Assembly: GCF_009711135.1 (NCBI RefSeq)
Contig: NZ_WMIC01000003.1
Coordinates: forward strand, 1-64,000
Direction: 5' to 3'
Length of the DNA stretch: 64,000 nt
From: Flavobacterium sp. LC2016-01
GTDB lineage: Bacteria; Bacteroidota; Bacteroidia; Flavobacteriales; Flavobacteriaceae
A program made the translations under genes and the position numbers. Shown here piece by piece: positions 1-64,000 of this stretch. Each line of letters begins with the position of its first letter. Position 1 is the first letter of the stretch. The notes beneath the pieces are model-generated. The model was not told where the DNA came from. It saw only the letters and a list, made by a program, of their open reading frames with translations, and searched no databases.

Positions 1-660
1 CAGTTTATAGCTTCTGAAGGATGTTCAAATGCTGGAACTTACACTAATACTTGGACTGTAAAAGATGCCTGCGGTAATACTTCTGAAACTTTCACTCAGG
101 TGATTACAATTCAAGATACTACTGCTCCAACTTGGACTACTCTAACTGCATCATTAAACAAAACTATCGAATGCAGCAATCAAGAAGCTTTGACATCGGC
201 GCAAGCCTTATTCCCAACAGCAACTGATGCTTGTGATACTGATGTTTCAAATATTGTAAAAGTAAGCGGTCAGTTTATAGCTTCTGAAGGATGTTCAAAT
301 GCTGGAACTTACACTAATACTTGGACTGTAAAAGATGCCTGCGGTAATACTTCTGAACCTTTCACTCAAGTGATTACAATTCAAGATACTACTGCTCCAA
401 CTTGGACTACACAAACTGCTTCTTTAAACAAAACTATTGAGTGCAGTGACGAACAAGCTTTGGCATCGGCGCAAGCCTTATTCCCTGTGGCGACAGATTT
501 ATGCGATACTGATCTTAAAAATATAGTAAAAGTAAGCGGTCAGTTTGAAGCTTCTGAAGGATGTTCAAATGCTGGAACTTACACTAATACTTGGACAGTA
601 AAAGATGATTGCGGAAATACTTCTGACACATTCACTCAAGTAATTACAATTCAAGATACT
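1..660 (+). repeat. Tandem 270-bp coding repeats in the adhesin
   Basis: The segment starting CAGTTTATAGCTTCTGAAGG at base 1 recurs at 271 and, with slight changes, at 541, giving a 270-bp (90-codon) period. About 110 bases at the start of each unit are nearly identical at DNA level. The array continues to the left beyond the window. The units encode QF.ASEGCSNAGTYTNTWTVKD modules. Confidence 0.95.
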
Positions 661-3600
661 ACTGCTCCAATATTTAGCGGTGAGCTTCCAACTGACATTA
701 CAGTTTCATGTGACGCAGTTCCAGAACCGGCTAATGTTCAGGCTTCAGATAATTGCAGTGGAGATTTACCAATTGTATTGGCTGAAACTAAAACCGATAT
801 TAAAAACGAATGCGGTACAGAATATACTTTGACTCGCAAATGGACAACAAGTGACTGTTCAGGAAACACTGCTTCATTTACTCAAATTATAACTGTTCGT
901 GACACAACTCCACCAACAGGAACAGCTCCGGCAGACGTAGCAGGTTTACAAAATGCTACAGATATTCCAGCTGGAAGCCCAAGTGATATTACGGATGAAG
1001 CTGATAATTGCGGCGGAAATGTAACGGTTACTGTAAGCGATTCTAACAATGGAGCGAATGGCTGCGATGGAAATGCGTACATCTTGACAAGAACTTACAC
1101 TTTAACAGACTGTGCTGGCAACAAAACCGAATTAGTTCAAACCTTTACTGTTGAAAATAAAGTTTCTGTATCTGGTGTTCCTACTAACGTAAGCTGTCTT
1201 GATGGAACTGATGGTTCGATCGCGGTGACCAGCAGTCCAGGCGCAACGGTTGTGATTACAAATGCAAACAATGAAGTGGTTGGAAATACTAATTTACCGG
1301 CAGGAACTTATACACTTACTGCAACGGCTCCTGTAAATGGTGAAGGGCAAGTTTGTACTGCAACGGCTACGGTAACAATTACACAGCCTAATTATAAAGT
1401 TAAAATATCTGGACAAGTTATTAATGTAGACACTAACACTCCAATTGCGAATGTACCTGTTACATTAATACCACAAGGCACAACTCCTGGTCCTATTTTA
1501 ATAAGAATCACTAATGCTAATGGTGAATATACATTTGCTGGAATGGTAGCCGGAAGTTATCTAGTTCAAGTTCAAGATGCTAATTTAAATAGCGCGTATC
1601 AATTGTATCCTGTAGATTCAAGTTTGTTCTTTACGACACTTGAAGAATGTAAATTCCAAGTTCATGATTTCTTATATGGAAAATCAGATCTTCCAGTTTT
1701 AGGAGATTATGTTTGGTATGATGTTAACAGCAACGGAATTCAAGATGAATGGTATGATGCTAACAATGATGGCGTTGTAACTAAAAATATTCCAGACAGT
1801 GATGGCGCTATTGACTATAGCTTATGGGAATGGATTGATTTTAATGGAGACGGAAGCTATGTTGGCCCTCAAAATGCTGGTGAGTTAAATGCCGCCGGAT
1901 TTGGAAATGCTCAAAGTGCGAACGTTATTATTGATGGTCCAAATGGATATCACGATGATGTAATTGTTGGAATTCAAGGTTTCTGGAGAAACAGACCAGA
2001 AAGTGCAAATCCATATGGCGAATACAAAGTAAAACTTGTTAAAGATGCAAACCTAGATGCTGTTGCTGCAGCTTTAGGAGCAACAGGATTAGTGAAAGTA
2101 TTGCCTTCATCAACATCTACTACGAATAAAAAAGTTACATCGAAAACTAGCAAAATACAAATGCACACCGTTTGTACCACTACTAGCGCTGATGGCTACG
2201 TTGTAAATGTAACCCCAGAAGATCTAGTTCACTTAGATATTGACTTTGGAGTAAATTGTAAAGAGTACCAAGACATTGTTGCTAATGATGATAATGGAGG
2301 TCCGTTCCCTGGAGTTAACACCACAACACCAAATGTGTTGAATGTATTGACAAATGATACGTTGGAAGGTCAACCGATAACGGCATCAGATGTTATTATA
2401 ACAACTGTAACACCAAATGAATTCTTGCAATTGAATCCTGACGGTTCTGTAGATATTTTACCAAATGCACCTGCAGGTACATTAACAATGGTATATCAAA
2501 TTTGTGAAGCCGATCAAACTTCAAATTGTGATACTGCAACTGTAACTATTACAATTGAAGCTCCAGTAATGACCGTTACTGCAACATCAATTTGTGTGAA
2601 CGATGTTCCGTACCTTGATTATTCAGCAACACCTGTAAACTTTACACCTGTAAATGGCGTAACAATTACCTGGGCTGACAGCAATAACAATGTCGTTACA
2701 ACAATGACCAACTTACCGCTTAGCGGCAGAGTATTATGGCCTGGAGCTGTAGTAGATCAAGCTGGAAACGGAATTGACTGGCCAGGATGGGTTTTCCAAG
2801 ATAATAAATGGATCCAGGCTCCAGACGGATTTGAAAATCTTCGTCCAACAGCTACTGTTACAATCTCTGTTAACCCAAGCGAAACGATTGTTGTAAACTA
2901 TCCGCCAGCCGATCCTTACTGTATCGCAAGACCAACATTTGCAATTGTTGCTAATGATGATACAGCAGGACCTATAAACGGTACAACTGGAGGAACAAAT
3001 GTAATCAACGTTTATACTAATGATACTTTAAATGGTTCACCGGTAAACCCAAGCGATGTTACTTTGACAACAGTAACGCCAGATCCAAAAGGTGTATTAA
3101 CACTAAACCCTGACGGAACAATTACTGTCGCACCAAATACTCCGGCTGGAACATATACTCTAACGTATCAGATTTGTGAAATCGCTGATTTTGGAAACTG
3201 TGATACAGCAATTGTAACCGTTACCGTTTCTTCTTCACCAATTGTGGCGAATGATGACAGCTACACGAACATAGGCTGTAACCGATTTGGAGTGGTTGGA
3301 AATTTACTAAGTAATGATTTACTAAACGGCCTGCCAGTGACACTGCAGCTAGTAAACTTCAGCTTAGTACCGCAAGGCACAGATGTAAAATCTGATCCAA
3401 ATATAACAGTAGATACTTCGGGCAATTTAACCGTAGGAAGTGCAACAGCTGCTGGTACTTATACTTACACGTATCAAATTTGTGAAAAATTAAATCCAAA
3501 TAATTGTGATACCGGAACTATAACCATCACTGTTATTCCAAATGGAGTTACAAATCTGTCAAGTAGTGCTTGTAATGATGATTCAACATTAGTTGACTTG

Positions 3601-4131
3601 CTTTCACTGCTTCCAGCAGAAACTCCAAGAAACGGAACTTGGGTGGATACAAATAACACTAGAGCATTGCAAGGAAGTGTTTTAAATGCATTTGGTCTGG
3701 CACTTGGCACTTATGTATTTGAATACAAAATAGCCGATCAGCTTTGTCCTCGAAGCATAGTACTAAGCATGGAAATCAATGACGACTGTAAAGTATTACC
3801 ATGTGAAAACATACTTGTACACAATGCTTTCTCTCCAAACGGAGACGGTATAAATGATGTGTTTGTAATTGATGGAATTGGCGACTTAACTTGTTATCCA
3901 GGCAATACAGTAGAGATCTATAATCGTTGGGGAATATTAGTCTTTGAAACAACGGACTATAATAATACAACGAATGCGTTTGATGGAACTTCGAGAGGAA
4001 GAACGACTGTAAAACAATCAGACGGTCTGCCAACAGGAACCTACTTCTACATCGTGACTTACAAATCTCTAGACGGAAATAATGTAATTCAATATAACAA
4101 AAAAGACGGATACCTATATCTTTCAAAATAA
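1..4131 (+). CDS. Giant repeat adhesin, T9SS type B secreted (5' end missing)
   Basis: The reading frame is open from base 1, so this is the C-terminal 1376 residues of a longer surface protein. In order it shows three near-identical 90-residue HYR-like modules (about 1-660), two more divergent Cys-containing modules (670-1160), a SprB-like module (1160-1390), a CNA-B/carboxypeptidase-regulatory-like module (1400-1680), an SdrD-like stretch with Asp/Asn-rich loops (GDYVWYDVNSNGIQD, about 1700-2270), and three cadherin/Ig-like modules starting IVANDD (2278, 2940, 3240). The last ~110 residues hold SPNGDGINDVF, EIYNRWG and PTGTYFYIV, which match the gliding-motility-associated C-terminal sorting domain (TIGR04131) of type IX secretion substrates. 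The next two genes are the PorP/SprF and OmpA proteins that usually accompany such adhesins. It is probably exported and attached to the cell surface; its ligand cannot be told from sequence. Confidence 0.93.
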   Translation, partial: QFIASEGCSNAGTYTNTWTVKDACGNTSETFTQVITIQDTTAPTWTTLTASLNKTIECSNQEALTSAQALFPTATDACDTDVSNIVKVSGQFIASEGCSNAGTYTNTWTVKDACGNTSEPFTQVITIQDTTAPTWTTQTASLNKTIECSDEQALASAQALFPVATDLCDTDLKNIVKVSGQFEASEGCSNAGTYTNTWTVKDDCGNTSDTFTQVITIQDTTAPIFSGELPTDITVSCDAVPEPANVQASDNCSGDLPIVLAETKTDIKNECGTEYTLTRKWTTSDCSGNTASFTQIITVRDTTPPTGTAPADVAGLQNATDIPAGSPSDITDEADNCGGNVTVTVSDSNNGANGCDGNAYILTRTYTLTDCAGNKTELVQTFTVENKVSVSGVPTNVSCLDGTDGSIAVTSSPGATVVITNANNEVVGNTNLPAGTYTLTATAPVNGEGQVCTATATVTITQPNYKVKISGQVINVDTNTPIANVPVTLIPQGTTPGPILIRITNANGEYTFAGMVAGSYLVQVQDANLNSAYQLYPVDSSLFFTTLEECKFQVHDFLYGKSDLPVLGDYVWYDVNSNGIQDEWYDANNDGVVTKNIPDSDGAIDYSLWEWIDFNGDGSYVGPQNAGELNAAGFGNAQSANVIIDGPNGYHDDVIVGIQGFWRNRPESANPYGEYKVKLVKDANLDAVAAALGATGLVKVLPSSTSTTNKKVTSKTSKIQMHTVCTTTSADGYVVNVTPEDLVHLDIDFGVNCKEYQDIVANDDNGGPFPGVNTTTPNVLNVLTNDTLEGQPITASDVIITTVTPNEFLQLNPDGSVDILPNAPAGTLTMVYQICEADQTSNCDTATVTITIEAPVMTVTATSICVNDVPYLDYSATPVNFTPVNGVTITWADSNNNVVTTMTNLPLSGRVLWPGAVVDQAGNGIDWPGWVFQDNKWIQAPDGFENLRPTATVTISVNPSETIVVNYPPADPYCIARPTFAIVANDDTAGPINGTTGGTNVINVYTNDTLNGSPVNPSDVTLTTVTPDPKGVLTLNPDGTITVAPNTPAGTYTLTYQICEIADFGNCDTAIVTVTVSSSPIVANDDSYTNIGCNRFGVVGNLLSNDLLNGLPVTLQLVNFSLVPQGTDVKSDPNITVDTSGNLTVGSATAAGTYTYTYQICEKLNPNNCDTGTITITVIPNGVTNLSSSACNDDSTLVDLLSLLPAETPRNGTWVDTNNTRALQGSVLNAFGLALGTYVFEYKIADQLCPRSIVLSMEINDDCKVLPCENILVHNAFSPNGDGINDVFVIDGIGDLTCYPGNTVEIYNRWGILVFETTDYNNTTNAFDGTSRGRTTVKQSDGLPTGTYFYIVTYKSLDGNNVIQYNKKDGYLYLSK

Positions 4132-4143
4132 ATCCAGGCTGCA

Positions 4144-4172
4144 AAGGCTGATATAAATACTGTATCAGCCTT
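4144..4172 (+). terminator. Hairpin after the adhesin gene
   Basis: AAGGCTGATA (4144-4153) pairs perfectly with TATCAGCCTT (4163-4172) around a 9-base loop, 12 bases after the adhesin stop codon. There is no T-tract directly after it. A second weak AAAAATCC/GGATTTTTTT pair follows at about 4190-4232. It may be a partial terminator or an mRNA-stabilising hairpin between the adhesin and the sprF-like gene. Confidence 0.5.
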
Positions 4173-4282
4173 ATACAGCAGAGAACATTAAAAATCCGGG
4201 GATTGAAAAGAATTATATCGTGGATTTTTTTAGGGGATTTCATTAATAATCAATAGTAAAATTGAAATAATAAATATCTACT

Positions 4283-5200
4283 ATGAGAACAAAATTATTT
4301 TACTTCGTCATTCTGTTTGTAACTATTGCAGGTCACGCGCAGCAAGATTCTCAATATACGCAATACATGTACAATACTATAAACATAAATCCTGCCTATG
4401 CAGGTTCTCGTGGAGCCTTAAGCATTTTTGGTCTGTACCGTACACAATGGGTTGGTTTGGATGGTGCTCCTGAAACAAGCAGTTTCTCAATAAACACGCC
4501 AATAAATAACAGCAATCTCGGAATTGGAGGTTCGGTTGTTAATGATAAAATTGGCCCAACAAATGAAAATAACATTTCGGTTGACGTTTCATACACAATT
4601 CAAACATCGGCTAATTGGAAACTTTCATTTGGTATTAAAGGAACAGCCAATATATTCAATTTGGATGTGAGCAAACTGAATCCTGATATTTCAGGAGATC
4701 CACAATTTCAGGATCTGGATAATAAATTTACTCCTAACGTAGGAGCCGGAGTTTATTGGCACTCAGACAAAGCTTATGTTGGTCTTTCTGTTCCAAATTT
4801 TATTGAAACAAATCGTTACGATGATAATGATATTGCCATTTTCAAAGACAAAATCAACTATTATTTAATGGCCGGTTATGTATTCGATCTTGACAAATAT
4901 CAATACATCAAGTTCAAGCCAGCTCTACTTACCAAAATGGTTGAAGGTGCGCCGCTTCAAGTTGACCTTTCTGCAAATTTTCTGTTCTATGACAGATTCA
5001 TGATTGGTGCTGCTTATCGTTGGAGTGCTTCATTAAGTGCTATGGTTGGGTTCCAAATTACAGATGGTCTTTATTTAGGTTATGGTTACGATCGTGAAAC
5101 TACAAACCTGAATAATTATAATTCAGGATCACATGAGATATTCCTGCGTTATGAATTCTTTACTAAAAATGGTAAAATAACAACTCCTCGTTTCTTCTAA
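4283..5200 (+). CDS. PorP/SprF family outer-membrane protein
   Basis: This 305-residue protein has a signal peptide ending at HAQ, followed by the family signatures YTQYMYNT, INPAYAGSRG and RTQWVGLDGAP and a run of amphipathic strands ending in an aromatic C-terminus (TTPRFF), as in an outer-membrane barrel. PorP/SprF proteins are needed for secretion or surface attachment of type B T9SS adhesins; SprF serves SprB in F. johnsoniae. It lies 151 bp after the adhesin and 11 bp before the OmpA-family gene, so it is the likely dedicated partner of this adhesin. It is not necessarily SprF itself, because Flavobacterium genomes carry many paralogues. Confidence 0.92.
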   Translation: MRTKLFYFVILFVTIAGHAQQDSQYTQYMYNTININPAYAGSRGALSIFGLYRTQWVGLDGAPETSSFSINTPINNSNLGIGGSVVNDKIGPTNENNISVDVSYTIQTSANWKLSFGIKGTANIFNLDVSKLNPDISGDPQFQDLDNKFTPNVGAGVYWHSDKAYVGLSVPNFIETNRYDDNDIAIFKDKINYYLMAGYVFDLDKYQYIKFKPALLTKMVEGAPLQVDLSANFLFYDRFMIGAAYRWSASLSAMVGFQITDGLYLGYGYDRETTNLNNYNSGSHEIFLRYEFFTKNGKITTPRFF

Positions 5201-5211
5201 AAATTAGTACT

Positions 5212-7152
5212 ATGAAAAATTATATTTTCCTTTGCCTAACATTTGTAAGCGTTTTTTCATTGGACAGTTATTCACAGCAGTCAAAACTAAATTCTGGTGA
5301 TAAAAAATACAATAATTACGCTTATGTTGATGCAATAAAGACGTATGAAAGAGTAGCAGATAAAGGATATAAATCTGAAGAAATGTTCAAGAAACTTGGT
5401 AATTCTTATTACTTTAATTCAGATTTTGACGGTGCTGCTAAGTGGTATGGCGAGTTATTTGCAATGAATTCAAATATAGAGCCTGAATATTATTACAGAT
5501 ATGCCCAATCTTTAAAATCAATAGGAGAAACTGCCAAAGCAAATAAAATTTTAGATGAATTTGATGCTAAAAACAAAAACGACAACAGAGCAAAACTGTA
5601 TAAAGAAGATGTAAATTATCTCGACCAGATCAAAGCAAATTCAGGCCGATATAAAATCGAAAATGCCGGAATCAACAGCAAATATTCTGATTATGGATCT
5701 TTCGTTTATAACAACAAATTATATTTTGCTTCGGCCAGAGATACTGGAAATTTTTCTCAGAGAAAGCACAAATGGACAGGCGAATATTTTACCAATATTT
5801 ATGATGCTGATGTCGATTCTGCAACTTACAGTGCAGGTAAAGTCAATAAATTTAAAAATGCTTTAAACAGCAAGTTCAACGAAGCAACTCCTGTTTTTTC
5901 TAAAGATGGAAAAACAGCATACTTTACAAGAAACAATTTTGTAGATGGAAAAAAAGGAAAAGATGCCAATAAAGTTACTTTAGTTAAATTATATAAAGCC
6001 ACACTTGACAGTAAAGAACAATGGACCAATATTGCACCGCTCTCTTTTACAAGTGATAATTACAGCACAGCGCATCCGGCACTTAGTCCTGACGGAAAAA
6101 CATTGTATTTTGCATCTGATATGCCCGGAACTATAGGTCAGTCTGACATTTATAAAGTAAGTATAAATGATGACGGAAGCTACGGAATTCCAGAGAATTT
6201 AGGAAAAACCATTAATACAGAAGGAAAAGAAACATTCCCGTATATTACCGATGACAACGAGATTTATTTCGCCTCAGATGGTCATCCCGGACTGGGCGGA
6301 CTAGATGTTTTTGCGGGAGATATTGACAATGACGGCACGGTAAGCAATATTCAGAATGTAGGTGCCGATGTCAATTCTCCAAAAGATGATTTTGCCTACT
6401 TTATAGATCCGGTCAGCAGACTTGGGTATTTTAGTTCCAATAAAGACGGCGGTGAAGGATCAGATGACATCTATAAATTTTTAGAAACAAGAAGACTGAA
6501 ATGTATTCAGGAACTAAGCGGTATTGTTACTGACATTGAAACAAAAGAAATCTTGCCTGGAGCAAAAGTTACTTTATACGAAAATCAAGTTATTAAAGCT
6601 ACCACAACGGCTGATGACACAGGATTATATAAACTTCCTGTTGAGTGTAAAAAAACCTACAATGTTCGTGCTGAAAAACAAGATTATGACACTAAAGAAG
6701 TCAGCATAACAATCGACAAAGTAAGCGGAAAAACCGACTTGCCGATTGCTTTAAACAAACGTATGTGCCGTGTTACTGTTGGAGACGATTTAGGAAAATG
6801 CTTTGGCATCAAAATGATTTATTTCGATTTGGATAAATCAAACATCAGACCTGAAGCCGCACTGGATTTAGAAAAAATACTTGCCGTATTAAACGACTAT
6901 CCAGCAATGAAACTCGACATTCGTTCACATACAGACAGCCGTGCAACGCATCAATATAATGAAGCCTTATCTGACAGAAGAGCAAAATCTACTATTCAAT
7001 GGTTGATCAAAAACGGCATCAAAGCCGATCGTTTAACCGGAAAAGGATACGGTGAAACACAGCTTGTTAATAGATGTTCAGATGGAGTTCCTTGTACTGA
7101 AGAAGAACACCAAATGAACAGACGAAGCGAATTTATTATTACAGCACTTTAG
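5212..7152 (+). CDS. OmpA-family protein with TPR and PD40 beta-propeller
   Basis: This 646-residue protein has a signal peptide (ends near DSYSQQ), TPR-like helices to about residue 130, and PD40/WD40-like propeller repeats (HPALSPDGKTLYFASD, ETFPYITDDNEIYFASDG) to about 425. A carboxypeptidase-regulatory-like beta domain follows (LSGIVTDIETKEILPGAKV, about 438-520). It ends in an OmpA peptidoglycan-binding domain (IYFDLDKSNIRPEA, RSHTDSRATHQYNEALSDRR). This architecture resembles PorE and its paralogues beside T9SS adhesin genes, where it probably links the outer-membrane partner to peptidoglycan. It starts 11 bp after the sprF-like gene, so the two are surely co-transcribed. Which paralogue it is cannot be settled here. 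Confidence 0.92.
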   Translation: MKNYIFLCLTFVSVFSLDSYSQQSKLNSGDKKYNNYAYVDAIKTYERVADKGYKSEEMFKKLGNSYYFNSDFDGAAKWYGELFAMNSNIEPEYYYRYAQSLKSIGETAKANKILDEFDAKNKNDNRAKLYKEDVNYLDQIKANSGRYKIENAGINSKYSDYGSFVYNNKLYFASARDTGNFSQRKHKWTGEYFTNIYDADVDSATYSAGKVNKFKNALNSKFNEATPVFSKDGKTAYFTRNNFVDGKKGKDANKVTLVKLYKATLDSKEQWTNIAPLSFTSDNYSTAHPALSPDGKTLYFASDMPGTIGQSDIYKVSINDDGSYGIPENLGKTINTEGKETFPYITDDNEIYFASDGHPGLGGLDVFAGDIDNDGTVSNIQNVGADVNSPKDDFAYFIDPVSRLGYFSSNKDGGEGSDDIYKFLETRRLKCIQELSGIVTDIETKEILPGAKVTLYENQVIKATTTADDTGLYKLPVECKKTYNVRAEKQDYDTKEVSITIDKVSGKTDLPIALNKRMCRVTVGDDLGKCFGIKMIYFDLDKSNIRPEAALDLEKILAVLNDYPAMKLDIRSHTDSRATHQYNEALSDRRAKSTIQWLIKNGIKADRLTGKGYGETQLVNRCSDGVPCTEEEHQMNRRSEFIITAL

Positions 7153-7180
7153 TTATTAGTTTAGGTTATCATATTTTGGA

Positions 7181-7211
7181 AAAAAAGCTGTCTGAAACTG
7201 ACAGCTTTTTT
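7181..7211 (+). terminator. Rho-independent terminator of the adhesin operon
   Basis: AAAAAAGCTGTC (7181-7192) pairs with GACAGCTTTTTT (7200-7211) around a 7-base loop, 28 bp after the OmpA-family stop codon. Confidence 0.9.
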
Positions 7212-7214
7212 TAC

Positions 7215-7250
7215 ATAAAAAAAAATCGCCGCAGTTTAAAAAACTGCAAC
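7215..7250 (-). terminator. Terminator of the CAP-domain gene
   Basis: GCAGTTT (7231-7237) and AAACTGC (7241-7247) form a hairpin. On the minus strand it is followed by GGCGA and a nine-T run (A-run at 7217-7225 on the plus strand). It faces the adhesin-operon terminator, so the convergent operons are insulated from each other. Confidence 0.8.
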
Positions 7251-7282
7251 GATCGTAAAAACCAACCAGTTTTTAATTAATC

Positions 7283-7792
7283 CTATATTCTAACAAAAAT
7301 GTTAGTGTAATATTTTTTACCCGTTTTGGCATCAATTGTAATTGCAATTCCAAAATGAGTATAATTTCCTTCGATGTTTTCTTTATGTCCTGGACTTTCC
7401 AACCACGCTTTTAAAGCAGCTTCAGAAGTTTTATAATTGTAAGCAACATTCTCGCCTACTTTTTTTGCACCGAGAACTTTTTCAAGATTTTCAGAACGCG
7501 CTACAAAATCATTATGATCAACAACATTTTTTTCGATCATATATTTGTTATGTTCTTCACATTTGGCCGAAATATGATTAATTGGTTCTAAAGCATTTAG
7601 ACCAATACTAACACGGTAATCGTTAATCAATTTCATGGTTTCTAATTCTGAATCGTTGTACGAATAGTTCGTAATCAGAATCTCAGTTGAAGTACTGTTT
7701 TCAGTTCCCTCTGCAGTGTCGGCAGAACATGCGTTCATTGCAAAAAGTATTGCAATGAACGTCATGATGCGCATTATCTTCTTCATAGTCAT
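7283..7792 (-). CDS. CAP-domain (SCP/PR-1) lipoprotein
   Basis: This 169-residue protein has a lipoprotein signal (FAMNAC, lipid on the Cys near residue 22) and a CAP/SCP domain. The domain shows LINDYRVSIGLNALEP, a metal-site HN motif (EHNKYM), the second His region VVDHNDFVARSENL, VGENVAYNY, AWLESPGHKENIEGNYTHFG and KKYYTNIFV, all typical of the bacterial YkwD-like family. It is exported and lipid-anchored; its biochemical role is unknown. ATG codons at 7792 and 7786 both fit the signal peptide; neither has a clear ribosome site. It is a single-gene unit with its own terminator. Confidence 0.9.
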   Translation of the reverse strand: MTMKKIMRIMTFIAILFAMNACSADTAEGTENSTSTEILITNYSYNDSELETMKLINDYRVSIGLNALEPINHISAKCEEHNKYMIEKNVVDHNDFVARSENLEKVLGAKKVGENVAYNYKTSEAALKAWLESPGHKENIEGNYTHFGIAITIDAKTGKKYYTNIFVRI

Positions 7793-7962
7793 ACAGTAGT
7801 TTAATGCTTAAAGTAAATGTTGGGGCAAATCCTTTAACTTTTTATAATTTGAATAAATTGTTTCATTTTTCTTACGCCAAACATATTCAAATTGTCGTTA
7901 AACTACAAAATTAATCGATGAAATGCATCATATTTTTATTTTATGATATATTTTTCTTACAT

Positions 7963-8607
7963 CTAAGAAGATAATCGCTCAATCTTCCATGAAAAATCAG
8001 ATTGACTTGTATATCGAATTCTGTCATGCAGTCGATTGGGTCTTCCCTGCCAAAATTCTACTTGTAAGGGAGTTACTAAATAGCCTCCCCAATTTTCAGG
8101 TCTCGGAATTGCTTTTCCTTCAAATTGAGCTTCTAATTTCTTTAGATTTTCTTCTAAAAAACTTCTCGACGGAATCACTTCACTTTGATGCGAAACGATA
8201 GCGCCCAGCTTGCTTCCGTCTGGTCTTGAATCAAAATAGTTGTCAGAAATATTTTCAGAAGTTTTTTGTGCAATTCCCTTTATAATTACCTGACGTTCCA
8301 TTTCCTGCCAAAAAAAGGACAAACAAACATTTGGGTTTGCTTCAATCGCTTTTCCTTTTTCTGAATCATAATTGGTATAAAAAATAAATCCTTCTTCAGA
8401 AAATTTCTTCAGCAAAACCACTCTCGATTTCGGAAAACCATCCAAACCGATTGTAGAAACCGTCATAGCATTCACTTCTCCGCTTCCGCCAAAATCTTCC
8501 ACTTCATAAAACCATCTATTAAATAGATTAATTGGATCTTCAGGAATATTGGTTTCCAATAATTCGCTTTTCTCGTAAGACTTTCTATAATTGCTTAAAT
8601 CGTTCAT
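7963..8607 (-). CDS. pdxH: Pyridoxamine/pyridoxine 5'-phosphate oxidase
   Basis: This 214-residue protein has the usual PdxH length. It oxidises PNP or PMP to pyridoxal 5'-phosphate with FMN and O2 in the cytoplasm. Family signatures are AMTVSTIGLDGFPKSRVVLLK, FIFYTNYDSEKGKAIEANP, LSFFWQEMERQVIIKG, SHQSEVIPSR, and the C-terminal PROSITE-type region VEFWQGRPNRLHDRIRY with the substrate-binding RLHDR. The ATG at 8607 gives the standard N-terminus (MNDLSNYRKSYEKSELLE). It lies downstream of rnz, but 197 bp of repeat-rich sequence separates the two, so it may have its own promoter. Confidence 0.97.
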   Translation of the reverse strand: MNDLSNYRKSYEKSELLETNIPEDPINLFNRWFYEVEDFGGSGEVNAMTVSTIGLDGFPKSRVVLLKKFSEEGFIFYTNYDSEKGKAIEANPNVCLSFFWQEMERQVIIKGIAQKTSENISDNYFDSRPDGSKLGAIVSHQSEVIPSRSFLEENLKKLEAQFEGKAIPRPENWGGYLVTPLQVEFWQGRPNRLHDRIRYTSQSDFSWKIERLSS

Positions 8608-8660
8608 GATTTATTATTTTAGATTGTTGATTTTAGATTTTAGATTTTTTGTCTCCAGTT

Positions 8661-8744
8661 TGTCAGGCTGAGCGAAGTCGAAGCCCCTCATTTACAAAAG
8701 ACGTCTCAATACAAAAGCCCTTCGACTTCGCTCAAGGTGACATT
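8661..8744. repeat. REP-like inverted pair (copy A)
   Basis: TGTCAGGCTGAGCGAAGTCG (from 8661) faces CTTCGACTTCGCTCAAGGTGACA (about 8720-8742) in inverted orientation around a ~36-base spacer. The same arms occur at 10250-10343 and 54344-54415. Such TGAGCGAAGTCGAAG elements are common in intergenic DNA of Flavobacteria. Confidence 0.85.
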
Positions 8745-8804
8745 CGTATGTTCACGTTCCAAAACTTAGCATCTTAGTATCTCAGAACCTTAGTATCTTT
8801 AAAA

Positions 8805-9710
8805 TTAAAACTCAAATGAAACTCCATCATCTGCTAAAAGCACATTTTGGAAAACTTCTTGAGCTTCTTCTTTAAAACGCTCAATTCCGTCATATCGTGT
8901 CGAATAATGACCTAAAACCAATTGTTTTACATTTGCTTTTAAAGCAATTCGTGCAGCTTCTTTTGCAGTCGAATGCAATGTTTTTTGCGCCAATGAAGCT
9001 TCAGATTCTAAAAAAGTAGATTCATGATACAAAACATCTGCATCTTTTATTATCGGAATAACAGCTTCATGATAAACTGTATCCGAGCAAAAAGCATATT
9101 TCATTGTCGGAGCAGGATCAAAAGTAAGTTTCTCATTTTCTATTACCGTTCCGTTGTCAAGTGTAATATCACTTCCGTTTTTTATTTTCTGATAATAAGC
9201 AACGTGAATATCATATTTTTGAACTGCTTCAACATTTAGTTTTCTCTCATCTGGTTTTTCTTCAAAAAGATAACCATTGGTGTACACACGATGTTTTAAC
9301 GGAATCGTTTTTACAATAACGCGTTTGTCTTCAAAAATCACTTCACTTTCTTTCGACTCCAGTTCATGGAAAAACAAATTATATGTTGTCCAGGATTCTG
9401 TCAATTTTAATTGAAGCAGAATAAGTTCCTTGATTCCTTTTGGTCCGTAAATATGTAAATCGGTAGTTCTTCCTAAAAGAGAAAAAGTCGAAATGGTTCC
9501 AATCAATCCATAAAGATGATCGCCATGAAGATGCGAAATAAAAATGTGATTAATTTTTGAGAACTTAATCTTATTTTTCCGAAGCTGGACCTGAGTTCCC
9601 TCACCGCAGTCAATTAAAAATAATCGGTTTTTAATCTCTAAAACCTGCGAAGTCGGATTGGTAATTGTTCTGGGAGTTGCGGCATAACAGCCAAGTATAG
9701 TAAGCTTCAA
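8805..9710 (-). CDS. rnz: Ribonuclease Z
   Basis: This 301-residue metallo-beta-lactamase-fold endonuclease trims the 3' ends of tRNA precursors. It has LIDCGEGTQVQLRKNKIKFSK, the zinc motif HLHGDHLYGLIG, the later ligand regions FCSDTVY and YHESTFLE, and the C-terminal VLGHYSTRY with the ligand His, as in tRNase Z of the short (about 300-residue) class. It begins 98 bp after the STAS-like gene; this gap holds a TTTAATCG repeat. It is probably the last gene of a pyrR-pyrB-STAS-rnz run. Confidence 0.96.
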   Translation of the reverse strand: MKLTILGCYAATPRTITNPTSQVLEIKNRLFLIDCGEGTQVQLRKNKIKFSKINHIFISHLHGDHLYGLIGTISTFSLLGRTTDLHIYGPKGIKELILLQLKLTESWTTYNLFFHELESKESEVIFEDKRVIVKTIPLKHRVYTNGYLFEEKPDERKLNVEAVQKYDIHVAYYQKIKNGSDITLDNGTVIENEKLTFDPAPTMKYAFCSDTVYHEAVIPIIKDADVLYHESTFLESEASLAQKTLHSTAKEAARIALKANVKQLVLGHYSTRYDGIERFKEEAQEVFQNVLLADDGVSFEF

Positions 9711-9715
9711 TTTTA

Positions 9716-9807
9716 TGTTTATTCGTTTATTTGGTAAATCGTTTAATCACCTAATTATGAAAAGTAAAATCAGTTAAACAAATAAACATTTAAACGATTA
9801 AACCAAT
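9716..9807. repeat. TTTAATCG/CGATTAAA intergenic repeat (copy A)
   Basis: GTTTATTCGTTTATTTGG and AATCGTTTAATCACC on the left are mirrored by TAAACATTTAAACGATTAAACC on the right, making an imperfect dyad. It fills the gap between rnz and the STAS-like gene. The related copies are at 11330-11443 and 57783-57870. Confidence 0.7.
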
Positions 9808-9808
9808 C

Positions 9809-10141
9809 TTAAAATCCGAGATCTCTCTCAATTTCTTCCATTTCGATAATATCGTGTGCTTCCAAAAGAGAAGGAACAACAACTAATTTATCTGAAATAG
9901 CATTAAAATCAAGATCTGAAGCCACAATAACAAACGATTTTTTTATTTTCTTCTGAGACTTTGCCAATGGTAAAAATAGTTTCAAATCATTTTCAGACAA
10001 ATTTGCATCCGATGACAAATCGATTATAACATTGTGTTTTTCAAAGGTTTTAAACTGTTGCGTTACTTTTTCCAAGAAAGAATTTACATCTCCTTGTGTA
10101 TCCTTAATTGTAACGGTATGTCCTTTTTGATCTACTTTCAT
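9809..10141 (-). CDS. Small STAS-like protein upstream of rnz
   Basis: This 110-residue acidic protein has alternating strands and helices: VTIKDTQGDVNSFLEKV, NVIIDLSSD, LFLPLAKSQKKIKKSFVIVASD, VVVPSLLEAHDIIEMEEIERDLGF. The pattern resembles a degenerate STAS/anti-anti-sigma fold, but I see no firm phosphorylatable Ser motif, so this is tentative. It sits directly before rnz and after pyrB on the same strand. A function linked to ribonuclease Z is only suggested by position. Confidence 0.7.
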   Translation of the reverse strand: MKVDQKGHTVTIKDTQGDVNSFLEKVTQQFKTFEKHNVIIDLSSDANLSENDLKLFLPLAKSQKKIKKSFVIVASDLDFNAISDKLVVVPSLLEAHDIIEMEEIERDLGF

Positions 10142-10213
10142 TTTATAATTTGTGGGGCTTATATAAAAATTGATTTTTCTGACAGCTAAGATACGAAGTT
10201 TTTTTGTAGAGTT

Positions 10214-10386
10214 TTCAGTCGCGGTCTCAGTTTTCAGTTTTTAAACAAGTGTCACCCTGAGCGTCCCGAGACTTCGGGAGAAGTACTTTAAAAAAATGAA
10301 ACATGATTTGCAAACGTGGACTTCGACTTCGCTCAGCCTGACAAATGTCAAAGTTTTAAATACTGAAAACTGAGACCGAGACTGAA
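10214..10386. repeat. Nested inverted-repeat element with REP-like core (copy B)
   Basis: The outer arms at 10214-10237 (TTCAGTCGCGGTCTC...) and 10363-10386 are inverted copies matching at 23 of 24 positions. Inside them lies a REP-like pair: TGTCACCCTGAGCG (10250-10263) against TTCGACTTCGCTCAGCCTGACA (10322-10343). A local hairpin TCCCGA-GACT-TCGGGA (10264-10279) sits within the left side. It fills the gap between pyrB and the STAS-like gene. Confidence 0.9.
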
Positions 10387-10394
10387 TACTAATG

Positions 10395-11321
10395 CTATTG
10401 AATCTTAGAAGCCAGCAAATAAATAACTGCCATTCTAATTGCAACTCCATTTTCTACCTGATTCAAAATCACAGAATGATCAGAATCAGCCACTTCAGAA
10501 GTAATCTCTACTCCTCTATTGATTGGCCCAGGGTGCATGATTACAATTTCTTTTCCAAGAGAATCCAAAAGCGGTTTATCAACTCCGTATTGTTGTGCGT
10601 ACTCGCGTGTAGATGGGAAGAAATTCACATCCATACGTTCGTTTTGTACACGAAGCATATTGGCAACGTCGCACCATTCTAATGCTTTTCTTAAATTCGG
10701 CTCGACCGTAACCCCAAGTGATTCGATGTATCTCGGAATCAAGGTTTTTGGTCCGCAAACTTTTACTTCTGCGCCTTGCATCTGCAAAGCATATATGTTG
10801 GATAAGGCAACTCGCGAATGCAGAATATCGCCTACAATAACTACTTTTTTTCCGGCAACATCGCCCAATTTTTCTCTGATAGAATAACTGTCTAACAAAG
10901 CCTGCGTTGGATGTTCGTGCGCTCCGTCTCCGGCGTTTACGATACTGGCTTTGACATTTTTAGATAAAAAATAAGTCGCTCCGGGATTGGAGTGGCGCAT
11001 TACAACCATATCCACTTTCATCGAAAGGATATTATTTACAGTATCAATCAGGGTCTCTCCTTTTTTAACCGATGACTGCGCTGCAGAAAAACTGATCACA
11101 TCAGCAGATAAACGTTTCTGCGCTAATTCAAAAGAGAGTTTGGTTCTGGTACTGTTTTCGAAGAAAATATTGGCAATAGTAATATCTCGTAATGAAGGAA
11201 CTTTTTTAATTGGTCGGTTAATGACTTCTTTAAAATGATCTGCCGTTTCAAAAATCAGGTTAATATCATTCTCGTTGATATATTTAATTCCTAATAAATG
11301 ATTTACGCTTAATTCTTTCAT
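10395..11321 (-). CDS. pyrB: Aspartate carbamoyltransferase, catalytic chain
   Basis: At 308 residues this is the usual length of PyrB, which condenses carbamoyl phosphate with aspartate in pyrimidine synthesis. The carbamoyl-phosphate loop FENSTRTKLSFELA carries the S-T-R-T signature, followed by SSVKKGETLIDT, the HEHPTQALLD catalytic region, VGDILHSRVALSN, and the C-terminal HPGPINRGVEI that binds aspartate. It lies 125 bp after pyrR on the same strand, consistent with a pyrimidine transcription unit. No regulatory chain (pyrI) is nearby. Confidence 0.97.
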   Translation of the reverse strand: MKELSVNHLLGIKYINENDINLIFETADHFKEVINRPIKKVPSLRDITIANIFFENSTRTKLSFELAQKRLSADVISFSAAQSSVKKGETLIDTVNNILSMKVDMVVMRHSNPGATYFLSKNVKASIVNAGDGAHEHPTQALLDSYSIREKLGDVAGKKVVIVGDILHSRVALSNIYALQMQGAEVKVCGPKTLIPRYIESLGVTVEPNLRKALEWCDVANMLRVQNERMDVNFFPSTREYAQQYGVDKPLLDSLGKEIVIMHPGPINRGVEITSEVADSDHSVILNQVENGVAIRMAVIYLLASKIQ

Positions 11322-11329
11322 CTTTACTG

Positions 11330-11443
11330 TTTAATTGTTTATTTGTTGAATCGTTTAATCGTTTTCCTTTCGATTAAACAGTTAAACGGATTAACGGTTC
11401 ACGAGTTATCGATTAAACAATTAACCGATTAAACGATTAACCT
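11330..11443. repeat. TTTAATCG/CGATTAAA intergenic repeat (copy B)
   Basis: Repeated TTTAATTG and TTTAATCG words on the left (11330-11362) face CGATTAAACAGTTAAACGG and CGATTAAACAATTAACCG words on the right (11374-11440). The whole pyrR-pyrB gap is made of this element. It could fold into several alternative weak stems. Confidence 0.75.
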
Positions 11444-11446
11444 ATT

Positions 11447-11986
11447 CTAATTTGTCACTAAGTGAACAACATCTTCACCATCATTTTCTATCCAGCTCAC
11501 TTTTACTTTTTCGCCATTAATAGCATCTACCTGACGGCCTCTGTAATCGGGCTGAATTGGCAAATTACGGCTGAAACGTCTGTCAATCAAAACCAATAAT
11601 TCAATTTCTGAAGGTCTTCCAAAAGACTGAATGGCAGTTAAGGCAGAACGAATGCTTCTTCCGGTAAACAATACGTCATCGATAAAAATGACTTTTTTGT
11701 CTTCGACTATAAAATTGATTTGGGTTTTATTGGCTTCAAGCGGTTTATCAGTACGACGGAAATCATCTCTAAAAAAAGTGATGTCCAAGTATCCTAAAGA
11801 AATTTCAGGAACCTTATATTCGTTTTCTAATATTTGTTTTAAACGTTCAGCTAAAAAGACACCTCTTGGCTGAATTCCCACTAAAATAGTATCAGAGAAA
11901 TCAAGATGTTTTTCGATTAACTGACAAGCCAAACGATGGAGTATGATAGTAACTTCTTTAGAATTAAGTAATACTTTTTGACTCAT
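11447..11986 (-). CDS. pyrR: PyrR bifunctional regulator / uracil phosphoribosyltransferase
   Basis: This 179-residue type I phosphoribosyltransferase has ILVGIQPRGVFLAERL, YLDITFFRDDFRR, the PRPP-binding loop VIFIDDVLFTGRSIRSAL and ELLVLIDRRFSRNLPIQPDYRG, all matching PyrR. In other bacteria PyrR binds pyr mRNA and also makes UMP from uracil; RNA binding is not shown here. I chose the ATG at 11986 (MSQKVLLNSKEV) over the upstream ATG at 12076, because it gives the family length and a TATATTTG promoter box lies at 12011-12018, between the two. It heads the pyrB unit. Confidence 0.95.
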   Translation of the reverse strand: MSQKVLLNSKEVTIILHRLACQLIEKHLDFSDTILVGIQPRGVFLAERLKQILENEYKVPEISLGYLDITFFRDDFRRTDKPLEANKTQINFIVEDKKVIFIDDVLFTGRSIRSALTAIQSFGRPSEIELLVLIDRRFSRNLPIQPDYRGRQVDAINGEKVKVSWIENDGEDVVHLVTN

Positions 11987-12010
11987 AAGTGATTGTAATG
12001 TTTGGTTGGG

Positions 12011-12018
12011 CAAATATA
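12011..12018 (-). promoter_or_regulatory. pyrR -7 promoter box
   Basis: CAAATATA on the plus strand reads TATATTTG on the minus strand, an exact match to the flavobacterial -7 consensus TAnnTTTG, 25 bp before the pyrR ATG. No good -33 TTG was found. Confidence 0.6.
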
Positions 12019-12152
12019 CGAAATCAGAATTTATTTGTTGGGGTGTTGGGATGGGAAATATTTTTTTAGAAAACAAATCTCGCTTTTAAAAATCATATTT
12101 AACTAAATACCATATTTTAGCTAACGAAATTTTTAAATCTTATTTAGTAATA

Positions 12153-12683
12153 ATGCCTCGAAAGAAATCTACTGGTAAATCTGTTTCTATAGATCAGCCA
12201 AACACTAAGCGAAAACCGAAGATTATCAAATTTATTATTATAAGTATTTTTTTTGGTTTTGGCATTTACTTTATTGTATGGAACTCTAAGCAAATTAATT
12301 TAGAAGGCAATTGGACGCCAACTAAAGTTATTATTGATGGCAAAAACTTTATGACAGATAATGTTTTAAATGATTTTGAAGGTGCAAATCAAATTCTAAT
12401 AAGCAATTGGAGCAACTCTATAGATATTTCAACATTTGATATAGAAACAAGTGCAGGATTTACTATAAAAAAAGACAACAAGGGCAAGAATTGTATAATA
12501 TTATCTTCAAAAGAAAAAGCTTTAAACGGAAACTTTGAAATGAAAATTGACACTATCGATTTAGGCCCACAAGAATACCTCGTCAAAGTAAAACTGCATT
12601 CTAAAAAAACATATATAGAATTTCAGAAACAAGTTATTGTCCCTCCTTGGAAACCTGAACCTCCAAGAAGAGGACAAGTGTAA
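12153..12683 (+). CDS. Single-pass membrane protein of unknown function
   Basis: This 176-residue protein begins with a Lys/Arg-rich cytoplasmic tail (MPRKKSTGKSVS), then one membrane segment (KFIIISIFFGFGIYFIVW, about 29-46). A periplasmic beta-rich domain follows that starts INLEGNWTPTKVIIDGKNF, like a small lipocalin-type or copper-resistance-like stress module, and ends PPWKPEPPRRGQV. I do not recognise the family. It is the first gene of a plus-strand cluster flanked by minus-strand housekeeping genes, and its stop is 23 bp before the methyltransferase. Confidence 0.75.
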   Translation: MPRKKSTGKSVSIDQPNTKRKPKIIKFIIISIFFGFGIYFIVWNSKQINLEGNWTPTKVIIDGKNFMTDNVLNDFEGANQILISNWSNSIDISTFDIETSAGFTIKKDNKGKNCIILSSKEKALNGNFEMKIDTIDLGPQEYLVKVKLHSKKTYIEFQKQVIVPPWKPEPPRRGQV

Positions 12684-12706
12684 ACAAAAAAACAGTAATA
12701 GAATCT

Positions 12707-13363
12707 ATGGATAAATATCAAGAAACTTTTGAAACGTGGAATAAAATTGCCAATCTCTATCAAGATAAGTTTATGAATTTAAGCTTGTACGATGAGACTT
12801 ACGACTTCTTTTGTAACATTCTAAAACAGGAGCAAATAAACATATTTGAAATTGGCTGTGGACCAGGAAACATTACAAAATATTTATTATCCAAAAATCC
12901 CAATTTAAAAATTACAGGTATTGATATTGCTCCAAAAATGATTGAATTGGCAAAAACAAATAACCCTTCTGCCAATTTTGAAGTAATGGACACAAGAGAA
13001 CTTAGTTCCTTAAATCAAAAATTTGATGCCATTATGTGTGGATTCTGTTTGCCTTATTTATCCGAAGAAGATTGTTCTAAATTAATAAATGACTCGGGAA
13101 AAATACTTTTAAACGATGGGATTTTATATTTAAGCTTTCTTGAGGGAAAACCTTCTGAATCTGGTTTTATTTCGGGAAGCACTGGCGATCGCACGTATTT
13201 TTATTATCATACTTTAGAAGATATAAGTAATCAACTTGTAATAAATAATTTTGAAGTTATTAAACTATTCAATGTAAATTACCCAAAAGCTGAAGATGTG
13301 GAAATTCATACTATAATAATTGCAAAAAAAATTGAGCAATCAATTCAAAAACCAATTATATAA
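12707..13363 (+). CDS. Class I SAM-dependent methyltransferase
   Basis: This 218-residue Rossmann-type methyltransferase has motif I IFEIGCGPGNITKYLL (about residues 46-61), motif II ITGIDIAPKMIELAK, a FEVMDTREL acidic region and FDAIMCGFCLPYLS at motif IV. The layout fits the Methyltransf_25/11 group, close to UbiE-like small-molecule enzymes. The substrate is unknown. It lies between a membrane protein and a Coq4-fold protein on the same strand, which hints at small-molecule or isoprenoid-quinone chemistry, but this is inference from position. Confidence 0.9.
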   Translation: MDKYQETFETWNKIANLYQDKFMNLSLYDETYDFFCNILKQEQINIFEIGCGPGNITKYLLSKNPNLKITGIDIAPKMIELAKTNNPSANFEVMDTRELSSLNQKFDAIMCGFCLPYLSEEDCSKLINDSGKILLNDGILYLSFLEGKPSESGFISGSTGDRTYFYYHTLEDISNQLVINNFEVIKLFNVNYPKAEDVEIHTIIIAKKIEQSIQKPII

Positions 13364-13412
13364 ACGATATCACAAAAATTCTTTCTGTATCCGCTATCTA
13401 TAATAACTTTAA

Positions 13413-13907
13413 ATGATCAACATAATTCAACAATTAAAAAATCTAAAAATCACCGGAGGAATTATTTGGCTTTTAGAACTCATTCATGGAAAAGATTATT
13501 TAGCCCCTAAACTAAATCATTTAAGATCCTTAGAACATGGAACTGTTGGGCGTGAAGTTGCAGAAATGCTCGACAGTAAACAATATAGATTAATTCCTAA
13601 ATTTGAAAATCATGATCTAAAACATATCATCTTAGAATATGAAATGACAATGAAAGATGAAATCAGAATGCAAGCTTATTTAATTGGAAATGGCAACTTT
13701 ACTTTTCCTTGTTTAATCTTCTTTTCTTTAGGTATATTTTATCCTACGATATGGAAAGATTTATTAAACGAATATAAACTTGGAAAAAATACTAAATCAA
13801 TTCATTTTCTAACTTTAGATGATTGTATGGAATTACAATTAATAGATATAAAAAATGAGTATGGACGAAATCATAATTGCTGCAGGAATTGTATTATTGA
13901 AAATTAA
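13413..13907 (+). CDS. Coq4-fold protein with metal motif
   Basis: This 164-residue protein carries HDLKHIILEYEMTMKDE (His67, Asp68, His71, Glu83), which is exactly the HDxxHx11E zinc-ligand motif of the Coq4 family. The motif is preceded by EHGTVGREVAEML and followed by EIRMQAYLIGNGNFTFP. Eukaryotic COQ4 takes part in ubiquinone synthesis, recently linked to C1 decarboxylation/hydroxylation. Flavobacterium is expected to use menaquinone and no ubiquinone genes are in view, so the role here must differ or be on another ring compound. It follows a methyltransferase by 49 bp. The family call rests on the motif and overall size. Confidence 0.75.
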   Translation: MINIIQQLKNLKITGGIIWLLELIHGKDYLAPKLNHLRSLEHGTVGREVAEMLDSKQYRLIPKFENHDLKHIILEYEMTMKDEIRMQAYLIGNGNFTFPCLIFFSLGIFYPTIWKDLLNEYKLGKNTKSIHFLTLDDCMELQLIDIKNEYGRNHNCCRNCIIEN

Positions 13908-13957
13908 ATTAATACTATAAACACTTTAAAAAAATAAGATATAAAGATTACTAGTAT

Positions 13958-14506
13958 ATGAAAATCCCAGAAGAAATAATAATTCAAATTACTGATAAAT
14001 TAGGATATGACAATTCTATTGAAAATGTAGTTTTTGGTTTTAGAATTTTTGAAAGTGAAGATGATTATTATACAACATCATATTTTAAAACAGATAGTAA
14101 TGGTAGCATAACTATAAAGCAAACCGATTTAATTAATAAATCTGAACTCAAATGGGAAAATGATATTGAAAACTTTCAAAGTTTAAAAACAGAAGTTTTT
14201 GTTCTTGATGCGAATTCTACTAAAAGCGTTAGAGCAAGTTCTAAAAATTATATAAACATTATTACTAATAAGGAAAATCTAGAAAAGCATTTAAAACAAT
14301 CTGGTTTTAATGATGAAAATATAATTGCTGCTTTGCAAGCAATAAATAATAGTGCGAACGAACAAATGGAAATTTATAATCTTTTTAAAGATTCAAAAAA
14401 TGATATAGTTGAAATCCTGACTGAAAAAATAGAAGATATATGGAAAGACAATACTAGTAGACTTTATAAATTCATTATTACAAAAGATCAAATCATTCAA
14501 TCCTAA
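13958..14506 (+). CDS. Unrecognised 182-residue protein
   Basis: No family is recognised. The N-terminal half is beta-rich (IENVVFGFRIFESEDDYYTTSYFKTDSNGSITI). The C-terminal half is helical and charged (NKENLEKHLKQSGFNDENIIAALQAINNSANEQMEIYNLFKDSKNDIVEI is the continuous region). There is no signal peptide or membrane segment. It starts 50 bp after the Coq4-like gene on the same strand and has the low GC content of this cluster. Confidence 0.7.
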   Translation: MKIPEEIIIQITDKLGYDNSIENVVFGFRIFESEDDYYTTSYFKTDSNGSITIKQTDLINKSELKWENDIENFQSLKTEVFVLDANSTKSVRASSKNYINIITNKENLEKHLKQSGFNDENIIAALQAINNSANEQMEIYNLFKDSKNDIVEILTEKIEDIWKDNTSRLYKFIITKDQIIQS

Positions 14507-14592
14507 AATCCTAAAACATTTCCAAAAAATTCTATAACACATTCTCCTGATTCCTGAAGTAATTTTAATAAACAATTTAAAAACTCAGAATC

Positions 14593-14766
14593 ATGCAAAA
14601 TAAAATTACTAGAATGTTAATGGTATTGGTTATACTGTTTTCATTTACAAGTTGCGAAGTTATTGGAGACATTTTTAAAGCCGGAATGGGATTCGGGATC
14701 TTTATCGTAATTTTTGTGGTTGCGATTATTATCTGGATTTTTGCAAAAATGTTCGGCAGTAAATAG
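14593..14766 (+). CDS. 57-residue inner-membrane lipoprotein
   Basis: ATG at 14593 opens a 57-codon frame ending in TAG at 14766. The product has a lipoprotein signal (LVILFSFTSCEVIGD, Cys near residue 21) followed by one strongly hydrophobic segment (FGIFIVIFVVAIIIWIFAK) and a short basic tail. The combination of a lipid anchor and a transmembrane helix in so small a protein is typical of conserved small flavobacterial lipoproteins of unknown role. A good bidirectional terminator follows directly, which supports a real gene end. Confidence 0.8.
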   Translation: MQNKITRMLMVLVILFSFTSCEVIGDIFKAGMGFGIFIVIFVVAIIIWIFAKMFGSK

Positions 14767-14775
14767 CAATAATTA

Positions 14776-14819
14776 AAAAATCCCAAACTCCAAGGTTTAA
14801 TTAGGAATTTGGGATTTTT
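14776..14819. terminator. Bidirectional terminator
   Basis: AAAAATCCCAAA (14776-14787) pairs with TTTGGGATTTTT (14808-14819). It lies between the small lipoprotein (plus) and the ABC-F gene (minus), with A/T runs on both sides suited to both directions. Confidence 0.88.
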
Positions 14820-14837
14820 AATATTGTTATTTATAGA

Positions 14838-16526
<1,689 letters not shown>

Positions 16527-16627
16527 CTAAGTTTTTTATTTGCTTATGAAAATTTTCGACCAATAAAATTAATTTTAATAATACTTCTTTTGGTTATATT
16601 GCATTATAAATGCTACTAACTTAAATA

Positions 16628-17059
16628 ATGAGAAAAGCAAAAACCAAAAAGGCCTTTTTATTGATATTATCAATTTTAATAATCTTTATAAGTTACTTAG
16701 TATATTATCTAATCAATGATCCTAACGGTTATGGTGATAGAACTGCTGGATTTTATACAATTAATCCCTATACTTCAGAAGCAAAAGATATACAATCAAT
16801 AAGAGATTTAACATTAACTCTAGATAAAAATGGAACATATGAGTTTTCAAAAAAACTTCCGTTTTTAGATCAAAATGGAAATTGGCTACTAGATGAAAAT
16901 GGACTTGTTGTCAACATTCTTTTATTAAATCAAAATGGCACAAAAGATAAAATCTCAATTTGCTGTGATGACAATAATGAAATTACTTTATATTGTTATT
17001 TAGATAAAAGTCAAGAGTTTAAAAGAATCATTTTTATACGTTCATCAAAACAGAGATAA
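16628..17059 (+). CDS. Membrane-anchored protein of unknown function
   Basis: This 143-residue protein has a basic N-terminus (MRKAKTKK), one membrane helix (AFLLILSILIIFISYLVYYL, about 9-28) and an exported beta-rich domain (LTLTLDKNGTYEFSKKLPF, GNWLLDENGLVVNILLL, ISICCDDNNEITLYCYLD). The domain is lipocalin-like in style. No known family was recognised. It stands alone between the ABC-F gene and a repeat-like intergenic stretch. Confidence 0.7.
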   Translation: MRKAKTKKAFLLILSILIIFISYLVYYLINDPNGYGDRTAGFYTINPYTSEAKDIQSIRDLTLTLDKNGTYEFSKKLPFLDQNGNWLLDENGLVVNILLLNQNGTKDKISICCDDNNEITLYCYLDKSQEFKRIIFIRSSKQR

Positions 17060-17232
17060 ATTCTGACTGCGGAGCTACTTGCGGAGATTTGCTTCGCCTA
17101 TTCGCTATCGCTCGGGTCTCGTTCCTCGAAATGACAAACTTGATCTTTAATTATTGATTAAAAAACTTTGCGACTTCGCGACTTTGCGAGATTAATTCGA
17201 TTGCAATCCACTTTCTATTTCCAGATCAAATT
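17060..17232. other. Intergenic stretch with locally GC-rich words
   Basis: The segment about 17066-17130 (TTGCTTCGCCTATTCGCTAT, then CGCTCGGGTCTCG) is much more GC-rich than its surroundings and looks like a degenerate intergenic repeat. CTTTGCGACTTCGCGACTTTGCG (about 17167-17189) is a short internal direct repeat. No open frame of note. Confidence 0.4.
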
Positions 17233-17754
17233 TTAATCTTCATAAATAGCGTTAGCAGGAATTTTATTCTCAAACATCTTTTTATAATTTCTAAAATCCT
17301 CTGACGTATTGATTGGATAATTTAAAAGTATAAAACTGTTCTGAGGATTTTTCTTTTCGTAAATAACTAAATACAGAATACTCAAATCAGGTTTATAATC
17401 TGGTATTGCTACATATGAATTTTGACTATAAGAGTTCTCAATAAACTTATTACCTATACGATAGATATATGTTACTTTGTTAGTATTTTTTGAGCTAAAT
17501 GCTACAAAATATTCTTCTATATGACCTGATGTTAATGAAAAATCTTTTTTTAGAAAGGAAACATTTTTTTGTCCATTAGCTTTAAAATAAAGGGTCATGA
17601 CAACTAGGATTAAAATTACAATAAATATAATTTTAAGCTGAAAATCGATTGATTTAGAATTTTTTATGAAATAAAAAGCAAAACATACTAAAATTATAAA
17701 ACAAATTGTCATGGGTGTTTTAATATAATCTAAAGTATCAAGAAAGTCTTTCAT
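17233..17754 (-). CDS. Two-helix membrane protein of unknown function
   Basis: This 173-residue protein has two N-terminal membrane segments (MTICFIILVCFAFYFIK, about 15-31; LKIIFIVILILVVMTLYFK, about 41-59). A C-terminal beta-rich domain follows with YFVAFSSKNTNKVTYIYRIG and ILYLVIYEKKNPQNSFILLN. I do not recognise the family. Its stop lies before a repeat-like region, and its start is 7 bp after the stop of the thioredoxin-like gene, so the two are co-transcribed. Confidence 0.72.
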   Translation of the reverse strand: MKDFLDTLDYIKTPMTICFIILVCFAFYFIKNSKSIDFQLKIIFIVILILVVMTLYFKANGQKNVSFLKKDFSLTSGHIEEYFVAFSSKNTNKVTYIYRIGNKFIENSYSQNSYVAIPDYKPDLSILYLVIYEKKNPQNSFILLNYPINTSEDFRNYKKMFENKIPANAIYED

Positions 17755-17761
17755 ACAATAA

Positions 17762-18535
17762 TTACAATTTACTTTCCTTCGCCAAAGCCACTTCTAAGCT
17801 TTCAAAATTCGGCAAGACTTTAGCAATCAAACCTTCTTTATTCAGAATAAAATGTGTTGGAAAAGAATTCAGTTGTAAACTCTCATTCATATACACTTTC
17901 ATATCTGGAATTACTGAATACGAAAGAGGTTTTCTGGCTAAGAATATTTTTAATTGTTCAGGCGAATCTTCGGCAAGACTTATAAAAAGAATATCTTTTC
18001 GGTTTTTATATTCTTCTACCAGTTTATTGACTTGCGGAAATTCTCTGATACATGGCGTACAGTGAATGTACCAGCATTTTATCACAATTATTTTCCCTTT
18101 CATGGTTTCGTTTGTAACCAAATTTCCGTTTAAATCTTTAAATGAAAATTGAGGAAAAGCAGTCCCTTCCATTTTGAAGTTTTTAAAAGCGTCAAAACCT
18201 ATTTGGTTTATTGTTGCTTTTATACTTGTATCTGTTTTTGGCAGAATTTTGAAAAGTTTATAAGCATATTCATTTCCTTCTGATTTTAATCGGATTGGGA
18301 TAAAATTTCCGTTCGCTAATTGATCTAAAAAAAATTCTTTGGAAATTTCTTTTGAAGTAACATCCAGCGCTTTAAAATCTCTTGAAAGCATAATATTTTT
18401 GCTTTGATAAGCTGACCAAGTTTCGAAAGTCTTCTGAACCTGGATTGGATCAACTTCTGGGTTTCCTGCTTTGATTTGGGCTGTACTTATGTTAAAAATA
18501 AAAAGAAGTGCAATTAAGCTGATAAATTTATGCAT
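17762..18535 (-). CDS. Periplasmic TlpA-like thioredoxin-fold protein
   Basis: This 257-residue protein has a signal peptide (LIALLFIFNISTAQ) and a C-terminal TlpA/ResA-like domain. The domain has GTAFPQFSFKDLNGN, the active site CWYIHCTPCIREFPQVN (CxxC = CTPC), LFISLAEDS and FPTHFILNKEGLI with the cis-Pro region. Such proteins reduce or pass electrons to exported disulfide substrates. The N-terminal ~120 residues are a separate, unrecognised module, as in many Bacteroidota TlpA-like proteins. It sits between two small membrane-protein genes on the same strand. Confidence 0.9.
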   Translation of the reverse strand: MHKFISLIALLFIFNISTAQIKAGNPEVDPIQVQKTFETWSAYQSKNIMLSRDFKALDVTSKEISKEFFLDQLANGNFIPIRLKSEGNEYAYKLFKILPKTDTSIKATINQIGFDAFKNFKMEGTAFPQFSFKDLNGNLVTNETMKGKIIVIKCWYIHCTPCIREFPQVNKLVEEYKNRKDILFISLAEDSPEQLKIFLARKPLSYSVIPDMKVYMNESLQLNSFPTHFILNKEGLIAKVLPNFESLEVALAKESKL

Positions 18536-18579
18536 TGATTCTGAAACATTGTATTTGACTTCAAAAGTACTTAAAAGTT

Positions 18580-19251
18580 TTATTTCTTTAAAAATGAAAT
18601 ATCCATATGATATCTATTGGGATCTTTTGGATCAATCAAAACTATAATTTCATCTGTTATCGAAAATTCTGTAGGATCTAGCCAAATATCGTCACTTTCA
18701 AACAAATAAGTTTTATTAGTCGTTAAATCCAACCACTTACTGCATATAAAATAAGGATGAGAACCATTTACTGTTACATGCATATTAAGCTGTAATCCTT
18801 TAAACTTTGTTGCAATACGCTTACCGTTTTGCTGCAAAGAATAAATCTTTTTTTGTTTGAAATAGTCTGACCTAAAAAATGAGAAACCTGTCAAAAAGAA
18901 AACAGTTCCTGCGAGTGCTAAAACTGATGATGCAAGATACAAAGAACCAAAATTATTAACTTTAGCTTTATTGGGATTTACTGGGTCATACAAAACTTCA
19001 ACATTCTTGTCTTCGTCACTACTTAGCGGATTAATACTATTATAAGAAGTAAATTGGATCTTCTTACCTTTTTTTGTCGTGAACGACACTATAGACGTAT
19101 CATCTGACACTATTACTTCAATTTTACCTTGTCCAACAGTTGCTTTTTCTATAAAAGCCATTTTTTCTTGGTAGTTAGAAAAGGCTAGTGCCAATAGCAC
19201 CAAACCAATTATACAGAAAATATACTTCATAATAGAAATGCTACTTTTCAT
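18580..19251 (-). CDS. DUF3592-like membrane protein
   Basis: This 223-residue protein has two membrane helices (IFCIIGLVLLALAFS, about 11-25; LASSVLALAGTVFFLTGFSFF, about 106-126). Between them lies a small beta domain with TVGQGKIEVIV, SFTTKKGKKIQFTSYNSIN and VEVLYDPVNPNKAKVNNF. A second V-DPKDPNRYH element near the C-terminus matches it. The VLYDP.NP.A.. pattern is typical of DUF3592. The function is unknown. It is the first gene of a three-gene run with the TlpA-like gene. Confidence 0.75.
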   Translation of the reverse strand: MKSSISIMKYIFCIIGLVLLALAFSNYQEKMAFIEKATVGQGKIEVIVSDDTSIVSFTTKKGKKIQFTSYNSINPLSSDEDKNVEVLYDPVNPNKAKVNNFGSLYLASSVLALAGTVFFLTGFSFFRSDYFKQKKIYSLQQNGKRIATKFKGLQLNMHVTVNGSHPYFICSKWLDLTTNKTYLFESDDIWLDPTEFSITDEIIVLIDPKDPNRYHMDISFLKK

Positions 19252-19338
19252 TTTTACTCTAATAATTAATTTTAATGCAAAATACTATTAAAAGAAATGC
19301 AACTCCTAAAATTCTGTTTTTTTTTACCTAAAATAAAA

Positions 19339-19365
19339 AACCTGGCAATAGAGATTTGCCAGGTT
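19339..19365 (-). terminator. Terminator of the chitinase gene
   Basis: AACCTGGCAA (19339-19348) pairs perfectly with TTGCCAGGTT (19356-19365). On the minus strand it is followed by TTTTTATTTT. It lies about 150 bp after the chitinase stop codon. Confidence 0.88.
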
Positions 19366-19513
19366 CATAATGCGCTCGTCAAGGAGAAAACCAAATAACA
19401 AATCTCCTCAATTCACAGCATTTATTTGAAATAAAAATTAGATTAAAAAATAAATAACCAAACTCAATTTTAACCGTCCCAATTTTTTATTTCGAAATTT
19501 TCAATTCTTTATT

Positions 19514-22500
19514 CTAGTTTAAAAAATTCATTACTTTGAATGATTTTTTATTTCCTGCTTTGTCTGTCACTATTACCAAAAACAATTGTTTTGTCGAGAA
19601 ACTCTGGCTTTGCAGCAACACTTCTTTATTATTTTGAACATTTTTTCGGCTTGCTACATTTTGTCCAATCAAGTTGAAAACATCAACCTGAGCAATATCT
19701 TCTGTTTCATTGGAAACTGATAAGGCATCATTTTTAAAGTACGCTGTCGTAACATTATTTTTTACCGAAATATCACCAAGTGCCAATGTTTTTGCGGCTG
19801 ATTGCGAAGCAAAATAAGCAGCATAAGCATTAGATAATTCAGATGAATTTCCACAAGAAGATGCGTCCCAGTTTACAGACCAAGTCATTAAACCTCTTAA
19901 AGAAGGATATGGTCCGCCTGGCTGCATAGTGTACGTTCTTCCCGAAAAAGTGGTTCCCGTTCTTAAATAATTCATAGCACTAATTCCTTCTGCCGGCGTT
20001 AAATAACCGCTGCCTGCTGCACTTGGGCAAGCTGGTAATGCAATAAGAACTTTTGAGGCCGGTAAACCATCGAAATGCATTCCTGTTGTACCAATGTTAT
20101 AGCCTTTTATCACCATATCTGTTAGGGCTGTTACCATGTTTGCTTTCTTAGCTGTACCATAATATTGACCATCTAATCCGTTTTCTCCTCCTGTATTATA
20201 CAATTGTACCGCTAACAAATCCAATTCATTACGCAAGTTTTGAATGATTGGCAGGAAGGAACCAAAAGTATCCGTATAGGTAGAATATCCTCCTTGAACG
20301 TATTGTGTTTCCGGAGCGGCAGTTAATAAAAATCCAGGGCCATAGTAAGCTTTTAGTTCTTTACAGGCATCTACTATATTTTTTAATCTTGGATAAGCAG
20401 AAATACCCGCATAAGAAATATCTCTTAAACCTCCTGCATTAAAATTCATCGATCCGCCTTCAAAATCCAAATCAACTCCATCAAATTGATACTCATCGAT
20501 GATTGCTTTTAGAGCATTAACAAAAATATTTTTTTGCGTTACATTGTCCAAAACAACATGCCCATTTTGACCTCCAATAGAAACAATAACAGGAACGCCG
20601 CTGTCTCTTAAGGATTTTATATCATTTTTCAACAATTGCTTATTGAAAACACCATTGGTCAAATATCTAGTGTCATTTGTAGTTAATATTGGTGTATAAC
20701 CATCACGATTAACTGTTTCTACGAAAGAATAATCAACTACGTTAAACTTACTTCCCACCATTTGAGAAAAATATAAAAATGGTGCAGAAGTATTTTCCCA
20801 AGAATGTGCATATCCTAAAATAATTTTAGAAGGAAGCGGAATGAATCTATTACCGATCACTGTAGCAATTTTAATGGTATTGTTTAATGTCGTTATACCC
20901 GATTGATTATCGGTTGCTTTGATTACAACTGGATAATCCTGATAAGCAGTTGGTGTAAAATTATATGTATAGGTATTGTTTGTACCCGCTGTCATATTAA
21001 ATGTGCCTCCATTTATTGTAATACTAACACCTGAAACCGATCCGTCACTGTCAAGAGCTGTAACCGAAATTGGCACAACCTGGAAAGAATTTTGGTATAC
21101 AGTAGTATTCGATGGTGAATTCCAAGTAATTGCCGGCAATGCATTAGGACAAGTTGTTCCTGAGCATTGTAAAGCGAACGTTTTTGTGTTTTCGGCAGTT
21201 GTACCGCTTGAAGCCGTTACTGTTGCTTTCAACGTATAATTTTTGTTGAAATCTGCTGCAGCTGGTGTCCAGTTTGCTACATATTCTGTTCCTGAAAGTG
21301 CTGCTGCAATATTTTGTCCGTTGATATTGAATACTACTGACGAAATAGTTAAGCTGGCATCAACACTTGCAGTTGCTTTAAGCTGAATAGCTGTTCCCGG
21401 AGCGATCGCTACCGTTGCAGCTGAAGGAGCCGTAATAGTAACCTGTGGTGGTGTAACTGTGTTTGTATTGAAGTTATAAACCTGAGGCGTTGTTGGCACT
21501 GCGAAGTTTGTCAAATTATTTGGAAAATAAGCTACTTCACCATTTTCCCATGAATTCAATTTTAAACTTGTGATGATTGAATATCCTGCTAAAACCGAAT
21601 TGTTATAGCTGAAATTTCCTGAACCATCTGTAATTGCAATAATACTTACATAACCATGAGTACTATCTGTCCAAGGCAAAATTAATTCTACTTTGGCACC
21701 AGAAACAGGAGTTGAACCATTTTTAACTGTTCCGCTGATTAAGTTGCCACTTGTTACATTTTGAGTAAAATTCAGCGTTTTATTGGCATTAATAGCGGTA
21801 TAAATTGTTGAAGCCGGACTAAAACTTAAACCTGTTTTTGCAGCGGTTACTGTGTAATCTGAACCTGCAACTAAATTGGCAACGCTATAATTTCCTGAAG
21901 CATCAGAAGTTGCTGTTAAAGTTGTAGTTCCAGAAATAGCAGAAACTGTAGCACCTGAAACAGCTGTTGTTCCGTTTTTCACAGTTCCGCTTACTGTATA
22001 ATAAACCGGAGTTACCACTTGCGTGAAATTCAATGTTTTATTTGCATTAATAGCTGCATAAACCGTTGAAGCAGGCGTGAAAGTCAATCCTGTTTTAGCA
22101 ATCGTTACGGTATAATCTGAACCCGCTACCAAATTGGCAACACTATAATTTCCTGAAGCATCAGATGTTGCTGTTAAAGTTGTAGTTCCTGTAACTGCTG
22201 AAATTGTTGCACCTGAAACTGGAGTTGCTCCGTTAAGAATGCTTCCGCTTACTGTATAATAAACAGGAGTTACCACTTGCGTAAAATTCAATGTTTTATT
22301 TGAATTAATAGCATTATAAACCGTTGAAGCCGGCGTAAAAGTTAATCCTGTTTTAGCAATTGTTACTGTATAATTTGATCCAGAAACCAAATTAGCAATG
22401 CTGTAATTTCCAGAAGCATCAGAAGTTGCGGTTAAAGTTGTAGTTCCTGTAACTGCTGAAATTGTTGCGCCTGAAACTGGAGTTGCTCCGTTAAGAACCG

Positions 22501-25009
22501 TTCCGCTAACCGTATAAGTTGTCGTCACAGCACCTGTATTAAAATCGTAAACTGTTGGATTTGCAGGAACAGCAAAGTTTGTCAAATTGTTTGGTAAATA
22601 AACTACTTCTCCGTTTTCCCAAGTATTTAATTTTAAACTTGAAATAGTAGTGTACCCAGTCAATATCGCATTATCAAAACTGTATTTTCCTTGTGCATCT
22701 GTAACCGCAAGTTTGCTTAAATAAGGATGTGTGTTATCTGTCCAAGGCAAAATCAATTCTACTTTTGCACCTGACACCGGAATTGTTCCATTTTTAACTG
22801 TTCCGCTAATTTTACTTGCACCAACAACAATAACATCTTGAGAAAAATTCAATGTTTTGTTGGCTGTTAAATTAGTATAAACCGTTGAAGCTGGCGTATA
22901 CGTTTGTCCAGCTAAAGCAGCTGTAACGGTATAATTTCCTGCAGAAGGCAAACTAAGTGAATACACACCGCTGGCATTTGTAACTGCTGTAAAATTTCCA
23001 CCTGACGAAGTTGCTGTAACTGTTACACCTGAAACCGGAGTTGTATTGTTTAAAATAGTACCACTTACGGTATAATAAACAATTGGGGCGCTTTGTGTAA
23101 AATTCAACGTTTTATTTGCATCAATAGCATTGTAAACTGTTGAAGCTGGCGTATAGGAAAATCCGGTTTTTGCAGCTGTAACTGTAAAATTAAGACCAGC
23201 AGTTAATCCTGCAATATTGTAAACGCCGCTTGCATTCGAAACGGCAGTCAACACTGTGGCACCAGAAGTAGCTGTAACCGTAACTCCAGATACTGGAGTC
23301 GATCCGTCTAAAACTGTTCCGCTAACTGTATAGGTAGGCTGTGTTCCATTAATAACAACACCCGTTTGATTTACAGTAACATTTGTTAGCGTTACGGGTG
23401 TAAAAGTATAAGTTGCTTTTAAAGCGGTAAGCGTATAATTTTGTCCTGAAGCCAAATTATTAAATATAAAATTACCTGCAGTAGAAACTACCGTTTGCAA
23501 TACCACATTGCTTGCATCACGTAATTCAACTGTAACATCGGGTACTAAAGCAGAACCATTTTTTACAGAACCTGCAATACTTACTGTTCCTGCAACGATG
23601 CTTCCAAATGAAGTATCAACTTGTTTTAACAATGCATTTGGGACAGCGCCTCTAGTATCTTGAGATAATTCCCAAACCATACCTCCTGCAAGATTTTTCG
23701 ATTTAATATATTGTACTTTTAAATCCATTGATTGTTTATCTTCATAAGAAATAAACTGTTTTAAAGTAGCATTATATAAATAAGGAACTTTTGTTGTATT
23801 ATCAAAATAACGTACCCATCCGGCCGAAGCTGCAGCTGATGTCACCAACATTGTATTTGGATCTAAACACGCATGTGAATTTGTAACTGGATTTCCGACT
23901 AAATCACAAATTTCAATACTTCCTGATTTTTCGCAAGCTGCAGGTCCATCCCAAGTTCCCGTTGGATTTTGAGGATTTGTACATCCTGAAACGATATCTC
24001 TTGGAGCCGAAACGAATAATCCAGGTAAATTTGGGTTCGTTCCGTTATTAGCAACATGATCGAATTTTTTGCCGTAAAAAGGCAATCCCATGATTAATTT
24101 ATTCGCAGGAAAACCAACTACATTCAAATATTGGTTCGTTAATTCGTCAAGCGATTCTGATTGAGTTGCGCCGTATAATGGATCATTTGTGTTTCCACTT
24201 GCATATAAAGGAGCATTGTAGCAGGTTTTATCGTACCAGTTTCCACCAAAATCATATCCAAAATAAGTGATATAATCACAGTAAGTAGAAATATCTTCTG
24301 ACATTCCGTACTGTGCTCGGTTAAGTGGTCCCAGATATTGTTTGGCAACATTTCGAACATTATTTCCGGCAGCAATTGAAATTAATTTATTTGGCATTGC
24401 CTGACGCATTGCTTTTAATAAATAAACTAAATTTTTGTTGTCGTCCGGACTGTACTTTTGTGCAGGAATTGGAGCTCCATTAATTACTTCGGTACCATCT
24501 GTTCCTCCAGAAAGAGGGTATTCCCAGTCAATATCAAATCCGTCAATAAATGGATAAGTAGTAATAAAGTTGGCCATATCTGCAGCCAAAGCAGCTCTTG
24601 CCACTGGACTTGCAGCAATTGGAGAAAGATCCTGGCCTTTAGTCCATCCTCCAACTGAAATTAAGATTTTTAGATGGGGATACTTTTGCTTAAGCTTCAT
24701 TAAATCATAAAAATTCCCTTTTACAGGAGCGTCCCAAGGAATTCCTCCTTCCATATGTTCAAAATCAGCATAAGAGTCTAAACATAACAACTTTGTATTC
24801 TCCGGATGTGCCGGATCATACGTTGTTCCATAAAAAGAATAATTTAAATGCGTCAATTTGCTTCCGTCTATCTGCGGGACATTAAAATCCCGGGCATAAA
24901 TAGACCATTGCGCATAATACCCTACTACTTTTTTACCGTGAGCTGGTTGGGCTAACGCAAGTAAGGGAAACAACAAAAACAAAAAAAGCAATCTGTAATA
25001 ATGTTTCAT
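19514..25009 (-). CDS. chiA: Secreted chitinase with two GH18 domains and a T9SS signal
   Basis: This 1831-residue enzyme has a signal peptide (LLFPLLALAQ) and an N-terminal GH18 domain (about 26-465) with catalytic DGFDIDWE (Glu163). Eight CNA-B-like beta modules follow (about 470-1190; YTVSGTVLNGATPVSG..., ASTVYNAI...ANKTLNFTQ). Next come two Ig-like modules (about 1195-1390) and a C-terminal GH18 domain (about 1400-1740) with DGVDLDFE (Glu1517). The end (VDVFNLIGQNV, FKVMNFLN) resembles a T9SS sorting domain. It matches F. johnsoniae ChiA in gene order and layout: the two catalytic domains split chitin with different modes outside the cell. The central linker appears expanded by module duplication. 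It is the outermost gene of the chitin locus. Confidence 0.95.
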   Translation of the reverse strand: MKHYYRLLFLFLLFPLLALAQPAHGKKVVGYYAQWSIYARDFNVPQIDGSKLTHLNYSFYGTTYDPAHPENTKLLCLDSYADFEHMEGGIPWDAPVKGNFYDLMKLKQKYPHLKILISVGGWTKGQDLSPIAASPVARAALAADMANFITTYPFIDGFDIDWEYPLSGGTDGTEVINGAPIPAQKYSPDDNKNLVYLLKAMRQAMPNKLISIAAGNNVRNVAKQYLGPLNRAQYGMSEDISTYCDYITYFGYDFGGNWYDKTCYNAPLYASGNTNDPLYGATQSESLDELTNQYLNVVGFPANKLIMGLPFYGKKFDHVANNGTNPNLPGLFVSAPRDIVSGCTNPQNPTGTWDGPAACEKSGSIEICDLVGNPVTNSHACLDPNTMLVTSAAASAGWVRYFDNTTKVPYLYNATLKQFISYEDKQSMDLKVQYIKSKNLAGGMVWELSQDTRGAVPNALLKQVDTSFGSIVAGTVSIAGSVKNGSALVPDVTVELRDASNVVLQTVVSTAGNFIFNNLASGQNYTLTALKATYTFTPVTLTNVTVNQTGVVINGTQPTYTVSGTVLDGSTPVSGVTVTATSGATVLTAVSNASGVYNIAGLTAGLNFTVTAAKTGFSYTPASTVYNAIDANKTLNFTQSAPIVYYTVSGTILNNTTPVSGVTVTATSSGGNFTAVTNASGVYSLSLPSAGNYTVTAALAGQTYTPASTVYTNLTANKTLNFSQDVIVVGASKISGTVKNGTIPVSGAKVELILPWTDNTHPYLSKLAVTDAQGKYSFDNAILTGYTTISSLKLNTWENGEVVYLPNNLTNFAVPANPTVYDFNTGAVTTTYTVSGTVLNGATPVSGATISAVTGTTTLTATSDASGNYSIANLVSGSNYTVTIAKTGLTFTPASTVYNAINSNKTLNFTQVVTPVYYTVSGSILNGATPVSGATISAVTGTTTLTATSDASGNYSVANLVAGSDYTVTIAKTGLTFTPASTVYAAINANKTLNFTQVVTPVYYTVSGTVKNGTTAVSGATVSAISGTTTLTATSDASGNYSVANLVAGSDYTVTAAKTGLSFSPASTIYTAINANKTLNFTQNVTSGNLISGTVKNGSTPVSGAKVELILPWTDSTHGYVSIIAITDGSGNFSYNNSVLAGYSIITSLKLNSWENGEVAYFPNNLTNFAVPTTPQVYNFNTNTVTPPQVTITAPSAATVAIAPGTAIQLKATASVDASLTISSVVFNINGQNIAAALSGTEYVANWTPAAADFNKNYTLKATVTASSGTTAENTKTFALQCSGTTCPNALPAITWNSPSNTTVYQNSFQVVPISVTALDSDGSVSGVSITINGGTFNMTAGTNNTYTYNFTPTAYQDYPVVIKATDNQSGITTLNNTIKIATVIGNRFIPLPSKIILGYAHSWENTSAPFLYFSQMVGSKFNVVDYSFVETVNRDGYTPILTTNDTRYLTNGVFNKQLLKNDIKSLRDSGVPVIVSIGGQNGHVVLDNVTQKNIFVNALKAIIDEYQFDGVDLDFEGGSMNFNAGGLRDISYAGISAYPRLKNIVDACKELKAYYGPGFLLTAAPETQYVQGGYSTYTDTFGSFLPIIQNLRNELDLLAVQLYNTGGENGLDGQYYGTAKKANMVTALTDMVIKGYNIGTTGMHFDGLPASKVLIALPACPSAAGSGYLTPAEGISAMNYLRTGTTFSGRTYTMQPGGPYPSLRGLMTWSVNWDASSCGNSSELSNAYAAYFASQSAAKTLALGDISVKNNVTTAYFKNDALSVSNETEDIAQVDVFNLIGQNVASRKNVQNNKEVLLQSQSFSTKQLFLVIVTDKAGNKKSFKVMNFLN
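21440..23350 (-). repeat. Repeated beta-module coding units inside chiA
   Basis: Eight related units encode the linker. Most are about 85 codons. Three consecutive ones (roughly 21760-22520) are nearly identical at DNA level (the ACTGTATAATAAAC-GGAGTTACCACTTGCGT junction recurs). Two longer units of a second kind, with WENGEV and PNNLTNFAVP, occur at about 21450-21750 and 22530-22830, flanking them. This suggests that a block of units was duplicated. Confidence 0.85.
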
Positions 25010-25469
25010 AGTTATTAATATTGGTTAATAGAAAATAAGTAATTGGGCCGAAGCAGTTTTACTGCTGGGTTTCGCTCAACGCAGTTTGGAAGGCTGCATC
25101 GATTGGAAATAAACTCAAATTAAATTCTATAGATAAATATTACTATTACTGATTCTTGATAATCATTAGCAAATAGTAGTGATTGATATTTATTTATAAT
25201 TTTTTAAAAATTACTATTAAATACAACTGATAAACTTGGGACTACTCATCAATTTTAACTCGTTTTGTCATGTTTTAAATTTTACTCTTTTTATTTGGTT
25301 TTTAAATGTTAATACTCCTTTAGTGGTTATTTTTTTGTTTTGATTTTAAGGAATTAATAGCTGTTGTTTGAAAAATATCTCTGCTGAAAATCTCCAGCAG
25401 AGATAAATTAAATTACTACATAATCATGGTAACAAACTTTACTAAACACTACTAATTCAAACCAAATTT
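25010..25469. other. 460-bp region between chiA and the GH20 gene
   Basis: No gene is seen. Next to chiA (25045-25105) is a GC-rich stretch with a small hairpin AGCAGT-TTT-ACTGCT, probably in the chiA leader. An AT-rich stretch with a weak dyad (TACTATT at 25141-25147, AATAGTA at 25172-25178) follows and is a likely promoter/operator zone. The GH20 terminator lies at 25376-25405. The size of the gap implies that chiA has its own promoter. Confidence 0.55.
25376..25405 (-). terminator. Terminator of the GH20 gene
   Basis: TATCTCTGCTG (25376-25386) pairs with CAGCAGAGATA (25395-25405) as a perfect 11-bp stem. On the minus strand a TTTTTC run follows. It lies 65 bp after the GH20 stop codon and would end the susC-susD-nagB-GH20 transcript. 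Confidence 0.85.
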
Positions 25470-27536
25470 TTATATTAATTTCTTTAAGCCTGCATAAACT
25501 GCCAGCTCAACATCTGCGTAATCTTTTGTATTACAGTCTTCGATTAATTTCTTCAAATCTTCTGATTTTAAAGTCGATTTATTGTCTAAAACCAGTAAAA
25601 CTTGTTCTGATGCATCACTCAATTTTTTTGCTAAAGGAAGAAATGGCTGTACTAATGGTGCATTGGCACTTAATTCATTTAATCCTTTGTTAACAGCAAT
25701 CCATTTGGTTAAAAATGACGCTACTTTAGCTTTATTTTCAGGCGTTTTATTTGCTAGGTATTGCGTTACAGCTTCATTAAAACTTAAAGCATCTTTAGCA
25801 TCAGGTGTACATGCATCTGCAAAAAGTGTCAGCGGTGAATACATTTGATATTCCGTTCCGCCTTTATTACGCGTATATCCCTTTAACGGCTCACAAACAT
25901 TTGAAAACTCATCTAACAAACTGATATTTTGATTGTTTGCAATATTTCTTAAGATTACCGCTTTGTTGCGAATATGAGTCAATCCTAATTCTTCAAGTCT
26001 GAAGGAAACAACATCGAGACGTTTACGCATATTTGAAACATCTGTAATATCTTCTGCTGACCAAAGTCTTTCTGCAATTGCAGCAGTTCTTGGCCAAACT
26101 CTTGAATCTATAGTAGTTTCAGAAGCAAGTTCTGTCCACATTGTAGCTTCACCACCTAAAATTCTTGCTTTTTCTTCTGCAGTCAATACGGCACCTTTTG
26201 GCATTGGGTCATTTAAATAATGACTTTCTACCGGATACATTAAATCAATATAATAACCATTTGACAATACTGTTTTGTATCCTTTTTTTACAGCATCAAC
26301 TAAAGATTGTCCTGCTGCCATTCCTTCATTTGTACCTCTCCAAGAATGAACAATTGCTTCTTTTGAAAGGTCTTTAGTCAAGATTTCTTCCCATCCCATT
26401 AATTGTTTTCCATGTTTTTTAAGCATTGGAGCCAATTGCATAGTGAAATACGTTTGTAATTCGTGATTCGTTTTTAAATTATGTTTCTTCTTAAACTCTT
26501 GAATTTTTGGATTTGCATCCCAGTCTTTCCCCTCATTTTCATCTCCCCCAATATGAAAATAAGCTCCGGGAAATAATGGGCAAACCTCATCAAAAAGTTC
26601 ACTTAAAATTTGATATGTTTTAGGATTTGAAGGATCTAATGTTGGTGAAAAAATACCCGCATTTCTTTCAATTCCATAGGTCGCAATTGCTGTTCCCTGA
26701 ATATTTTTTTCAGAAGTTCCTCCTGTCAGCGTAATCACTTTGCTTCCAATTTCTGGATAAGCCGTTAAAATCGCAGATCCGTGACCTGGAACATCTATTT
26801 CTGGAACTATCAAAATACCGCGCTCATCAGCATATTTTACGATATTTTTAATTTCCTCTTGTGTATAATACAATCCATCCGAAGCAACTTCAATAAGTTT
26901 TGGATGTTTTTTCATTTCGATTCTCCAGCCTTGATCATCAACTAAATGCCAGTGAAAAACGTTCATTTTCATTGCTGCCAATCCGTCGATATTTCTTTTG
27001 ATAACGTCAACCGGCTGAAAATGTCTTGAGGCATCAATCATTAAGCCTCTCCAAGTGAATCTCGGAAAATCTGAAATTTGAGTGTTCGGAAAATAAAATG
27101 AATTATTATTGTTTTGCAATAACTGCAATAAAGTTTCAAGACCATGAAGTGCGCCTAAATCACTTGTTGCATTTATTGTAATCTTATTTTGTTTGACATC
27201 TAAGTGATAACTTTCATCTTCATACAAACCAATTTTTCCGCTTTTGGTACAGTTTATCTGAAGTTCAGCTGTTGGAACTTCATTTAATTTTGTAATAAAA
27301 CCTTGTTGAAAAAATAAACCAGTCCTGCCATCTAAGCGACGCAAAAAACGAGTTACTCCGCCAAAAACTCTTGGATTTGGATTTCCGGTAATGTTTACTT
27401 TAAAATTTTTAGTTAAGGCAAAATTCCCGTCGTTTAAAACAACACTTTGAGGCCAAGGCATAAGATTTAGCTGCTCTTTTTGAATTTGAGCATTAGATGT
27501 TAAACCCGCAAATAGTAGGACTAATAAATACTTCAT
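25470..27536 (-). CDS. Beta-N-acetylhexosaminidase, GH20
   Basis: This 688-residue exported enzyme (signal peptide ending SNAQ) has an N-terminal GH20b domain (MPWPQSVVLNDG, LTKNFKVNI, LHGLETLLQLL) and a GH20 TIM barrel. The barrel has FTWRGLMIDASRHF, MNVFHWHLVDDQGWR, VPEIDVPGHGSAIL, the catalytic Asp-Glu pair in YFHIGGDENEG, MGWEEIL and a C-terminal catalytic region with GGEATMWTE. It removes GlcNAc from the non-reducing ends of chito-oligosaccharides, presumably in the periplasm after SusCD import. It ends with an additional ~150-residue helical domain. It corresponds to the hexosaminidase of the F. johnsoniae chitin locus. Confidence 0.96.
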   Translation of the reverse strand: MKYLLVLLFAGLTSNAQIQKEQLNLMPWPQSVVLNDGNFALTKNFKVNITGNPNPRVFGGVTRFLRRLDGRTGLFFQQGFITKLNEVPTAELQINCTKSGKIGLYEDESYHLDVKQNKITINATSDLGALHGLETLLQLLQNNNNSFYFPNTQISDFPRFTWRGLMIDASRHFQPVDVIKRNIDGLAAMKMNVFHWHLVDDQGWRIEMKKHPKLIEVASDGLYYTQEEIKNIVKYADERGILIVPEIDVPGHGSAILTAYPEIGSKVITLTGGTSEKNIQGTAIATYGIERNAGIFSPTLDPSNPKTYQILSELFDEVCPLFPGAYFHIGGDENEGKDWDANPKIQEFKKKHNLKTNHELQTYFTMQLAPMLKKHGKQLMGWEEILTKDLSKEAIVHSWRGTNEGMAAGQSLVDAVKKGYKTVLSNGYYIDLMYPVESHYLNDPMPKGAVLTAEEKARILGGEATMWTELASETTIDSRVWPRTAAIAERLWSAEDITDVSNMRKRLDVVSFRLEELGLTHIRNKAVILRNIANNQNISLLDEFSNVCEPLKGYTRNKGGTEYQMYSPLTLFADACTPDAKDALSFNEAVTQYLANKTPENKAKVASFLTKWIAVNKGLNELSANAPLVQPFLPLAKKLSDASEQVLLVLDNKSTLKSEDLKKLIEDCNTKDYADVELAVYAGLKKLI

Positions 27537-27694
27537 TTTAATTTTTTTGAAATGATGTTACCCTGAGGAAACATTAATAATGTATAAAAGAAACAAAACT
27601 CAGAATGATTGCTATTGAACCTCACTAATCGCTATGAAACCAATCTGAATTTTGTAATTTGACTCGCTTTAAATACGAATCTTAAATTTTTATT

Positions 27695-29635
27695 TTAGTA
27701 ATCAAAACGCTTAAAGGCTTCGATTGCTTCATATTCTGCCAAACCTAATTCATCATACAGAATTGCGGTATTTTTATTTCGGTCTTCGGCTCTAACCCAA
27801 AATTCACGAGAATCATTTCCTTGGAACATAACTCGGTCTTTTTGAGACTGATGATACAAGATTGCATGACGTTTCAACAATACTTCTGATGGAGAAAGCG
27901 GCACTGCCATATCAATTTCGTTAATATCCCATTCTTGCCAAGCTCCTCTGTAAAGCCATAACCAGCAGTCATCCATATATTTTTCAGGTTTCAGGGCTTT
28001 CAAGGCTGCAAAAATCGCATTTAGACACACTTCATGCGTTCCGTGCGGATCTGCTAAATCTCCTGCTGCAAATACTTGATGCGGTTTTATTTTGGCAATA
28101 ATATCTTTAACAATTTCAATATCTTCTGGGCCTAATGGATTCTTTTTAACTTGTCCGGTTTCATAAAACGGAAGATCTAAAAAGTGTGTGTTTTCATCTT
28201 TAAGTCCAATGTATCTTGTTGCTGCGTAAGATTCCCTTCTTCTAATTAATCCTTTTAATTTTCGAACTTCTAAAGAATCAATCTGATTTTCAGATTTGCT
28301 GTTTAGAAATTTAATTACCGATTTAAAATTGATATCTTTTGGTAAATCGGCACCTACAAAATCGTTACATACTTCAGCAAATTTCAATGCTTCGTCATCT
28401 GTAACGGCAATATTTCCTGAGGTTTGATATACTACATGTACATCATGTCCTTGTTTAATCAATTTTGAGAAAGTTCCCCCCATCGAAATCACGTCATCAT
28501 CTGGATGCGGACTGAAAAGGATTACTCTTTTTTTAGCAGGATTGGCTCTTTCCGGACGATGTGAATCGTCTGTATTTGGCTTTCCACCCGGCCAGCCTGT
28601 AATAGTGTGCTGCAAAACGTTGAACATATTAATATTCAAATCGTAAGCAGAACCTTCCTGCGCCAAAAGATCCGACATTCCGTTATTATTGTAATCACGG
28701 TCAGTCAATTTTAATATCGATTGTTTTGTTTTTTGGCATAACCAAACAATCGCTTTACTTTTTAATTCCTGTGTCCAGATGCATTCTCCAACCAGCCAAG
28801 GCGTTTTGAAACGCGTCAATTCTGAAGCTGCAGACTGATCTAAAACGAAAGTTGCATTAGCATGATTCTGTAAAAATGTAGCGGGAACCTCAGAACTGAT
28901 ATCGCCTTGAATAGTTCTTTTGATGATATCGGCTTTGTTTTGCCCCCATGCCATTAATACAATTCGCTTTGATCTCATAATGGTCGAAACTCCCATTGTG
29001 ATCGCACGTTTTGGTACATTGTCAATTCCATTAAAGTCTGATGAAGCATCGACTCTTGTAATATGGTCTAATGTGATAATTCTTGTTCCTGAATTAATGT
29101 GTGATCCAGGCTCATTGAAACCAACGTGTCCTGTACGTCCGATTCCTAATAACTGAAAATCTAGGCCTCCAGCTTGTTTAATATTCATTTCGTAATCGAT
29201 GCAGTATTGATTTAGTTCATCTATTGCAACTGTGCCGTCAGGAATATTAACATTTTCAGGCTTAATATCAATGTGATTAAAAAGATGCTGATGCATAAAA
29301 TAGTGATAGCTCTGATTGTTTTCTTTTGACATTGGATAATATTCATCCAAGTTAAAAGTGATCACGTTGCTAAAACTTAATCCTTCTTCTTTGTGCATTC
29401 TCACTAGTTCCTCATATACTTTAATAGGAGAAGAACCTGTTGCCAAACCCAATACACAAGATTTGTTTTTTTCTTGCTTAGATCTGATTAACTGAGCGAT
29501 TTCCTGCGCTACAATTACTGATGCTTCGGCTGAATTTTTGAAGATTTCATTGTGAATTTTCTCAAATCTAGTTTCTTCAAATTTACCGGCGCTTTTATAG
29601 CTGATATCAGGTTTTATTTCTAAAGCACTTTTCAT
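27695..29635 (-). CDS. nagB: Glucosamine-6-phosphate deaminase fused to a PIG-L-like domain
   Basis: This 646-residue fusion has an N-terminal NagB domain (about 20-290) with VLGLATGSSPIKVYEELV, the catalytic FNLDEYYPM and GIGRTGHVGFNEPGS. A C-terminal PIG-L/LmbE-like deacetylase domain (about 370-610) has the metal motif HPDDD (377-381) and the later DPHGTHEVC. NagB converts GlcN-6-P to fructose-6-P and ammonia. The PIG-L half could deacetylate an N-acetylglucosaminyl substrate, though NagA-type deacetylation by it is not demonstrated. No nagA or GlcNAc kinase is in this window. The same fusion is known in Bacteroidota chitin loci. It is 119 bp after susD, with a strong hairpin in the gap. 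Confidence 0.93.
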   Translation of the reverse strand: MKSALEIKPDISYKSAGKFEETRFEKIHNEIFKNSAEASVIVAQEIAQLIRSKQEKNKSCVLGLATGSSPIKVYEELVRMHKEEGLSFSNVITFNLDEYYPMSKENNQSYHYFMHQHLFNHIDIKPENVNIPDGTVAIDELNQYCIDYEMNIKQAGGLDFQLLGIGRTGHVGFNEPGSHINSGTRIITLDHITRVDASSDFNGIDNVPKRAITMGVSTIMRSKRIVLMAWGQNKADIIKRTIQGDISSEVPATFLQNHANATFVLDQSAASELTRFKTPWLVGECIWTQELKSKAIVWLCQKTKQSILKLTDRDYNNNGMSDLLAQEGSAYDLNINMFNVLQHTITGWPGGKPNTDDSHRPERANPAKKRVILFSPHPDDDVISMGGTFSKLIKQGHDVHVVYQTSGNIAVTDDEALKFAEVCNDFVGADLPKDINFKSVIKFLNSKSENQIDSLEVRKLKGLIRRRESYAATRYIGLKDENTHFLDLPFYETGQVKKNPLGPEDIEIVKDIIAKIKPHQVFAAGDLADPHGTHEVCLNAIFAALKALKPEKYMDDCWLWLYRGAWQEWDINEIDMAVPLSPSEVLLKRHAILYHQSQKDRVMFQGNDSREFWVRAEDRNKNTAILYDELGLAEYEAIEAFKRFDY

Positions 29636-29674
29636 TTTTTTTCTTTTTTTGGTATGTACAAATTTTGGTTATTG

Positions 29675-29710
29675 AAATGGTATAAGTAACTCTCATTACT
29701 TATACCATTT
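29675..29710 (-). terminator. Strong hairpin between susD and nagB
   Basis: AAATGGTATAAGTAA (29675-29689) and TTACTTATACCATTT (29696-29710) form a perfect 15-bp stem with a 6-base loop. On the minus strand it follows the susD stop by about 45 bp, and only a weak T-run (TTTCAATAACC) follows. It may be a partial terminator or an RNA-processing/stability element that lowers nagB and GH20 expression relative to susCD. Confidence 0.7.
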
Positions 29711-29754
29711 GCAATTACTAACCAAACTTAAATCCTTTTAAACACAAATTATTT

Positions 29755-31335
29755 TTAGAAATTAGGACCTGTAGTATCCCACCAAAGTCTTGTTCCTCCA
29801 GTATCTGGTCCATTTAATTTTGCAATTCCGCTAGCAACTCCACCTGCATTGGCCGCTTTCTCAGATGTAACATAATTAATTCTTCGAACACCAAATTGAG
29901 TAGTAATTGTTCCTCCACTATAGTTTTTAAGTACTGGGAAAAGTTTAGGATAACCTGTTCTTCTGTAGTCAGACCAAGCTTCTTGTCCTTCTGGGAAACC
30001 AGCAATCCATTTTTGAGTAATGATTTTTTGTAATTTAACTTCATTTGTTGCAGCAGCATCCCAAGCAACAGTCACATTATTCAATGCAGCTGAATTATTT
30101 TCTGGGAAGTTTGGATCTACATAAGCAATAGCTGTTTTTGTATTATCAGCAGTATAAGCTGCTGCACCAGAAGCACCTCTCTGATCAAATGAAGCTTTAA
30201 TTCCTGCTTCATACAGTGCTTGTGCCGTTCCATTCATGTTCCATCCTCTTAATGCACCTTCAGCTCTTAAAAAATAAGCTTCAGCAGTTGTGAATAAAAC
30301 AATTTCTTTAGATCTAACAACAGCACCTACTCCAGAAAAATCTTGGTGATCTCCTTTACCATTAATTGCAATACCTGTACGTACACCTTTGTATTGACCA
30401 GGAAATTGAGTTGATGTATCGAAATAAGTAGCCGTTCTAGGGTCTTGGTAACCACCTAAAATAGACTCCATATCAGCTGACATACGAATATCTAACCAAG
30501 AACCACTGATTGTATTAATTGGGTTTGTATAAACTGGAGATACAATTTTAAATAAATCTGCATTTGTAGTAAATACTCCGAATTTTTGAGCTACCGCTTT
30601 TTCAGCCTGTGTTTTAGCTAAAGTTGGATTAACTTTAACAATGCGCATTGCAAGTCTTAAACGTAAAGTATTTGCAAATTTTACCCAAGCTTTGTAATCT
30701 CCACCGTAAGCTGACAAGTCTGTACTAACAAACGTTGAAGCCTCTCCAGCATCTACTCTTTTTGTTAATTCAGCAACAGCTGTATCTAATTCTGCAAACA
30801 TTTGATTGTAAACCTCTTCTTGAGAATCGTAAGGAATAGTAGTTTCTGGCGAACCAAATTTAGAATAGATGATTGGTCCCCAAGTATCTGTAACTCTATG
30901 CATTCCTTCAACTTTCAAAATCAATGAAAGTGCATAAAACTGATCGTATTTACCTTTTGATTTATTAGCAATATCATATGCATTAAACATTACATATTTA
31001 TAAGCATAATCCCAATTGTAAACATTCCAACCATCAACTAATGAATAAGTAGTATTGTTAATACCTCCTGCAAATCCAGTTGGTGTAGCCATATATCCAG
31101 ACCAGATATCACAGCTTAACCCTTGCTGTAATTGATAAACCCATTCTGGAGTTAATACTTGTATATTGTTGAACATTGGAGCGAAACCTCCTTTAATGCT
31201 ATTAAAATCCTGCTCTAACTCCTTTGGTGTAAAACCATTTGGATTAGTATTTATATCTTCAAAATCACCTGTACAACCTACTGCGGTAAGTAATGAGATA
31301 CAGATAGCTGCTTTTGCTATTTTATTTAGTTTCAT
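29755..31335 (-). CDS. SusD-like chitin oligosaccharide-binding lipoprotein
   Basis: This 526-residue lipoprotein (lipobox TAVGC, Cys21) belongs to the SusD/RagB superfamily, SusD-like_2 type. Evidence is DFEDINTNPNGFTP at the mature N-terminus, the TPR-rich body (YALSLILKVEGMHRVTDTWG, YNQMFAELDTAVAEL) and AEAYFLRAEGALRGW. It sits on the cell surface and closes over the SusC barrel to capture chito-oligosaccharides. It starts 11 bp after susC and is surely co-transcribed with it. The substrate is inferred from the chitin locus. Confidence 0.95.
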   Translation of the reverse strand: MKLNKIAKAAICISLLTAVGCTGDFEDINTNPNGFTPKELEQDFNSIKGGFAPMFNNIQVLTPEWVYQLQQGLSCDIWSGYMATPTGFAGGINNTTYSLVDGWNVYNWDYAYKYVMFNAYDIANKSKGKYDQFYALSLILKVEGMHRVTDTWGPIIYSKFGSPETTIPYDSQEEVYNQMFAELDTAVAELTKRVDAGEASTFVSTDLSAYGGDYKAWVKFANTLRLRLAMRIVKVNPTLAKTQAEKAVAQKFGVFTTNADLFKIVSPVYTNPINTISGSWLDIRMSADMESILGGYQDPRTATYFDTSTQFPGQYKGVRTGIAINGKGDHQDFSGVGAVVRSKEIVLFTTAEAYFLRAEGALRGWNMNGTAQALYEAGIKASFDQRGASGAAAYTADNTKTAIAYVDPNFPENNSAALNNVTVAWDAAATNEVKLQKIITQKWIAGFPEGQEAWSDYRRTGYPKLFPVLKNYSGGTITTQFGVRRINYVTSEKAANAGGVASGIAKLNGPDTGGTRLWWDTTGPNF

Positions 31336-31346
31336 TTTTTTTAAAT

Positions 31347-34300
31347 TTAGAAAGTTACATTTAAATTAAGACCGATACTTCTAGTAGATGGCAAACCATA
31401 AATATCAACTCCTTGAAGACCTTGACCTGTACTTAATGCAATATTTGGATCAAAAGGAGCATCTTTGTAGATAAAGAATAAGTTTCTAGCGATTAATGAA
31501 ATACTAGCTGAATTTAGGAAAGGCAATGCTTTACGATTAAAGTTATACCCTATAGAAACTTCTCTAACACTTACGTTAGTTGCTGAATAAACATATTCGC
31601 CAGTAATACCTGCTCTACCACCAACTTGTGTATAGTAAGATTTAGCATCCATTGTTGTAACTGCTGTTCCGTCAGGTTTAACTGCATTAATAGCAACACC
31701 ACCTGCATTTCTAGCATCTCCAGTTGCTTTTGAAACTCCAAAAGAGTCATTTTGAGCTTGAGTCAAACTCATTACATCACCTCCAAAACGACCATCAAGC
31801 AATACATTTGCGAAGAATGGACCATATTTGAATGAGTTAGAGAAACCTAACATGAAATCAGGGTTAGAGTTACCTACTTCTTCAAAATCAGTTTTTTGGA
31901 AAGTTCCGTCATCATTTAATAAAATTCTTCCTTGTGCATCTTTCTTGAAGTTAATACCTTCAATAACACCATAAGGTCTTCCTTCGATTAAAGCATATCT
32001 GTAGCTATTTACTCCAGCTTCAGTTAAATTAACTCTGTTTCCAATATTGTCTGGAAGCTCTTTAACTTTGTTTTTGTTTTGTGAGAAGTTAACAGATGTA
32101 TCCCAAGAGAATTTATCTCCTCTGATAATACCTGCATTTAACACAAGCTCGATACCTTTATTTTCAATACTTCCTGCATTAAATCCGTAAAAGTCAACAC
32201 CTTCTTGGTTTCCAACTGGTGCAACAACTTGTAAATATTGGTTTTTAGTTTCAGAATTGTAATATGAAACCTCAAAACTGAATCTGTTATTAAACATTCT
32301 CCATTCTGTACCAAACTCAAATTCTGATTTTAACTCAGGTTTCAAAGTAGTTCCATTTTTTGGTCCTGCACTTGGTTTTGGATCTGTAAAACCAGGTCTG
32401 TAGTAGTATGTTGGAGTTGAGATAAAAGGGAAAATATCATTACCAACTTGTGCATAAGTACCACGTACTTTTCCATAATTAATCCACTCTGGCAATGTTG
32501 TCATTTCACTAATAAGAGCTGTAACCCCTACAGATGGATAAAAATAGCTTGATGTTCCTGTATTTGCTAATGTTGAAGACCAATCGTTTCTTCCAGAAAG
32601 ATCTAAGAACAACATATCTTTATAACCAAAAGTAGTAGCAGCAAAAACTGACTGTACTTCTCTTCTAGAATCTATTGTCTGATAGTTATTTGCATTATTT
32701 ACAAAATTAGCTAATGTAAACCAGTTAGCATAAACTAAACCTGCACTAATTCCTGAATCTAAAATTGTTTTTTGATTTGTTAATGTATTTGTGATACTTG
32801 TACCAACGTTTGCTGTGAAAGTAAAATCTTCTCCAATTTTTGTATTAATTGTAGCAATTAAATCACCATAACGTTGTGTACTCAATGAATTCTCAGAATA
32901 ATATCTACCATTTACATTAGAAAGAGTCCCTTGAGTTGTAGCAAATATTCTTTTATCAAAAAGACTTGTAATTCTGTTATAACTGTATCTTGAAGCAAGA
33001 GTTAACCAGTTATTAGCTTTGTATGATAAAGATAATGATCCGTTGAAGTAATCATTTTTGTCCTCAGATTTATTTCTGTTGATTGCCCAATATGGATTTT
33101 GCATAATATCTCTATTAGTCATCCAGTTTTGCGCCATTAAATTTCTTGTTGGATCAAAAACTTCATAAGTTTCTTTGTATTCGTTAAAGTCATAACCTCT
33201 TGGCATTAAATAAACACCTGTTAATGGGTTAAAATAAAATCCGTTAACTGGTTTGTTTGCAATAGTTTGACTTGTATAGTTTGCATTAGCACCAAAAGTC
33301 AATTTATCATTAAAAAATTTAGCAGTTTGACGAATTCCAAAGTTATTTTTCTTTAAGCTATTTCCTGGAGTAATACCACTAGCAGATGTATTAGCATATG
33401 AAAATGCAGTAGTAGAATTTTCAGAACCAAGTGAATATCCTATTGAAGTAATTTGTGTTACTCCTGTATTGAAAAAATCTTTTACGTGATCAGGAGAAGT
33501 TTGTTTTGCTCCCCAAGATTCATCTGCTCCTGTTGCAGCAATGTAATCTGTTTGGAATTTAGGAAGATAAGCAGCACTTTCAAAAGTAGTTACAGAAGAA
33601 GCTGCGATATTTGCTTTTCCTTCTTTAGATTTTTTAGAAGAAAGTAAAATTACACCATTTGCTCCTTGAGAACCATATAAAACAGAAGCTGCAGCACCTT
33701 TAAGAACTGTCATTCCTTCGTAATCATCAGGATTCACTAATGAAATAACATCTCCTCCATCACGGTTACCTCCAGCTAAACTACCAAATGTATCATTAGG
33801 TTGTCCAGAACCAGAATTTAACATTGGGATACCATCAATAACATATAAAGGCTGGCTATTAGAAACAGAAGAGTTACCACGAATTACTACTTTTGTAGAA
33901 CCACCAGTACCACCAGCACTTTTAGTTACAGCAACACCAGCAATTTTACCAGCAATTGTATTGATAACGTTAGCATCTTTTACACGAACTAATTCATCTC
34001 CTTTAAGCTCTTGTGCCGCATAAGTCAATGATTTTCTAGTTTTCTTAATACCTAAAGAAGTTACAACAACTTCGCTTAAAGCATTTGAAGATGCATTCTC
34101 CATTTTTACATTAATTGTAGTAGCATCTCCTACAACTATAGTTTGCGTTTCAAGACCTACATAGCTAAAAACTAATGTCTGCCCTTTTTGTGCTTCGATT
34201 GTGTACAATCCGTCAAAATCGGAACTAGCTCCTTTTTGACTTCCCTGCACTAAAACGGATGCCCCTGGCAACGGCATTCCATTAGAATCTGTAATCACAC

Positions 34301-34376
34301 CTTTGACATTTTTTACTTGAGCAAGCGAAACCTGCGCCGTAAAAACAATCATAAAGATTAAGAAAATTTTTTTCAT
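31347..34376 (-). CDS. SusC-like TonB-dependent outer-membrane transporter
   Basis: This 1009-residue protein has a signal peptide (TAQVSLAQ), a carboxypeptidase-D-like N-terminal extension ([20 protein letters not shown], about 23-95), a plug domain and a 22-strand barrel ending in LNLNVTF. The plug has [29 protein letters not shown] and [20 protein letters not shown]. It imports chito-oligosaccharides with SusD, driven by TonB. It is the first gene of the minus-strand operon, diverging from the sensor-kinase gene across a 268-bp regulatory region. The chitin substrate is inferred from context. Confidence 0.96.
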
Positions 34377-34442
34377 GTTTATTTATTTTGTTAGTTATAA
34401 GGTAAAATTATTCTTAAGATATTGTTAAAAAAAATAAATTAT

Positions 34443-34468
34443 ACAAACAGCATTAAACTTTAAACAAA
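34443..34468 (-). promoter_or_regulatory. susC upstream element with TTTGT repeats
   Basis: On the minus strand two TTTGT words (34464-34468 and 34443-34447) lie 21 bp apart within TTTGTTTAAAGTTTAATGCT. The same arrangement, TTTGTTTAAATTTAACATTA, lies before the sugar transporter gene. It may be a LytTR-type direct-repeat operator or the core promoter itself; a TATAATTT box follows directly. Confidence 0.5.
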
Positions 34469-34490
34469 CGACATAAAACATTCAACATTA

Positions 34491-34511
34491 TGTTATACGA
34501 AAACGTTATAC
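34491..34511. repeat. Direct repeat in the susC/kinase divergent region
   Basis: TGTTATAC (34491-34498) and CGTTATAC (34504-34511) form a direct repeat with a 13-bp period, between the divergent susC and histidine kinase genes. Possible binding site of a regulator. Confidence 0.45.
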
Positions 34512-34644
34512 TATAGAAATAAAGCATCATTTCACTTTTTTTACATTTTTTTCTTCAAAAGAATTGCGTTTTAACTTCTAATTGTTTAAAGTTGCACAAT
34601 AATTACATAAATACCCACGAAAAGCTAAACTCCAAAAAACTAAG

Positions 34645-35697
34645 TTGAAAGAAATTCAAAAATTAAAATTTGACATCAAGCTTCAAAATCACATTTGGTT
34701 TTGGGGTATCTATTTTACTTTAAATTTTTTAAGATGGGGTGCGTATTTTAATGATTACCCATATTCCTTCAAATCAAACCTTATTGAGTTTTCATTAGTT
34801 ATACCTTTAGTATATTTCAATTTGTTTGTTTTAGTTCCGAGATTTGTCCTCAAACAAAAATATATTATATACACACTTTTGCTTTTAACAAGCTTATTTG
34901 TAATGTATTTATGCAAAACCGCCCTTACCTATTATATCATATCTGAAAATATCTGGCCAGAAGCGAATCGAGAATATCATCCTTTTGAACTTAATCACAT
35001 TGTAGCCGTTTGTATTGGAGAGCTTTATGTACTGGCTATGGCTTCATCAGTTTATCTTACGCTAACTTGGTTGAGAGAACGTGAAAGAAACAGATCGTTG
35101 AGAGAAAACCAATTCAAAATCAAACTAAAGTATCTTGAAAATCAAATTCAGCCGCATTTCTTTTTTAATACCTTAAATAATTTATACGCCTTATCTTTAG
35201 AATCTTCAGATAGAGTACCAGACGTTATCATTAAATTGTCAAATTTGATGGAGTATGTTTTATATGATGTAAAAGGAACCAAATTTGTTCCACTCATAAA
35301 AGAAATAGATTATATTCAAAACTACATCGAAATCGAAAAGCTTCGCTTTGAAAATGTAGAAGTTACCATAAATTTAGAATCAAATATTGAAGATACTGTT
35401 GTACCCCCGTTGATATTCATTTCATTGGTAGAAAACGCCTTTAAACACGGCGGTTTAAACAATCGAAACTTAAAAATCAAAATCAATTGTAAAGTTATCG
35501 ACAATAAATTGTTAGATTTTGAAATCCTAAATAATTTTGTAATTTCACAAAATCTAAATCAAAAAGGAGGAATTGGATTGATTAATACTAAAAAAAGATT
35601 AAAGTTAATTTACAAGAATAATTTCAGCTTAAAACAGTTAACAAAACTAAACTACTATATAATCCGTTTGCAAATACCTATTCAAAATGAAGATTAA
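34645..35697 (+). CDS. LytS-type membrane sensor histidine kinase
   Basis: This 350-residue kinase has four N-terminal membrane helices (about 17-140, for example VIPLVYFNLFVLVPRFV, YIIYTLLLLTSLFVMYL). A short coiled coil leads to a His_kinase domain of the LytS/YehU class (PF06580) with ENQIQPHFFFNTLNNLYAL, the phosphoacceptor His being in QPHF. The ATPase half has FISLVENAFKHGG and GGIGLINTKKRL. The start is TTG at 34645 (read as Met). It overlaps the response regulator by 11 bp, so the two form a translation-coupled pair. By position it senses the chitin status and controls the locus. Confidence 0.93.
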   Translation: MKEIQKLKFDIKLQNHIWFWGIYFTLNFLRWGAYFNDYPYSFKSNLIEFSLVIPLVYFNLFVLVPRFVLKQKYIIYTLLLLTSLFVMYLCKTALTYYIISENIWPEANREYHPFELNHIVAVCIGELYVLAMASSVYLTLTWLRERERNRSLRENQFKIKLKYLENQIQPHFFFNTLNNLYALSLESSDRVPDVIIKLSNLMEYVLYDVKGTKFVPLIKEIDYIQNYIEIEKLRFENVEVTINLESNIEDTVVPPLIFISLVENAFKHGGLNNRNLKIKINCKVIDNKLLDFEILNNFVISQNLNQKGGIGLINTKKRLKLIYKNNFSLKQLTKLNYYIIRLQIPIQNED

Positions 35698-36388
35698 ATG
35701 TGTTTTGATCGACGATGAACCATTAGCTATCAAAGTCCTGCAAAATTACTTTACTAATTTTACAGATTTTGAGGTTGTTGCTACATTCAATAATTCTTTA
35801 GAGGCACTTGATTTCATAAACAGCACACCTGTTGATGCTGTGTTTTTAGACATCAATATGCCAATGATGACAGGATTTGAATTAATTAGCCTTATCGAAA
35901 ACAAAACCAAAGTAATTATCACAACCGCTTTTAGAGAATTTGCTGCCGAAAGTTATGATCTTGATGTTTTAGATTATTTAGTAAAACCTATTCCGCTTCC
36001 AAGATTTATAAAATGCATCAATAAAATCACCACCGAATACAACCTTAAAAACAATATTAAAGTTGAAACCACAAAAGGTGATTCGCATATTTTCATTAAA
36101 GTCGATAAGAAGATGATGAAAATTAATATTGAAGAAATATTATTTGTCGAAGGAATGAAGGAATACATAAAAGTAGTCACTCCAGACAAGACCTATATTA
36201 CGCATAAATCTTTAACTTCTTTATCTGAAGAATTACCCGCTGAACGCTTTTTACGCATTCATAAATCCTACGTTATCGCCTTAAATAAGGTAAAATCAAT
36301 CGAAGGAAACCGTATTCAGATACAATCCTACACTATTCCTATTGGCAGAAACTACAGTAAGGATGTAAAAAATAAAATATTAGAATAA
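35687..36388 (+). CDS. LytTR-family response regulator
   Basis: This 233-residue protein has a receiver domain with acidic pocket Asp9-Asp10 and phospho-acceptor Asp55 (AVFLDINMPMMTG), plus the conserved Lys in YLVKPIPLPRF. A C-terminal LytTR DNA-binding domain (about 130-233) follows, with IEEILFVEGMKEYIKV, THKSLTSLSEELPAERFLRIHKSYVIAL and the terminal IPIGRNYSKDV. It overlaps the kinase gene by 11 bp. It is the likely regulator of susC and of the transporter gene just downstream. Confidence 0.95.
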   Translation: MKIKCVLIDDEPLAIKVLQNYFTNFTDFEVVATFNNSLEALDFINSTPVDAVFLDINMPMMTGFELISLIENKTKVIITTAFREFAAESYDLDVLDYLVKPIPLPRFIKCINKITTEYNLKNNIKVETTKGDSHIFIKVDKKMMKINIEEILFVEGMKEYIKVVTPDKTYITHKSLTSLSEELPAERFLRIHKSYVIALNKVKSIEGNRIQIQSYTIPIGRNYSKDVKNKILE

Positions 36389-36454
36389 TTCCTACCTCAT
36401 ATTCCATTTTCTAACTAAGTTAAAACTAACACATTGTTGAAAAAATGATGCTGT

Positions 36455-36479
36455 TTGTTTAAATTTAACATTATTTGTG
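36455..36479 (+). promoter_or_regulatory. Transporter upstream element with TTTGT repeats
   Basis: TTTGT at 36455-36459 and 36475-36479 lie 20 bp apart within TTTGTTTAAATTTAACATTA. This is the same layout as before susC (21 bp), an arrangement consistent with a two-helical-turn LytTR site. The transporter start codon is 86 bp further on. Confidence 0.5.
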
Positions 36480-36564
36480 TCTTTTTATTTTTTTTTGCTA
36501 TTCGTAACAAATATATTTACGGTCTTCAAAAAACAATATAATAAAAAATTAACCTTATTACATT

Positions 36565-38313
36565 ATGAGTTCAGAAAATGTTCAAACCAAATGGGGGCAG
36601 TTTATCTCATTGATAATCGTCTTCTTCTTTTGGGGTTTTGTTGGTTCTGCCAATGACATCCTGATACCAGTGTTCAAAAAAGTATTTACTTTATCACAAG
36701 TACAGTCACAATTAGTAGCATGGGCATTTTATGCTGCCTATTTTGTGGGTGCAATAATCTTTTTCTTAGTATCTCTAAAAAGAGATGTTTTACAACAATT
36801 TGGATACAAAAAAACACTATCTGCGGGATTACTTCTTTCTGCTGTTGGTTCATTTTTATTCATACCTGCTGCTTCTTTAGGCAGCTTCCCTTTCTTTTTA
36901 ACAGCATTGTTTATCGTAGGACTTGGTTTTTCAATTCAGCAAATTGTTGCCAACCCGCTAGCTATTAAAATGGGAGCTCCATCAACAGGAGCGCACCGTT
37001 TAACCTTAGCAGGAGGAATTAACTCTTTTGGAACTACTATTGGTGCTATTTTACTGGGAATCGCTTTGTTTGGAATGGGAAAAAGTGAAGACAAGAAAAA
37101 AGACTTCCAACCAATTGAAATTGTACAAAAAGATTTCATTAAACTAAAAAATGAAATTACCGAAAACATAAAAGAAATTTCAGTTGACAATATAGATGCA
37201 AAAGAAGAAACTCAAGCTGCAACTGTTGCATTAACGGAACAAGTTAACAAAATTGATGCTCAATTGGCTGAAATTTCAAAAAACCCTTCTCTTCCTGTAA
37301 AACCTTTTGTTTCTCAATATGAGGTTATTGAAAAAGACGTAGCTAAAATTAAACTGCCACTTGAGGTTGTTAAATCTAAATTGCATTTAGTAAAATTTCC
37401 TTTTACGGTTTTAGGATTTGCCTTTATCTTGGTTGCAATTTTTATGTATTTTTCTAAAATTGAAGATCCTGCAAAAATAGAAGAAGATGAAATACTTGAA
37501 AGCAAAGAAAGCAAATTCAGTATTTTTGACTATCCTCAATTATACCTTGGAATGTTAGCAATCTTTATTTATGTTGGAACTGAGGTTACCATCATCAGTA
37601 ATCTTCCTGCTTTATTAAAAACAAGTGAATTTGGAAGCATCCTTGAAGATTCTATAGCTCCATTTATCGCTCTTTATTGGGGAAGTTTAATGATTGGAAG
37701 ATGGAATGGCGGTGTAAATGTTTTCAATACATCTAACTTATTAAATACAGCTTTAAAATTCATTGTTCCTGCTTTGGCATTTGGAGTAATCATTGGAGCT
37801 AATATTTTTGCTGCTCATGACGTTTCATCATTCTACATTTACCCAATCTGGATTTTATTATTCATTGCAGTAAGTTTTGTAGGAGGTAAAAACGCCGGAA
37901 AAACTTTGATGCTTTTCGGAATCTCAGGTTTATTGATGATGGTAGCCGGACTAGTTTATCCAAATCCAGAAATTGCTAAATTCTTCTTCATCTCTGGAGG
38001 TTTATTCTTATCTATCATGTGGCCTTCAATTTTCGATTTAGCAATTGCAGGTTTAGGAAAAAATACAGGAAAAGCTTCATCTTTCTTAATTATGATGATT
38101 CTTGGAGGAGGAGTTATTCCTTTAATTCAAGGAAGCATCTGTGATATCGATTCAACAAGTCCAGACGGAATATTCGGAATGACTTGGACACACTTCTCTT
38201 ATATCGTTCCTTTATTAGGTTTTGCTTACTTAGGATTTTACGGCTTCTATTGCCCTAAAATATTAAAAAGACAAGGAATCAGTCACGTACAAAGCGAAGG
38301 TGGCGGACACTAA
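36565..38313 (+). CDS. FucP/NagP-like sugar:H+ symporter of the MFS
   Basis: This 582-residue inner-membrane transporter has twelve predicted helices. Its N-terminus (LIIVFFFWGFVGSANDILIP) is typical of the FHS (FucP-like) subfamily. The usual length is about 410-440; here a soluble insert of about 110 residues lies between helices 6 and 7 (about 173-285; KNEITENIKEISVDNID, VALTEQVNKIDAQLAEIS), helical and coiled-coil-like. It lies 176 bp after the LytTR regulator and is the last gene of the chitin locus, so GlcNAc is the likely substrate (inference). Confidence 0.92.
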   Translation: MSSENVQTKWGQFISLIIVFFFWGFVGSANDILIPVFKKVFTLSQVQSQLVAWAFYAAYFVGAIIFFLVSLKRDVLQQFGYKKTLSAGLLLSAVGSFLFIPAASLGSFPFFLTALFIVGLGFSIQQIVANPLAIKMGAPSTGAHRLTLAGGINSFGTTIGAILLGIALFGMGKSEDKKKDFQPIEIVQKDFIKLKNEITENIKEISVDNIDAKEETQAATVALTEQVNKIDAQLAEISKNPSLPVKPFVSQYEVIEKDVAKIKLPLEVVKSKLHLVKFPFTVLGFAFILVAIFMYFSKIEDPAKIEEDEILESKESKFSIFDYPQLYLGMLAIFIYVGTEVTIISNLPALLKTSEFGSILEDSIAPFIALYWGSLMIGRWNGGVNVFNTSNLLNTALKFIVPALAFGVIIGANIFAAHDVSSFYIYPIWILLFIAVSFVGGKNAGKTLMLFGISGLLMMVAGLVYPNPEIAKFFFISGGLFLSIMWPSIFDLAIAGLGKNTGKASSFLIMMILGGGVIPLIQGSICDIDSTSPDGIFGMTWTHFSYIVPLLGFAYLGFYGFYCPKILKRQGISHVQSEGGGH

Positions 38314-38332
38314 GAAACTTAGAATTACAAAA

Positions 38333-38381
38333 TAAAAAAAAATCCAAATTCCAATTATAAACTGGAATTTGGATTTTTTTT
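38333..38381. terminator. Bidirectional terminator after the sugar transporter
   Basis: AATCCAAATTCCA (38341-38353) pairs perfectly with TGGAATTTGGATT (38363-38375), flanked by A-runs on the left and T-runs on the right. It serves both the transporter (plus) and the secreted-protein gene (minus). Confidence 0.92.
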
Positions 38382-38407
38382 ATCCCTACAAGAAAAACCT
38401 TAGAACC

Positions 38408-38905
38408 TTATTTAGCATTAATAATATTATTCAAGTTCTTTTTGAAAATTGCTTTATTCTGTGCTGTTAACTTGTAAACAACATCTTTATCAGCATGTAT
38501 AACAACTCTGTCAATATCTGCATTTAAAAGCGCATTTGGATCTTTTATTTTTAAAGTGCAGGCTCCGTCAAAAAAGCCGTCATCTTCAATTATTTTTCTG
38601 GCTTCAATCACAGTACCATCAGTCAATACTGCCGAAATCGTCATTTCTTTATTCAGCGTTTTCGAATAAAAACCATCCATTACCAGTAACAAACGATATG
38701 AATTTTTAAGTTCTGGACCTTTGAACTCATGCCTCGTTATATTGTATCGCAGACCTTTTGCCAGCGTCTGGAATTTCGTCGTGCAATCCAGCTCATAAGT
38801 AGCAACATCACCAGCCTCGTTAATACTTGTCAAAACTTTGGCTGCTTGGGCATTTATCGATAAAGTTGCAGCAAAAAACGAAATTAAAACTAAGATGATT
38901 TTCAT
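38408..38905 (-). CDS. Secreted protein of unknown function
   Basis: This 165-residue protein has a signal peptide (LISFFAATLSINAQA) and a beta-rich mature part (ATYELDCTTKFQTLAKG, SYRLLLVMDGFYSKT, MTISAVLTDGTVIEARK, ACTLKIKDPNALLNAD, VVIHADKDVVYKLTAQ). I do not recognise a family. It lies between the chitin-locus terminator and the transaldolase terminator, so it seems to be transcribed alone. Confidence 0.75.
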   Translation of the reverse strand: MKIILVLISFFAATLSINAQAAKVLTSINEAGDVATYELDCTTKFQTLAKGLRYNITRHEFKGPELKNSYRLLLVMDGFYSKTLNKEMTISAVLTDGTVIEARKIIEDDGFFDGACTLKIKDPNALLNADIDRVVIHADKDVVYKLTAQNKAIFKKNLNNIINAK

Positions 38906-38942
38906 AAGTATTTCTTTTTTACGTTCACATAAAAGTAAAAAA

Positions 38943-38974
38943 AAATCGTCTTTTTTAACTAAAAAAGACGATTT
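38943..38974 (-). terminator. Terminator of the transaldolase gene
   Basis: AAATCGTCTTTTTT (38943-38956) and AAAAAAGACGATTT (38961-38974) form a perfect 14-bp stem with a 4-base loop, and a T-run follows on the minus strand. It lies 22 bp after the transaldolase stop codon. Confidence 0.92.
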
Positions 38975-38996
38975 AATATTTATAAGAATCTGATTA

Positions 38997-39653
38997 TTAC
39001 TTATTTCCTTTTTGAAAATCAGCTACAAACTGAGCTAATCCGATATCAGTTAAAGGATGTTTTAATAAACCATATATAGCAGAAAGTGGTCCAGTCATAA
39101 CGTCAGCACCAATTTTAGCACAGTTTACAATATGCATAGTGTGACGTACAGAAGCTGCCAAGATTTGAGTCTCATAACCGTAGTTATCATAGATTTCTCT
39201 AATTTCCTGAATCAAATTCAAACCATCAGTTGAAACATCATCTAAACGACCAATAAACGGAGAAACATAAGTTGCACCAGCTTTTGCAGCCAATAAAGCT
39301 TGTCCTGCAGAAAAAACAAGTGTTACATTTGTTTTAATTCCTTTATCAGAAAAATATTTTGCAGCCATTACACCTTCTTTGGTCATTGGCAATTTTACAA
39401 CGATTTGATCATGTAAATCAGCTAGTTCTTCACCTTCTTTGATCATTCCATCAAAATCCAATGCATTTACCTCAGCACTCACATCACCTTCTACAAGGTT
39501 ACAAATGTCAACATAATGCTTTAGAATATTATCTTTTCCAGTAATTCCCTCTTTTGCCATCAATGATGGATTAGTAGTTACACCATCCAAAACGCCTAAA
39601 GCTTGTGCTTCTTTAATTTGAGCTAAATTAGCTGTATCAATAAAAAATTTCAT
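38997..39653 (-). CDS. tal: Small transaldolase / fructose-6-phosphate aldolase family protein
   Basis: At 218 residues this is the short (type 3B, TalC/MipB) class. It has [42 protein letters not shown] with the Schiff-base Lys, [30 protein letters not shown] and [13 protein letters not shown]. It moves dihydroxyacetone units in the pentose phosphate pathway. Whether it is a true transaldolase or an aldolase cannot be told from the motifs I can see. It is transcribed alone, with a TAATTTTG box at 39693-39700 and its own terminator. Confidence 0.94.
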
Positions 39654-39692
39654 AATTTATATATTTATAATTGTGTGTCTAAAAATCTGGTG

Positions 39693-39700
39693 CAAAATTA
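39693..39700 (-). promoter_or_regulatory. -7 promoter box of the transaldolase gene
   Basis: CAAAATTA reads TAATTTTG on the minus strand, an exact TAnnTTTG match 40 bp before the start codon. The -33 TTG is not at an ideal distance. Confidence 0.55.
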
Positions 39701-39781
39701 CAAAATCAATATCAATAAAGATTTCAAAATCAAAACCAATTTGAAATTATATGTTACAAAACAAAATTAATTAAGTAATTA

Positions 39782-40585
39782 TTACAATTTATAATGATTC
39801 ATTAACATTTTCTCGTAAACTTTATCTGGAAGCGTACGTTTCAAAACAATAGAAAATTTCTGCATGAAAACGCCAACTTTATAATGCACTTTTGGCTTGT
39901 CTTTTTGAATGATTTTATAAATTGCTTCAGCCATTTCATTTGGATTGCTTCCTGCATCAACATGTTCATTCATTGTAGCAAGCGTATCACCGTAAACTTT
40001 TTCATAAGCTGAACCTTTTAAAACTGGCGCATGATAACGTCCTGATGCGATATTGGTAGCAAAATCTCCTGGCGCAACATTGGTAATTTCAATTCCGAAT
40101 TGCTTTACTTCCATTCGCAAAGCCTCCGTAATCAACTCCAAAGCTCCTTTTGAAGCCGAATAAACACTTCTGTAAGGCAATCCCATATAAGCTGCGATTG
40201 AAGTAATATTGATAATCAACCCCGATTTTTGCTCGCGCATTTGTGGCAAAACCGCTTTCATTACTTCAATTGGACCAAAAAAATTGGTTTCAAAATTATT
40301 TTTGATTTCTTCCATCGGAATTTCTTCCAAAGGTCCAGTAATTCCAACCCCAGCATTATTGATTACAATATCTAATCTTCCTGAAATCTCAATAACTTTT
40401 GACACAGCAGTTTTAATAGAATCGGCATTTCGAACATCTAAAGCCACTAAGGGGAAAATAGAGTTTAGCACCTTCTCAGGATTTCTGCTGGTTCCATAAA
40501 CCACAAAACCTTTTTTATGCAAAAATTCTCCAATTGATTTTCCAATCCCTGAGGATCCTCCGGTAATTAAAACGACTTTATTCAT
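39782..40585 (-). CDS. Short-chain dehydrogenase/reductase
   Basis: This 267-residue classical SDR has the NAD(P) loop VLITGGSSGIGKSIG, a DVRNADS acidic step, VINNAGVG and the catalytic YSASKGA (Tyr-x3-Lys) after ITSIAAYMG. The ATG at 40585 (MNKVVLITGG) is preferred to the ATG at 40648, since the N-terminus then starts with the Rossmann strand and a TATATTTG promoter box lies at 40633-40640. The substrate is unknown. Confidence 0.93.
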   Translation of the reverse strand: MNKVVLITGGSSGIGKSIGEFLHKKGFVVYGTSRNPEKVLNSIFPLVALDVRNADSIKTAVSKVIEISGRLDIVINNAGVGITGPLEEIPMEEIKNNFETNFFGPIEVMKAVLPQMREQKSGLIINITSIAAYMGLPYRSVYSASKGALELITEALRMEVKQFGIEITNVAPGDFATNIASGRYHAPVLKGSAYEKVYGDTLATMNEHVDAGSNPNEMAEAIYKIIQKDKPKVHYKVGVFMQKFSIVLKRTLPDKVYEKMLMNHYKL

Positions 40586-40632
40586 TTGTAGGTTAGTTAT
40601 GGTTTTTAAATTTATACACTTTTTATAGCAGC

Positions 40633-40640
40633 CAAATATA
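40633..40640 (-). promoter_or_regulatory. -7 promoter box of the SDR gene
   Basis: CAAATATA reads TATATTTG on the minus strand, an exact flavobacterial -7 match 48 bp before the chosen start. Confidence 0.55.
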
Positions 40641-40682
40641 CAAAACAAAGCTTATTTTTATACTTGACAATCTGTAGTATGA

Positions 40683-41060
40683 TTAATGGTCAAGCCAATA
40701 TTTGAATTCAAGTTTTGATTGCAATTCTTTTATCTGAATTGAATCTGTAACTTCTTTAGAAAAATCAACTGAAATTTTATTGGGATCGATAGTCGAATAA
40801 TTTAACACAAAAAATTTATTCCATTTGAATTCAGAACTATCGGGACAACCTCCTATACTATTTCTGTACAATTTATCATCCACATAATATTTTACATATG
40901 CTGTACTAGTTCTACCATTTGGTTCACATAAGGTATATTTACATATCGTTACCCCAGGATGTTCCTTAATTTCCTCTTTGTATTTTATTTCTCTAAAAAC
41001 AAGATAAATCAATCCAAAAAAGACAAAAACCCAAAATAATTTCGAAAATTTCTCCTTCAT
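40683..41060 (-). CDS. Small membrane-anchored protein of unknown function
   Basis: This 125-residue protein has one N-terminal membrane segment (LFWVFVFFGLIYLVF, about 8-22) and an exported domain with four or more Cys (ICKYTLCEPNGRTS, IGGCPDSSEFKWNKFFVLNYSTIDPNKISVDFS). It resembles other small Flavobacterium orphans of this pattern. No family recognised. Confidence 0.72.
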   Translation of the reverse strand: MKEKFSKLFWVFVFFGLIYLVFREIKYKEEIKEHPGVTICKYTLCEPNGRTSTAYVKYYVDDKLYRNSIGGCPDSSEFKWNKFFVLNYSTIDPNKISVDFSKEVTDSIQIKELQSKLEFKYWLDH

Positions 41061-41311
41061 TATGTAAAATATTTCAGTTATAAATGAATAATATAATTAG
41101 CCTTAAATTGATTTTCTTTTGATCCGCTATATTAAAAACATAGCCAACGTTTCACTATTGGACCGCAATGCAACCACAATACGATATAGCAATACGTTTT
41201 GCCTGAAAATACAACAAGAATATAGAAATCGAATTATAGCTAATTACCTTTCGCGTCCAAAACGTCCAAAATAAAAAAAATCCTCCCGAAGGAAGACTAC
41301 ATTTGAATTAA
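41061..41311. other. Intergenic stretch without a gene
   Basis: No supported gene. Words such as TTGATCCGCTATA (near 41115) and CACAATACGATATAGC (near 41170) make this segment unlike plain AT-rich spacer. It may be a decayed repeat or gene remnant. A short TCCTCCCGAAGGAAGA near 41281 could be a weak hairpin. Confidence 0.3.
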
Positions 41312-41322
41312 TTCCAAAAAAA

Positions 41323-41350
41323 AATCCCGAACATCGGGATAAAAAAAAAT
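41323..41350 (-). terminator. Terminator of the SRP RNA gene
   Basis: ATCCCGA (41324-41330) and TCGGGAT (41334-41340) form a 7-bp stem with a 3-base loop, with A/T runs on both sides. On the minus strand TTTTTTTT follows directly. It starts right at the 3' end of the SRP RNA. Confidence 0.9.
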
Positions 41351-41444
41351 GGCAAGCGACCTACATCGCACCGCTCAACCACGTACCCTTGCTATGTTCC
41401 CATCCTGGGGGAGTCTGCAGGAGCTGGTCGTGTAGGACTTGCCG
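41351..41444 (-). ncRNA. ffs: Signal recognition particle RNA (4.5S-like)
   Basis: Read on the minus strand, the RNA has terminal arms GGCAAG...CTTGCC and CCTACA...TGTAGG. Its apical part is CCAGGATGGGAACATAGCAAGGG: a GGAA tetraloop closed by AUG/CAU, with CAGG on the 5' side and AGCA on the 3' side. This is exactly the conserved Ffh-binding loop of bacterial SRP RNA. The size (about 94-100 nt) fits the short type. A consensus promoter lies directly upstream (41448-41477) and a terminator directly downstream. It would pair with Ffh to target membrane proteins to FtsY. Confidence 0.93.
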
Positions 41445-41447
41445 GTG

Positions 41448-41477
41448 CAAATATACAATCTTTTTATATTTTTGCAA
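41448..41477 (-). promoter_or_regulatory. ffs promoter
   Basis: On the minus strand TTG (41475-41477), 19 bases, then TATATTTG (41448-41455), an ideal flavobacterial -33/-7 pair. It ends a few bases before the RNA 5' end. Confidence 0.85.
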
Positions 41478-41532
41478 GAGCTTTGTTGCTATAAAAATAT
41501 CGTCGTATATTGGCTTATTCAAAATTTAAACT

Positions 41533-42585
41533 ATGAAAAAATATAACTTCCTAACTGTCATTTTATTAGGAATCACATTAATTGGATGTGGAGATAAAAA
41601 TAAAGGTGAAAATTCTTTATTTAATATTGATGATACCGCTTTTCCGGCGCATTTTACGCAAAAAGAAGCTGTTTCAATTGGAATTTTAAACCCAAAATCG
41701 AAAGAAATCGACAGTATTACCTACTTAATTAATGACAAAAAAGTGGGAAGTACAAAAGGTGCTGAAAAATTTAAATTTGAATTAAAAGATCAAAAACTGG
41801 GCTATCAATACTTAAAAGCTGTTGTACATTTTGGATCTGATTCTTCTGATGCAACCAAAAGAATTGAATTAATTTCGGATGTTGAACCTAAATTATTAAA
41901 GTATAAAGTGGTAAATACTTACCCACATGATAAAAAGTCTTTTACAGAAGGTTTAGAGTTTTACAAAGATACTTTATATGAAAGCACGGGACAAAACGGA
42001 ACTTCATATTTAAGAAAATACGATTATAAAACAGGAAAAGTTTTTAAACAAATTGATCTTGATAAAAAATATTTTGGAGAAGGAATCACTTTTCTTAATG
42101 GTAAATTATACCAATTAACCTGGCAGGAAAAAACAGGTTTTATTTATGATGCCAATACTTTAAAACTTGAAAAAACTTTTGCCTACGACAAAGATATTGA
42201 AGGCTGGGGAATGACAAATGACGGAAAATACATTTACCAAACAGATAAAACAGAAAAAATTTGGAAAATGGATCCGGCAACTCAAAAAATGATTGATTAT
42301 ATCAATGTTTATTCTGGTGCTTCAAAAATTAAGGCAATTAATGAATTAGAATGGATTAACGGAAAAATTTACACCAATGTTTGGTTGAAAGACGCTATTG
42401 CCGTTGTAAATCCAACTTCTGGAGCAGTTGAAGGGATTTTAGACATGTCGGGATTACGCAAATTTATGCCAGATATCACTAAAGACGATGTTTTAAACGG
42501 AATTGCTTACAATCCTAAAACTAAGACTATTTTTGTTACCGGTAAAAACTGGAGCAAAATGTTTGAAATTACAGTTTCAGAATAA
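41533..42585 (+). CDS. Glutamine cyclotransferase (glutaminyl-peptide cyclotransferase)
   Basis: This 350-residue lipoprotein (lipobox TLIGC, about residue 19) has an N-terminal ~110-residue beta domain and a five-bladed beta-propeller of the plant-type glutamine cyclotransferase family. The propeller has PHDKKSFTEGLEFYKDTLYES, GKVFKQIDLDKKYFGEGIT, LTWQEKTGFIYD, EGWGMTNDGKYIYQTD, INELEWINGKIYTNVW and LNGIAYNPKTKTIFVTGK. It converts N-terminal Gln of exported proteins to pyroglutamate; in Bacteroidota the enzyme often follows T9SS or Sec export. The upstream TTG-N17-TATATTGG is a plausible promoter. Confidence 0.93.
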   Translation: MKKYNFLTVILLGITLIGCGDKNKGENSLFNIDDTAFPAHFTQKEAVSIGILNPKSKEIDSITYLINDKKVGSTKGAEKFKFELKDQKLGYQYLKAVVHFGSDSSDATKRIELISDVEPKLLKYKVVNTYPHDKKSFTEGLEFYKDTLYESTGQNGTSYLRKYDYKTGKVFKQIDLDKKYFGEGITFLNGKLYQLTWQEKTGFIYDANTLKLEKTFAYDKDIEGWGMTNDGKYIYQTDKTEKIWKMDPATQKMIDYINVYSGASKIKAINELEWINGKIYTNVWLKDAIAVVNPTSGAVEGILDMSGLRKFMPDITKDDVLNGIAYNPKTKTIFVTGKNWSKMFEITVSE

Positions 42586-42677
42586 ATCAAACGCAAAACA
42601 ATTGTACGAATTTCACAAGTTTTCACATTTTATTAAGTGGAAATTTGTGAAATTTGTGTTTTAATAACAAACCAAAT

Positions 42678-43916
42678 ATGATCACTTTAATCAAAAACAT
42701 ACAAGAGTTATTGCAGGTTCGCGAAACTTCAATTTATAAAGTTTCAGGTTCAGAAATGGCAGTACTTCCAACAATAAAAAACGCTTTCTTAATTATAAAA
42801 GATGATCTTATTGCTGATTTTGGAACGATGGAAAATCTTCCAGAAATCAAAGCAGATAAAATTATAGATGCGACCGGAAAAGTAGTTCTGCCAACTTGGT
42901 GCGACAGCCACACACATATTGTATATGCAGGAAATCGCGAGCAGGAATTTGTCGACAGAATCAACGGATTATCTTATGAAGAAATTGCCAATCGCGGTGG
43001 CGGGATTTTAAATTCGGCTAAAAAACTTAATGAAACTTCTGAAGAAGAAATTTACGAACAATCTAAAATTCGCTTAGAAGAAGTTATGCAGTTAGGAACC
43101 GGAGCTGTCGAAATTAAATCGGGTTACGGATTAACCGTTGAAGGTGAATTAAAAATGCTTCGTGTCATTAAAAAACTGGCAGAAAATTATCCAATTGCAA
43201 TAAAAGCAACTTTTTTAGGTGCACATGCGTTTCCAACACATTACAAAGAAAATAAATCAGCTTATATTGATGAAATTATAGCTAAAATGCTTCCCGAAAT
43301 TGCAAAAAACAAACTAGCCGATTATATCGATGTTTTCTGTGAAACTGGTTATTTTTCTGTTGAAGAAACGGAAAAAATTATGGAAGCCGGAATTCAATTT
43401 GGCTTAAAGCCAAAAATCCACGTAAATCAATTTAATTCTATCGGGGGAATTCAGTCTGGCGTTAAATTTAACGCTCTTTCTGTCGATCATCTTGAAGTTA
43501 TGAATCCAGAAGATATTGAGGCTTTAAAAAATACTGAAACAATGCCTGTTGCACTGCCGTCCTGCTCCTATTTTTTAAGTATTCCGTACACACCTGCACG
43601 CGAAATGATAAAAGCTGGATTACCTATAGCGTTAGCCACAGATTTCAATCCGGGCTCTACTCCATCAGGAAATATGAATTTTGTGGTGGCAACTGCCTGC
43701 ATCAAAATGAAAATGACTCCCGAAGAAGCAATAAATGCTGCTACAATAAATGGAGCATACGCAATGGGACTTTCAGAAACTCACGGAAGTATCACTGTAG
43801 GCAAAAAGGCTAATTTGATCCTTACAAAACCAATTTCTTCTTACTATCAAATTCCTTACGCTTTCGGCAGTAATTTAATAGAAAGTGTTTTTCTGGAAGG
43901 AAGACTTTTAGAATAA
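42678..43916 (+). CDS. hutI: Imidazolonepropionase
   Basis: This 412-residue amidohydrolase opens 4-imidazolone-5-propanoate in histidine breakdown. It has GKVVLPTWCDSHTHIVYAGNR with the HxH metal motif, EFVDRINGLSYEEIANRGGGI, GAVEIKSGYGL, FLGAHAFP, the metal His in KIHVNQF and SVDHLEV, and ALATDFNPGSTPS. The ATG at 42678 (MITLIKNIQELLQ) is the standard N-terminus; an ATG at 42654 adds only eight atypical residues. A hutG-like gene follows 1.1 kb downstream, beyond a minus-strand gene. hutH and hutU are not in the window. Confidence 0.96.
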   Translation: MITLIKNIQELLQVRETSIYKVSGSEMAVLPTIKNAFLIIKDDLIADFGTMENLPEIKADKIIDATGKVVLPTWCDSHTHIVYAGNREQEFVDRINGLSYEEIANRGGGILNSAKKLNETSEEEIYEQSKIRLEEVMQLGTGAVEIKSGYGLTVEGELKMLRVIKKLAENYPIAIKATFLGAHAFPTHYKENKSAYIDEIIAKMLPEIAKNKLADYIDVFCETGYFSVEETEKIMEAGIQFGLKPKIHVNQFNSIGGIQSGVKFNALSVDHLEVMNPEDIEALKNTETMPVALPSCSYFLSIPYTPAREMIKAGLPIALATDFNPGSTPSGNMNFVVATACIKMKMTPEEAINAATINGAYAMGLSETHGSITVGKKANLILTKPISSYYQIPYAFGSNLIESVFLEGRLLE

Positions 43917-44012
43917 AAACTGACACACTTGAATGCAAAGGTTGCCTTTGTAATTATTGAATTCTATAAAATATAGCCCGCGGTTTCAACCTTGGGAACA
44001 TGGAAAAACAGA

Positions 44013-44040
44013 AAAGGTCTGTGAAAACTCACAGACCTTT
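44013..44040. terminator. Bidirectional terminator after hutI
   Basis: AAAGGTCTGTGA (44013-44024) and TCACAGACCTTT (44029-44040) form a perfect 12-bp stem with a 4-base loop, between convergent hutI and the coiled-coil gene. Confidence 0.88.
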
Positions 44041-44076
44041 AATATTTTAGTGGTATTATTATCCCTTTGGACGATA

Positions 44077-44955
44077 TTATCTTAAGTTAAAACTAGTTTT
44101 AGAAACTAATTCATCATTATCAAATACATTAATAAAATAAGCACCTTTTTCAAAATCTTTACCAATTAAATCTTCAGAAACTTGAACTGTTTTATTTTCG
44201 TATTTTACTGTAGTTTTAAAACTGTAAGTCAAAGAGTTATCACCAAAACTTTCAGTTTTTTTCTCGCCTAAAACGTTATTCTTGCTGTCAATAACTTGTA
44301 CATAATACGTTTTGTCACCAGATTTAGCAATTGAATTTTCAGCAATTGTAAAACTAACTTTCAAAACATCAGCACGGCTTGCTTTATCAGTTTCAACTTG
44401 TTTACCAGAACCTTTCACTTTGTAAGCAATTGTTTTAGTATTTAAAACAGATAATTTTGAACCTTTTTCAACAGTTTTAGCCAATTCTTCGTTTTGACCT
44501 ACTAATACTTCATTGTATTTTTTAGATTCACCTAAAACTACAATTGTACTGTCTCTCTGATTTGTTAAAACACCATTTTGTTTTTTAAGCTCATCATTTT
44601 CAGCAACTAAAGTTTTCATTTTGCCCTGCATCGCCTGAACTTGAGATCTGTATTTAGAAACGTCTCCTTTTGATTTATTCAAATCATCCATAAGAGCTAC
44701 TACTTTATCTCTCTCTTGAATTAATTCATCAGACATTGAAGTATTTTCAGCAATTGCAGCATCATAAGTTGCTTTCAATTCTTGTAAATCTTTCATAACA
44801 GATTCTTTTTCTGTCATTGTAGTGGTAAGCTCAGTTTTAACTACTTCTGTATCAGAAGACAATTTAAAAATGTACACTAAACTACCAATCAGTAGGACTG
44901 CTAAAACGGCGATTACTGCCTTTAGACTTGAGTTGTTGTTCTTTGGGTTTTCCAT
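44077..44955 (-). CDS. Membrane-anchored coiled-coil protein
   Basis: This 292-residue protein has one N-terminal membrane helix (AVIAVLAVLLIGSLVYIF, about 14-31) and a long coiled coil (about 35-170; KESVMKDLQELKATYDAAIAEN, KYRSQVQAMQGKMKTLVAENDELKKQN). It ends in a small beta domain (about 185-292; SFTIAENSIAKSGDKTYYVQVIDSKNN, AYFINVFDNDELVSKTSFNLR). Conserved chromosomal proteins of this shape occur widely in Flavobacteria; a role in envelope structure is a guess. TAAATTTG at 44978-44985 is its -7 box. Confidence 0.82.
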   Translation of the reverse strand: MENPKNNNSSLKAVIAVLAVLLIGSLVYIFKLSSDTEVVKTELTTTMTEKESVMKDLQELKATYDAAIAENTSMSDELIQERDKVVALMDDLNKSKGDVSKYRSQVQAMQGKMKTLVAENDELKKQNGVLTNQRDSTIVVLGESKKYNEVLVGQNEELAKTVEKGSKLSVLNTKTIAYKVKGSGKQVETDKASRADVLKVSFTIAENSIAKSGDKTYYVQVIDSKNNVLGEKKTESFGDNSLTYSFKTTVKYENKTVQVSEDLIGKDFEKGAYFINVFDNDELVSKTSFNLR

Positions 44956-45052
44956 ATTTAATAATTTTCTTTATTAACAAATTTAAGAATTAATATATCG
45001 TAATAACGTAAGTTGACACAATTATATTATTTTTGAGCAATATTTTTTTTAT

Positions 45053-46099
45053 ATGGAGAAGTTAATTCCTTTTACTATTAATGATTTAGCAAAAGTTACG
45101 AATCACAGAAGTGGTGAAATAAAATTTGGCGAGAAGATGATTGTCATTCCAAAAGAAGCTGACAAAGTAAAATTCTTGACCGAAAGCGAAGCTAAATATG
45201 TACTTTTAGGAATTCCTGAAGATATTGGCGTGCGCGCAAATTATGGGCGTCCCGGTGCTGCATCGGCATGGGAAAGCGCTATAAAAAGCATTGCCAATAT
45301 TCAGCACAATCGTTTTTCAAAAGGCAGTCAGATAATAGTTTTAGGGCAAATAAATGTTTCGCAGGAAATGCGTGATGTCGAAAATCTTGATTTTAACGAT
45401 ATTGATGACCGCTCAAAATTGAGTCAGCTGGTTGAAAAAATAGACAAAGAAGTTTCTCATATTATCTTTACTATTATAAAAGCCGGAAAAACTCCAATCA
45501 TCATTGGCGGAGGTCATAATAATGCATACGGAAATATTAAAGGTTCGGCTCTTGCCAAAGGAAAACCTATAAATGCCATCAACTTTGATGCGCATTCTGA
45601 TTTCAGAATTTTGGAAGGACGTCACAGTGGAAATGGTTTTTCATATGCCTATGAAGAGGGTTTCCTTAAAAAATATTTCATCTTCGGATTACACGAAAAT
45701 TACACTTCAAAAAGCGTTTTGGATATTATCAAAAAATTGGAAGACCGCGTACGCTATAATACATACGACAGTGTAAACATTCGAAAGGAAAAAGATTTTA
45801 ACCGAGAAATGGCTTTGGCTTTAGAGTTTATTAAAACGGACTCTTTTGGAATTGAAATTGATTTAGATGCAATTCCTAATATTGCCAGCAGCGCCATGAC
45901 AATAAGCGGATTTTCAGTAGAAGAACTTCGCCAGTTTGTTTCCTTTTTTGGCCAAAATAAAAACGCTGCTTATCTGCATATTTGCGAAGGAGCACCAGAT
46001 TTAGCTGATTCTCCAAATAATAATTTAATTGGAAAATTGATTGGTTATCTGATCACCGATTTTATAAAAGCAAATAACGAAAAAGAAAAATCTAACTGA
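45053..46099 (+). CDS. hutG: Arginase-family hydrolase, probable formimidoylglutamase
   Basis: This 348-residue ureohydrolase-fold enzyme has the manganese-site motifs IIIGGGHNNAYG, INFDAHSDFR and IEIDLDAI. The N-terminus LLGIPEDIGVRANYGRPGA is the formimidoylglutamase version of the family start. Together with hutI on the same strand this fits the last step of histidine degradation, giving glutamate and formamide, although agmatinase-type activity cannot be excluded by motifs alone. A TATTTTTG -7 box lies at 45028-45035. Confidence 0.88.
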   Translation: MEKLIPFTINDLAKVTNHRSGEIKFGEKMIVIPKEADKVKFLTESEAKYVLLGIPEDIGVRANYGRPGAASAWESAIKSIANIQHNRFSKGSQIIVLGQINVSQEMRDVENLDFNDIDDRSKLSQLVEKIDKEVSHIIFTIIKAGKTPIIIGGGHNNAYGNIKGSALAKGKPINAINFDAHSDFRILEGRHSGNGFSYAYEEGFLKKYFIFGLHENYTSKSVLDIIKKLEDRVRYNTYDSVNIRKEKDFNREMALALEFIKTDSFGIEIDLDAIPNIASSAMTISGFSVEELRQFVSFFGQNKNAAYLHICEGAPDLADSPNNNLIGKLIGYLITDFIKANNEKEKSN

Positions 46100-46171
46100 A
46101 GGTCAACGGGCTTAAAACCACACATTTTTCAAATAATACAAGATTCAAATAAAGGATTGATCGATTAAACC

Positions 46172-46179
46172 TATCTTTG
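46172..46179 (+). promoter_or_regulatory. -7 promoter box of the DEAD-box helicase
   Basis: TATCTTTG is an exact TAnnTTTG match 45 bp before the start codon. The -33 element is weak. Confidence 0.55.
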
Positions 46180-46223
46180 CACAGAATTTTAGTGTTTAAA
46201 ACTAAATTCTTAATACCTAAGAT

Positions 46224-47471
46224 ATGTTATTCGAAGATTTATCACTCTCAAAAAGTATACAAAAAGCCGTATTTGAAGAAGGCTACCTAAACCCCACTCC
46301 AATTCAGGAACAATCTATCCCGATCGTTTTATCAGGAAGAGACTTAATTGGGTGCGCACAGACAGGAACAGGAAAAACAGCAGCATTTGCCATCCCAATC
46401 ATACATCAATTACACCGAATTGTAGGTTCATCAAAAAAAGCCAAACAAATTCGTGCATTAATAGTTACACCAACACGCGAACTTGCTGTACAAATTGGAG
46501 AAAGTTTTGATACCTATGGCAAATACACCAATCTAACACAATTAACCATTTTTGGAGGTGTTTCGCAAAATCCACAAGTTGAAACCTTAAAAAAAGGTGT
46601 CGATATTTTGGTGGCAACTCCAGGAAGATTACTGGATTTGCACAAACAAGGTTTTCTTGATTTTGATCATTTGCACACTTTGGTTTTAGACGAAGCAGAT
46701 CAGATGCTGGATATGGGTTTTATCAACGATGTAAAAAAGATCGTAAAATTAACGCCTAAAAACCGTCAGACATTATTGTTTTCAGCAACGATGCCGATTG
46801 CTATTCGCGAATTGGCCGAAATGTTTCTAAAAGATCCAGAACAAGTAGAAGTTTCTCCGGTTTCTTCAACTGCCGAAAATGTAGAACAGCGTATTTATTT
46901 TGTTGATAAAACAGAAAAAAGAAACTTGCTTTACCATTTAATTAAAGAAGAAAATTTATCAAACGTGCTTGTTTTTTCAAGAACAAAACATGGCGCTGAT
47001 AATGTTGTAAAAGCACTTCGCAAAAAAGATATTCCTGCTGAAGCCATTCATGGAGATAAATCGCAAAATGCAAGACAGCGCGTTTTAGATGCTTTTAAAA
47101 ACAAAGAAGTTGGTGTTCTGGTTGCTACAGACATCGCTGCCAGAGGAATTGACATTGAACAATTGCCTTATGTAATTAATTTTGATTTGCCTAATATTCC
47201 TGAAACCTATGTGCATCGTATTGGCCGTACAGGACGTGCTGGAAATGGCGGAATTGCAATTTCATTTTGCGGGAAAGATGAAGAACCGTACTGGAAAGAC
47301 ATTAAAAAACTGATAAAAGTTGATGTCAAAATAATTACTGAACATCCTTATCAATGGCATTCTGGAAGTCCTGAAGCGGGAGAAAAACCAAAAAGCTCTA
47401 ATCGAAGCGGAGGTGCTCACAAATCAAGAAAATCAAATGCTTCTAAACAAAATAAAAAACGCTGGTATTAA
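46224..47471 (+). CDS. DEAD-box RNA helicase, RhlE-like
   Basis: This 415-residue helicase has all standard motifs in order: Q motif NPTPIQEQSIP, motif I AQTGTGKT, Ia PTRELAVQ, GG and PGRLLD, II DEAD, III SATMP, IV VLVFSRTKHGAD, V TDIAARGID and VI HRIGRTGRAG. A short basic tail (KSSNRSGGAHKSRKSNASKQNKKRWY) follows, typical of RhlE-type proteins. It unwinds RNA in ribosome assembly or mRNA decay. Its last four bases overlap the convergent hybrid kinase gene, and the shared sequence is a palindromic terminator. Confidence 0.95.
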   Translation: MLFEDLSLSKSIQKAVFEEGYLNPTPIQEQSIPIVLSGRDLIGCAQTGTGKTAAFAIPIIHQLHRIVGSSKKAKQIRALIVTPTRELAVQIGESFDTYGKYTNLTQLTIFGGVSQNPQVETLKKGVDILVATPGRLLDLHKQGFLDFDHLHTLVLDEADQMLDMGFINDVKKIVKLTPKNRQTLLFSATMPIAIRELAEMFLKDPEQVEVSPVSSTAENVEQRIYFVDKTEKRNLLYHLIKEENLSNVLVFSRTKHGADNVVKALRKKDIPAEAIHGDKSQNARQRVLDAFKNKEVGVLVATDIAARGIDIEQLPYVINFDLPNIPETYVHRIGRTGRAGNGGIAISFCGKDEEPYWKDIKKLIKVDVKIITEHPYQWHSGSPEAGEKPKSSNRSGGAHKSRKSNASKQNKKRWY

Positions 47472-47482
47472 CCAGCGTTTTT
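47455..47482. terminator. Terminator inside two overlapping convergent gene ends
   Basis: AAAAACGCTGGT (47455-47466) pairs with ACCAGCGTTTTT (47471-47482) around ATTA. It works in both directions. It encodes the last codons of both the helicase (stop TAA 47469-47471) and the hybrid kinase (stop at 47468-47470). Confidence 0.9.
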
Positions 47483-49657
47483 CGCTTCTTCTATTAAGTA
47501 ACTAATAATTTTAAAGAGTTTTACAGGCTCAAACGGCTTAATGATAATATCATTTATCCCAGATGAAATCGCCTCATCAGTTATTTCGTCTTTATCAAAA
47601 GCGGTCAGCGCCACAATTGGTGTCTTGATATCCTGCAAACGAATCCTTTTACTGGTTTCAAATCCGTTCATTAATGGCATATTGATATCCATTAAAATAA
47701 GATCAAAAGTTTCTTTTTCTAAAATTTCCAAAGCACCAAAACCATCATCAACAACTTTGCAGATGTAATTATTTTTCTCAATAATTTTCTTGGTTACCAG
47801 CTGATTGATCCGATTATCTTCAACAATTAAAATTTTATGAACTTCATTTGATGTCAAATCAACTTCAATTTCAGCTATTATTTTTTTAGTTTTCTCGGGA
47901 TCATGTTCAAACGGAATGATAAACGAAAAAGAAGTTCCCTGACCCAAATCACTTTCTAGCGTAATTGTACTGCCAAACAAACCTAATAATCGCTTTACAA
48001 TACTCAAACCTAAACCAGTTCCTTGATAATCCTCATCTTTTCGTCCAACTTGAACAAATTTTTCAAAAATCTTATTTTGGTCAACAGTTGCAATTCCGAT
48101 ACCATTATCTTTAATTAGAAAAGCTAAGAAATGATTTTTCCCTTCTGTCTTCAAAAGATCAACTTTCACTTCAACTTCTCCATTTTTCGTGAATTTCAAG
48201 GCATTACTGACTAAGTTCATCAAAATTTGAGCGAGTCTCAGCTTATCTCCAATCAAATATTCCGGAATATAAGGATCGATGTAAATATTAATTTTGTTGT
48301 TATTTTTTTGAGATAAAAAAGAAAGTGAGTTTTTGATCATCATAATTTCATCAGAAATATTGAATGTCAGATTTTCCAGTACTACTTTATTTTCTTCAAT
48401 TTTATTAATCTGCAAAATGTCATTTACTAATGACAATAGATATCTGGCAGAGAATTTCAGCGAACTTAAATGCTGGCTTCTTGATAATTCTTTATGTTCT
48501 TCCAAAAGCATATTAGTAATCCCAACCACTCCATAAAGAGGCGTACGCAATTCGTGACTTATAGTCGAAATAAATTGGGTTTTGAGTAAAGAAGCTTCTT
48601 CTGCAATTTCTTTAGCTTTTAAAAGCTCTAAATTGTGTTTCTTTTTAAACCTGATATTTTTAATTAATGTAATAATCAAAAAGAGCAGAATAAGAGAAAT
48701 CAGTACAAACAGAATTACAATAATTCGCGATTTTTTAAGACTTTGATACTGAGAAATTTTTTCATTTTCAATTTTATCAATCTGTCTTTTGTATTCATCT
48801 AATTCAAGATTAAAACCTGCAATTGAAGCTTTTTTCAGCTTTTGCTGATTGTATAATTCTTCTGTAATCTTATTATACAAACTAAGGTTTTCATAGGCTT
48901 CCTTATACTTTTTAATTTTCATTAAAAACTTAGAATACTCCAAATGCGCATATGACAAATCAGATCTTTCATCACTGGTTTTTCCTGCAGCAATTGCATT
49001 TAAAAAATAAGCATTGGCAGCATCATTTTCATTTTTATAATTTAAATACATACCATTAAGCATATTGGCAATAATCTCTGTTGATTTATCACTATACTTT
49101 TCAGTATTATTAGAAACAAATTTCAGATAAGGATATCCTTCCTTAAATTTACCAACATCAAAGTATGCCCAGGCAATATTTACATTTGTAAAATACACCT
49201 GACTTAAGTCGTTTATTTTTAATCCGTATGCAATAGATTTTTTATAATAGTAAATTCCTATGTCAAATTGTTTTTTTTCAAAACAATACATATTGCCTAA
49301 ATTATTATACAGATTATATTTTATGGAATCATTATCTGTTCTATTCGCATAAATCAAGCTTTTCTTATAAAAAAAGATAGCTTTATCTACCTCTGACAAT
49401 TCATTATAATTGGCGGCAATAATATTATAGGAACGAGAAATTAAGGTGTTGTTTTTTGCTGCTGTAGCAGCATTCAGGGCAACCCTAGAAATAATTAATG
49501 ATTTCTCGAAGTTTGATTCTCTAAAGTTAACTAATGCTTCTTTAACAAGCTGATCTGCTTTTAAAGAGGTTTCTTTTTTACCATTCTGTGCCGTTAAATT
49601 AAATGAAAGAATATTCAATAATAAAGCAAACGCTAAAAATATCCGCACTCTAAGCAT
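47468..49657 (-). CDS. TPR-containing hybrid histidine kinase/response regulator
   Basis: This 729-residue protein has a signal peptide or N-terminal helix (VRIFLAFALLLNILSF), periplasmic TPR repeats (about 30-290), one membrane helix (IIVILFVLISLILLFLIITLI, about 310-330), and a HisKA domain with STISHELRTPLYGVVG. An HATPase follows with LRLAQILMNLVSNALKFT and GTGLGLSIVKRLLGLFG. It ends in a receiver with phospho-Asp in DLILMDINMPLMNGFE and Lys in IIIKPFEP. The ATG at 49657 is preferred over 49678 because TATATTTG (49676-49683) marks the promoter. No output domain or partner is adjacent. Confidence 0.93.
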   Translation of the reverse strand: MLRVRIFLAFALLLNILSFNLTAQNGKKETSLKADQLVKEALVNFRESNFEKSLIISRVALNAATAAKNNTLISRSYNIIAANYNELSEVDKAIFFYKKSLIYANRTDNDSIKYNLYNNLGNMYCFEKKQFDIGIYYYKKSIAYGLKINDLSQVYFTNVNIAWAYFDVGKFKEGYPYLKFVSNNTEKYSDKSTEIIANMLNGMYLNYKNENDAANAYFLNAIAAGKTSDERSDLSYAHLEYSKFLMKIKKYKEAYENLSLYNKITEELYNQQKLKKASIAGFNLELDEYKRQIDKIENEKISQYQSLKKSRIIVILFVLISLILLFLIITLIKNIRFKKKHNLELLKAKEIAEEASLLKTQFISTISHELRTPLYGVVGITNMLLEEHKELSRSQHLSSLKFSARYLLSLVNDILQINKIEENKVVLENLTFNISDEIMMIKNSLSFLSQKNNNKINIYIDPYIPEYLIGDKLRLAQILMNLVSNALKFTKNGEVEVKVDLLKTEGKNHFLAFLIKDNGIGIATVDQNKIFEKFVQVGRKDEDYQGTGLGLSIVKRLLGLFGSTITLESDLGQGTSFSFIIPFEHDPEKTKKIIAEIEVDLTSNEVHKILIVEDNRINQLVTKKIIEKNNYICKVVDDGFGALEILEKETFDLILMDINMPLMNGFETSKRIRLQDIKTPIVALTAFDKDEITDEAISSGINDIIIKPFEPVKLFKIISYLIEEAKNAG

Positions 49658-49675
49658 AGTTATATATATTGTCCT

Positions 49676-49683
49676 CAAATATA
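49676..49683 (-). promoter_or_regulatory. -7 promoter box of the hybrid kinase
   Basis: CAAATATA reads TATATTTG on the minus strand, an exact match 19 bp before the ATG at 49657; it overlaps the alternative ATG at 49678, so translation from there is unlikely. Confidence 0.6.
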
Positions 49684-49881
49684 CATTATTACCTCATAAA
49701 AAAAGGGCTAATATTTTACAAAATTTATTTTAGCAAAAACAGTGCATTCAGTGTGTCGTATATAAAATATTCCAAATCATTTCTTTACACAAAACAAACA
49801 CATTTAACAAAATACCAAAAGAAACAAATAAAAATATAACAAAAAAAGTATGAGAAATTGTGATTTATTGGAATAAATATA

Positions 49882-49889
49882 TACTTTTA
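49882..49889 (+). promoter_or_regulatory. Possible promoter of the double-glycine peptide
   Basis: TACTTTTA matches TAnnTTTG at 7 of 8 positions, with a TTG 21 bases upstream. The start codon is 67 bp downstream. Confidence 0.4.
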
Positions 49890-49956
49890 GTAAATATTTA
49901 CGGACACAAGCCCCAAGTGTTTAATTAATAAGATTGGAGCATTAAACTTTAAAGTA

Positions 49957-50085
49957 ATGTTAGAAAAATTTTTAAAATCAGAAGAGTCTGAAAAATTGAC
50001 TCAAGCACAATTAAGAACTATTCAAGGCGGAGATGCTCCAGCAGAACCAGATCCAGAAGAAGGCAGAAAAGGAAAAGTAGCATAA
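49957..50085 (+). CDS. Small peptide with a double-glycine leader
   Basis: ATG at 49957 opens a 42-codon frame ending TAA at 50085. The leader MLEKFLKSEESEKLTQAQLRTIQGG ends with Gly-Gly after a hydrophobic/charged helix (LTQAQLRTIQGG), the pattern cut by C39 peptidases of bacteriocin-type ABC exporters. The core DAPAEPDPEEGRKGKVA (17 residues) has no Cys or hydrophobic part, unlike a classic bacteriocin. A promoter-like box lies upstream and a strong terminator lies 61 bp after the stop, so it is a free-standing gene. No exporter or modifying enzyme is in the window. It may be a secreted signal or a RiPP-type precursor. Confidence 0.72.
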   Translation: MLEKFLKSEESEKLTQAQLRTIQGGDAPAEPDPEEGRKGKVA

Positions 50086-50145
50086 CTATTTATTCCAAGA
50101 AACTGCTTCTTGTTGCATAAAAAAAGATCAGTTACTACTAAAAAG

Positions 50146-50177
50146 AAAGCCGTGAAAAAATTATTTTTCACGGCTTT
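50146..50177. terminator. Bidirectional terminator after the small peptide
   Basis: AAAGCCGTGAAAAA (50146-50159) and TTTTTCACGGCTTT (50164-50177) form a perfect 14-bp stem with a 4-base loop. It ends the peptide gene (plus) and the symporter gene (minus). Confidence 0.92.
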
Positions 50178-50204
50178 TATCTTTATAAGAAGCAAATTTT
50201 ACAC

Positions 50205-51482
50205 TTACTCGATATTTAAACTTTCTTCTTTATTACTTTCCCATTGTCCAACAACAGAAGTAGCCAAAGCGTTTCCTAGAACATTTGTTGCACTTCTAAA
50301 CATATCACAAAAATGATCGATAGGCAAGATTAATGCGATTCCTTCAACCGGAATATCAAACATACCACAAGTTGCCGCTACAACAACTAAACTTGCTCTT
50401 GGCACACCTGCAATTCCTTTGCTTGTAAGCATTAAAACTAAAAGCATCACCATTTGTGTTCCAATATCTAAATGAACTCCATAAAATTGGGCAATAAATA
50501 TACTGGCAAATGTCATATACATCATACTTCCGTCTAAGTTAAACGAATAGCCCAGCGGCAGCATGAAAGAAACAATTTTATCTTTTACACCAAAATCTTC
50601 CAACTCTTCAGTCAGTTTTGGAAAAACAGCTTCACTGCTTGTTGTACCAAATGCAATTGCTAATGGTCCGATTATACGTCTCAGCAACTCGGTCATTCTT
50701 CCTTTTAAGAAAATATAACCTACCGCAATTAAAACAACCCATAAAGTACCTATACCTACTAAAAATGAGCCGAAAAATTTAAAATAAGTAATTACTAATT
50801 CCTCTGCATCTCTAATGGCAAATACTCCAGCAATGGCACCAAAAACTCCAATTGGAGCAAAGTTCATTACATAGTTTACCATCTTTAAAACAATATGCGA
50901 AGCTTTATCTAAAGCATTAATTACAGGTTTTACAGTGCTTCCTAATGACGCTGCAGCTAATCCAAAAAAGATTGAAAAGATAACAATCTGAAGGATTTCA
51001 TTGGTTGCCATTGCTTCAAAAATACTTTTAGGCACAATATGCTCCACAAAATTTTCAACAGAAAGCGTTTTAGTTTTTGCTGTTACTTCCGTCGCAGCAG
51101 CCATATCAACGTGGTCTAATTTTAAACCTACGCCTGGCTCAAGAATATTTACATAAAATAAACCAATTAACAACGATATGAATGAAGCCGTAAAAAACCA
51201 TCCTAGAGCTTTACCTCCAATTCTTCCAACCGTTTTAATGTCTCCAAGTTTGGCAATTCCCACAACTAAAGTTGTAAATACCAAAGGTGAAATAATCATT
51301 TGCACTAATCGAATAAAAACAGTGGCCAGCATTTTAATTTTAGCGCTGAAAGATTGTGCTGCTTCAGGAGAAATTGTGTTGTGCAATATAATTCCTAAAG
51401 TTGCCCCTAGAACCATTGCAATAATAATTTGCCCTGTTAATCCTGAAAGAAATGATTTTTTTTTAGTTTCTGTAATTTGCAT
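50205..51482 (-). CDS. Dicarboxylate/amino acid:cation symporter (DAACS family)
   Basis: This 425-residue membrane protein has about eight helices. The family regions are VFIRLVQMIISPLVFTTLVVGIAKLG, the serine-rich region TTSSEAVFP, the MLPLGYSFNLDGSMMYMTFA motif near the substrate site, and LTSKGIAGVPRASLVVVAATC. It is like GltP/DctA, importing glutamate/aspartate or C4-dicarboxylates with H+ or Na+. Substrate choice cannot be made here. Its gene follows aroC on the same strand, but a hairpin lies between them. Confidence 0.93.
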   Translation of the reverse strand: MQITETKKKSFLSGLTGQIIIAMVLGATLGIILHNTISPEAAQSFSAKIKMLATVFIRLVQMIISPLVFTTLVVGIAKLGDIKTVGRIGGKALGWFFTASFISLLIGLFYVNILEPGVGLKLDHVDMAAATEVTAKTKTLSVENFVEHIVPKSIFEAMATNEILQIVIFSIFFGLAAASLGSTVKPVINALDKASHIVLKMVNYVMNFAPIGVFGAIAGVFAIRDAEELVITYFKFFGSFLVGIGTLWVVLIAVGYIFLKGRMTELLRRIIGPLAIAFGTTSSEAVFPKLTEELEDFGVKDKIVSFMLPLGYSFNLDGSMMYMTFASIFIAQFYGVHLDIGTQMVMLLVLMLTSKGIAGVPRASLVVVAATCGMFDIPVEGIALILPIDHFCDMFRSATNVLGNALATSVVGQWESNKEESLNIE

Positions 51483-51507
51483 TAATTTGTTTGTGTTAAG
51501 TTAAAAT

Positions 51508-51531
51508 ATTAAGACCCTCACTGTCTTAACT
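51508..51531 (-). terminator. Hairpin between aroC and the symporter gene
   Basis: TTAAGAC and GTCTTAA (within 51508-51531) form a short stem with a CCTCACT loop, and a TATTTT run follows on the minus strand. It is a probable terminator for aroC. Confidence 0.6.
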
Positions 51532-51535
51532 TTTA

Positions 51536-52594
51536 TTAATATGTTTTGTTGATTAAATAAAAATCAGCCAAAACAATTGCAGCCATTGCCTCAACAATTG
51601 GCACTGCACGAGGTACTACACACGGATCATGACGGCCTTTTCCTGTCATTGGTGTAATATTTCCTTTATTATCTAATGAATCCTGAGTCTGCATAATTGT
51701 TGCAACCGGTTTGAAAGCTACTTTAAAGTAAATATCCATTCCGTTGCTGATGCCGCCCTGAATTCCTCCAGAAAGATTTGTTTTTGTAGTTCCGTCTGGA
51801 TTGTATAAATCGTTGTGTTCGCTTCCTTTCATTTCAGAACCTGCAAAACCGCTTCCGTATTCAAAACCTTTTACAGCATTGATAGAAAGCATTGCTTTTC
51901 CTAATTCAGCATGCAGTTTATCAAAAACCGGTTCGCCAAGACCAACTGGTACATTTTGAATTACACACGAAACAACACCTCCAACAGTATCGCCCTGTTT
52001 GCGGATATCACGAATATATTCTTCCATAATCGCAGCCGATTTTTCATCTGGACAACGAACAGGATTGCTTTCTGTTTTCGAAAAATCTAAATCTTGATAA
52101 GGAGTCTCTAAATGAATTGGACCAACAGAAGAAACGTAAGCATTAATTTTAATTTCCGGAAGCATTTGTTTTGCAATTGCACCAGCAACTACTCTGCTTG
52201 CCGTTTCACGTGCAGAGCTTCTTCCTCCTCCACGGTAATCGCGAAAACCATACTTTTGATCATATACATAATCAGCATGACTTGGTCTGTAATTATCTTT
52301 TATATGTGAATAATCATCTGATTTTTGATTGGTATTCGGAATAATAAAACCTATTGGAGTTCCGGTTGTTTTTCCTTCAAAAATTCCAGATAAAAATTGA
52401 ACTGCATCTGGTTCTTTTCGTTGTGTTACAATTGCCGATTGTCCCGGTTTTCTTCGAGACATTTCAACTTCGATTGCTTCAAAATCAAGCGCAATTCCTG
52501 ATGGACAGCCATCAATAATCCCACCTAAAGCCTCGCCGTGTGATTCGCCAAATGTAGTAACTCTATATAATGTGCCGTAGCTATTTCCTGCCAT
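51536..52594 (-). CDS. aroC: Chorismate synthase
   Basis: At 352 residues this is the normal AroC length. It converts EPSP to chorismate in the shikimate pathway with reduced FMN. It has [15 protein letters not shown], the [17 protein letters not shown] region, [34 protein letters not shown] (positions of conserved Arg/Ser), [19 protein letters not shown] and [18 protein letters not shown] -7 box lies at 52609-52616 on the minus strand. Confidence 0.97.
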
Positions 52595-52780
52595 GTTATT
52601 TGTTTTAGCAAATGTAAGTTTTATGAATTAAATTAAAAAATATAAAATTGTGATTATTAATTAAACGTTAAGCGGTTTAAAAATCATAATTTATTAAAAT
52701 TGAAGACAAATTGATAACCTTTTGATAAAATAATTCTCTTATGAGTTTCTTTTATTTGTTAAACTTCAAATCAAGAAAAA

Positions 52781-53608
52781 TTGAAAAAGAGAAACGTCGA
52801 ATTGGTAGTTCTTTCAGATGTCCATTTAGGAACTTATGGAAGCCACGCCAAAGAACTAAACAACTATTTATCAAGTATTAAACCAAAAACTTTAGTCTTA
52901 AACGGTGATATTATAGACGCTTGGCAATTTCGAAAATCATATTTCCCAAAAGCACATTTACGCGTTATTCAGCGCATCATCGGAATGGCTTCAAAAGGAA
53001 CTAAAGTGTATTACATTACGGGAAATCACGACGAAATTCTCCGTAAATTCACTGATATGAATATGGGAAATTTTTCTTTGCTTGATAAATTAGTTTTAGA
53101 ATTAGACGATAAAAAAGCCTGGATTTTTCACGGAGACGTTTTTGATGCTTCGGTTCAGCATTCTAAATGGATTGCAAAACTGGGCGGATTAGGTTACGAT
53201 TATTTAATCCTTTCTAATCGATTTGCAAACTGGTGTCTGACCAAATTAGGCCGAGAACCCTACTCATTCTCAAAAAAAATAAAAGCTAGCGTAAAAAAAG
53301 CAGTGAAATTCATTTCAGACTTCGAAACCACGGCAACCGATCTGGCTATTGAAAAAAAATATGACTACGTTATCTGCGGTCATATTCATGAACCAAAAAT
53401 AGCAACAATAGAAAACAAACACGGTTCTACTTTGTACTTAAATTCAGGTGATTGGGTTGAAAATCTAACTGCTTTAGAATATCATAAAAAACGCTGGAAA
53501 TTATATACGTACGACAAAAGCAAATTTTCTGAACAGGAAGAAAATCTATTTGAGATGGAGGATAATCTGACCACTCAATTAATGACCTCAGTGCTTACAA
53601 AGAAATAA
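52781..53608 (+). CDS. LpxH-like metallophosphoesterase
   Basis: This 275-residue calcineurin-like phosphoesterase has all metal motifs: LSDVHLGTYGSH, NGDIIDAWQF, YYITGNHDEILRKF, FHGDVFDASVQHSK and CGHIHEPKI. The size and the GNHDE spacing match the UDP-2,3-diacylglucosamine hydrolases LpxH/LpxH2 that act in lipid A synthesis. The start is TTG at 52781 (MKKRNVELVVLSD), with no ATG nearby in frame. It stands alone, diverging from aroC. The exact substrate is inferred from family similarity. Confidence 0.85.
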   Translation: MKKRNVELVVLSDVHLGTYGSHAKELNNYLSSIKPKTLVLNGDIIDAWQFRKSYFPKAHLRVIQRIIGMASKGTKVYYITGNHDEILRKFTDMNMGNFSLLDKLVLELDDKKAWIFHGDVFDASVQHSKWIAKLGGLGYDYLILSNRFANWCLTKLGREPYSFSKKIKASVKKAVKFISDFETTATDLAIEKKYDYVICGHIHEPKIATIENKHGSTLYLNSGDWVENLTALEYHKKRWKLYTYDKSKFSEQEENLFEMEDNLTTQLMTSVLTKK

Positions 53609-53738
53609 CGCTCTAATTTCCAAAAACTTACTCTTTGGTTTCATTTTTAGTGGCAGCACTTATATTCTCTTAGTTTTAAAATGTGAATTATATAACAATT
53701 TCTAAGAATTTTATACGTTCTCTATTCAAGTGTCGTAA

Positions 53739-53746
53739 TACATTTG
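53739..53746 (+). promoter_or_regulatory. -7 promoter box of the beta-barrel gene
   Basis: TACATTTG is an exact TAnnTTTG match 23 bp before the start codon of the outer-membrane protein. Confidence 0.5.
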
Positions 53747-53768
53747 AAAAATAAATTTAACCATTTTT

Positions 53769-54266
53769 ATGAAAAAAATCATTTTATCTGCCATCATGCT
53801 ATTCGGATTAGCATTTACGGCTCAATCACAAGAAATTGCAAAAAACGCCTTAGGATTACGTTTAGGAGACAATAACGGTTTTGGAGGAGAAGTATCTTAC
53901 CAAAGAGGATTAAATCAAAAAAACAGACTTGAATTTGATTTAGGCTGGAGAAACAGCAGTGATGTTGACGCTATTAAAGCAGTAGCACTTTACCAATGGG
54001 TTTGGAATATAGACGGAGGTTTTAACTGGTACGCTGGTGTTGGCGGCGGAATCGCTGCCTGGGACCACGATTATTACAACAACAATACAAAATACAACGA
54101 CAGCGGAACATACGTTTTTGCTGCAGGAGACATAGGAATTGAATACGGATTTAAAGAAGTGCCAATTCTTTTATCATTAGACGCAAGACCTGAAATTGGT
54201 TCAGGGTATTATGATGATGATAACTTTGGATTTGATGTTGGTTTAGGTATCAAATTCAAATTCTAA
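53769..54266 (+). CDS. Small outer-membrane beta-barrel protein
   Basis: This 165-residue protein has a signal peptide (IMLFGLAFTAQSQE) and eight or so short amphipathic strands, ending in FGFDVGLGIKFKF with the C-terminal Phe of outer-membrane barrels. GLRLGDNNGFGGEVSYQR and YAGVGGGIAAWDHDY are typical of OmpW/PorT-like small barrels. The function is unknown. It has its own promoter box and terminator. Confidence 0.85.
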   Translation: MKKIILSAIMLFGLAFTAQSQEIAKNALGLRLGDNNGFGGEVSYQRGLNQKNRLEFDLGWRNSSDVDAIKAVALYQWVWNIDGGFNWYAGVGGGIAAWDHDYYNNNTKYNDSGTYVFAAGDIGIEYGFKEVPILLSLDARPEIGSGYYDDDNFGFDVGLGIKFKF

Positions 54267-54292
54267 ATTAAAATAAAAAATAATTGTAAAAG

Positions 54293-54328
54293 AAAACCTG
54301 TCGTTTTATTGCGACAGGTTTTTTTTAT
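54293..54328 (+). terminator. Terminator of the beta-barrel gene
   Basis: AAAACCTGTCG and CGACAGGTTTT form a strong stem around TTTTATTG, followed by a T-run. It lies 27 bp after the stop codon. Confidence 0.92.
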
Positions 54329-54343
54329 GTTTAAAATCGGCAC

Positions 54344-54415
54344 ATGAGTGTCATCCTGAGCGCAGTCAAAGACTTAGAACACGTAAAGGCTTCGACTTCG
54401 TTCAGCCTGGCATTT
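54344..54415. repeat. REP-like inverted pair (copy C)
   Basis: GTGTCATCCTGAGCGCAGTC on the left faces GGCTTCGACTTCGTTCAGCC on the right in inverted orientation. This is the same family as the copies at 8661 and 10250, in a diverged form. Confidence 0.8.
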
Positions 54416-54448
54416 GCCCAAAACTTTTCACTAATTACTAACTACTAA

Positions 54449-54871
54449 TTACTTAATAACAATCTCTTTTTTAGAATGCACTTTAACCACTGTATAAGGA
54501 TATGAAATAACCTGCATAACCATTGCATCTGGCGCCGGATTATTTTCTTTTACAGTAATAATAATATTCTTGTCCGTTTCCTCTACTTTTTCAACTCCAA
54601 TCGAATAACCGCTGGTGTTTTTTTCACCCATATTCAATATTATGTAATTCGAATTGCTAATGTCAGCCTGTTTCATTTTATCGGCTAAAAGCGGATCATT
54701 TTCAAGCATTTTAATTTCGTTAGGTTCGGTTAAAATTTCAAAAAATTTGATATTGCCGCCACCATCCGACTGCTCGGTCAAAACTTCATAGAGTGCTGTT
54801 GAATTTGAAGTTTTTTTTGCCCCACAAGAGATCAAAACAAAAACTGCTAAAACTGAAATTATTTTTTTCAT
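54449..54871 (-). CDS. Small lipoprotein of unknown function
   Basis: This 140-residue protein has a lipobox (VLISCGAK, Cys16) and a mature part with ILTEPNEIKMLENDPLLADK, YIILNMGEKNTSGYSIGVEKV and a beta-rich end (VMQVISYPYTVVKVHSKKEIVI). The GEKNTSGYSIGVEKVEE pattern matches the PrcB C-terminal domain type (protease complex subunit-like). It is 24 bp downstream of bshA and probably co-transcribed with it. Confidence 0.78.
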   Translation of the reverse strand: MKKIISVLAVFVLISCGAKKTSNSTALYEVLTEQSDGGGNIKFFEILTEPNEIKMLENDPLLADKMKQADISNSNYIILNMGEKNTSGYSIGVEKVEETDKNIIITVKENNPAPDAMVMQVISYPYTVVKVHSKKEIVIK

Positions 54872-54895
54872 GCATTTAAACTTTAAATTAATGTT

Positions 54896-56032
54896 TTACT
54901 CTTTATAATCGTCAATAGCCTTTTGGTACAAAGCTTCGTACTTAGGAAGGATGTTTTTGATGTCAAATTTCTTTGCTACTTCCAGAGCATTCTTTTTAAA
55001 TTCGTTCAAAGTAGCATCATCTTTCAGAATTTTGATTGCATTTGCAGCCATTTCTTCAACATCCCCAACATTGCTCAAATAACCTGAAACACCATCAAAA
55101 TTAACTTCAGGCAAACCTCCTGAATTACTAGAAATCACAGGAACTCCAAGCGCCATTGCTTCCAACGCAGCCAAACCAAAACTTTCTGTTTCTGAAGGAA
55201 GCAAAAACAAATCGGTCATACATAAGATTTTATCAATCTCATTACTGTTTCCAAAGAAAATTACTTTGTCATAAATTCCCAATTCCATGCACAAAACTTC
55301 TGCTTTTTCTTTTTCAGGACCGTCACCCACCATCATCAATTTAGCAGGCATTTCTTTCTGAATATTATAGAAAATCTTAATAATATCCGGAATTCTTTTC
55401 ACCTTTCTAAAGTTACTGATATGCGTCACAATACGCTCATTTTCCTTCGCCATCACATAACGATGACAAGGCGCATCTGGATCTTTTACCACTTTATCCA
55501 ATTCAATAAAATTCGGAATAACCCTAATTTTATTCTTGATTTTGAATAATTTCAAAGTATCATCTTTCAAACTCTGCGAAACCGAAGTCACATAATCTGA
55601 TTTATTAATACTAAAAGTTACCGCAGGTTTATAAAAAGGGTGGTTTCCAACAAGCGTAATATCTGTTCCGTGAAGCGTTGTAATCATTGGCAGATTAATA
55701 CCCTCGTTTTTTAGCATTTGTTTTGCCATATACCCCGCATAAGCGTGTGGAATAGCATAATGCACGTGAAGAACTTCAATTTTATACAATTTCACCATAT
55801 CAACCAGTTTGCTTGACAAAGCCAACTCATAAGGCTGATAATGAAAAAGAGGATATTCAGGAACGTTTACTTCGTGATAATGAACATTCGCATTCAAAAG
55901 TGCCAACCTCACGGGCTGACTATAAGTTATAAAATGTATTTCGTGTCCTCGTCTGGCTAATTCAAGACCTAACTCAGTGGCTACTACCCCACTACCGCCA
56001 AACGTCGGATAACAAACTATTGCTATTTTCAT
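54896..56032 (-). CDS. bshA: N-acetyl-alpha-D-glucosaminyl L-malate synthase (bacillithiol)
   Basis: This 378-residue GT4 glycosyltransferase begins MKIAIVCYPTFGGSGVVATELG, which is distinctive of BshA. It has the UDP-sugar region ITTLHGTDITLVGNHPFYKPA, YVTSVSQSLKDDT, RVIPNFIELDKV, HISNFRKVKRIPD and the C-terminal SETESFGLAALEAMALGVPVISS. It makes GlcNAc-malate from UDP-GlcNAc and L-malate, the first step of bacillithiol. bshB and bshC are not in view. The small lipoprotein gene follows by 24 bp. Confidence 0.94.
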   Translation of the reverse strand: MKIAIVCYPTFGGSGVVATELGLELARRGHEIHFITYSQPVRLALLNANVHYHEVNVPEYPLFHYQPYELALSSKLVDMVKLYKIEVLHVHYAIPHAYAGYMAKQMLKNEGINLPMITTLHGTDITLVGNHPFYKPAVTFSINKSDYVTSVSQSLKDDTLKLFKIKNKIRVIPNFIELDKVVKDPDAPCHRYVMAKENERIVTHISNFRKVKRIPDIIKIFYNIQKEMPAKLMMVGDGPEKEKAEVLCMELGIYDKVIFFGNSNEIDKILCMTDLFLLPSETESFGLAALEAMALGVPVISSNSGGLPEVNFDGVSGYLSNVGDVEEMAANAIKILKDDATLNEFKKNALEVAKKFDIKNILPKYEALYQKAIDDYKE

Positions 56033-56281
56033 GTATTAAATTTAATTCTACGAAAATACTCAAAAATCACGTTTAATTAAGCTTTTAAATTGTTAGATTT
56101 TTGACAAAATAAGATTAATTCTAATTAATATGCTATTTTCTTGAAGCAGAACAACTTCGATCAAAAGACCACTCGTCCCGCTGTCCGCTATATCTTTTAT
56201 AGCGAACCCCGCCATAAAAGGATACCGCTCCCATCGGGGCTAGACTAGACGTTTTTGTTTTCATAAGTCACACTTTACGAC

Positions 56282-56314
56282 AACTTTGTCAAAGTTTAAA
56301 ACTTTGACAAAGTT
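56282..56314. repeat. 16-bp perfect palindrome
   Basis: AACTTTGTCAAAGTTT (56282-56297) and AAACTTTGACAAAGTT (56299-56314) are exact inverted copies around one base. Each arm is itself nearly palindromic (AACTTTG/CAAAGTT). Confidence 0.9.
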
Positions 56315-56361
56315 TGGCGAAACCTGAAACCTGAAACTTTAAACCTGAAACAATAAAAAAA

Positions 56362-56391
56362 AAAGGCACAAAATCTAAATTTTATGCCTTT
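56362..56391 (-). terminator. Terminator of the 56.4 kb gene
   Basis: AAAGGCACAAAAT (56362-56374) and ATTTTATGCCTTT (56379-56391) pair with one mismatch. On the minus strand a long T-run follows. Confidence 0.85.
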
Positions 56392-56413
56392 CAAATATTA
56401 TTATAATTTTCTC

Positions 56414-56896
56414 CTAGAAGAATCTGCTATGCCAGCTGTCAGCAGCAGGAACTTCCCACGATTCATTAAATTCTTCTATATTATTTACAAGATTATTAAA
56501 CACAATCGTATTCTCAGAAACCGATTTATCTTTAACCATCTTTTTAAAATCAATTAGAGGTTTGTGAGCAATATGTTCACCATTTTTAAAAGTAACATTC
56601 ATTTTATCAAGCAAATCAACATTGTACTTTTTCTCTAAGCTCTGAATAAATTCAACAGAACTATCGATAGAACAACCCGTCGCAGCCTGAACATCTTGAT
56701 TTACAGCTAATATTATAAAACGGTTGTATTTCAGCAAAAACGAAGCCTCTAGGCTTGTTCCGTGTGCTGCCCATTCTTCAACAAAAGCTTTTAAATCGGT
56801 TTCGATTTCAGAAAACTCTTCCTCAGAAAATTTTCTGTTCGATTGGTAAATCCAAATTCTAGATTCACCAGGTAAATTTTCAAAAGGTATATACAT
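56414..56896 (-). CDS. Conserved 160-residue cytoplasmic protein
   Basis: This 160-residue protein starts MYIPFENLPGESRIWIYQSNRKF and shows a helical first half and EASFLLKYNRFIILAVNQDVQAATGCSIDSSVEFIQSLEK. The last two-thirds have MNVTFKNGEHIAHKPLIDFKK and a W-rich end (ESWEVPAADSWHSRFF). Homologues in Flavobacteria are often labelled ABC transporter ATPase, but I see no Walker motif, so that label is not supported. The ATG at 56896 is preferred over 56932, whose extra residues are low-complexity Gln/Lys. It lies 87 bp downstream of the Fe-S protein gene. Confidence 0.75.
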   Translation of the reverse strand: MYIPFENLPGESRIWIYQSNRKFSEEEFSEIETDLKAFVEEWAAHGTSLEASFLLKYNRFIILAVNQDVQAATGCSIDSSVEFIQSLEKKYNVDLLDKMNVTFKNGEHIAHKPLIDFKKMVKDKSVSENTIVFNNLVNNIEEFNESWEVPAADSWHSRFF

Positions 56897-56983
56897 TTTT
56901 ACTTTTTGTTTATTTTGTTTGTTTTGTTTCAAGTTTCAAGTTTCAAGCTAAAAACTTAGAATCTTAGAACCTTAGCAACTTTA

Positions 56984-57775
56984 TTAAAGATCTTGCGCAT
57001 TTGCAATTAACTCCGCAATATCAAGCACTTTTACTTGTCCTTCTTTCTCTTGATGTTTGATACCGTCTGTCAACATTGTATTACAGAAAGGGCATCCAGC
57101 TGCAATAATGTCTGGTTTCGTTTCTAAAGCATCTTCTGTACGCAGTACATTTACTTCTTTATTTCCTGGCTCAGCATCTTTAAACATCTGTGCTCCACCA
57201 GCGCCACAGCACAAACCGTTTGCTTTTGAGCGTTTCATTTCGACTAATTCAACATCTAACTTCTGAATTAATTCTCTCGGCGCCTCATAAACTTTATTCG
57301 CTCTTCCTAAATAACAAGGATCGTGAAAAGTAATTTTCTTTCCTTTAAACTGACCGCCTTCAACAGTCAATCTTCCATCATCAATTAATGACTTTAAAAA
57401 TTCAGTATGATGAATAACTTCATAGTTTCCACCTAATTCAGGATATTCATTTTTTAAAGTATTAAAACAATGCGGACAAGCCGTTACGATTTTTTTTGCT
57501 TCGTATGCATTTAAAACCTCGATATTCATCATGGCTTGCATCTGAAACAAAAATTCATTTCCAGCTCTTTTTGCAGGATCACCGGTACAACTCTCTTCAG
57601 TACCTAAAACTGCAAATGAAACATTCGTACGATTTAAAATACGCACAAATGCTTTTGTAATTTTTTTTGCTCTATCATCAAAACTTCCTGCGCAACCTAC
57701 CCAAAATAAAACTTCTGGCTGTGTTCCTTGGGCTAGCATTTCAGCCATTGTTGGCACTACTAAACTTTCTGACAT
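56984..57775 (-). CDS. Fe-S oxidoreductase with two CCG domains
   Basis: This 263-residue protein has two cysteine-rich CCG domains: CAGSFDD near the start, ACPHCFNTLKNEYP, HDPCYLGR, GLCCGAGGAQMF and GCPFCNTMLTDG. This is the HdrB/GlpC-like pattern that binds an unusual Fe-S centre or takes electrons from a partner Fe-S protein. The upstream gene encodes a membrane 4Fe-4S protein of the matching type, so the two likely form a complex. The ATG at 57775 (MSESLVVPTMAEM) is preferred over 57820, whose codons lie in repeat DNA. Confidence 0.92.
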   Translation of the reverse strand: MSESLVVPTMAEMLAQGTQPEVLFWVGCAGSFDDRAKKITKAFVRILNRTNVSFAVLGTEESCTGDPAKRAGNEFLFQMQAMMNIEVLNAYEAKKIVTACPHCFNTLKNEYPELGGNYEVIHHTEFLKSLIDDGRLTVEGGQFKGKKITFHDPCYLGRANKVYEAPRELIQKLDVELVEMKRSKANGLCCGAGGAQMFKDAEPGNKEVNVLRTEDALETKPDIIAAGCPFCNTMLTDGIKHQEKEGQVKVLDIAELIANAQDL

Positions 57776-57782
57776 CTCTTTT

Positions 57783-57870
57783 TGTTTAATCGTTGATTTG
57801 TTTAATTGTTTAATCGGCAAGTTGATCGAATCCTAAGAACGATTAAACGAATTGACGATTAACCGATTAA
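57783..57870. repeat. TTTAATCG/CGATTAAA intergenic repeat (copy C)
   Basis: TGTTTAATCGTTGATTTG and TTTAATTGTTTAATCGG are mirrored by CGATTAAACGAATTGACG and CGATTAACCGATTAAAC on the other side. It fills the gap between the two Fe-S genes, as at 9716 and 11330. Confidence 0.75.
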
Positions 57871-57878
57871 ACTATATT

Positions 57879-59216
57879 TTAATTTTCGTTTTTCCAATTC
57901 AATCGGTCTTGCTGGCTGTATTGCCAAGGCGCACCGTTGTTTTCAATATTGGTCATCATAGCATTTAATGACATTGGAGCCGCACTTTGCTCCATCACCA
58001 AATAGCGACGCATATCCATGATAATAGAAAGCGGACTAATATTAACTGGACATTCTTCAACGCAGGCGTTGCATGATGTACATGCCCATAATTCTTCTGG
58101 TGTAATATAATCGTTTAATAATGTTTTATTATCGGGAACAAAAACACCTTTATTGGCATCAATATTTTTTCCAACTTCAGTTAAACGATCTCTCGTATCC
58201 ATCATAATTTTACGAGGAGATAATTTTTTTCCTGTTTGATTTGCCGGACATGATGACGTACAGCGTCCACATTCTGTACATGTGTATGCATTTAAAAGCT
58301 GTACCCAGTTTAAGTCCTGCACATCACTTGCTCCAAATTTAGCCGGAGCTGCATTTTCGTCAACTGGAGCTGCCGCAAACGGATCAGCATTTGGATCCAT
58401 CATCAACTTAACTTCTTTTGTCACCGAAGCTAAATTATCAAACTGTCCTTCTGGTTTCAAGTTTGCAAAATAGGTATTTGGGAAAGCCAATAGAATATGC
58501 AAATGCTTTGAAAAATATAAATAGTTCATAAAAACTAAAATACCTACAATATGCAGCCACCAAAATACTTCAAATAAAAGCCCAACTAATTCATTAGACG
58601 TACCATTAAAAATAGGTGCAATAAACTGACTTATTGGATAGCTTCCCGCTTTATGAAAATGAGAATAACCGCCTGGAACATTTTGCAAATGCAAATCAGA
58701 GGCATTCATTAATAAGAACAAAATCATTAAAACAGTTTCGAAATACAAAATATAATTTGCATCGCTTTTAGGGAATCCATTCAAATCAGAATTAACAAAA
58801 CGCTTTAAACGAATTACATTTCGTCTGATCCAAAAAGTAACTACAGCAACAATTACAAGTATTGCCAATATTTCAAATGAAGCGATTAAAACATCATAGA
58901 CAACACCTAAATAAGGCGCAAAAATTCTATGTGTTCCAAAAAGTCCATCAATAATAATCTCGAGCAACTCGATATTAATAATTACGAAACCAACATATAC
59001 AAAAATATGAAGTATTCCGGCAACAGGGCGTCTCACCATTTTTGACTGTCCAAGAGCAATCAAAGCCATGTTTTTCCAGCGAGCTTTTGGATTATCTTTT
59101 CGATCTACATCAACTCCTAAATTAATGTTTCGCATGATTTTTTTTACGCTCGCTGCAAAAAAACCGAAACCAACTATAAGAAGTATGGCAAATAAAATAT
59201 TATCTAAATAACTCAT
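57879..59216 (-). CDS. Membrane-bound 4Fe-4S oxidoreductase subunit
   Basis: This 445-residue protein has about five membrane helices in the first 260 residues (FAILLIVGFGFFAASV, IFVYVGFVIINIELLEIII, ILAILVIVAVVTFWI). A cytoplasmic part follows with two 4Fe-4S motifs: CTECGRCTSSCPANQTGK and CTSCNACVEECPVNIS. This is like NarI/HdrC or quinone-linked heterodisulfide-reductase-like modules. With the CCG protein just downstream it probably passes electrons between a quinone pool and a soluble partner; the partner is not known. Confidence 0.9.
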   Translation of the reverse strand: MSYLDNILFAILLIVGFGFFAASVKKIMRNINLGVDVDRKDNPKARWKNMALIALGQSKMVRRPVAGILHIFVYVGFVIINIELLEIIIDGLFGTHRIFAPYLGVVYDVLIASFEILAILVIVAVVTFWIRRNVIRLKRFVNSDLNGFPKSDANYILYFETVLMILFLLMNASDLHLQNVPGGYSHFHKAGSYPISQFIAPIFNGTSNELVGLLFEVFWWLHIVGILVFMNYLYFSKHLHILLAFPNTYFANLKPEGQFDNLASVTKEVKLMMDPNADPFAAAPVDENAAPAKFGASDVQDLNWVQLLNAYTCTECGRCTSSCPANQTGKKLSPRKIMMDTRDRLTEVGKNIDANKGVFVPDNKTLLNDYITPEELWACTSCNACVEECPVNISPLSIIMDMRRYLVMEQSAAPMSLNAMMTNIENNGAPWQYSQQDRLNWKNEN

Positions 59217-59222
59217 TTATAA

Positions 59223-60188
59223 TTATTTTTTATCAGTTGAGTTTGTTTCTTGTGTTGGTGCTACATATGGTTTGTTTTTCTTTCCAAAAAGAGAAACGTT
59301 TACGTAACGAGTTGGGTAAAGACGAACGTCTTGAAGCAATAATTCAAGCTCTTTTGAAGTTTTCGCTAAATTATTATACAAAGCATCGTCGTTTAACAAT
59401 TTCCCAGCTGTACCTTTTCCTGAATTCAAATTAGTCATTAAGCCATCAACTTTAGCTAAAGTCTGATTTAAGTTTCGTACTGTTTTTCCTAAATCGGCCT
59501 TGTTTAAAGAATCAGATATTTTACTAAAGTTGCCTGACATCTTATTTAAATTTGTCACAACACCATTAATTTGACCTTTATTAGTATCTAAAATAGAATT
59601 CAGGCTTCCTGAAGCTTTATGAAACTGTTCCATTGTCTGACTTAACTCAGCAATTGCTTTCTTTACATTTTCTTGTGTATTTTTATCCAAAGTATTGTTT
59701 AATCCTGTAACCAGATTATCAATATTCACAAGCATTTTATCTAATTTCGCCTGAATTGGTTCAAGTTTTCCTCCTAAAGATTCAGTCAAACCAAGCTCAA
59801 CAGTTCCTGAAAGAGTCTGGCCTTCATCAGCAGGATTTTTATCTTGAAGATTAGGAATAATTTTAATTTGTTTCCCTCCAATTAAACTTGGAGAATACAG
59901 CGCTGCTGTACTTGTTTTAGAAATAGGAAAATCAGTTTTAAGCTGAAGTTCTACTAATAATTTACCTGTTGTTTCATTAAGTGTAATCTTATTTACTTTA
60001 CCAATTGCTAGTCCGTTTATGGTAACTGGTGCTGACGGTGCTAAATCCTCTACATTATCATATTCAACAAATAATGTTTTGTAATTTGTAAAAAGATCTC
60101 TGCCTTTTAAAAAACTGTAGCCCCAAATAAATAATAATATTGACGCGATGACTAAAATAGCCGTTTTAATTTCTCTTGTTAGTTTCAA
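59223..60188 (-). CDS. MCE/MlaD-family lipid-transport protein
   Basis: This 321-residue protein has one N-terminal membrane helix (TAILVIASILLFIWGYSFL, about 9-27) and an MCE domain (about 36-120; VEYDNVEDLAPSAPVTINGLAIGKVNKI, TAALYSPSLIGGKQIKII). A long helical tail follows (about 150-280; NKMSGNFSKISDSLNKADLG) and a C-terminal VRLYPTRYVNVSLFGKK signature. It binds and moves phospholipids across the periplasm as part of an Mla-like system. It lies 6 bp before the Fe-S gene and 50 bp after the amidase gene, so all four genes may be co-transcribed. Confidence 0.9.
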   Translation of the reverse strand: MKLTREIKTAILVIASILLFIWGYSFLKGRDLFTNYKTLFVEYDNVEDLAPSAPVTINGLAIGKVNKITLNETTGKLLVELQLKTDFPISKTSTAALYSPSLIGGKQIKIIPNLQDKNPADEGQTLSGTVELGLTESLGGKLEPIQAKLDKMLVNIDNLVTGLNNTLDKNTQENVKKAIAELSQTMEQFHKASGSLNSILDTNKGQINGVVTNLNKMSGNFSKISDSLNKADLGKTVRNLNQTLAKVDGLMTNLNSGKGTAGKLLNDDALYNNLAKTSKELELLLQDVRLYPTRYVNVSLFGKKNKPYVAPTQETNSTDKK

Positions 60189-60238
60189 AATTCTTAGTGT
60201 TTGTACAAAATTAATATAAATATTCGAACTAGTGACTA

Positions 60239-61366
60239 TTATTTAATTGCGTCCTGAATATTGATTTTTTCTCCATCTTTAGTTGCAGTTAAAAATGCAG
60301 CGCCATATCCTTTACCCTTAGCTTCTTGCAGATATTTCTTCGCTACTTCATAATCTGAAGTTTCTTCGTAGAAATATTTATAAACATTATTTTCGTAAAC
60401 CATTGTTACATTTTTTAAGCCTTTAAAGTTTTTAGGCTCTAATGCCGTCTTTTTGATACTTGCAATAAGCTGTACTTTATAAAAAGTTCCCTTTACTGCA
60501 TTTTTCACTGCAGCAGATGGCTCAGCTGGTTTTGGCTTTTTAGGTGTTGAAGTATCTTTTGCAGGTCTAACATCTGAAAGTTCCGGGATCCCTGAACCAA
60601 AATATTCGCTTTTGTAGCTTAAAATCGCATCGGCAATTGCTTTAGCGATATCATTTTGTCCTTCTTCAGAATTCAGAATATTTCCTTCTGTTGGATTCGA
60701 AACAAAACCTGTTTCAACCAAAACTCTAGGCATATATGCTTTATGAAGTACCATAAAAGGTGCTTGTTTCACTCCGCCTTGTCTTATTTTTTTTCCAAGA
60801 CGGTCAAAATTATCTTCAATTTTACTCGCTAACGCAATACTGTTATCCAGATATTCTTCCTGCATCAATTGCATTCCGATCATTGATTCTGGCGAGTTGG
60901 GATCGTAACCTTCATATTTACGTTTATAATCTTTTTCTAATGTAATTACCGAGTTCTCTTTTTTCGCTGCTTCAAGATTCGACGCTACTTTGCTCAAACC
61001 CATTACATAAGTTTCAGTACCGTCTGCCGCAGTATTTTTGTTTGCATTACAGTGGATTGAAACAAAAATATTAGAATTTGCTCTGTTTGCAATATTGGCT
61101 CTTTCGACCAAATCAATAAAAACGTCAGTTTTACGAGTATATATGACATCAACATTTGGGCTTGATTCTAAAATTTTTCCAACTTTAAGCACTATCGCCA
61201 ACGCAATATTTTTTTCAATTCGGCCACTGTAAACAGCACCAAAGTCATGATCGCCATGTCCGGCATCAAGTGTTACCTTAAAAACATTTGCCTGACTGTA
61301 AGCACAAAACGAAATTATAGTTAGAAAAAAACTAAATAATAGCCTAGTTTTGTTAAATATATTCAT
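60239..61366 (-). CDS. N-acetylmuramoyl-L-alanine amidase
   Basis: This 375-residue exported enzyme (signal peptide ending FCAYSQA) has an Amidase_3 domain (about 30-260): VTLDAGHGDHDFGAVYSGRIEKNIAL with the zinc His and Glu, VFVSIHCNANKN with the second His, and MPRVLVETGFVSNPTEGNIL with the catalytic Glu. A linker rich in Lys/Pro follows, then a SPOR-like end (FYKVQLIASIKKTALEPKNF). It cuts the amide bond of peptidoglycan during cell separation. I chose the ATG at 61366 (MNIFNKTRLLFSFF); the longer start at 61432 adds non-signal residues. Confidence 0.93.
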   Translation of the reverse strand: MNIFNKTRLLFSFFLTIISFCAYSQANVFKVTLDAGHGDHDFGAVYSGRIEKNIALAIVLKVGKILESSPNVDVIYTRKTDVFIDLVERANIANRANSNIFVSIHCNANKNTAADGTETYVMGLSKVASNLEAAKKENSVITLEKDYKRKYEGYDPNSPESMIGMQLMQEEYLDNSIALASKIEDNFDRLGKKIRQGGVKQAPFMVLHKAYMPRVLVETGFVSNPTEGNILNSEEGQNDIAKAIADAILSYKSEYFGSGIPELSDVRPAKDTSTPKKPKPAEPSAAVKNAVKGTFYKVQLIASIKKTALEPKNFKGLKNVTMVYENNVYKYFYEETSDYEVAKKYLQEAKGKGYGAAFLTATKDGEKINIQDAIK

Positions 61367-61420
61367 AAATCTAAAAGTTAATTTTAATAAAATGCAACTG
61401 TTATAATTTTTGCAATTGAT

Positions 61421-61428
61421 TATTTTTG
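61421..61428 (+). promoter_or_regulatory. -7 promoter box of the lptD gene
   Basis: TATTTTTG is an exact TAnnTTTG match about 21 bp before the TTG start at 61449, in the short divergent gap shared with the amidase gene. Confidence 0.5.
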
Positions 61429-61448
61429 CCAAAAAATTATATGTAAGT

Positions 61449-64000
61449 TTGACATGTCAAAAAACAAGCCATACTTTTACAAAAATAGCATTTAAACCTT
61501 TGCATACAAACTTATTTAATATCGTTTTAATATCATTTTTCCTAACACTAGGATGTGGTAAAGTATATTCACAAGATATAAAAAACCCAAAAAAGCCCTT
61601 ACCTGCTGTAAAACAAACAGATAAAGCTTCGACTGCTAAATCTGACACTGCAAAACAAAAAGACAAATCTGTTACCACTAAAGTTGACACAGTAAAAACA
61701 GACAGTATTAAACCAATGAAGACTTTTCTTGATGGAAAAGTTAGATACAAATCAAAAGATTACGCCACTTTTGACAAAAAGAAAAAAACACTTACACTAT
61801 ATAATGAAGCAGAACTATATTATAAAGATGTAGAATTAAAATCTGGAATCATTGTTTTAGATTACGATAAAGATGAAGTTTATGCCGGAAGAATAAAAGA
61901 TTCAGCCGGGGTTTTGACTCAATATCCAAATTTCAAACAAGGATCAAATGAAGTACAGCCAGATTCTATCCGATTTAATTTTAAAACAAAAAAAGCTTTA
62001 ATCTTCAATTCGAGAACAGAACAAGGCGAATTTAAAATAAAAGCTGCCGTTACAAAAAAAGAGAATGATTCTGTTTACTTTTTAAGAGGCGCACGTTTTA
62101 CAACATCTACAGATGTTGACAATCCAGAATATTATTTCCAGACAAACAAAGTAAAATTTGTTCCGGGAAAAAAAGTTGTAACCGGTTTAACAAACATGGT
62201 TATTGCCGATGTTCCTACTCCGCTTGCCTTGCCGTTTGCTTTTTTTCCAATGAGTGAGGAAAAAAGTGTTTCGGGAATTATTATACCAAGTTATAACGAT
62301 TCAAATACAAGAGGTTTCTCTTTACAAAATGGAGGATATTATTTTGCTCTAAGCGATAATTACGATCTTACCGTTTTAGCAGATTATTATACCAATGGAA
62401 GTTACGCCATGCGATTTGAATCGGCATATGCCACGAGATATAAATACAGAGGAAATATTAATGTACGTTTTGAGAATTTAATCAGCAGTGAAAGAGGTTA
62501 TCCTGATTACTCTAAACAAAACATTTATAATATTCAGTGGTCACACTCAAAAGACACAAAATCAAATCCAAATTCAACATTTTCTGCATCTGTAAATATG
62601 GGTAGCAGTAAATATTTCAAGCAATCGATCAATCAGGCTAATATTGGTTCGACCTTGAATAATACTTTAAGCTCTTCTATTTCTTGGAATAAAACTTTTA
62701 ATACGATTCCGCAAGCCCGAATAGCTTTAACAGCAACACATTCACAAAATACACAAACAGAAGTCATTAACATGACTTTACCTTCGCTTCAGGCAAGTAT
62801 AGACCGTGTTTATCCTTTTGTTGGAAAAGATGGAGTAAAAAAAGGTTTCATAAAAAACATCAACCTGCAATACAACTTAAGCGGAAAAAACAGCTTTGTA
62901 ACAACCGATTCTTTATTCTTTAAACCTCAAATGTTCAAGGATGCACAAATTGGAATGCAGCATACAATTCCGTTAAGCACTAACTTTAAGCTCTTCAAAT
63001 ATTTCAGTGCCGGAATGGCAACTAATTACCAAGAAACCTGGGTAACTAAAACAATCAACAGAAGCTACAGTGAAGATCAAAGTAAAGTTGTAGACCAAAC
63101 CGTAAATGGTTTTGATGCTTTTAGAACTTATAATTTCAGCTCTAATTTAGGAACAACAATTTATGGAACTTTCAATTTTGGTTCTGATAAAAAGATTCAA
63201 TCGATTCGTCACGTCATGCGTCCGTCGATTACATACGCATACACGCCAAGTTTTGAAAAATACTACGACACCTATGCCGTAGATGCTTCTGGCCGAATTA
63301 CAACACAATACACTCGTTTTGAAAACGGTGTTTATGGTGCTCCAGGAAAAGAAAATTCAAACATAGTAGGTTTCTCTTTAAGCAACACATTTGAAGCAAA
63401 AGTTAGAGATAGTGACAGTACAAAGACTGAACCTAAAAAAATCATGCTTTTAAACAACTTAAACTTTAGCACAAGTTATAATTTCAACGCAGACGGCAAA
63501 CAAATTTTAGCTTGGCAGCCTGTACTTTTATCTGGAGGAACGCAGTTTTTTGACAATAAAATGAATATGAATTTTGGCGCTACTTTAGACCCTTATGCCA
63601 TTGACAATTCTGGAGCAAGAATAAGCAAATACAATATTGATAACGGAGGAAGTTTGTTTAGAATGACAAGCGCCAATGTTACCTTAAATTATTCATTCTC
63701 TAACAAAGGCGGAGACAAAGAAAAGACCAATTCGCAGAGCCAGCGAAACGGAGGACGAAATGATGATTTATTTGGAACCAACACCGACTTAACAGACAGC
63801 AGAAACAGTCAATTTGCCAATGAAAAAGATGACGACAAAGATGTTATAACAGAGTTTTTTAATTCGAAAATTCCGTGGGATATGACACTTGCCTATTCAT
63901 TGACTTATTCTAACGTTAATAGAGAAAACAAAATAAGCGGTAACTCCATTATGGTTTCCATCAATACCGATATTACACCAAAATGGAAAGGCGGCGTTTC
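61449..64000 (+). CDS. lptD: LptD-like LPS-assembly protein (3' end missing)
   Basis: The frame is open from 61407 to the window end and no ATG lies in its first stretch, so the start is likely TTG at 61449, or TTG at 61500. The N-terminus has a signal-like helix (LHTNLFNIVLISFFLTLG), a Lys/Asp/Thr-rich linker, and then a beta-jellyroll OstA-like part (LYNEAELYYKDVELKSGIIVLDYDKDEVYAGRI). A large barrel follows with LPFAFFPMSEEKSVSGIIIP, ending in the truncated SYSNV-type strands. It inserts LPS at the outer membrane. The ATG at 61454 is in another frame and stops after 13 codons. The C-terminal third is outside the window. Confidence 0.88.
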   Translation, partial: MTCQKTSHTFTKIAFKPLHTNLFNIVLISFFLTLGCGKVYSQDIKNPKKPLPAVKQTDKASTAKSDTAKQKDKSVTTKVDTVKTDSIKPMKTFLDGKVRYKSKDYATFDKKKKTLTLYNEAELYYKDVELKSGIIVLDYDKDEVYAGRIKDSAGVLTQYPNFKQGSNEVQPDSIRFNFKTKKALIFNSRTEQGEFKIKAAVTKKENDSVYFLRGARFTTSTDVDNPEYYFQTNKVKFVPGKKVVTGLTNMVIADVPTPLALPFAFFPMSEEKSVSGIIIPSYNDSNTRGFSLQNGGYYFALSDNYDLTVLADYYTNGSYAMRFESAYATRYKYRGNINVRFENLISSERGYPDYSKQNIYNIQWSHSKDTKSNPNSTFSASVNMGSSKYFKQSINQANIGSTLNNTLSSSISWNKTFNTIPQARIALTATHSQNTQTEVINMTLPSLQASIDRVYPFVGKDGVKKGFIKNINLQYNLSGKNSFVTTDSLFFKPQMFKDAQIGMQHTIPLSTNFKLFKYFSAGMATNYQETWVTKTINRSYSEDQSKVVDQTVNGFDAFRTYNFSSNLGTTIYGTFNFGSDKKIQSIRHVMRPSITYAYTPSFEKYYDTYAVDASGRITTQYTRFENGVYGAPGKENSNIVGFSLSNTFEAKVRDSDSTKTEPKKIMLLNNLNFSTSYNFNADGKQILAWQPVLLSGGTQFFDNKMNMNFGATLDPYAIDNSGARISKYNIDNGGSLFRMTSANVTLNYSFSNKGGDKEKTNSQSQRNGGRNDDLFGTNTDLTDSRNSQFANEKDDDKDVITEFFNSKIPWDMTLAYSLTYSNVNRENKISGNSIMVSINTDITPKWKGGV

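Follow-up and report, generated by a model that had tools for sequence, protein, structure and literature searches.

What does a peptide with a double-glycine secretion leader do when its gene lies beside a sensor kinase and away from any exporter? The question is raised by a 42-residue frame (49957..50085, + strand) in Flavobacterium sp. LC2016-01, within the 64,000-nucleotide stretch of DNA analysed here, which we call the window. An earlier note on this DNA had picked out the frame and proposed a signal, a RiPP precursor or an immunity-linked peptide as its product. One report on Bacteroidota describes bacteroidetocins as a double-glycine leader peptide with a C39 peptidase-ABC exporter and a thiol oxidoreductase (PMC6671954). 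RiPP clusters of Bacteroidales also contain double-glycine leader peptides with C39 exporters; TPR-domain genes occur in two of these clusters and a kinase/regulator pair in one, and the accessible portion of that source holds no mention of a peptide-TPR pairing, a sensor swap, an upstream RNA element or Flavobacter (PMC10352776). In the open-licence PMC literature, preprints excluded, we found no report that pairs a double-glycine pheromone with a TPR kinase in Bacteroidota.

Here, we describe the peptide gene, its neighbours across the genus, the exporter loci that encode related peptides, and a conserved element in its 5' region. The interpretation given in the earlier note is partly supported as a whole; it does not mention that the peptide pairs with a kinase, that sensors appear to have been swapped or that a pseudoknot-like element lies in the 5' region.

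A conserved peptide gene under purifying selection

Translation of the frame yields MLEKFLKSEESEKLTQAQLRTIQGG / DAPAEPDPEEGRKGKVA, a leader of 25 residues (49957-50031, + strand) that ends in LTQAQLRTIQGG and is directly followed by the 17-residue core DAPAEPDPEEGRKGKVA (50032-50082) and a stop codon (50083-50085). The short core contains no Cys and is strongly hydrophilic, in line with what had been read from the sequence. Double-glycine leaders of the C39/PCAT type end in Gly-Gly and carry hydrophobic residues at positions -4, -7 and -12. The window leader has Ile, Leu and Leu at these three positions. In 11 aligned family members Gly-Gly is retained, as are the hydrophobic residues at -12 and -4, both of them invariant, and -7 is mostly Gln in the relatives; the conserved leader on which the earlier note had staked its proposal is thus present in related genomes.

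A genus-wide search at E<=0.01 found matches to the peptide in 20 of 299 genomes. Thirteen of these carry the family of the window peptide, beside a TPR kinase, and the other seven (G015, G042, G052, G083, G209, G229 and G278) matched only through double-glycine peptides of exporter loci. A separate collection of named genomes supplied 15 peptide loci, eight of them from genomes also in the 299-genome set; carriers include F. resistens, F. hydrocarbonoxydans, F. panici, F. defluvii, F. soyae and F. pectinovorum. The dN/dS ratio across 21 sequences is 0.215 (0.172 in the leader and 0.285 in the core), and the motif RKGKVA is invariant in the same 21; two peptides of genome G174 have a different C-terminal end (DKGGKG..). 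With these homologues and this dN/dS, the frame is a real gene under purifying selection. In a large protein collection four proteins matched at E<=0.01, the window peptide among them. The product had been thought too short for most annotation pipelines; its close relative P0002 is annotated by one source as "hypothetical protein". The window peptide has no Pfam match, and no NCBIfam match at E<=10.

Signals for a transcription unit of its own had also been proposed. An A/T-rich promoter-like box, TACTTTTA (49882..49889, + strand), which we take to resemble the Bacteroidetes -7 box, is matched in most orthologues by a comparable box in about the same position, as judged by eye. Sigma-70-like promoter sites occur at chance level (2 found vs 3.3 expected). 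As for the terminator, a 15-pair intrinsic hairpin lies at 50145..50178 (+ strand), and this one hairpin, which also scored on the minus strand, accounts for 2 sites vs 0.1 expected.

The peptide adjoins a TPR-sensor histidine kinase

Divergent from the peptide lies a gene for a 729-residue hybrid histidine kinase (47468..49657, - strand) with a TPR sensor and HisKA, HATPase and receiver domains. Its sensor part (48742..49582, - strand), which varies and appears to be swapped between loci, is predicted to be periplasmic; by eye, the protein has a signal-like N-terminus and a membrane segment near 48662-48730. The other flanking gene encodes a dicarboxylate symporter (50205-51482). Neither the kinase nor the symporter contains a LytTR domain, and no immunity-type gene was seen beside the peptide.

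The order kinase, peptide, symporter recurs in 12 of the 299 genus genomes, and the same two genes flank the peptide in 15 of 15 named loci (eight of them shared with the 299-genome set). Counting these together with G174 and removing overlaps, a TPR kinase therefore adjoins the peptide in 20 of 20 carrier genomes examined in the two genome sets. The adjacent TPR kinase is very probably the partner of the peptide.

Sensor homologues are found in 224 of the 299 genomes. We examined 57 kinase-symporter loci, a set made up of the peptide-bearing loci, peptide-less loci chosen by sensor similarity and 20 from further down the list of sensor homologues; 12 have a double-glycine peptide and 45 have none, and the idea that the kinase always has a peptide was rejected on this count. 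The gap between kinase and symporter is shorter in the peptide-less loci. The genome of the window holds no sensor paralogue at E<=0.01.

In G174, the 13th genome of the family, two family peptides occur at another locus, flanked on one side by a LuxR-type response regulator and on the other by three TPR kinases whose catalytic type differs (HisKA_3). The peptides occupy an enlarged gap that comes with two extra kinases. In G004 there is a single extra kinase, along with a peptide-like frame that lacks a double-glycine leader, is similar at its C-terminus by eye and falls below the reach of the double-glycine peptide profile. We treat these two genomes as a further, independent case: their extra sensors form a divergent clade of their own (support 100, branch 0.92), and their ordinary sensors group with those of the peptide-less G275 and G298. 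Besides G174, the pair of regulator and HisKA_3 TPR kinase was examined in 20 genomes, G004 among them (L172-L191), and the profile detected a double-glycine peptide in none of the 20. The idea that divergent sensors and peptides agree in number failed, as G174 has by eye a third peptide-like frame, without Gly-Gly and related by eye to that of G004. Frames of this kind, beginning MSKQFLEGEE..., lie at about 7239-7391 (- strand) of L072 and at 2091-2252 (- strand) of L182; they have no Gly-Gly, contain a C-terminal IDKGGK stretch and sit in the gap before the divergent TPR kinases of G174 and G004.

A variable block spans the sensor and the peptide

Compared with six genomes that have the peptide, the DNA of the window shows an identity of about 0.72-0.97 in the flanking sequence for helicase, kinase and receiver, symporter and chorismate synthase. 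Identity drops to 0.47-0.72 across most of 48861-49820 and rises again only past 50180. The resulting low-identity block (48861..50180) takes in the sensor, the intergenic stretch and the peptide, with the peptide as a better-conserved island at about 0.7-0.8. Among the 57 loci, we compared pairs with a symporter distance below 0.06. The mean sensor distance is 0.211 when both members lack the peptide (64 pairs), 0.396 for mixed pairs (35) and 0.312 when both have it (15), and the kinase distance in the same classes is 0.078, 0.103 and 0.070.

The trees of the two parts of the protein disagree. In the sensor tree, seven peptide-linked sensors form one clade (SH-aLRT 100, branch 0.39) and four others form another (100); the sensor of the window falls outside the swapped clades and groups with that of the peptide-less G096. 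The same seven are scattered in the kinase and receiver tree, where G053 groups with the window and G096, G102 with G008, and G200 with G243 and G280, and where G182, G079 and G264 lie near G135 and G249. Residue identity between G053 and the window is 0.92 in the kinase and 0.972 in the symporter, and 0.50 in the sensor. AU tests, on groups named after the trees had been seen, rejected a single clade of the seven for the kinase part (p = 6.7e-7) and, for the sensor, three of the groupings found in the kinase tree (5e-45, 9.4e-6 and 3.1e-21). We read the variable block and the incongruent trees as signs that a cassette of peptide plus sensor has repeatedly been exchanged.

The sensor is predicted to be a TPR superhelix

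A structural model of the sensor (310 residues, 36 sequences) is a TPR superhelix with a pLDDT of 88.7 and a pTM of 0.73. Among solved structures, those closest to it are LGN, kinesin light chain and four pheromone receptors (RapH, RapF, RapI and NprR), and many of these closest structures have bound peptides. The superhelix is close to Rap and NprR, but also to many other TPR proteins, and because TPR folds are common the model supports peptide binding without demonstrating it. The likeness to the RRNPP systems of Firmicutes, which are treated in PMC10075063, has limits: the receptors Rap and NprR are cytoplasmic and bind re-imported peptides, whereas here the TPR sensor forms one protein with a membrane histidine kinase and the peptide has a leader of the double-glycine type.

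A single C39 exporter is encoded elsewhere in the genome

The earlier note had described the peptide as lacking an exporter. This is true of the window but wrong for the genome, which encodes one full C39-ABC exporter together with HlyD on another contig, C2. The second, weak C39 match in the genome is a VKOR-domain protein of the same locus, which may act on the disulfides of Cys peptides. When the genome was searched by profile at E<=10, eight matches came back, namely the window peptide, six peptides of the C2 locus and one short match that is not a peptide of this type. Four of the six C2 peptides have double-glycine leaders, and two have similar leaders in which the second Gly is missing. 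Along the C2 locus (L030:5664-15290) we observed HlyD, the C39-ABC exporter, the VKOR/C39-like protein and a TPR-AraC regulator, with four Cys-bearing peptides of the double-glycine type and two that are Cys-free. At E<=1e-15 a C39 domain is present in 128 of the 299 genomes overall and in 13 of the 13 family genomes; the genome of the window, G079 and G102 have exactly one.

With its C39-ABC, HlyD and VKOR-domain genes the C2 locus resembles bacteroidetocin loci. The window peptide, in contrast, is Cys-free, hydrophilic, away from the exporter and beside a TPR kinase; it lacks the combination by which a bacteriocin or bacteroidetocin would be recognized, a Cys-bearing or amphipathic core with adjoining exporter and oxidoreductase genes. 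Searches of the genome for LanC-like (PF05147) and SPASM (PF13186) domains gave 0 matches, with positive controls matched, and since the flanking genes are a kinase and a symporter as well, the RiPP-precursor option loses ground.

Taken as a set, the exporter loci point to a second type of TPR regulator. A VKOR-type gene occurs in 48 of 62 annotated stretches, which were picked via peptide matches and not via the regulator. Cys-poor double-glycine peptides and a TPR-AraC regulator are both present in 43 of these 48 loci and both missing from 3, the exceptions being L102 (regulator alone) and L110 (peptides alone, at a contig end); Fisher's test on this table (43, 1, 1, 3) gives p = 9.1e-4, a value that ignores the relatedness of the loci. 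In the 43 loci the Cys-poor peptides lie on the side facing the regulator, and of 121 such peptides in exporter loci 113 are Cys-free and 8 contain a single Cys. From the co-occurrence in 43 of 48 loci it follows that a second TPR regulator type accompanies the same kind of hydrophilic double-glycine peptide.

Two of the C2 peptides resemble the NCBIfam model NF047798 (leader_Chryseo, "bacteriocin-like protein") weakly and below its cut-off. Large tandem arrays of Cys-rich double-glycine peptides, many with the pseudoknot-like element described below, are found in L117, L119, L120, L087 and L115, that of L117 with about 20 such peptides among the matches listed. The Cys-rich arrays of other genomes are an unexplored pool of bacteriocin-like peptides.

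A covarying element precedes the peptide gene

The 5' region of the window peptide contains a predicted H-type pseudoknot-like element (49902..49940, + strand). Stem 1 would pair 49902-49907 with 49917-49922 and includes two G-U pairs in the window copy; stem 2 would pair 49910-49916 with 49934-49940 and includes one C-A mismatch. The same conserved stretch, with two interleaved complementary pairs and the near-constant parts ACA, CAA, TGT and TTG, precedes many exporter-locus peptides. A first automatic pseudoknot scan of 312 upstream stretches scored 86 at 9 or more, vs 20 of 150 mononucleotide shuffles, and left the window copy unscored; it was dropped as too unspecific in favour of a motif pattern. 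The pattern matched 76 times in 77 partly overlapping stretches, vs a mean of 4.0 in mononucleotide shuffles.

Pairing was counted in 60 distinct copies, after removal of duplicates and of two matches that do not precede peptides of the double-glycine type (one in L072, one on the minus strand of the window). In these copies 94.0% of cells pair, vs 88.6 +- 0.5 in shuffles (0/500), and 57 cells are changed on both sides, vs 20.9 +- 7.8 (0/500), under a pattern that limits several stem positions to C/T or A/G and so favours pairing there without imposing it. Slid versions of the element pair at most 46.6%. The 5.24-Mb genome contains the pattern three times, once ahead of the window peptide and twice ahead of C2 peptides, and its reversed control not once. 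Genus-wide the pattern has 44 matches, spread over 25 of 299 genomes (control 0), and all 25 fall within the 80 genomes with double-glycine peptides. Eight matches were inspected, six with a script and two by eye, and each is followed by a frame with this kind of leader, in one case without Gly-Gly. The element is common to the window peptide and to Cys-rich, bacteriocin-like peptides of exporter loci. In the genome of the window it is missing before the C2 peptides beside the TPR-AraC regulator.

The best reading of the element, from the pattern of base changes, is an RNA pseudoknot. It could instead be an operator site in the DNA, where a regulator would bind an interrupted palindrome, as the near-constancy of its four short parts and the promoter-like box just upstream would suggest; but the arms covary well beyond the shuffles and two interleaved stems fit the same copies, and we regard an operator as unlikely while granting it some weight. 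Rfam searches of four loci (L117, L087, L072 and L001) gave 10 matches at E<=5, all below the gathering score, among them a match to mir-15 (19.2 bits vs 57.3) that overlaps an element and was taken as chance. In L072, where two double-glycine peptides stand in tandem (7787-7948 and 7566-7748), the element lies only before the first.

A candidate pheromone for the TPR sensor

The most likely role of the peptide is that of a pheromone. We favour, with modest confidence, a model in which the double-glycine peptide is exported by the C39 transporter and sensed by the TPR domain of the adjacent kinase. The gene would be transcribed and the precursor cut after Gly-Gly to DAPAEPDPEEGRKGKVA; the core would be exported in trans by the single C39 transporter on contig C2 and bind in the TPR groove of the kinase, which would pass the signal on to an output. 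As an RNA pseudoknot, the 5' element could couple the window peptide to the exporter-locus peptides. The signal option of the earlier note gains from the homologues, the constant pairing with a TPR kinase and the exporter locus elsewhere in the genome, and the absence of the peptide from 45 of 57 kinase loci counts against it. More tentatively, and with a little less than even confidence, we propose a general scheme, a peptide quorum-sensing system peculiar to Flavobacterium, in which double-glycine pheromones with an acidic-then-basic core are read by extracytoplasmic TPR domains on histidine kinases or AraC regulators, pheromone gene and sensor domain move as a cassette onto kinases already in place, and a new pseudoknot RNA ties the pheromone to bacteriocin-like peptides and the exporter they share.

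The same peptide-less loci would suit a kinase that regulates the peptide gene without being its receptor, the peptide having another secreted role and merely sitting beside its regulator. Divergent neighbours are often a regulator and its target, and the 5' element is common to Cys-rich, bacteriocin-like peptides, as this arrangement would allow. However, the change linked to the peptide sits in the sensor domain and not in the kinase or receiver, and in G174 the peptide accompanies TPR kinases of another catalytic type, HisKA_3; we consider a regulator of this sort distinctly unlikely. If the secreted peptide were instead toxic, for example like a bacteriocin, and the kinase a regulator that responds to stress or to the peptide's own producer, this would explain why leader and 5' element are shared with Cys-rich exporter-locus peptides and why two exporter-locus peptides approach the "bacteriocin-like protein" leader model below its cut-off. 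It is improbable for a core so short, hydrophilic and Cys-free, with no adjacent immunity-type gene and with its Cys-poor counterparts in exporter loci accompanying a TPR regulator.

We give equally little credence to a peptide that stays in the producing cell and directly modulates the kinase or the exporter. No exporter gene lies beside it, the predicted periplasmic position of the sensor is listed in favour of this possibility, and two of the six C2 leaders lack the second Gly, which means that leaders of this class need not always signal cleavage. Against this stand the Gly-Gly and the hydrophobic -12 and -4 residues kept in the 11 aligned members and the C39 domain in all 13 carrier genomes.

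As a secreted signal, the peptide would recall the streptococcal ComCDE and BlpRH systems, in which a double-glycine leader precursor is likewise encoded beside a histidine kinase, the C39 ABC transporter is encoded elsewhere and the leader type is common with bacteriocin-like peptides. The ComCDE/BlpRH receptor, however, is a sensor with multiple membrane spans and a separate LytTR regulator, whereas the TPR sensor here has one predicted membrane segment and a fused receiver; the Gram-negative host, the hydrophilic acidic-then-basic core and the 5' pseudoknot-like element also set the window system apart.

If the pheromone model is correct, it would add a new mode of communication for the Flavobacterium group, and a signal for a large environmental genus could be tested directly with a short synthetic peptide. 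A class of ligands would then be assigned to the TPR-kinase family, and the sensor-peptide cassettes would show how receptor specificity is exchanged. The 5' element, a small pseudoknot candidate with covarying arms, marks peptides of this class in genomes where gene callers miss them.

Elsewhere in the window, 19514-34376 holds a chitin-type gene group with a GH18 protein of 1831 residues, a GH20 hexosaminidase and a TonB-dependent receptor, which resembles a chitin-utilisation locus, and 100-4131 encodes a HYR-domain protein of 1343 residues with a CHU_C type IX secretion signal.
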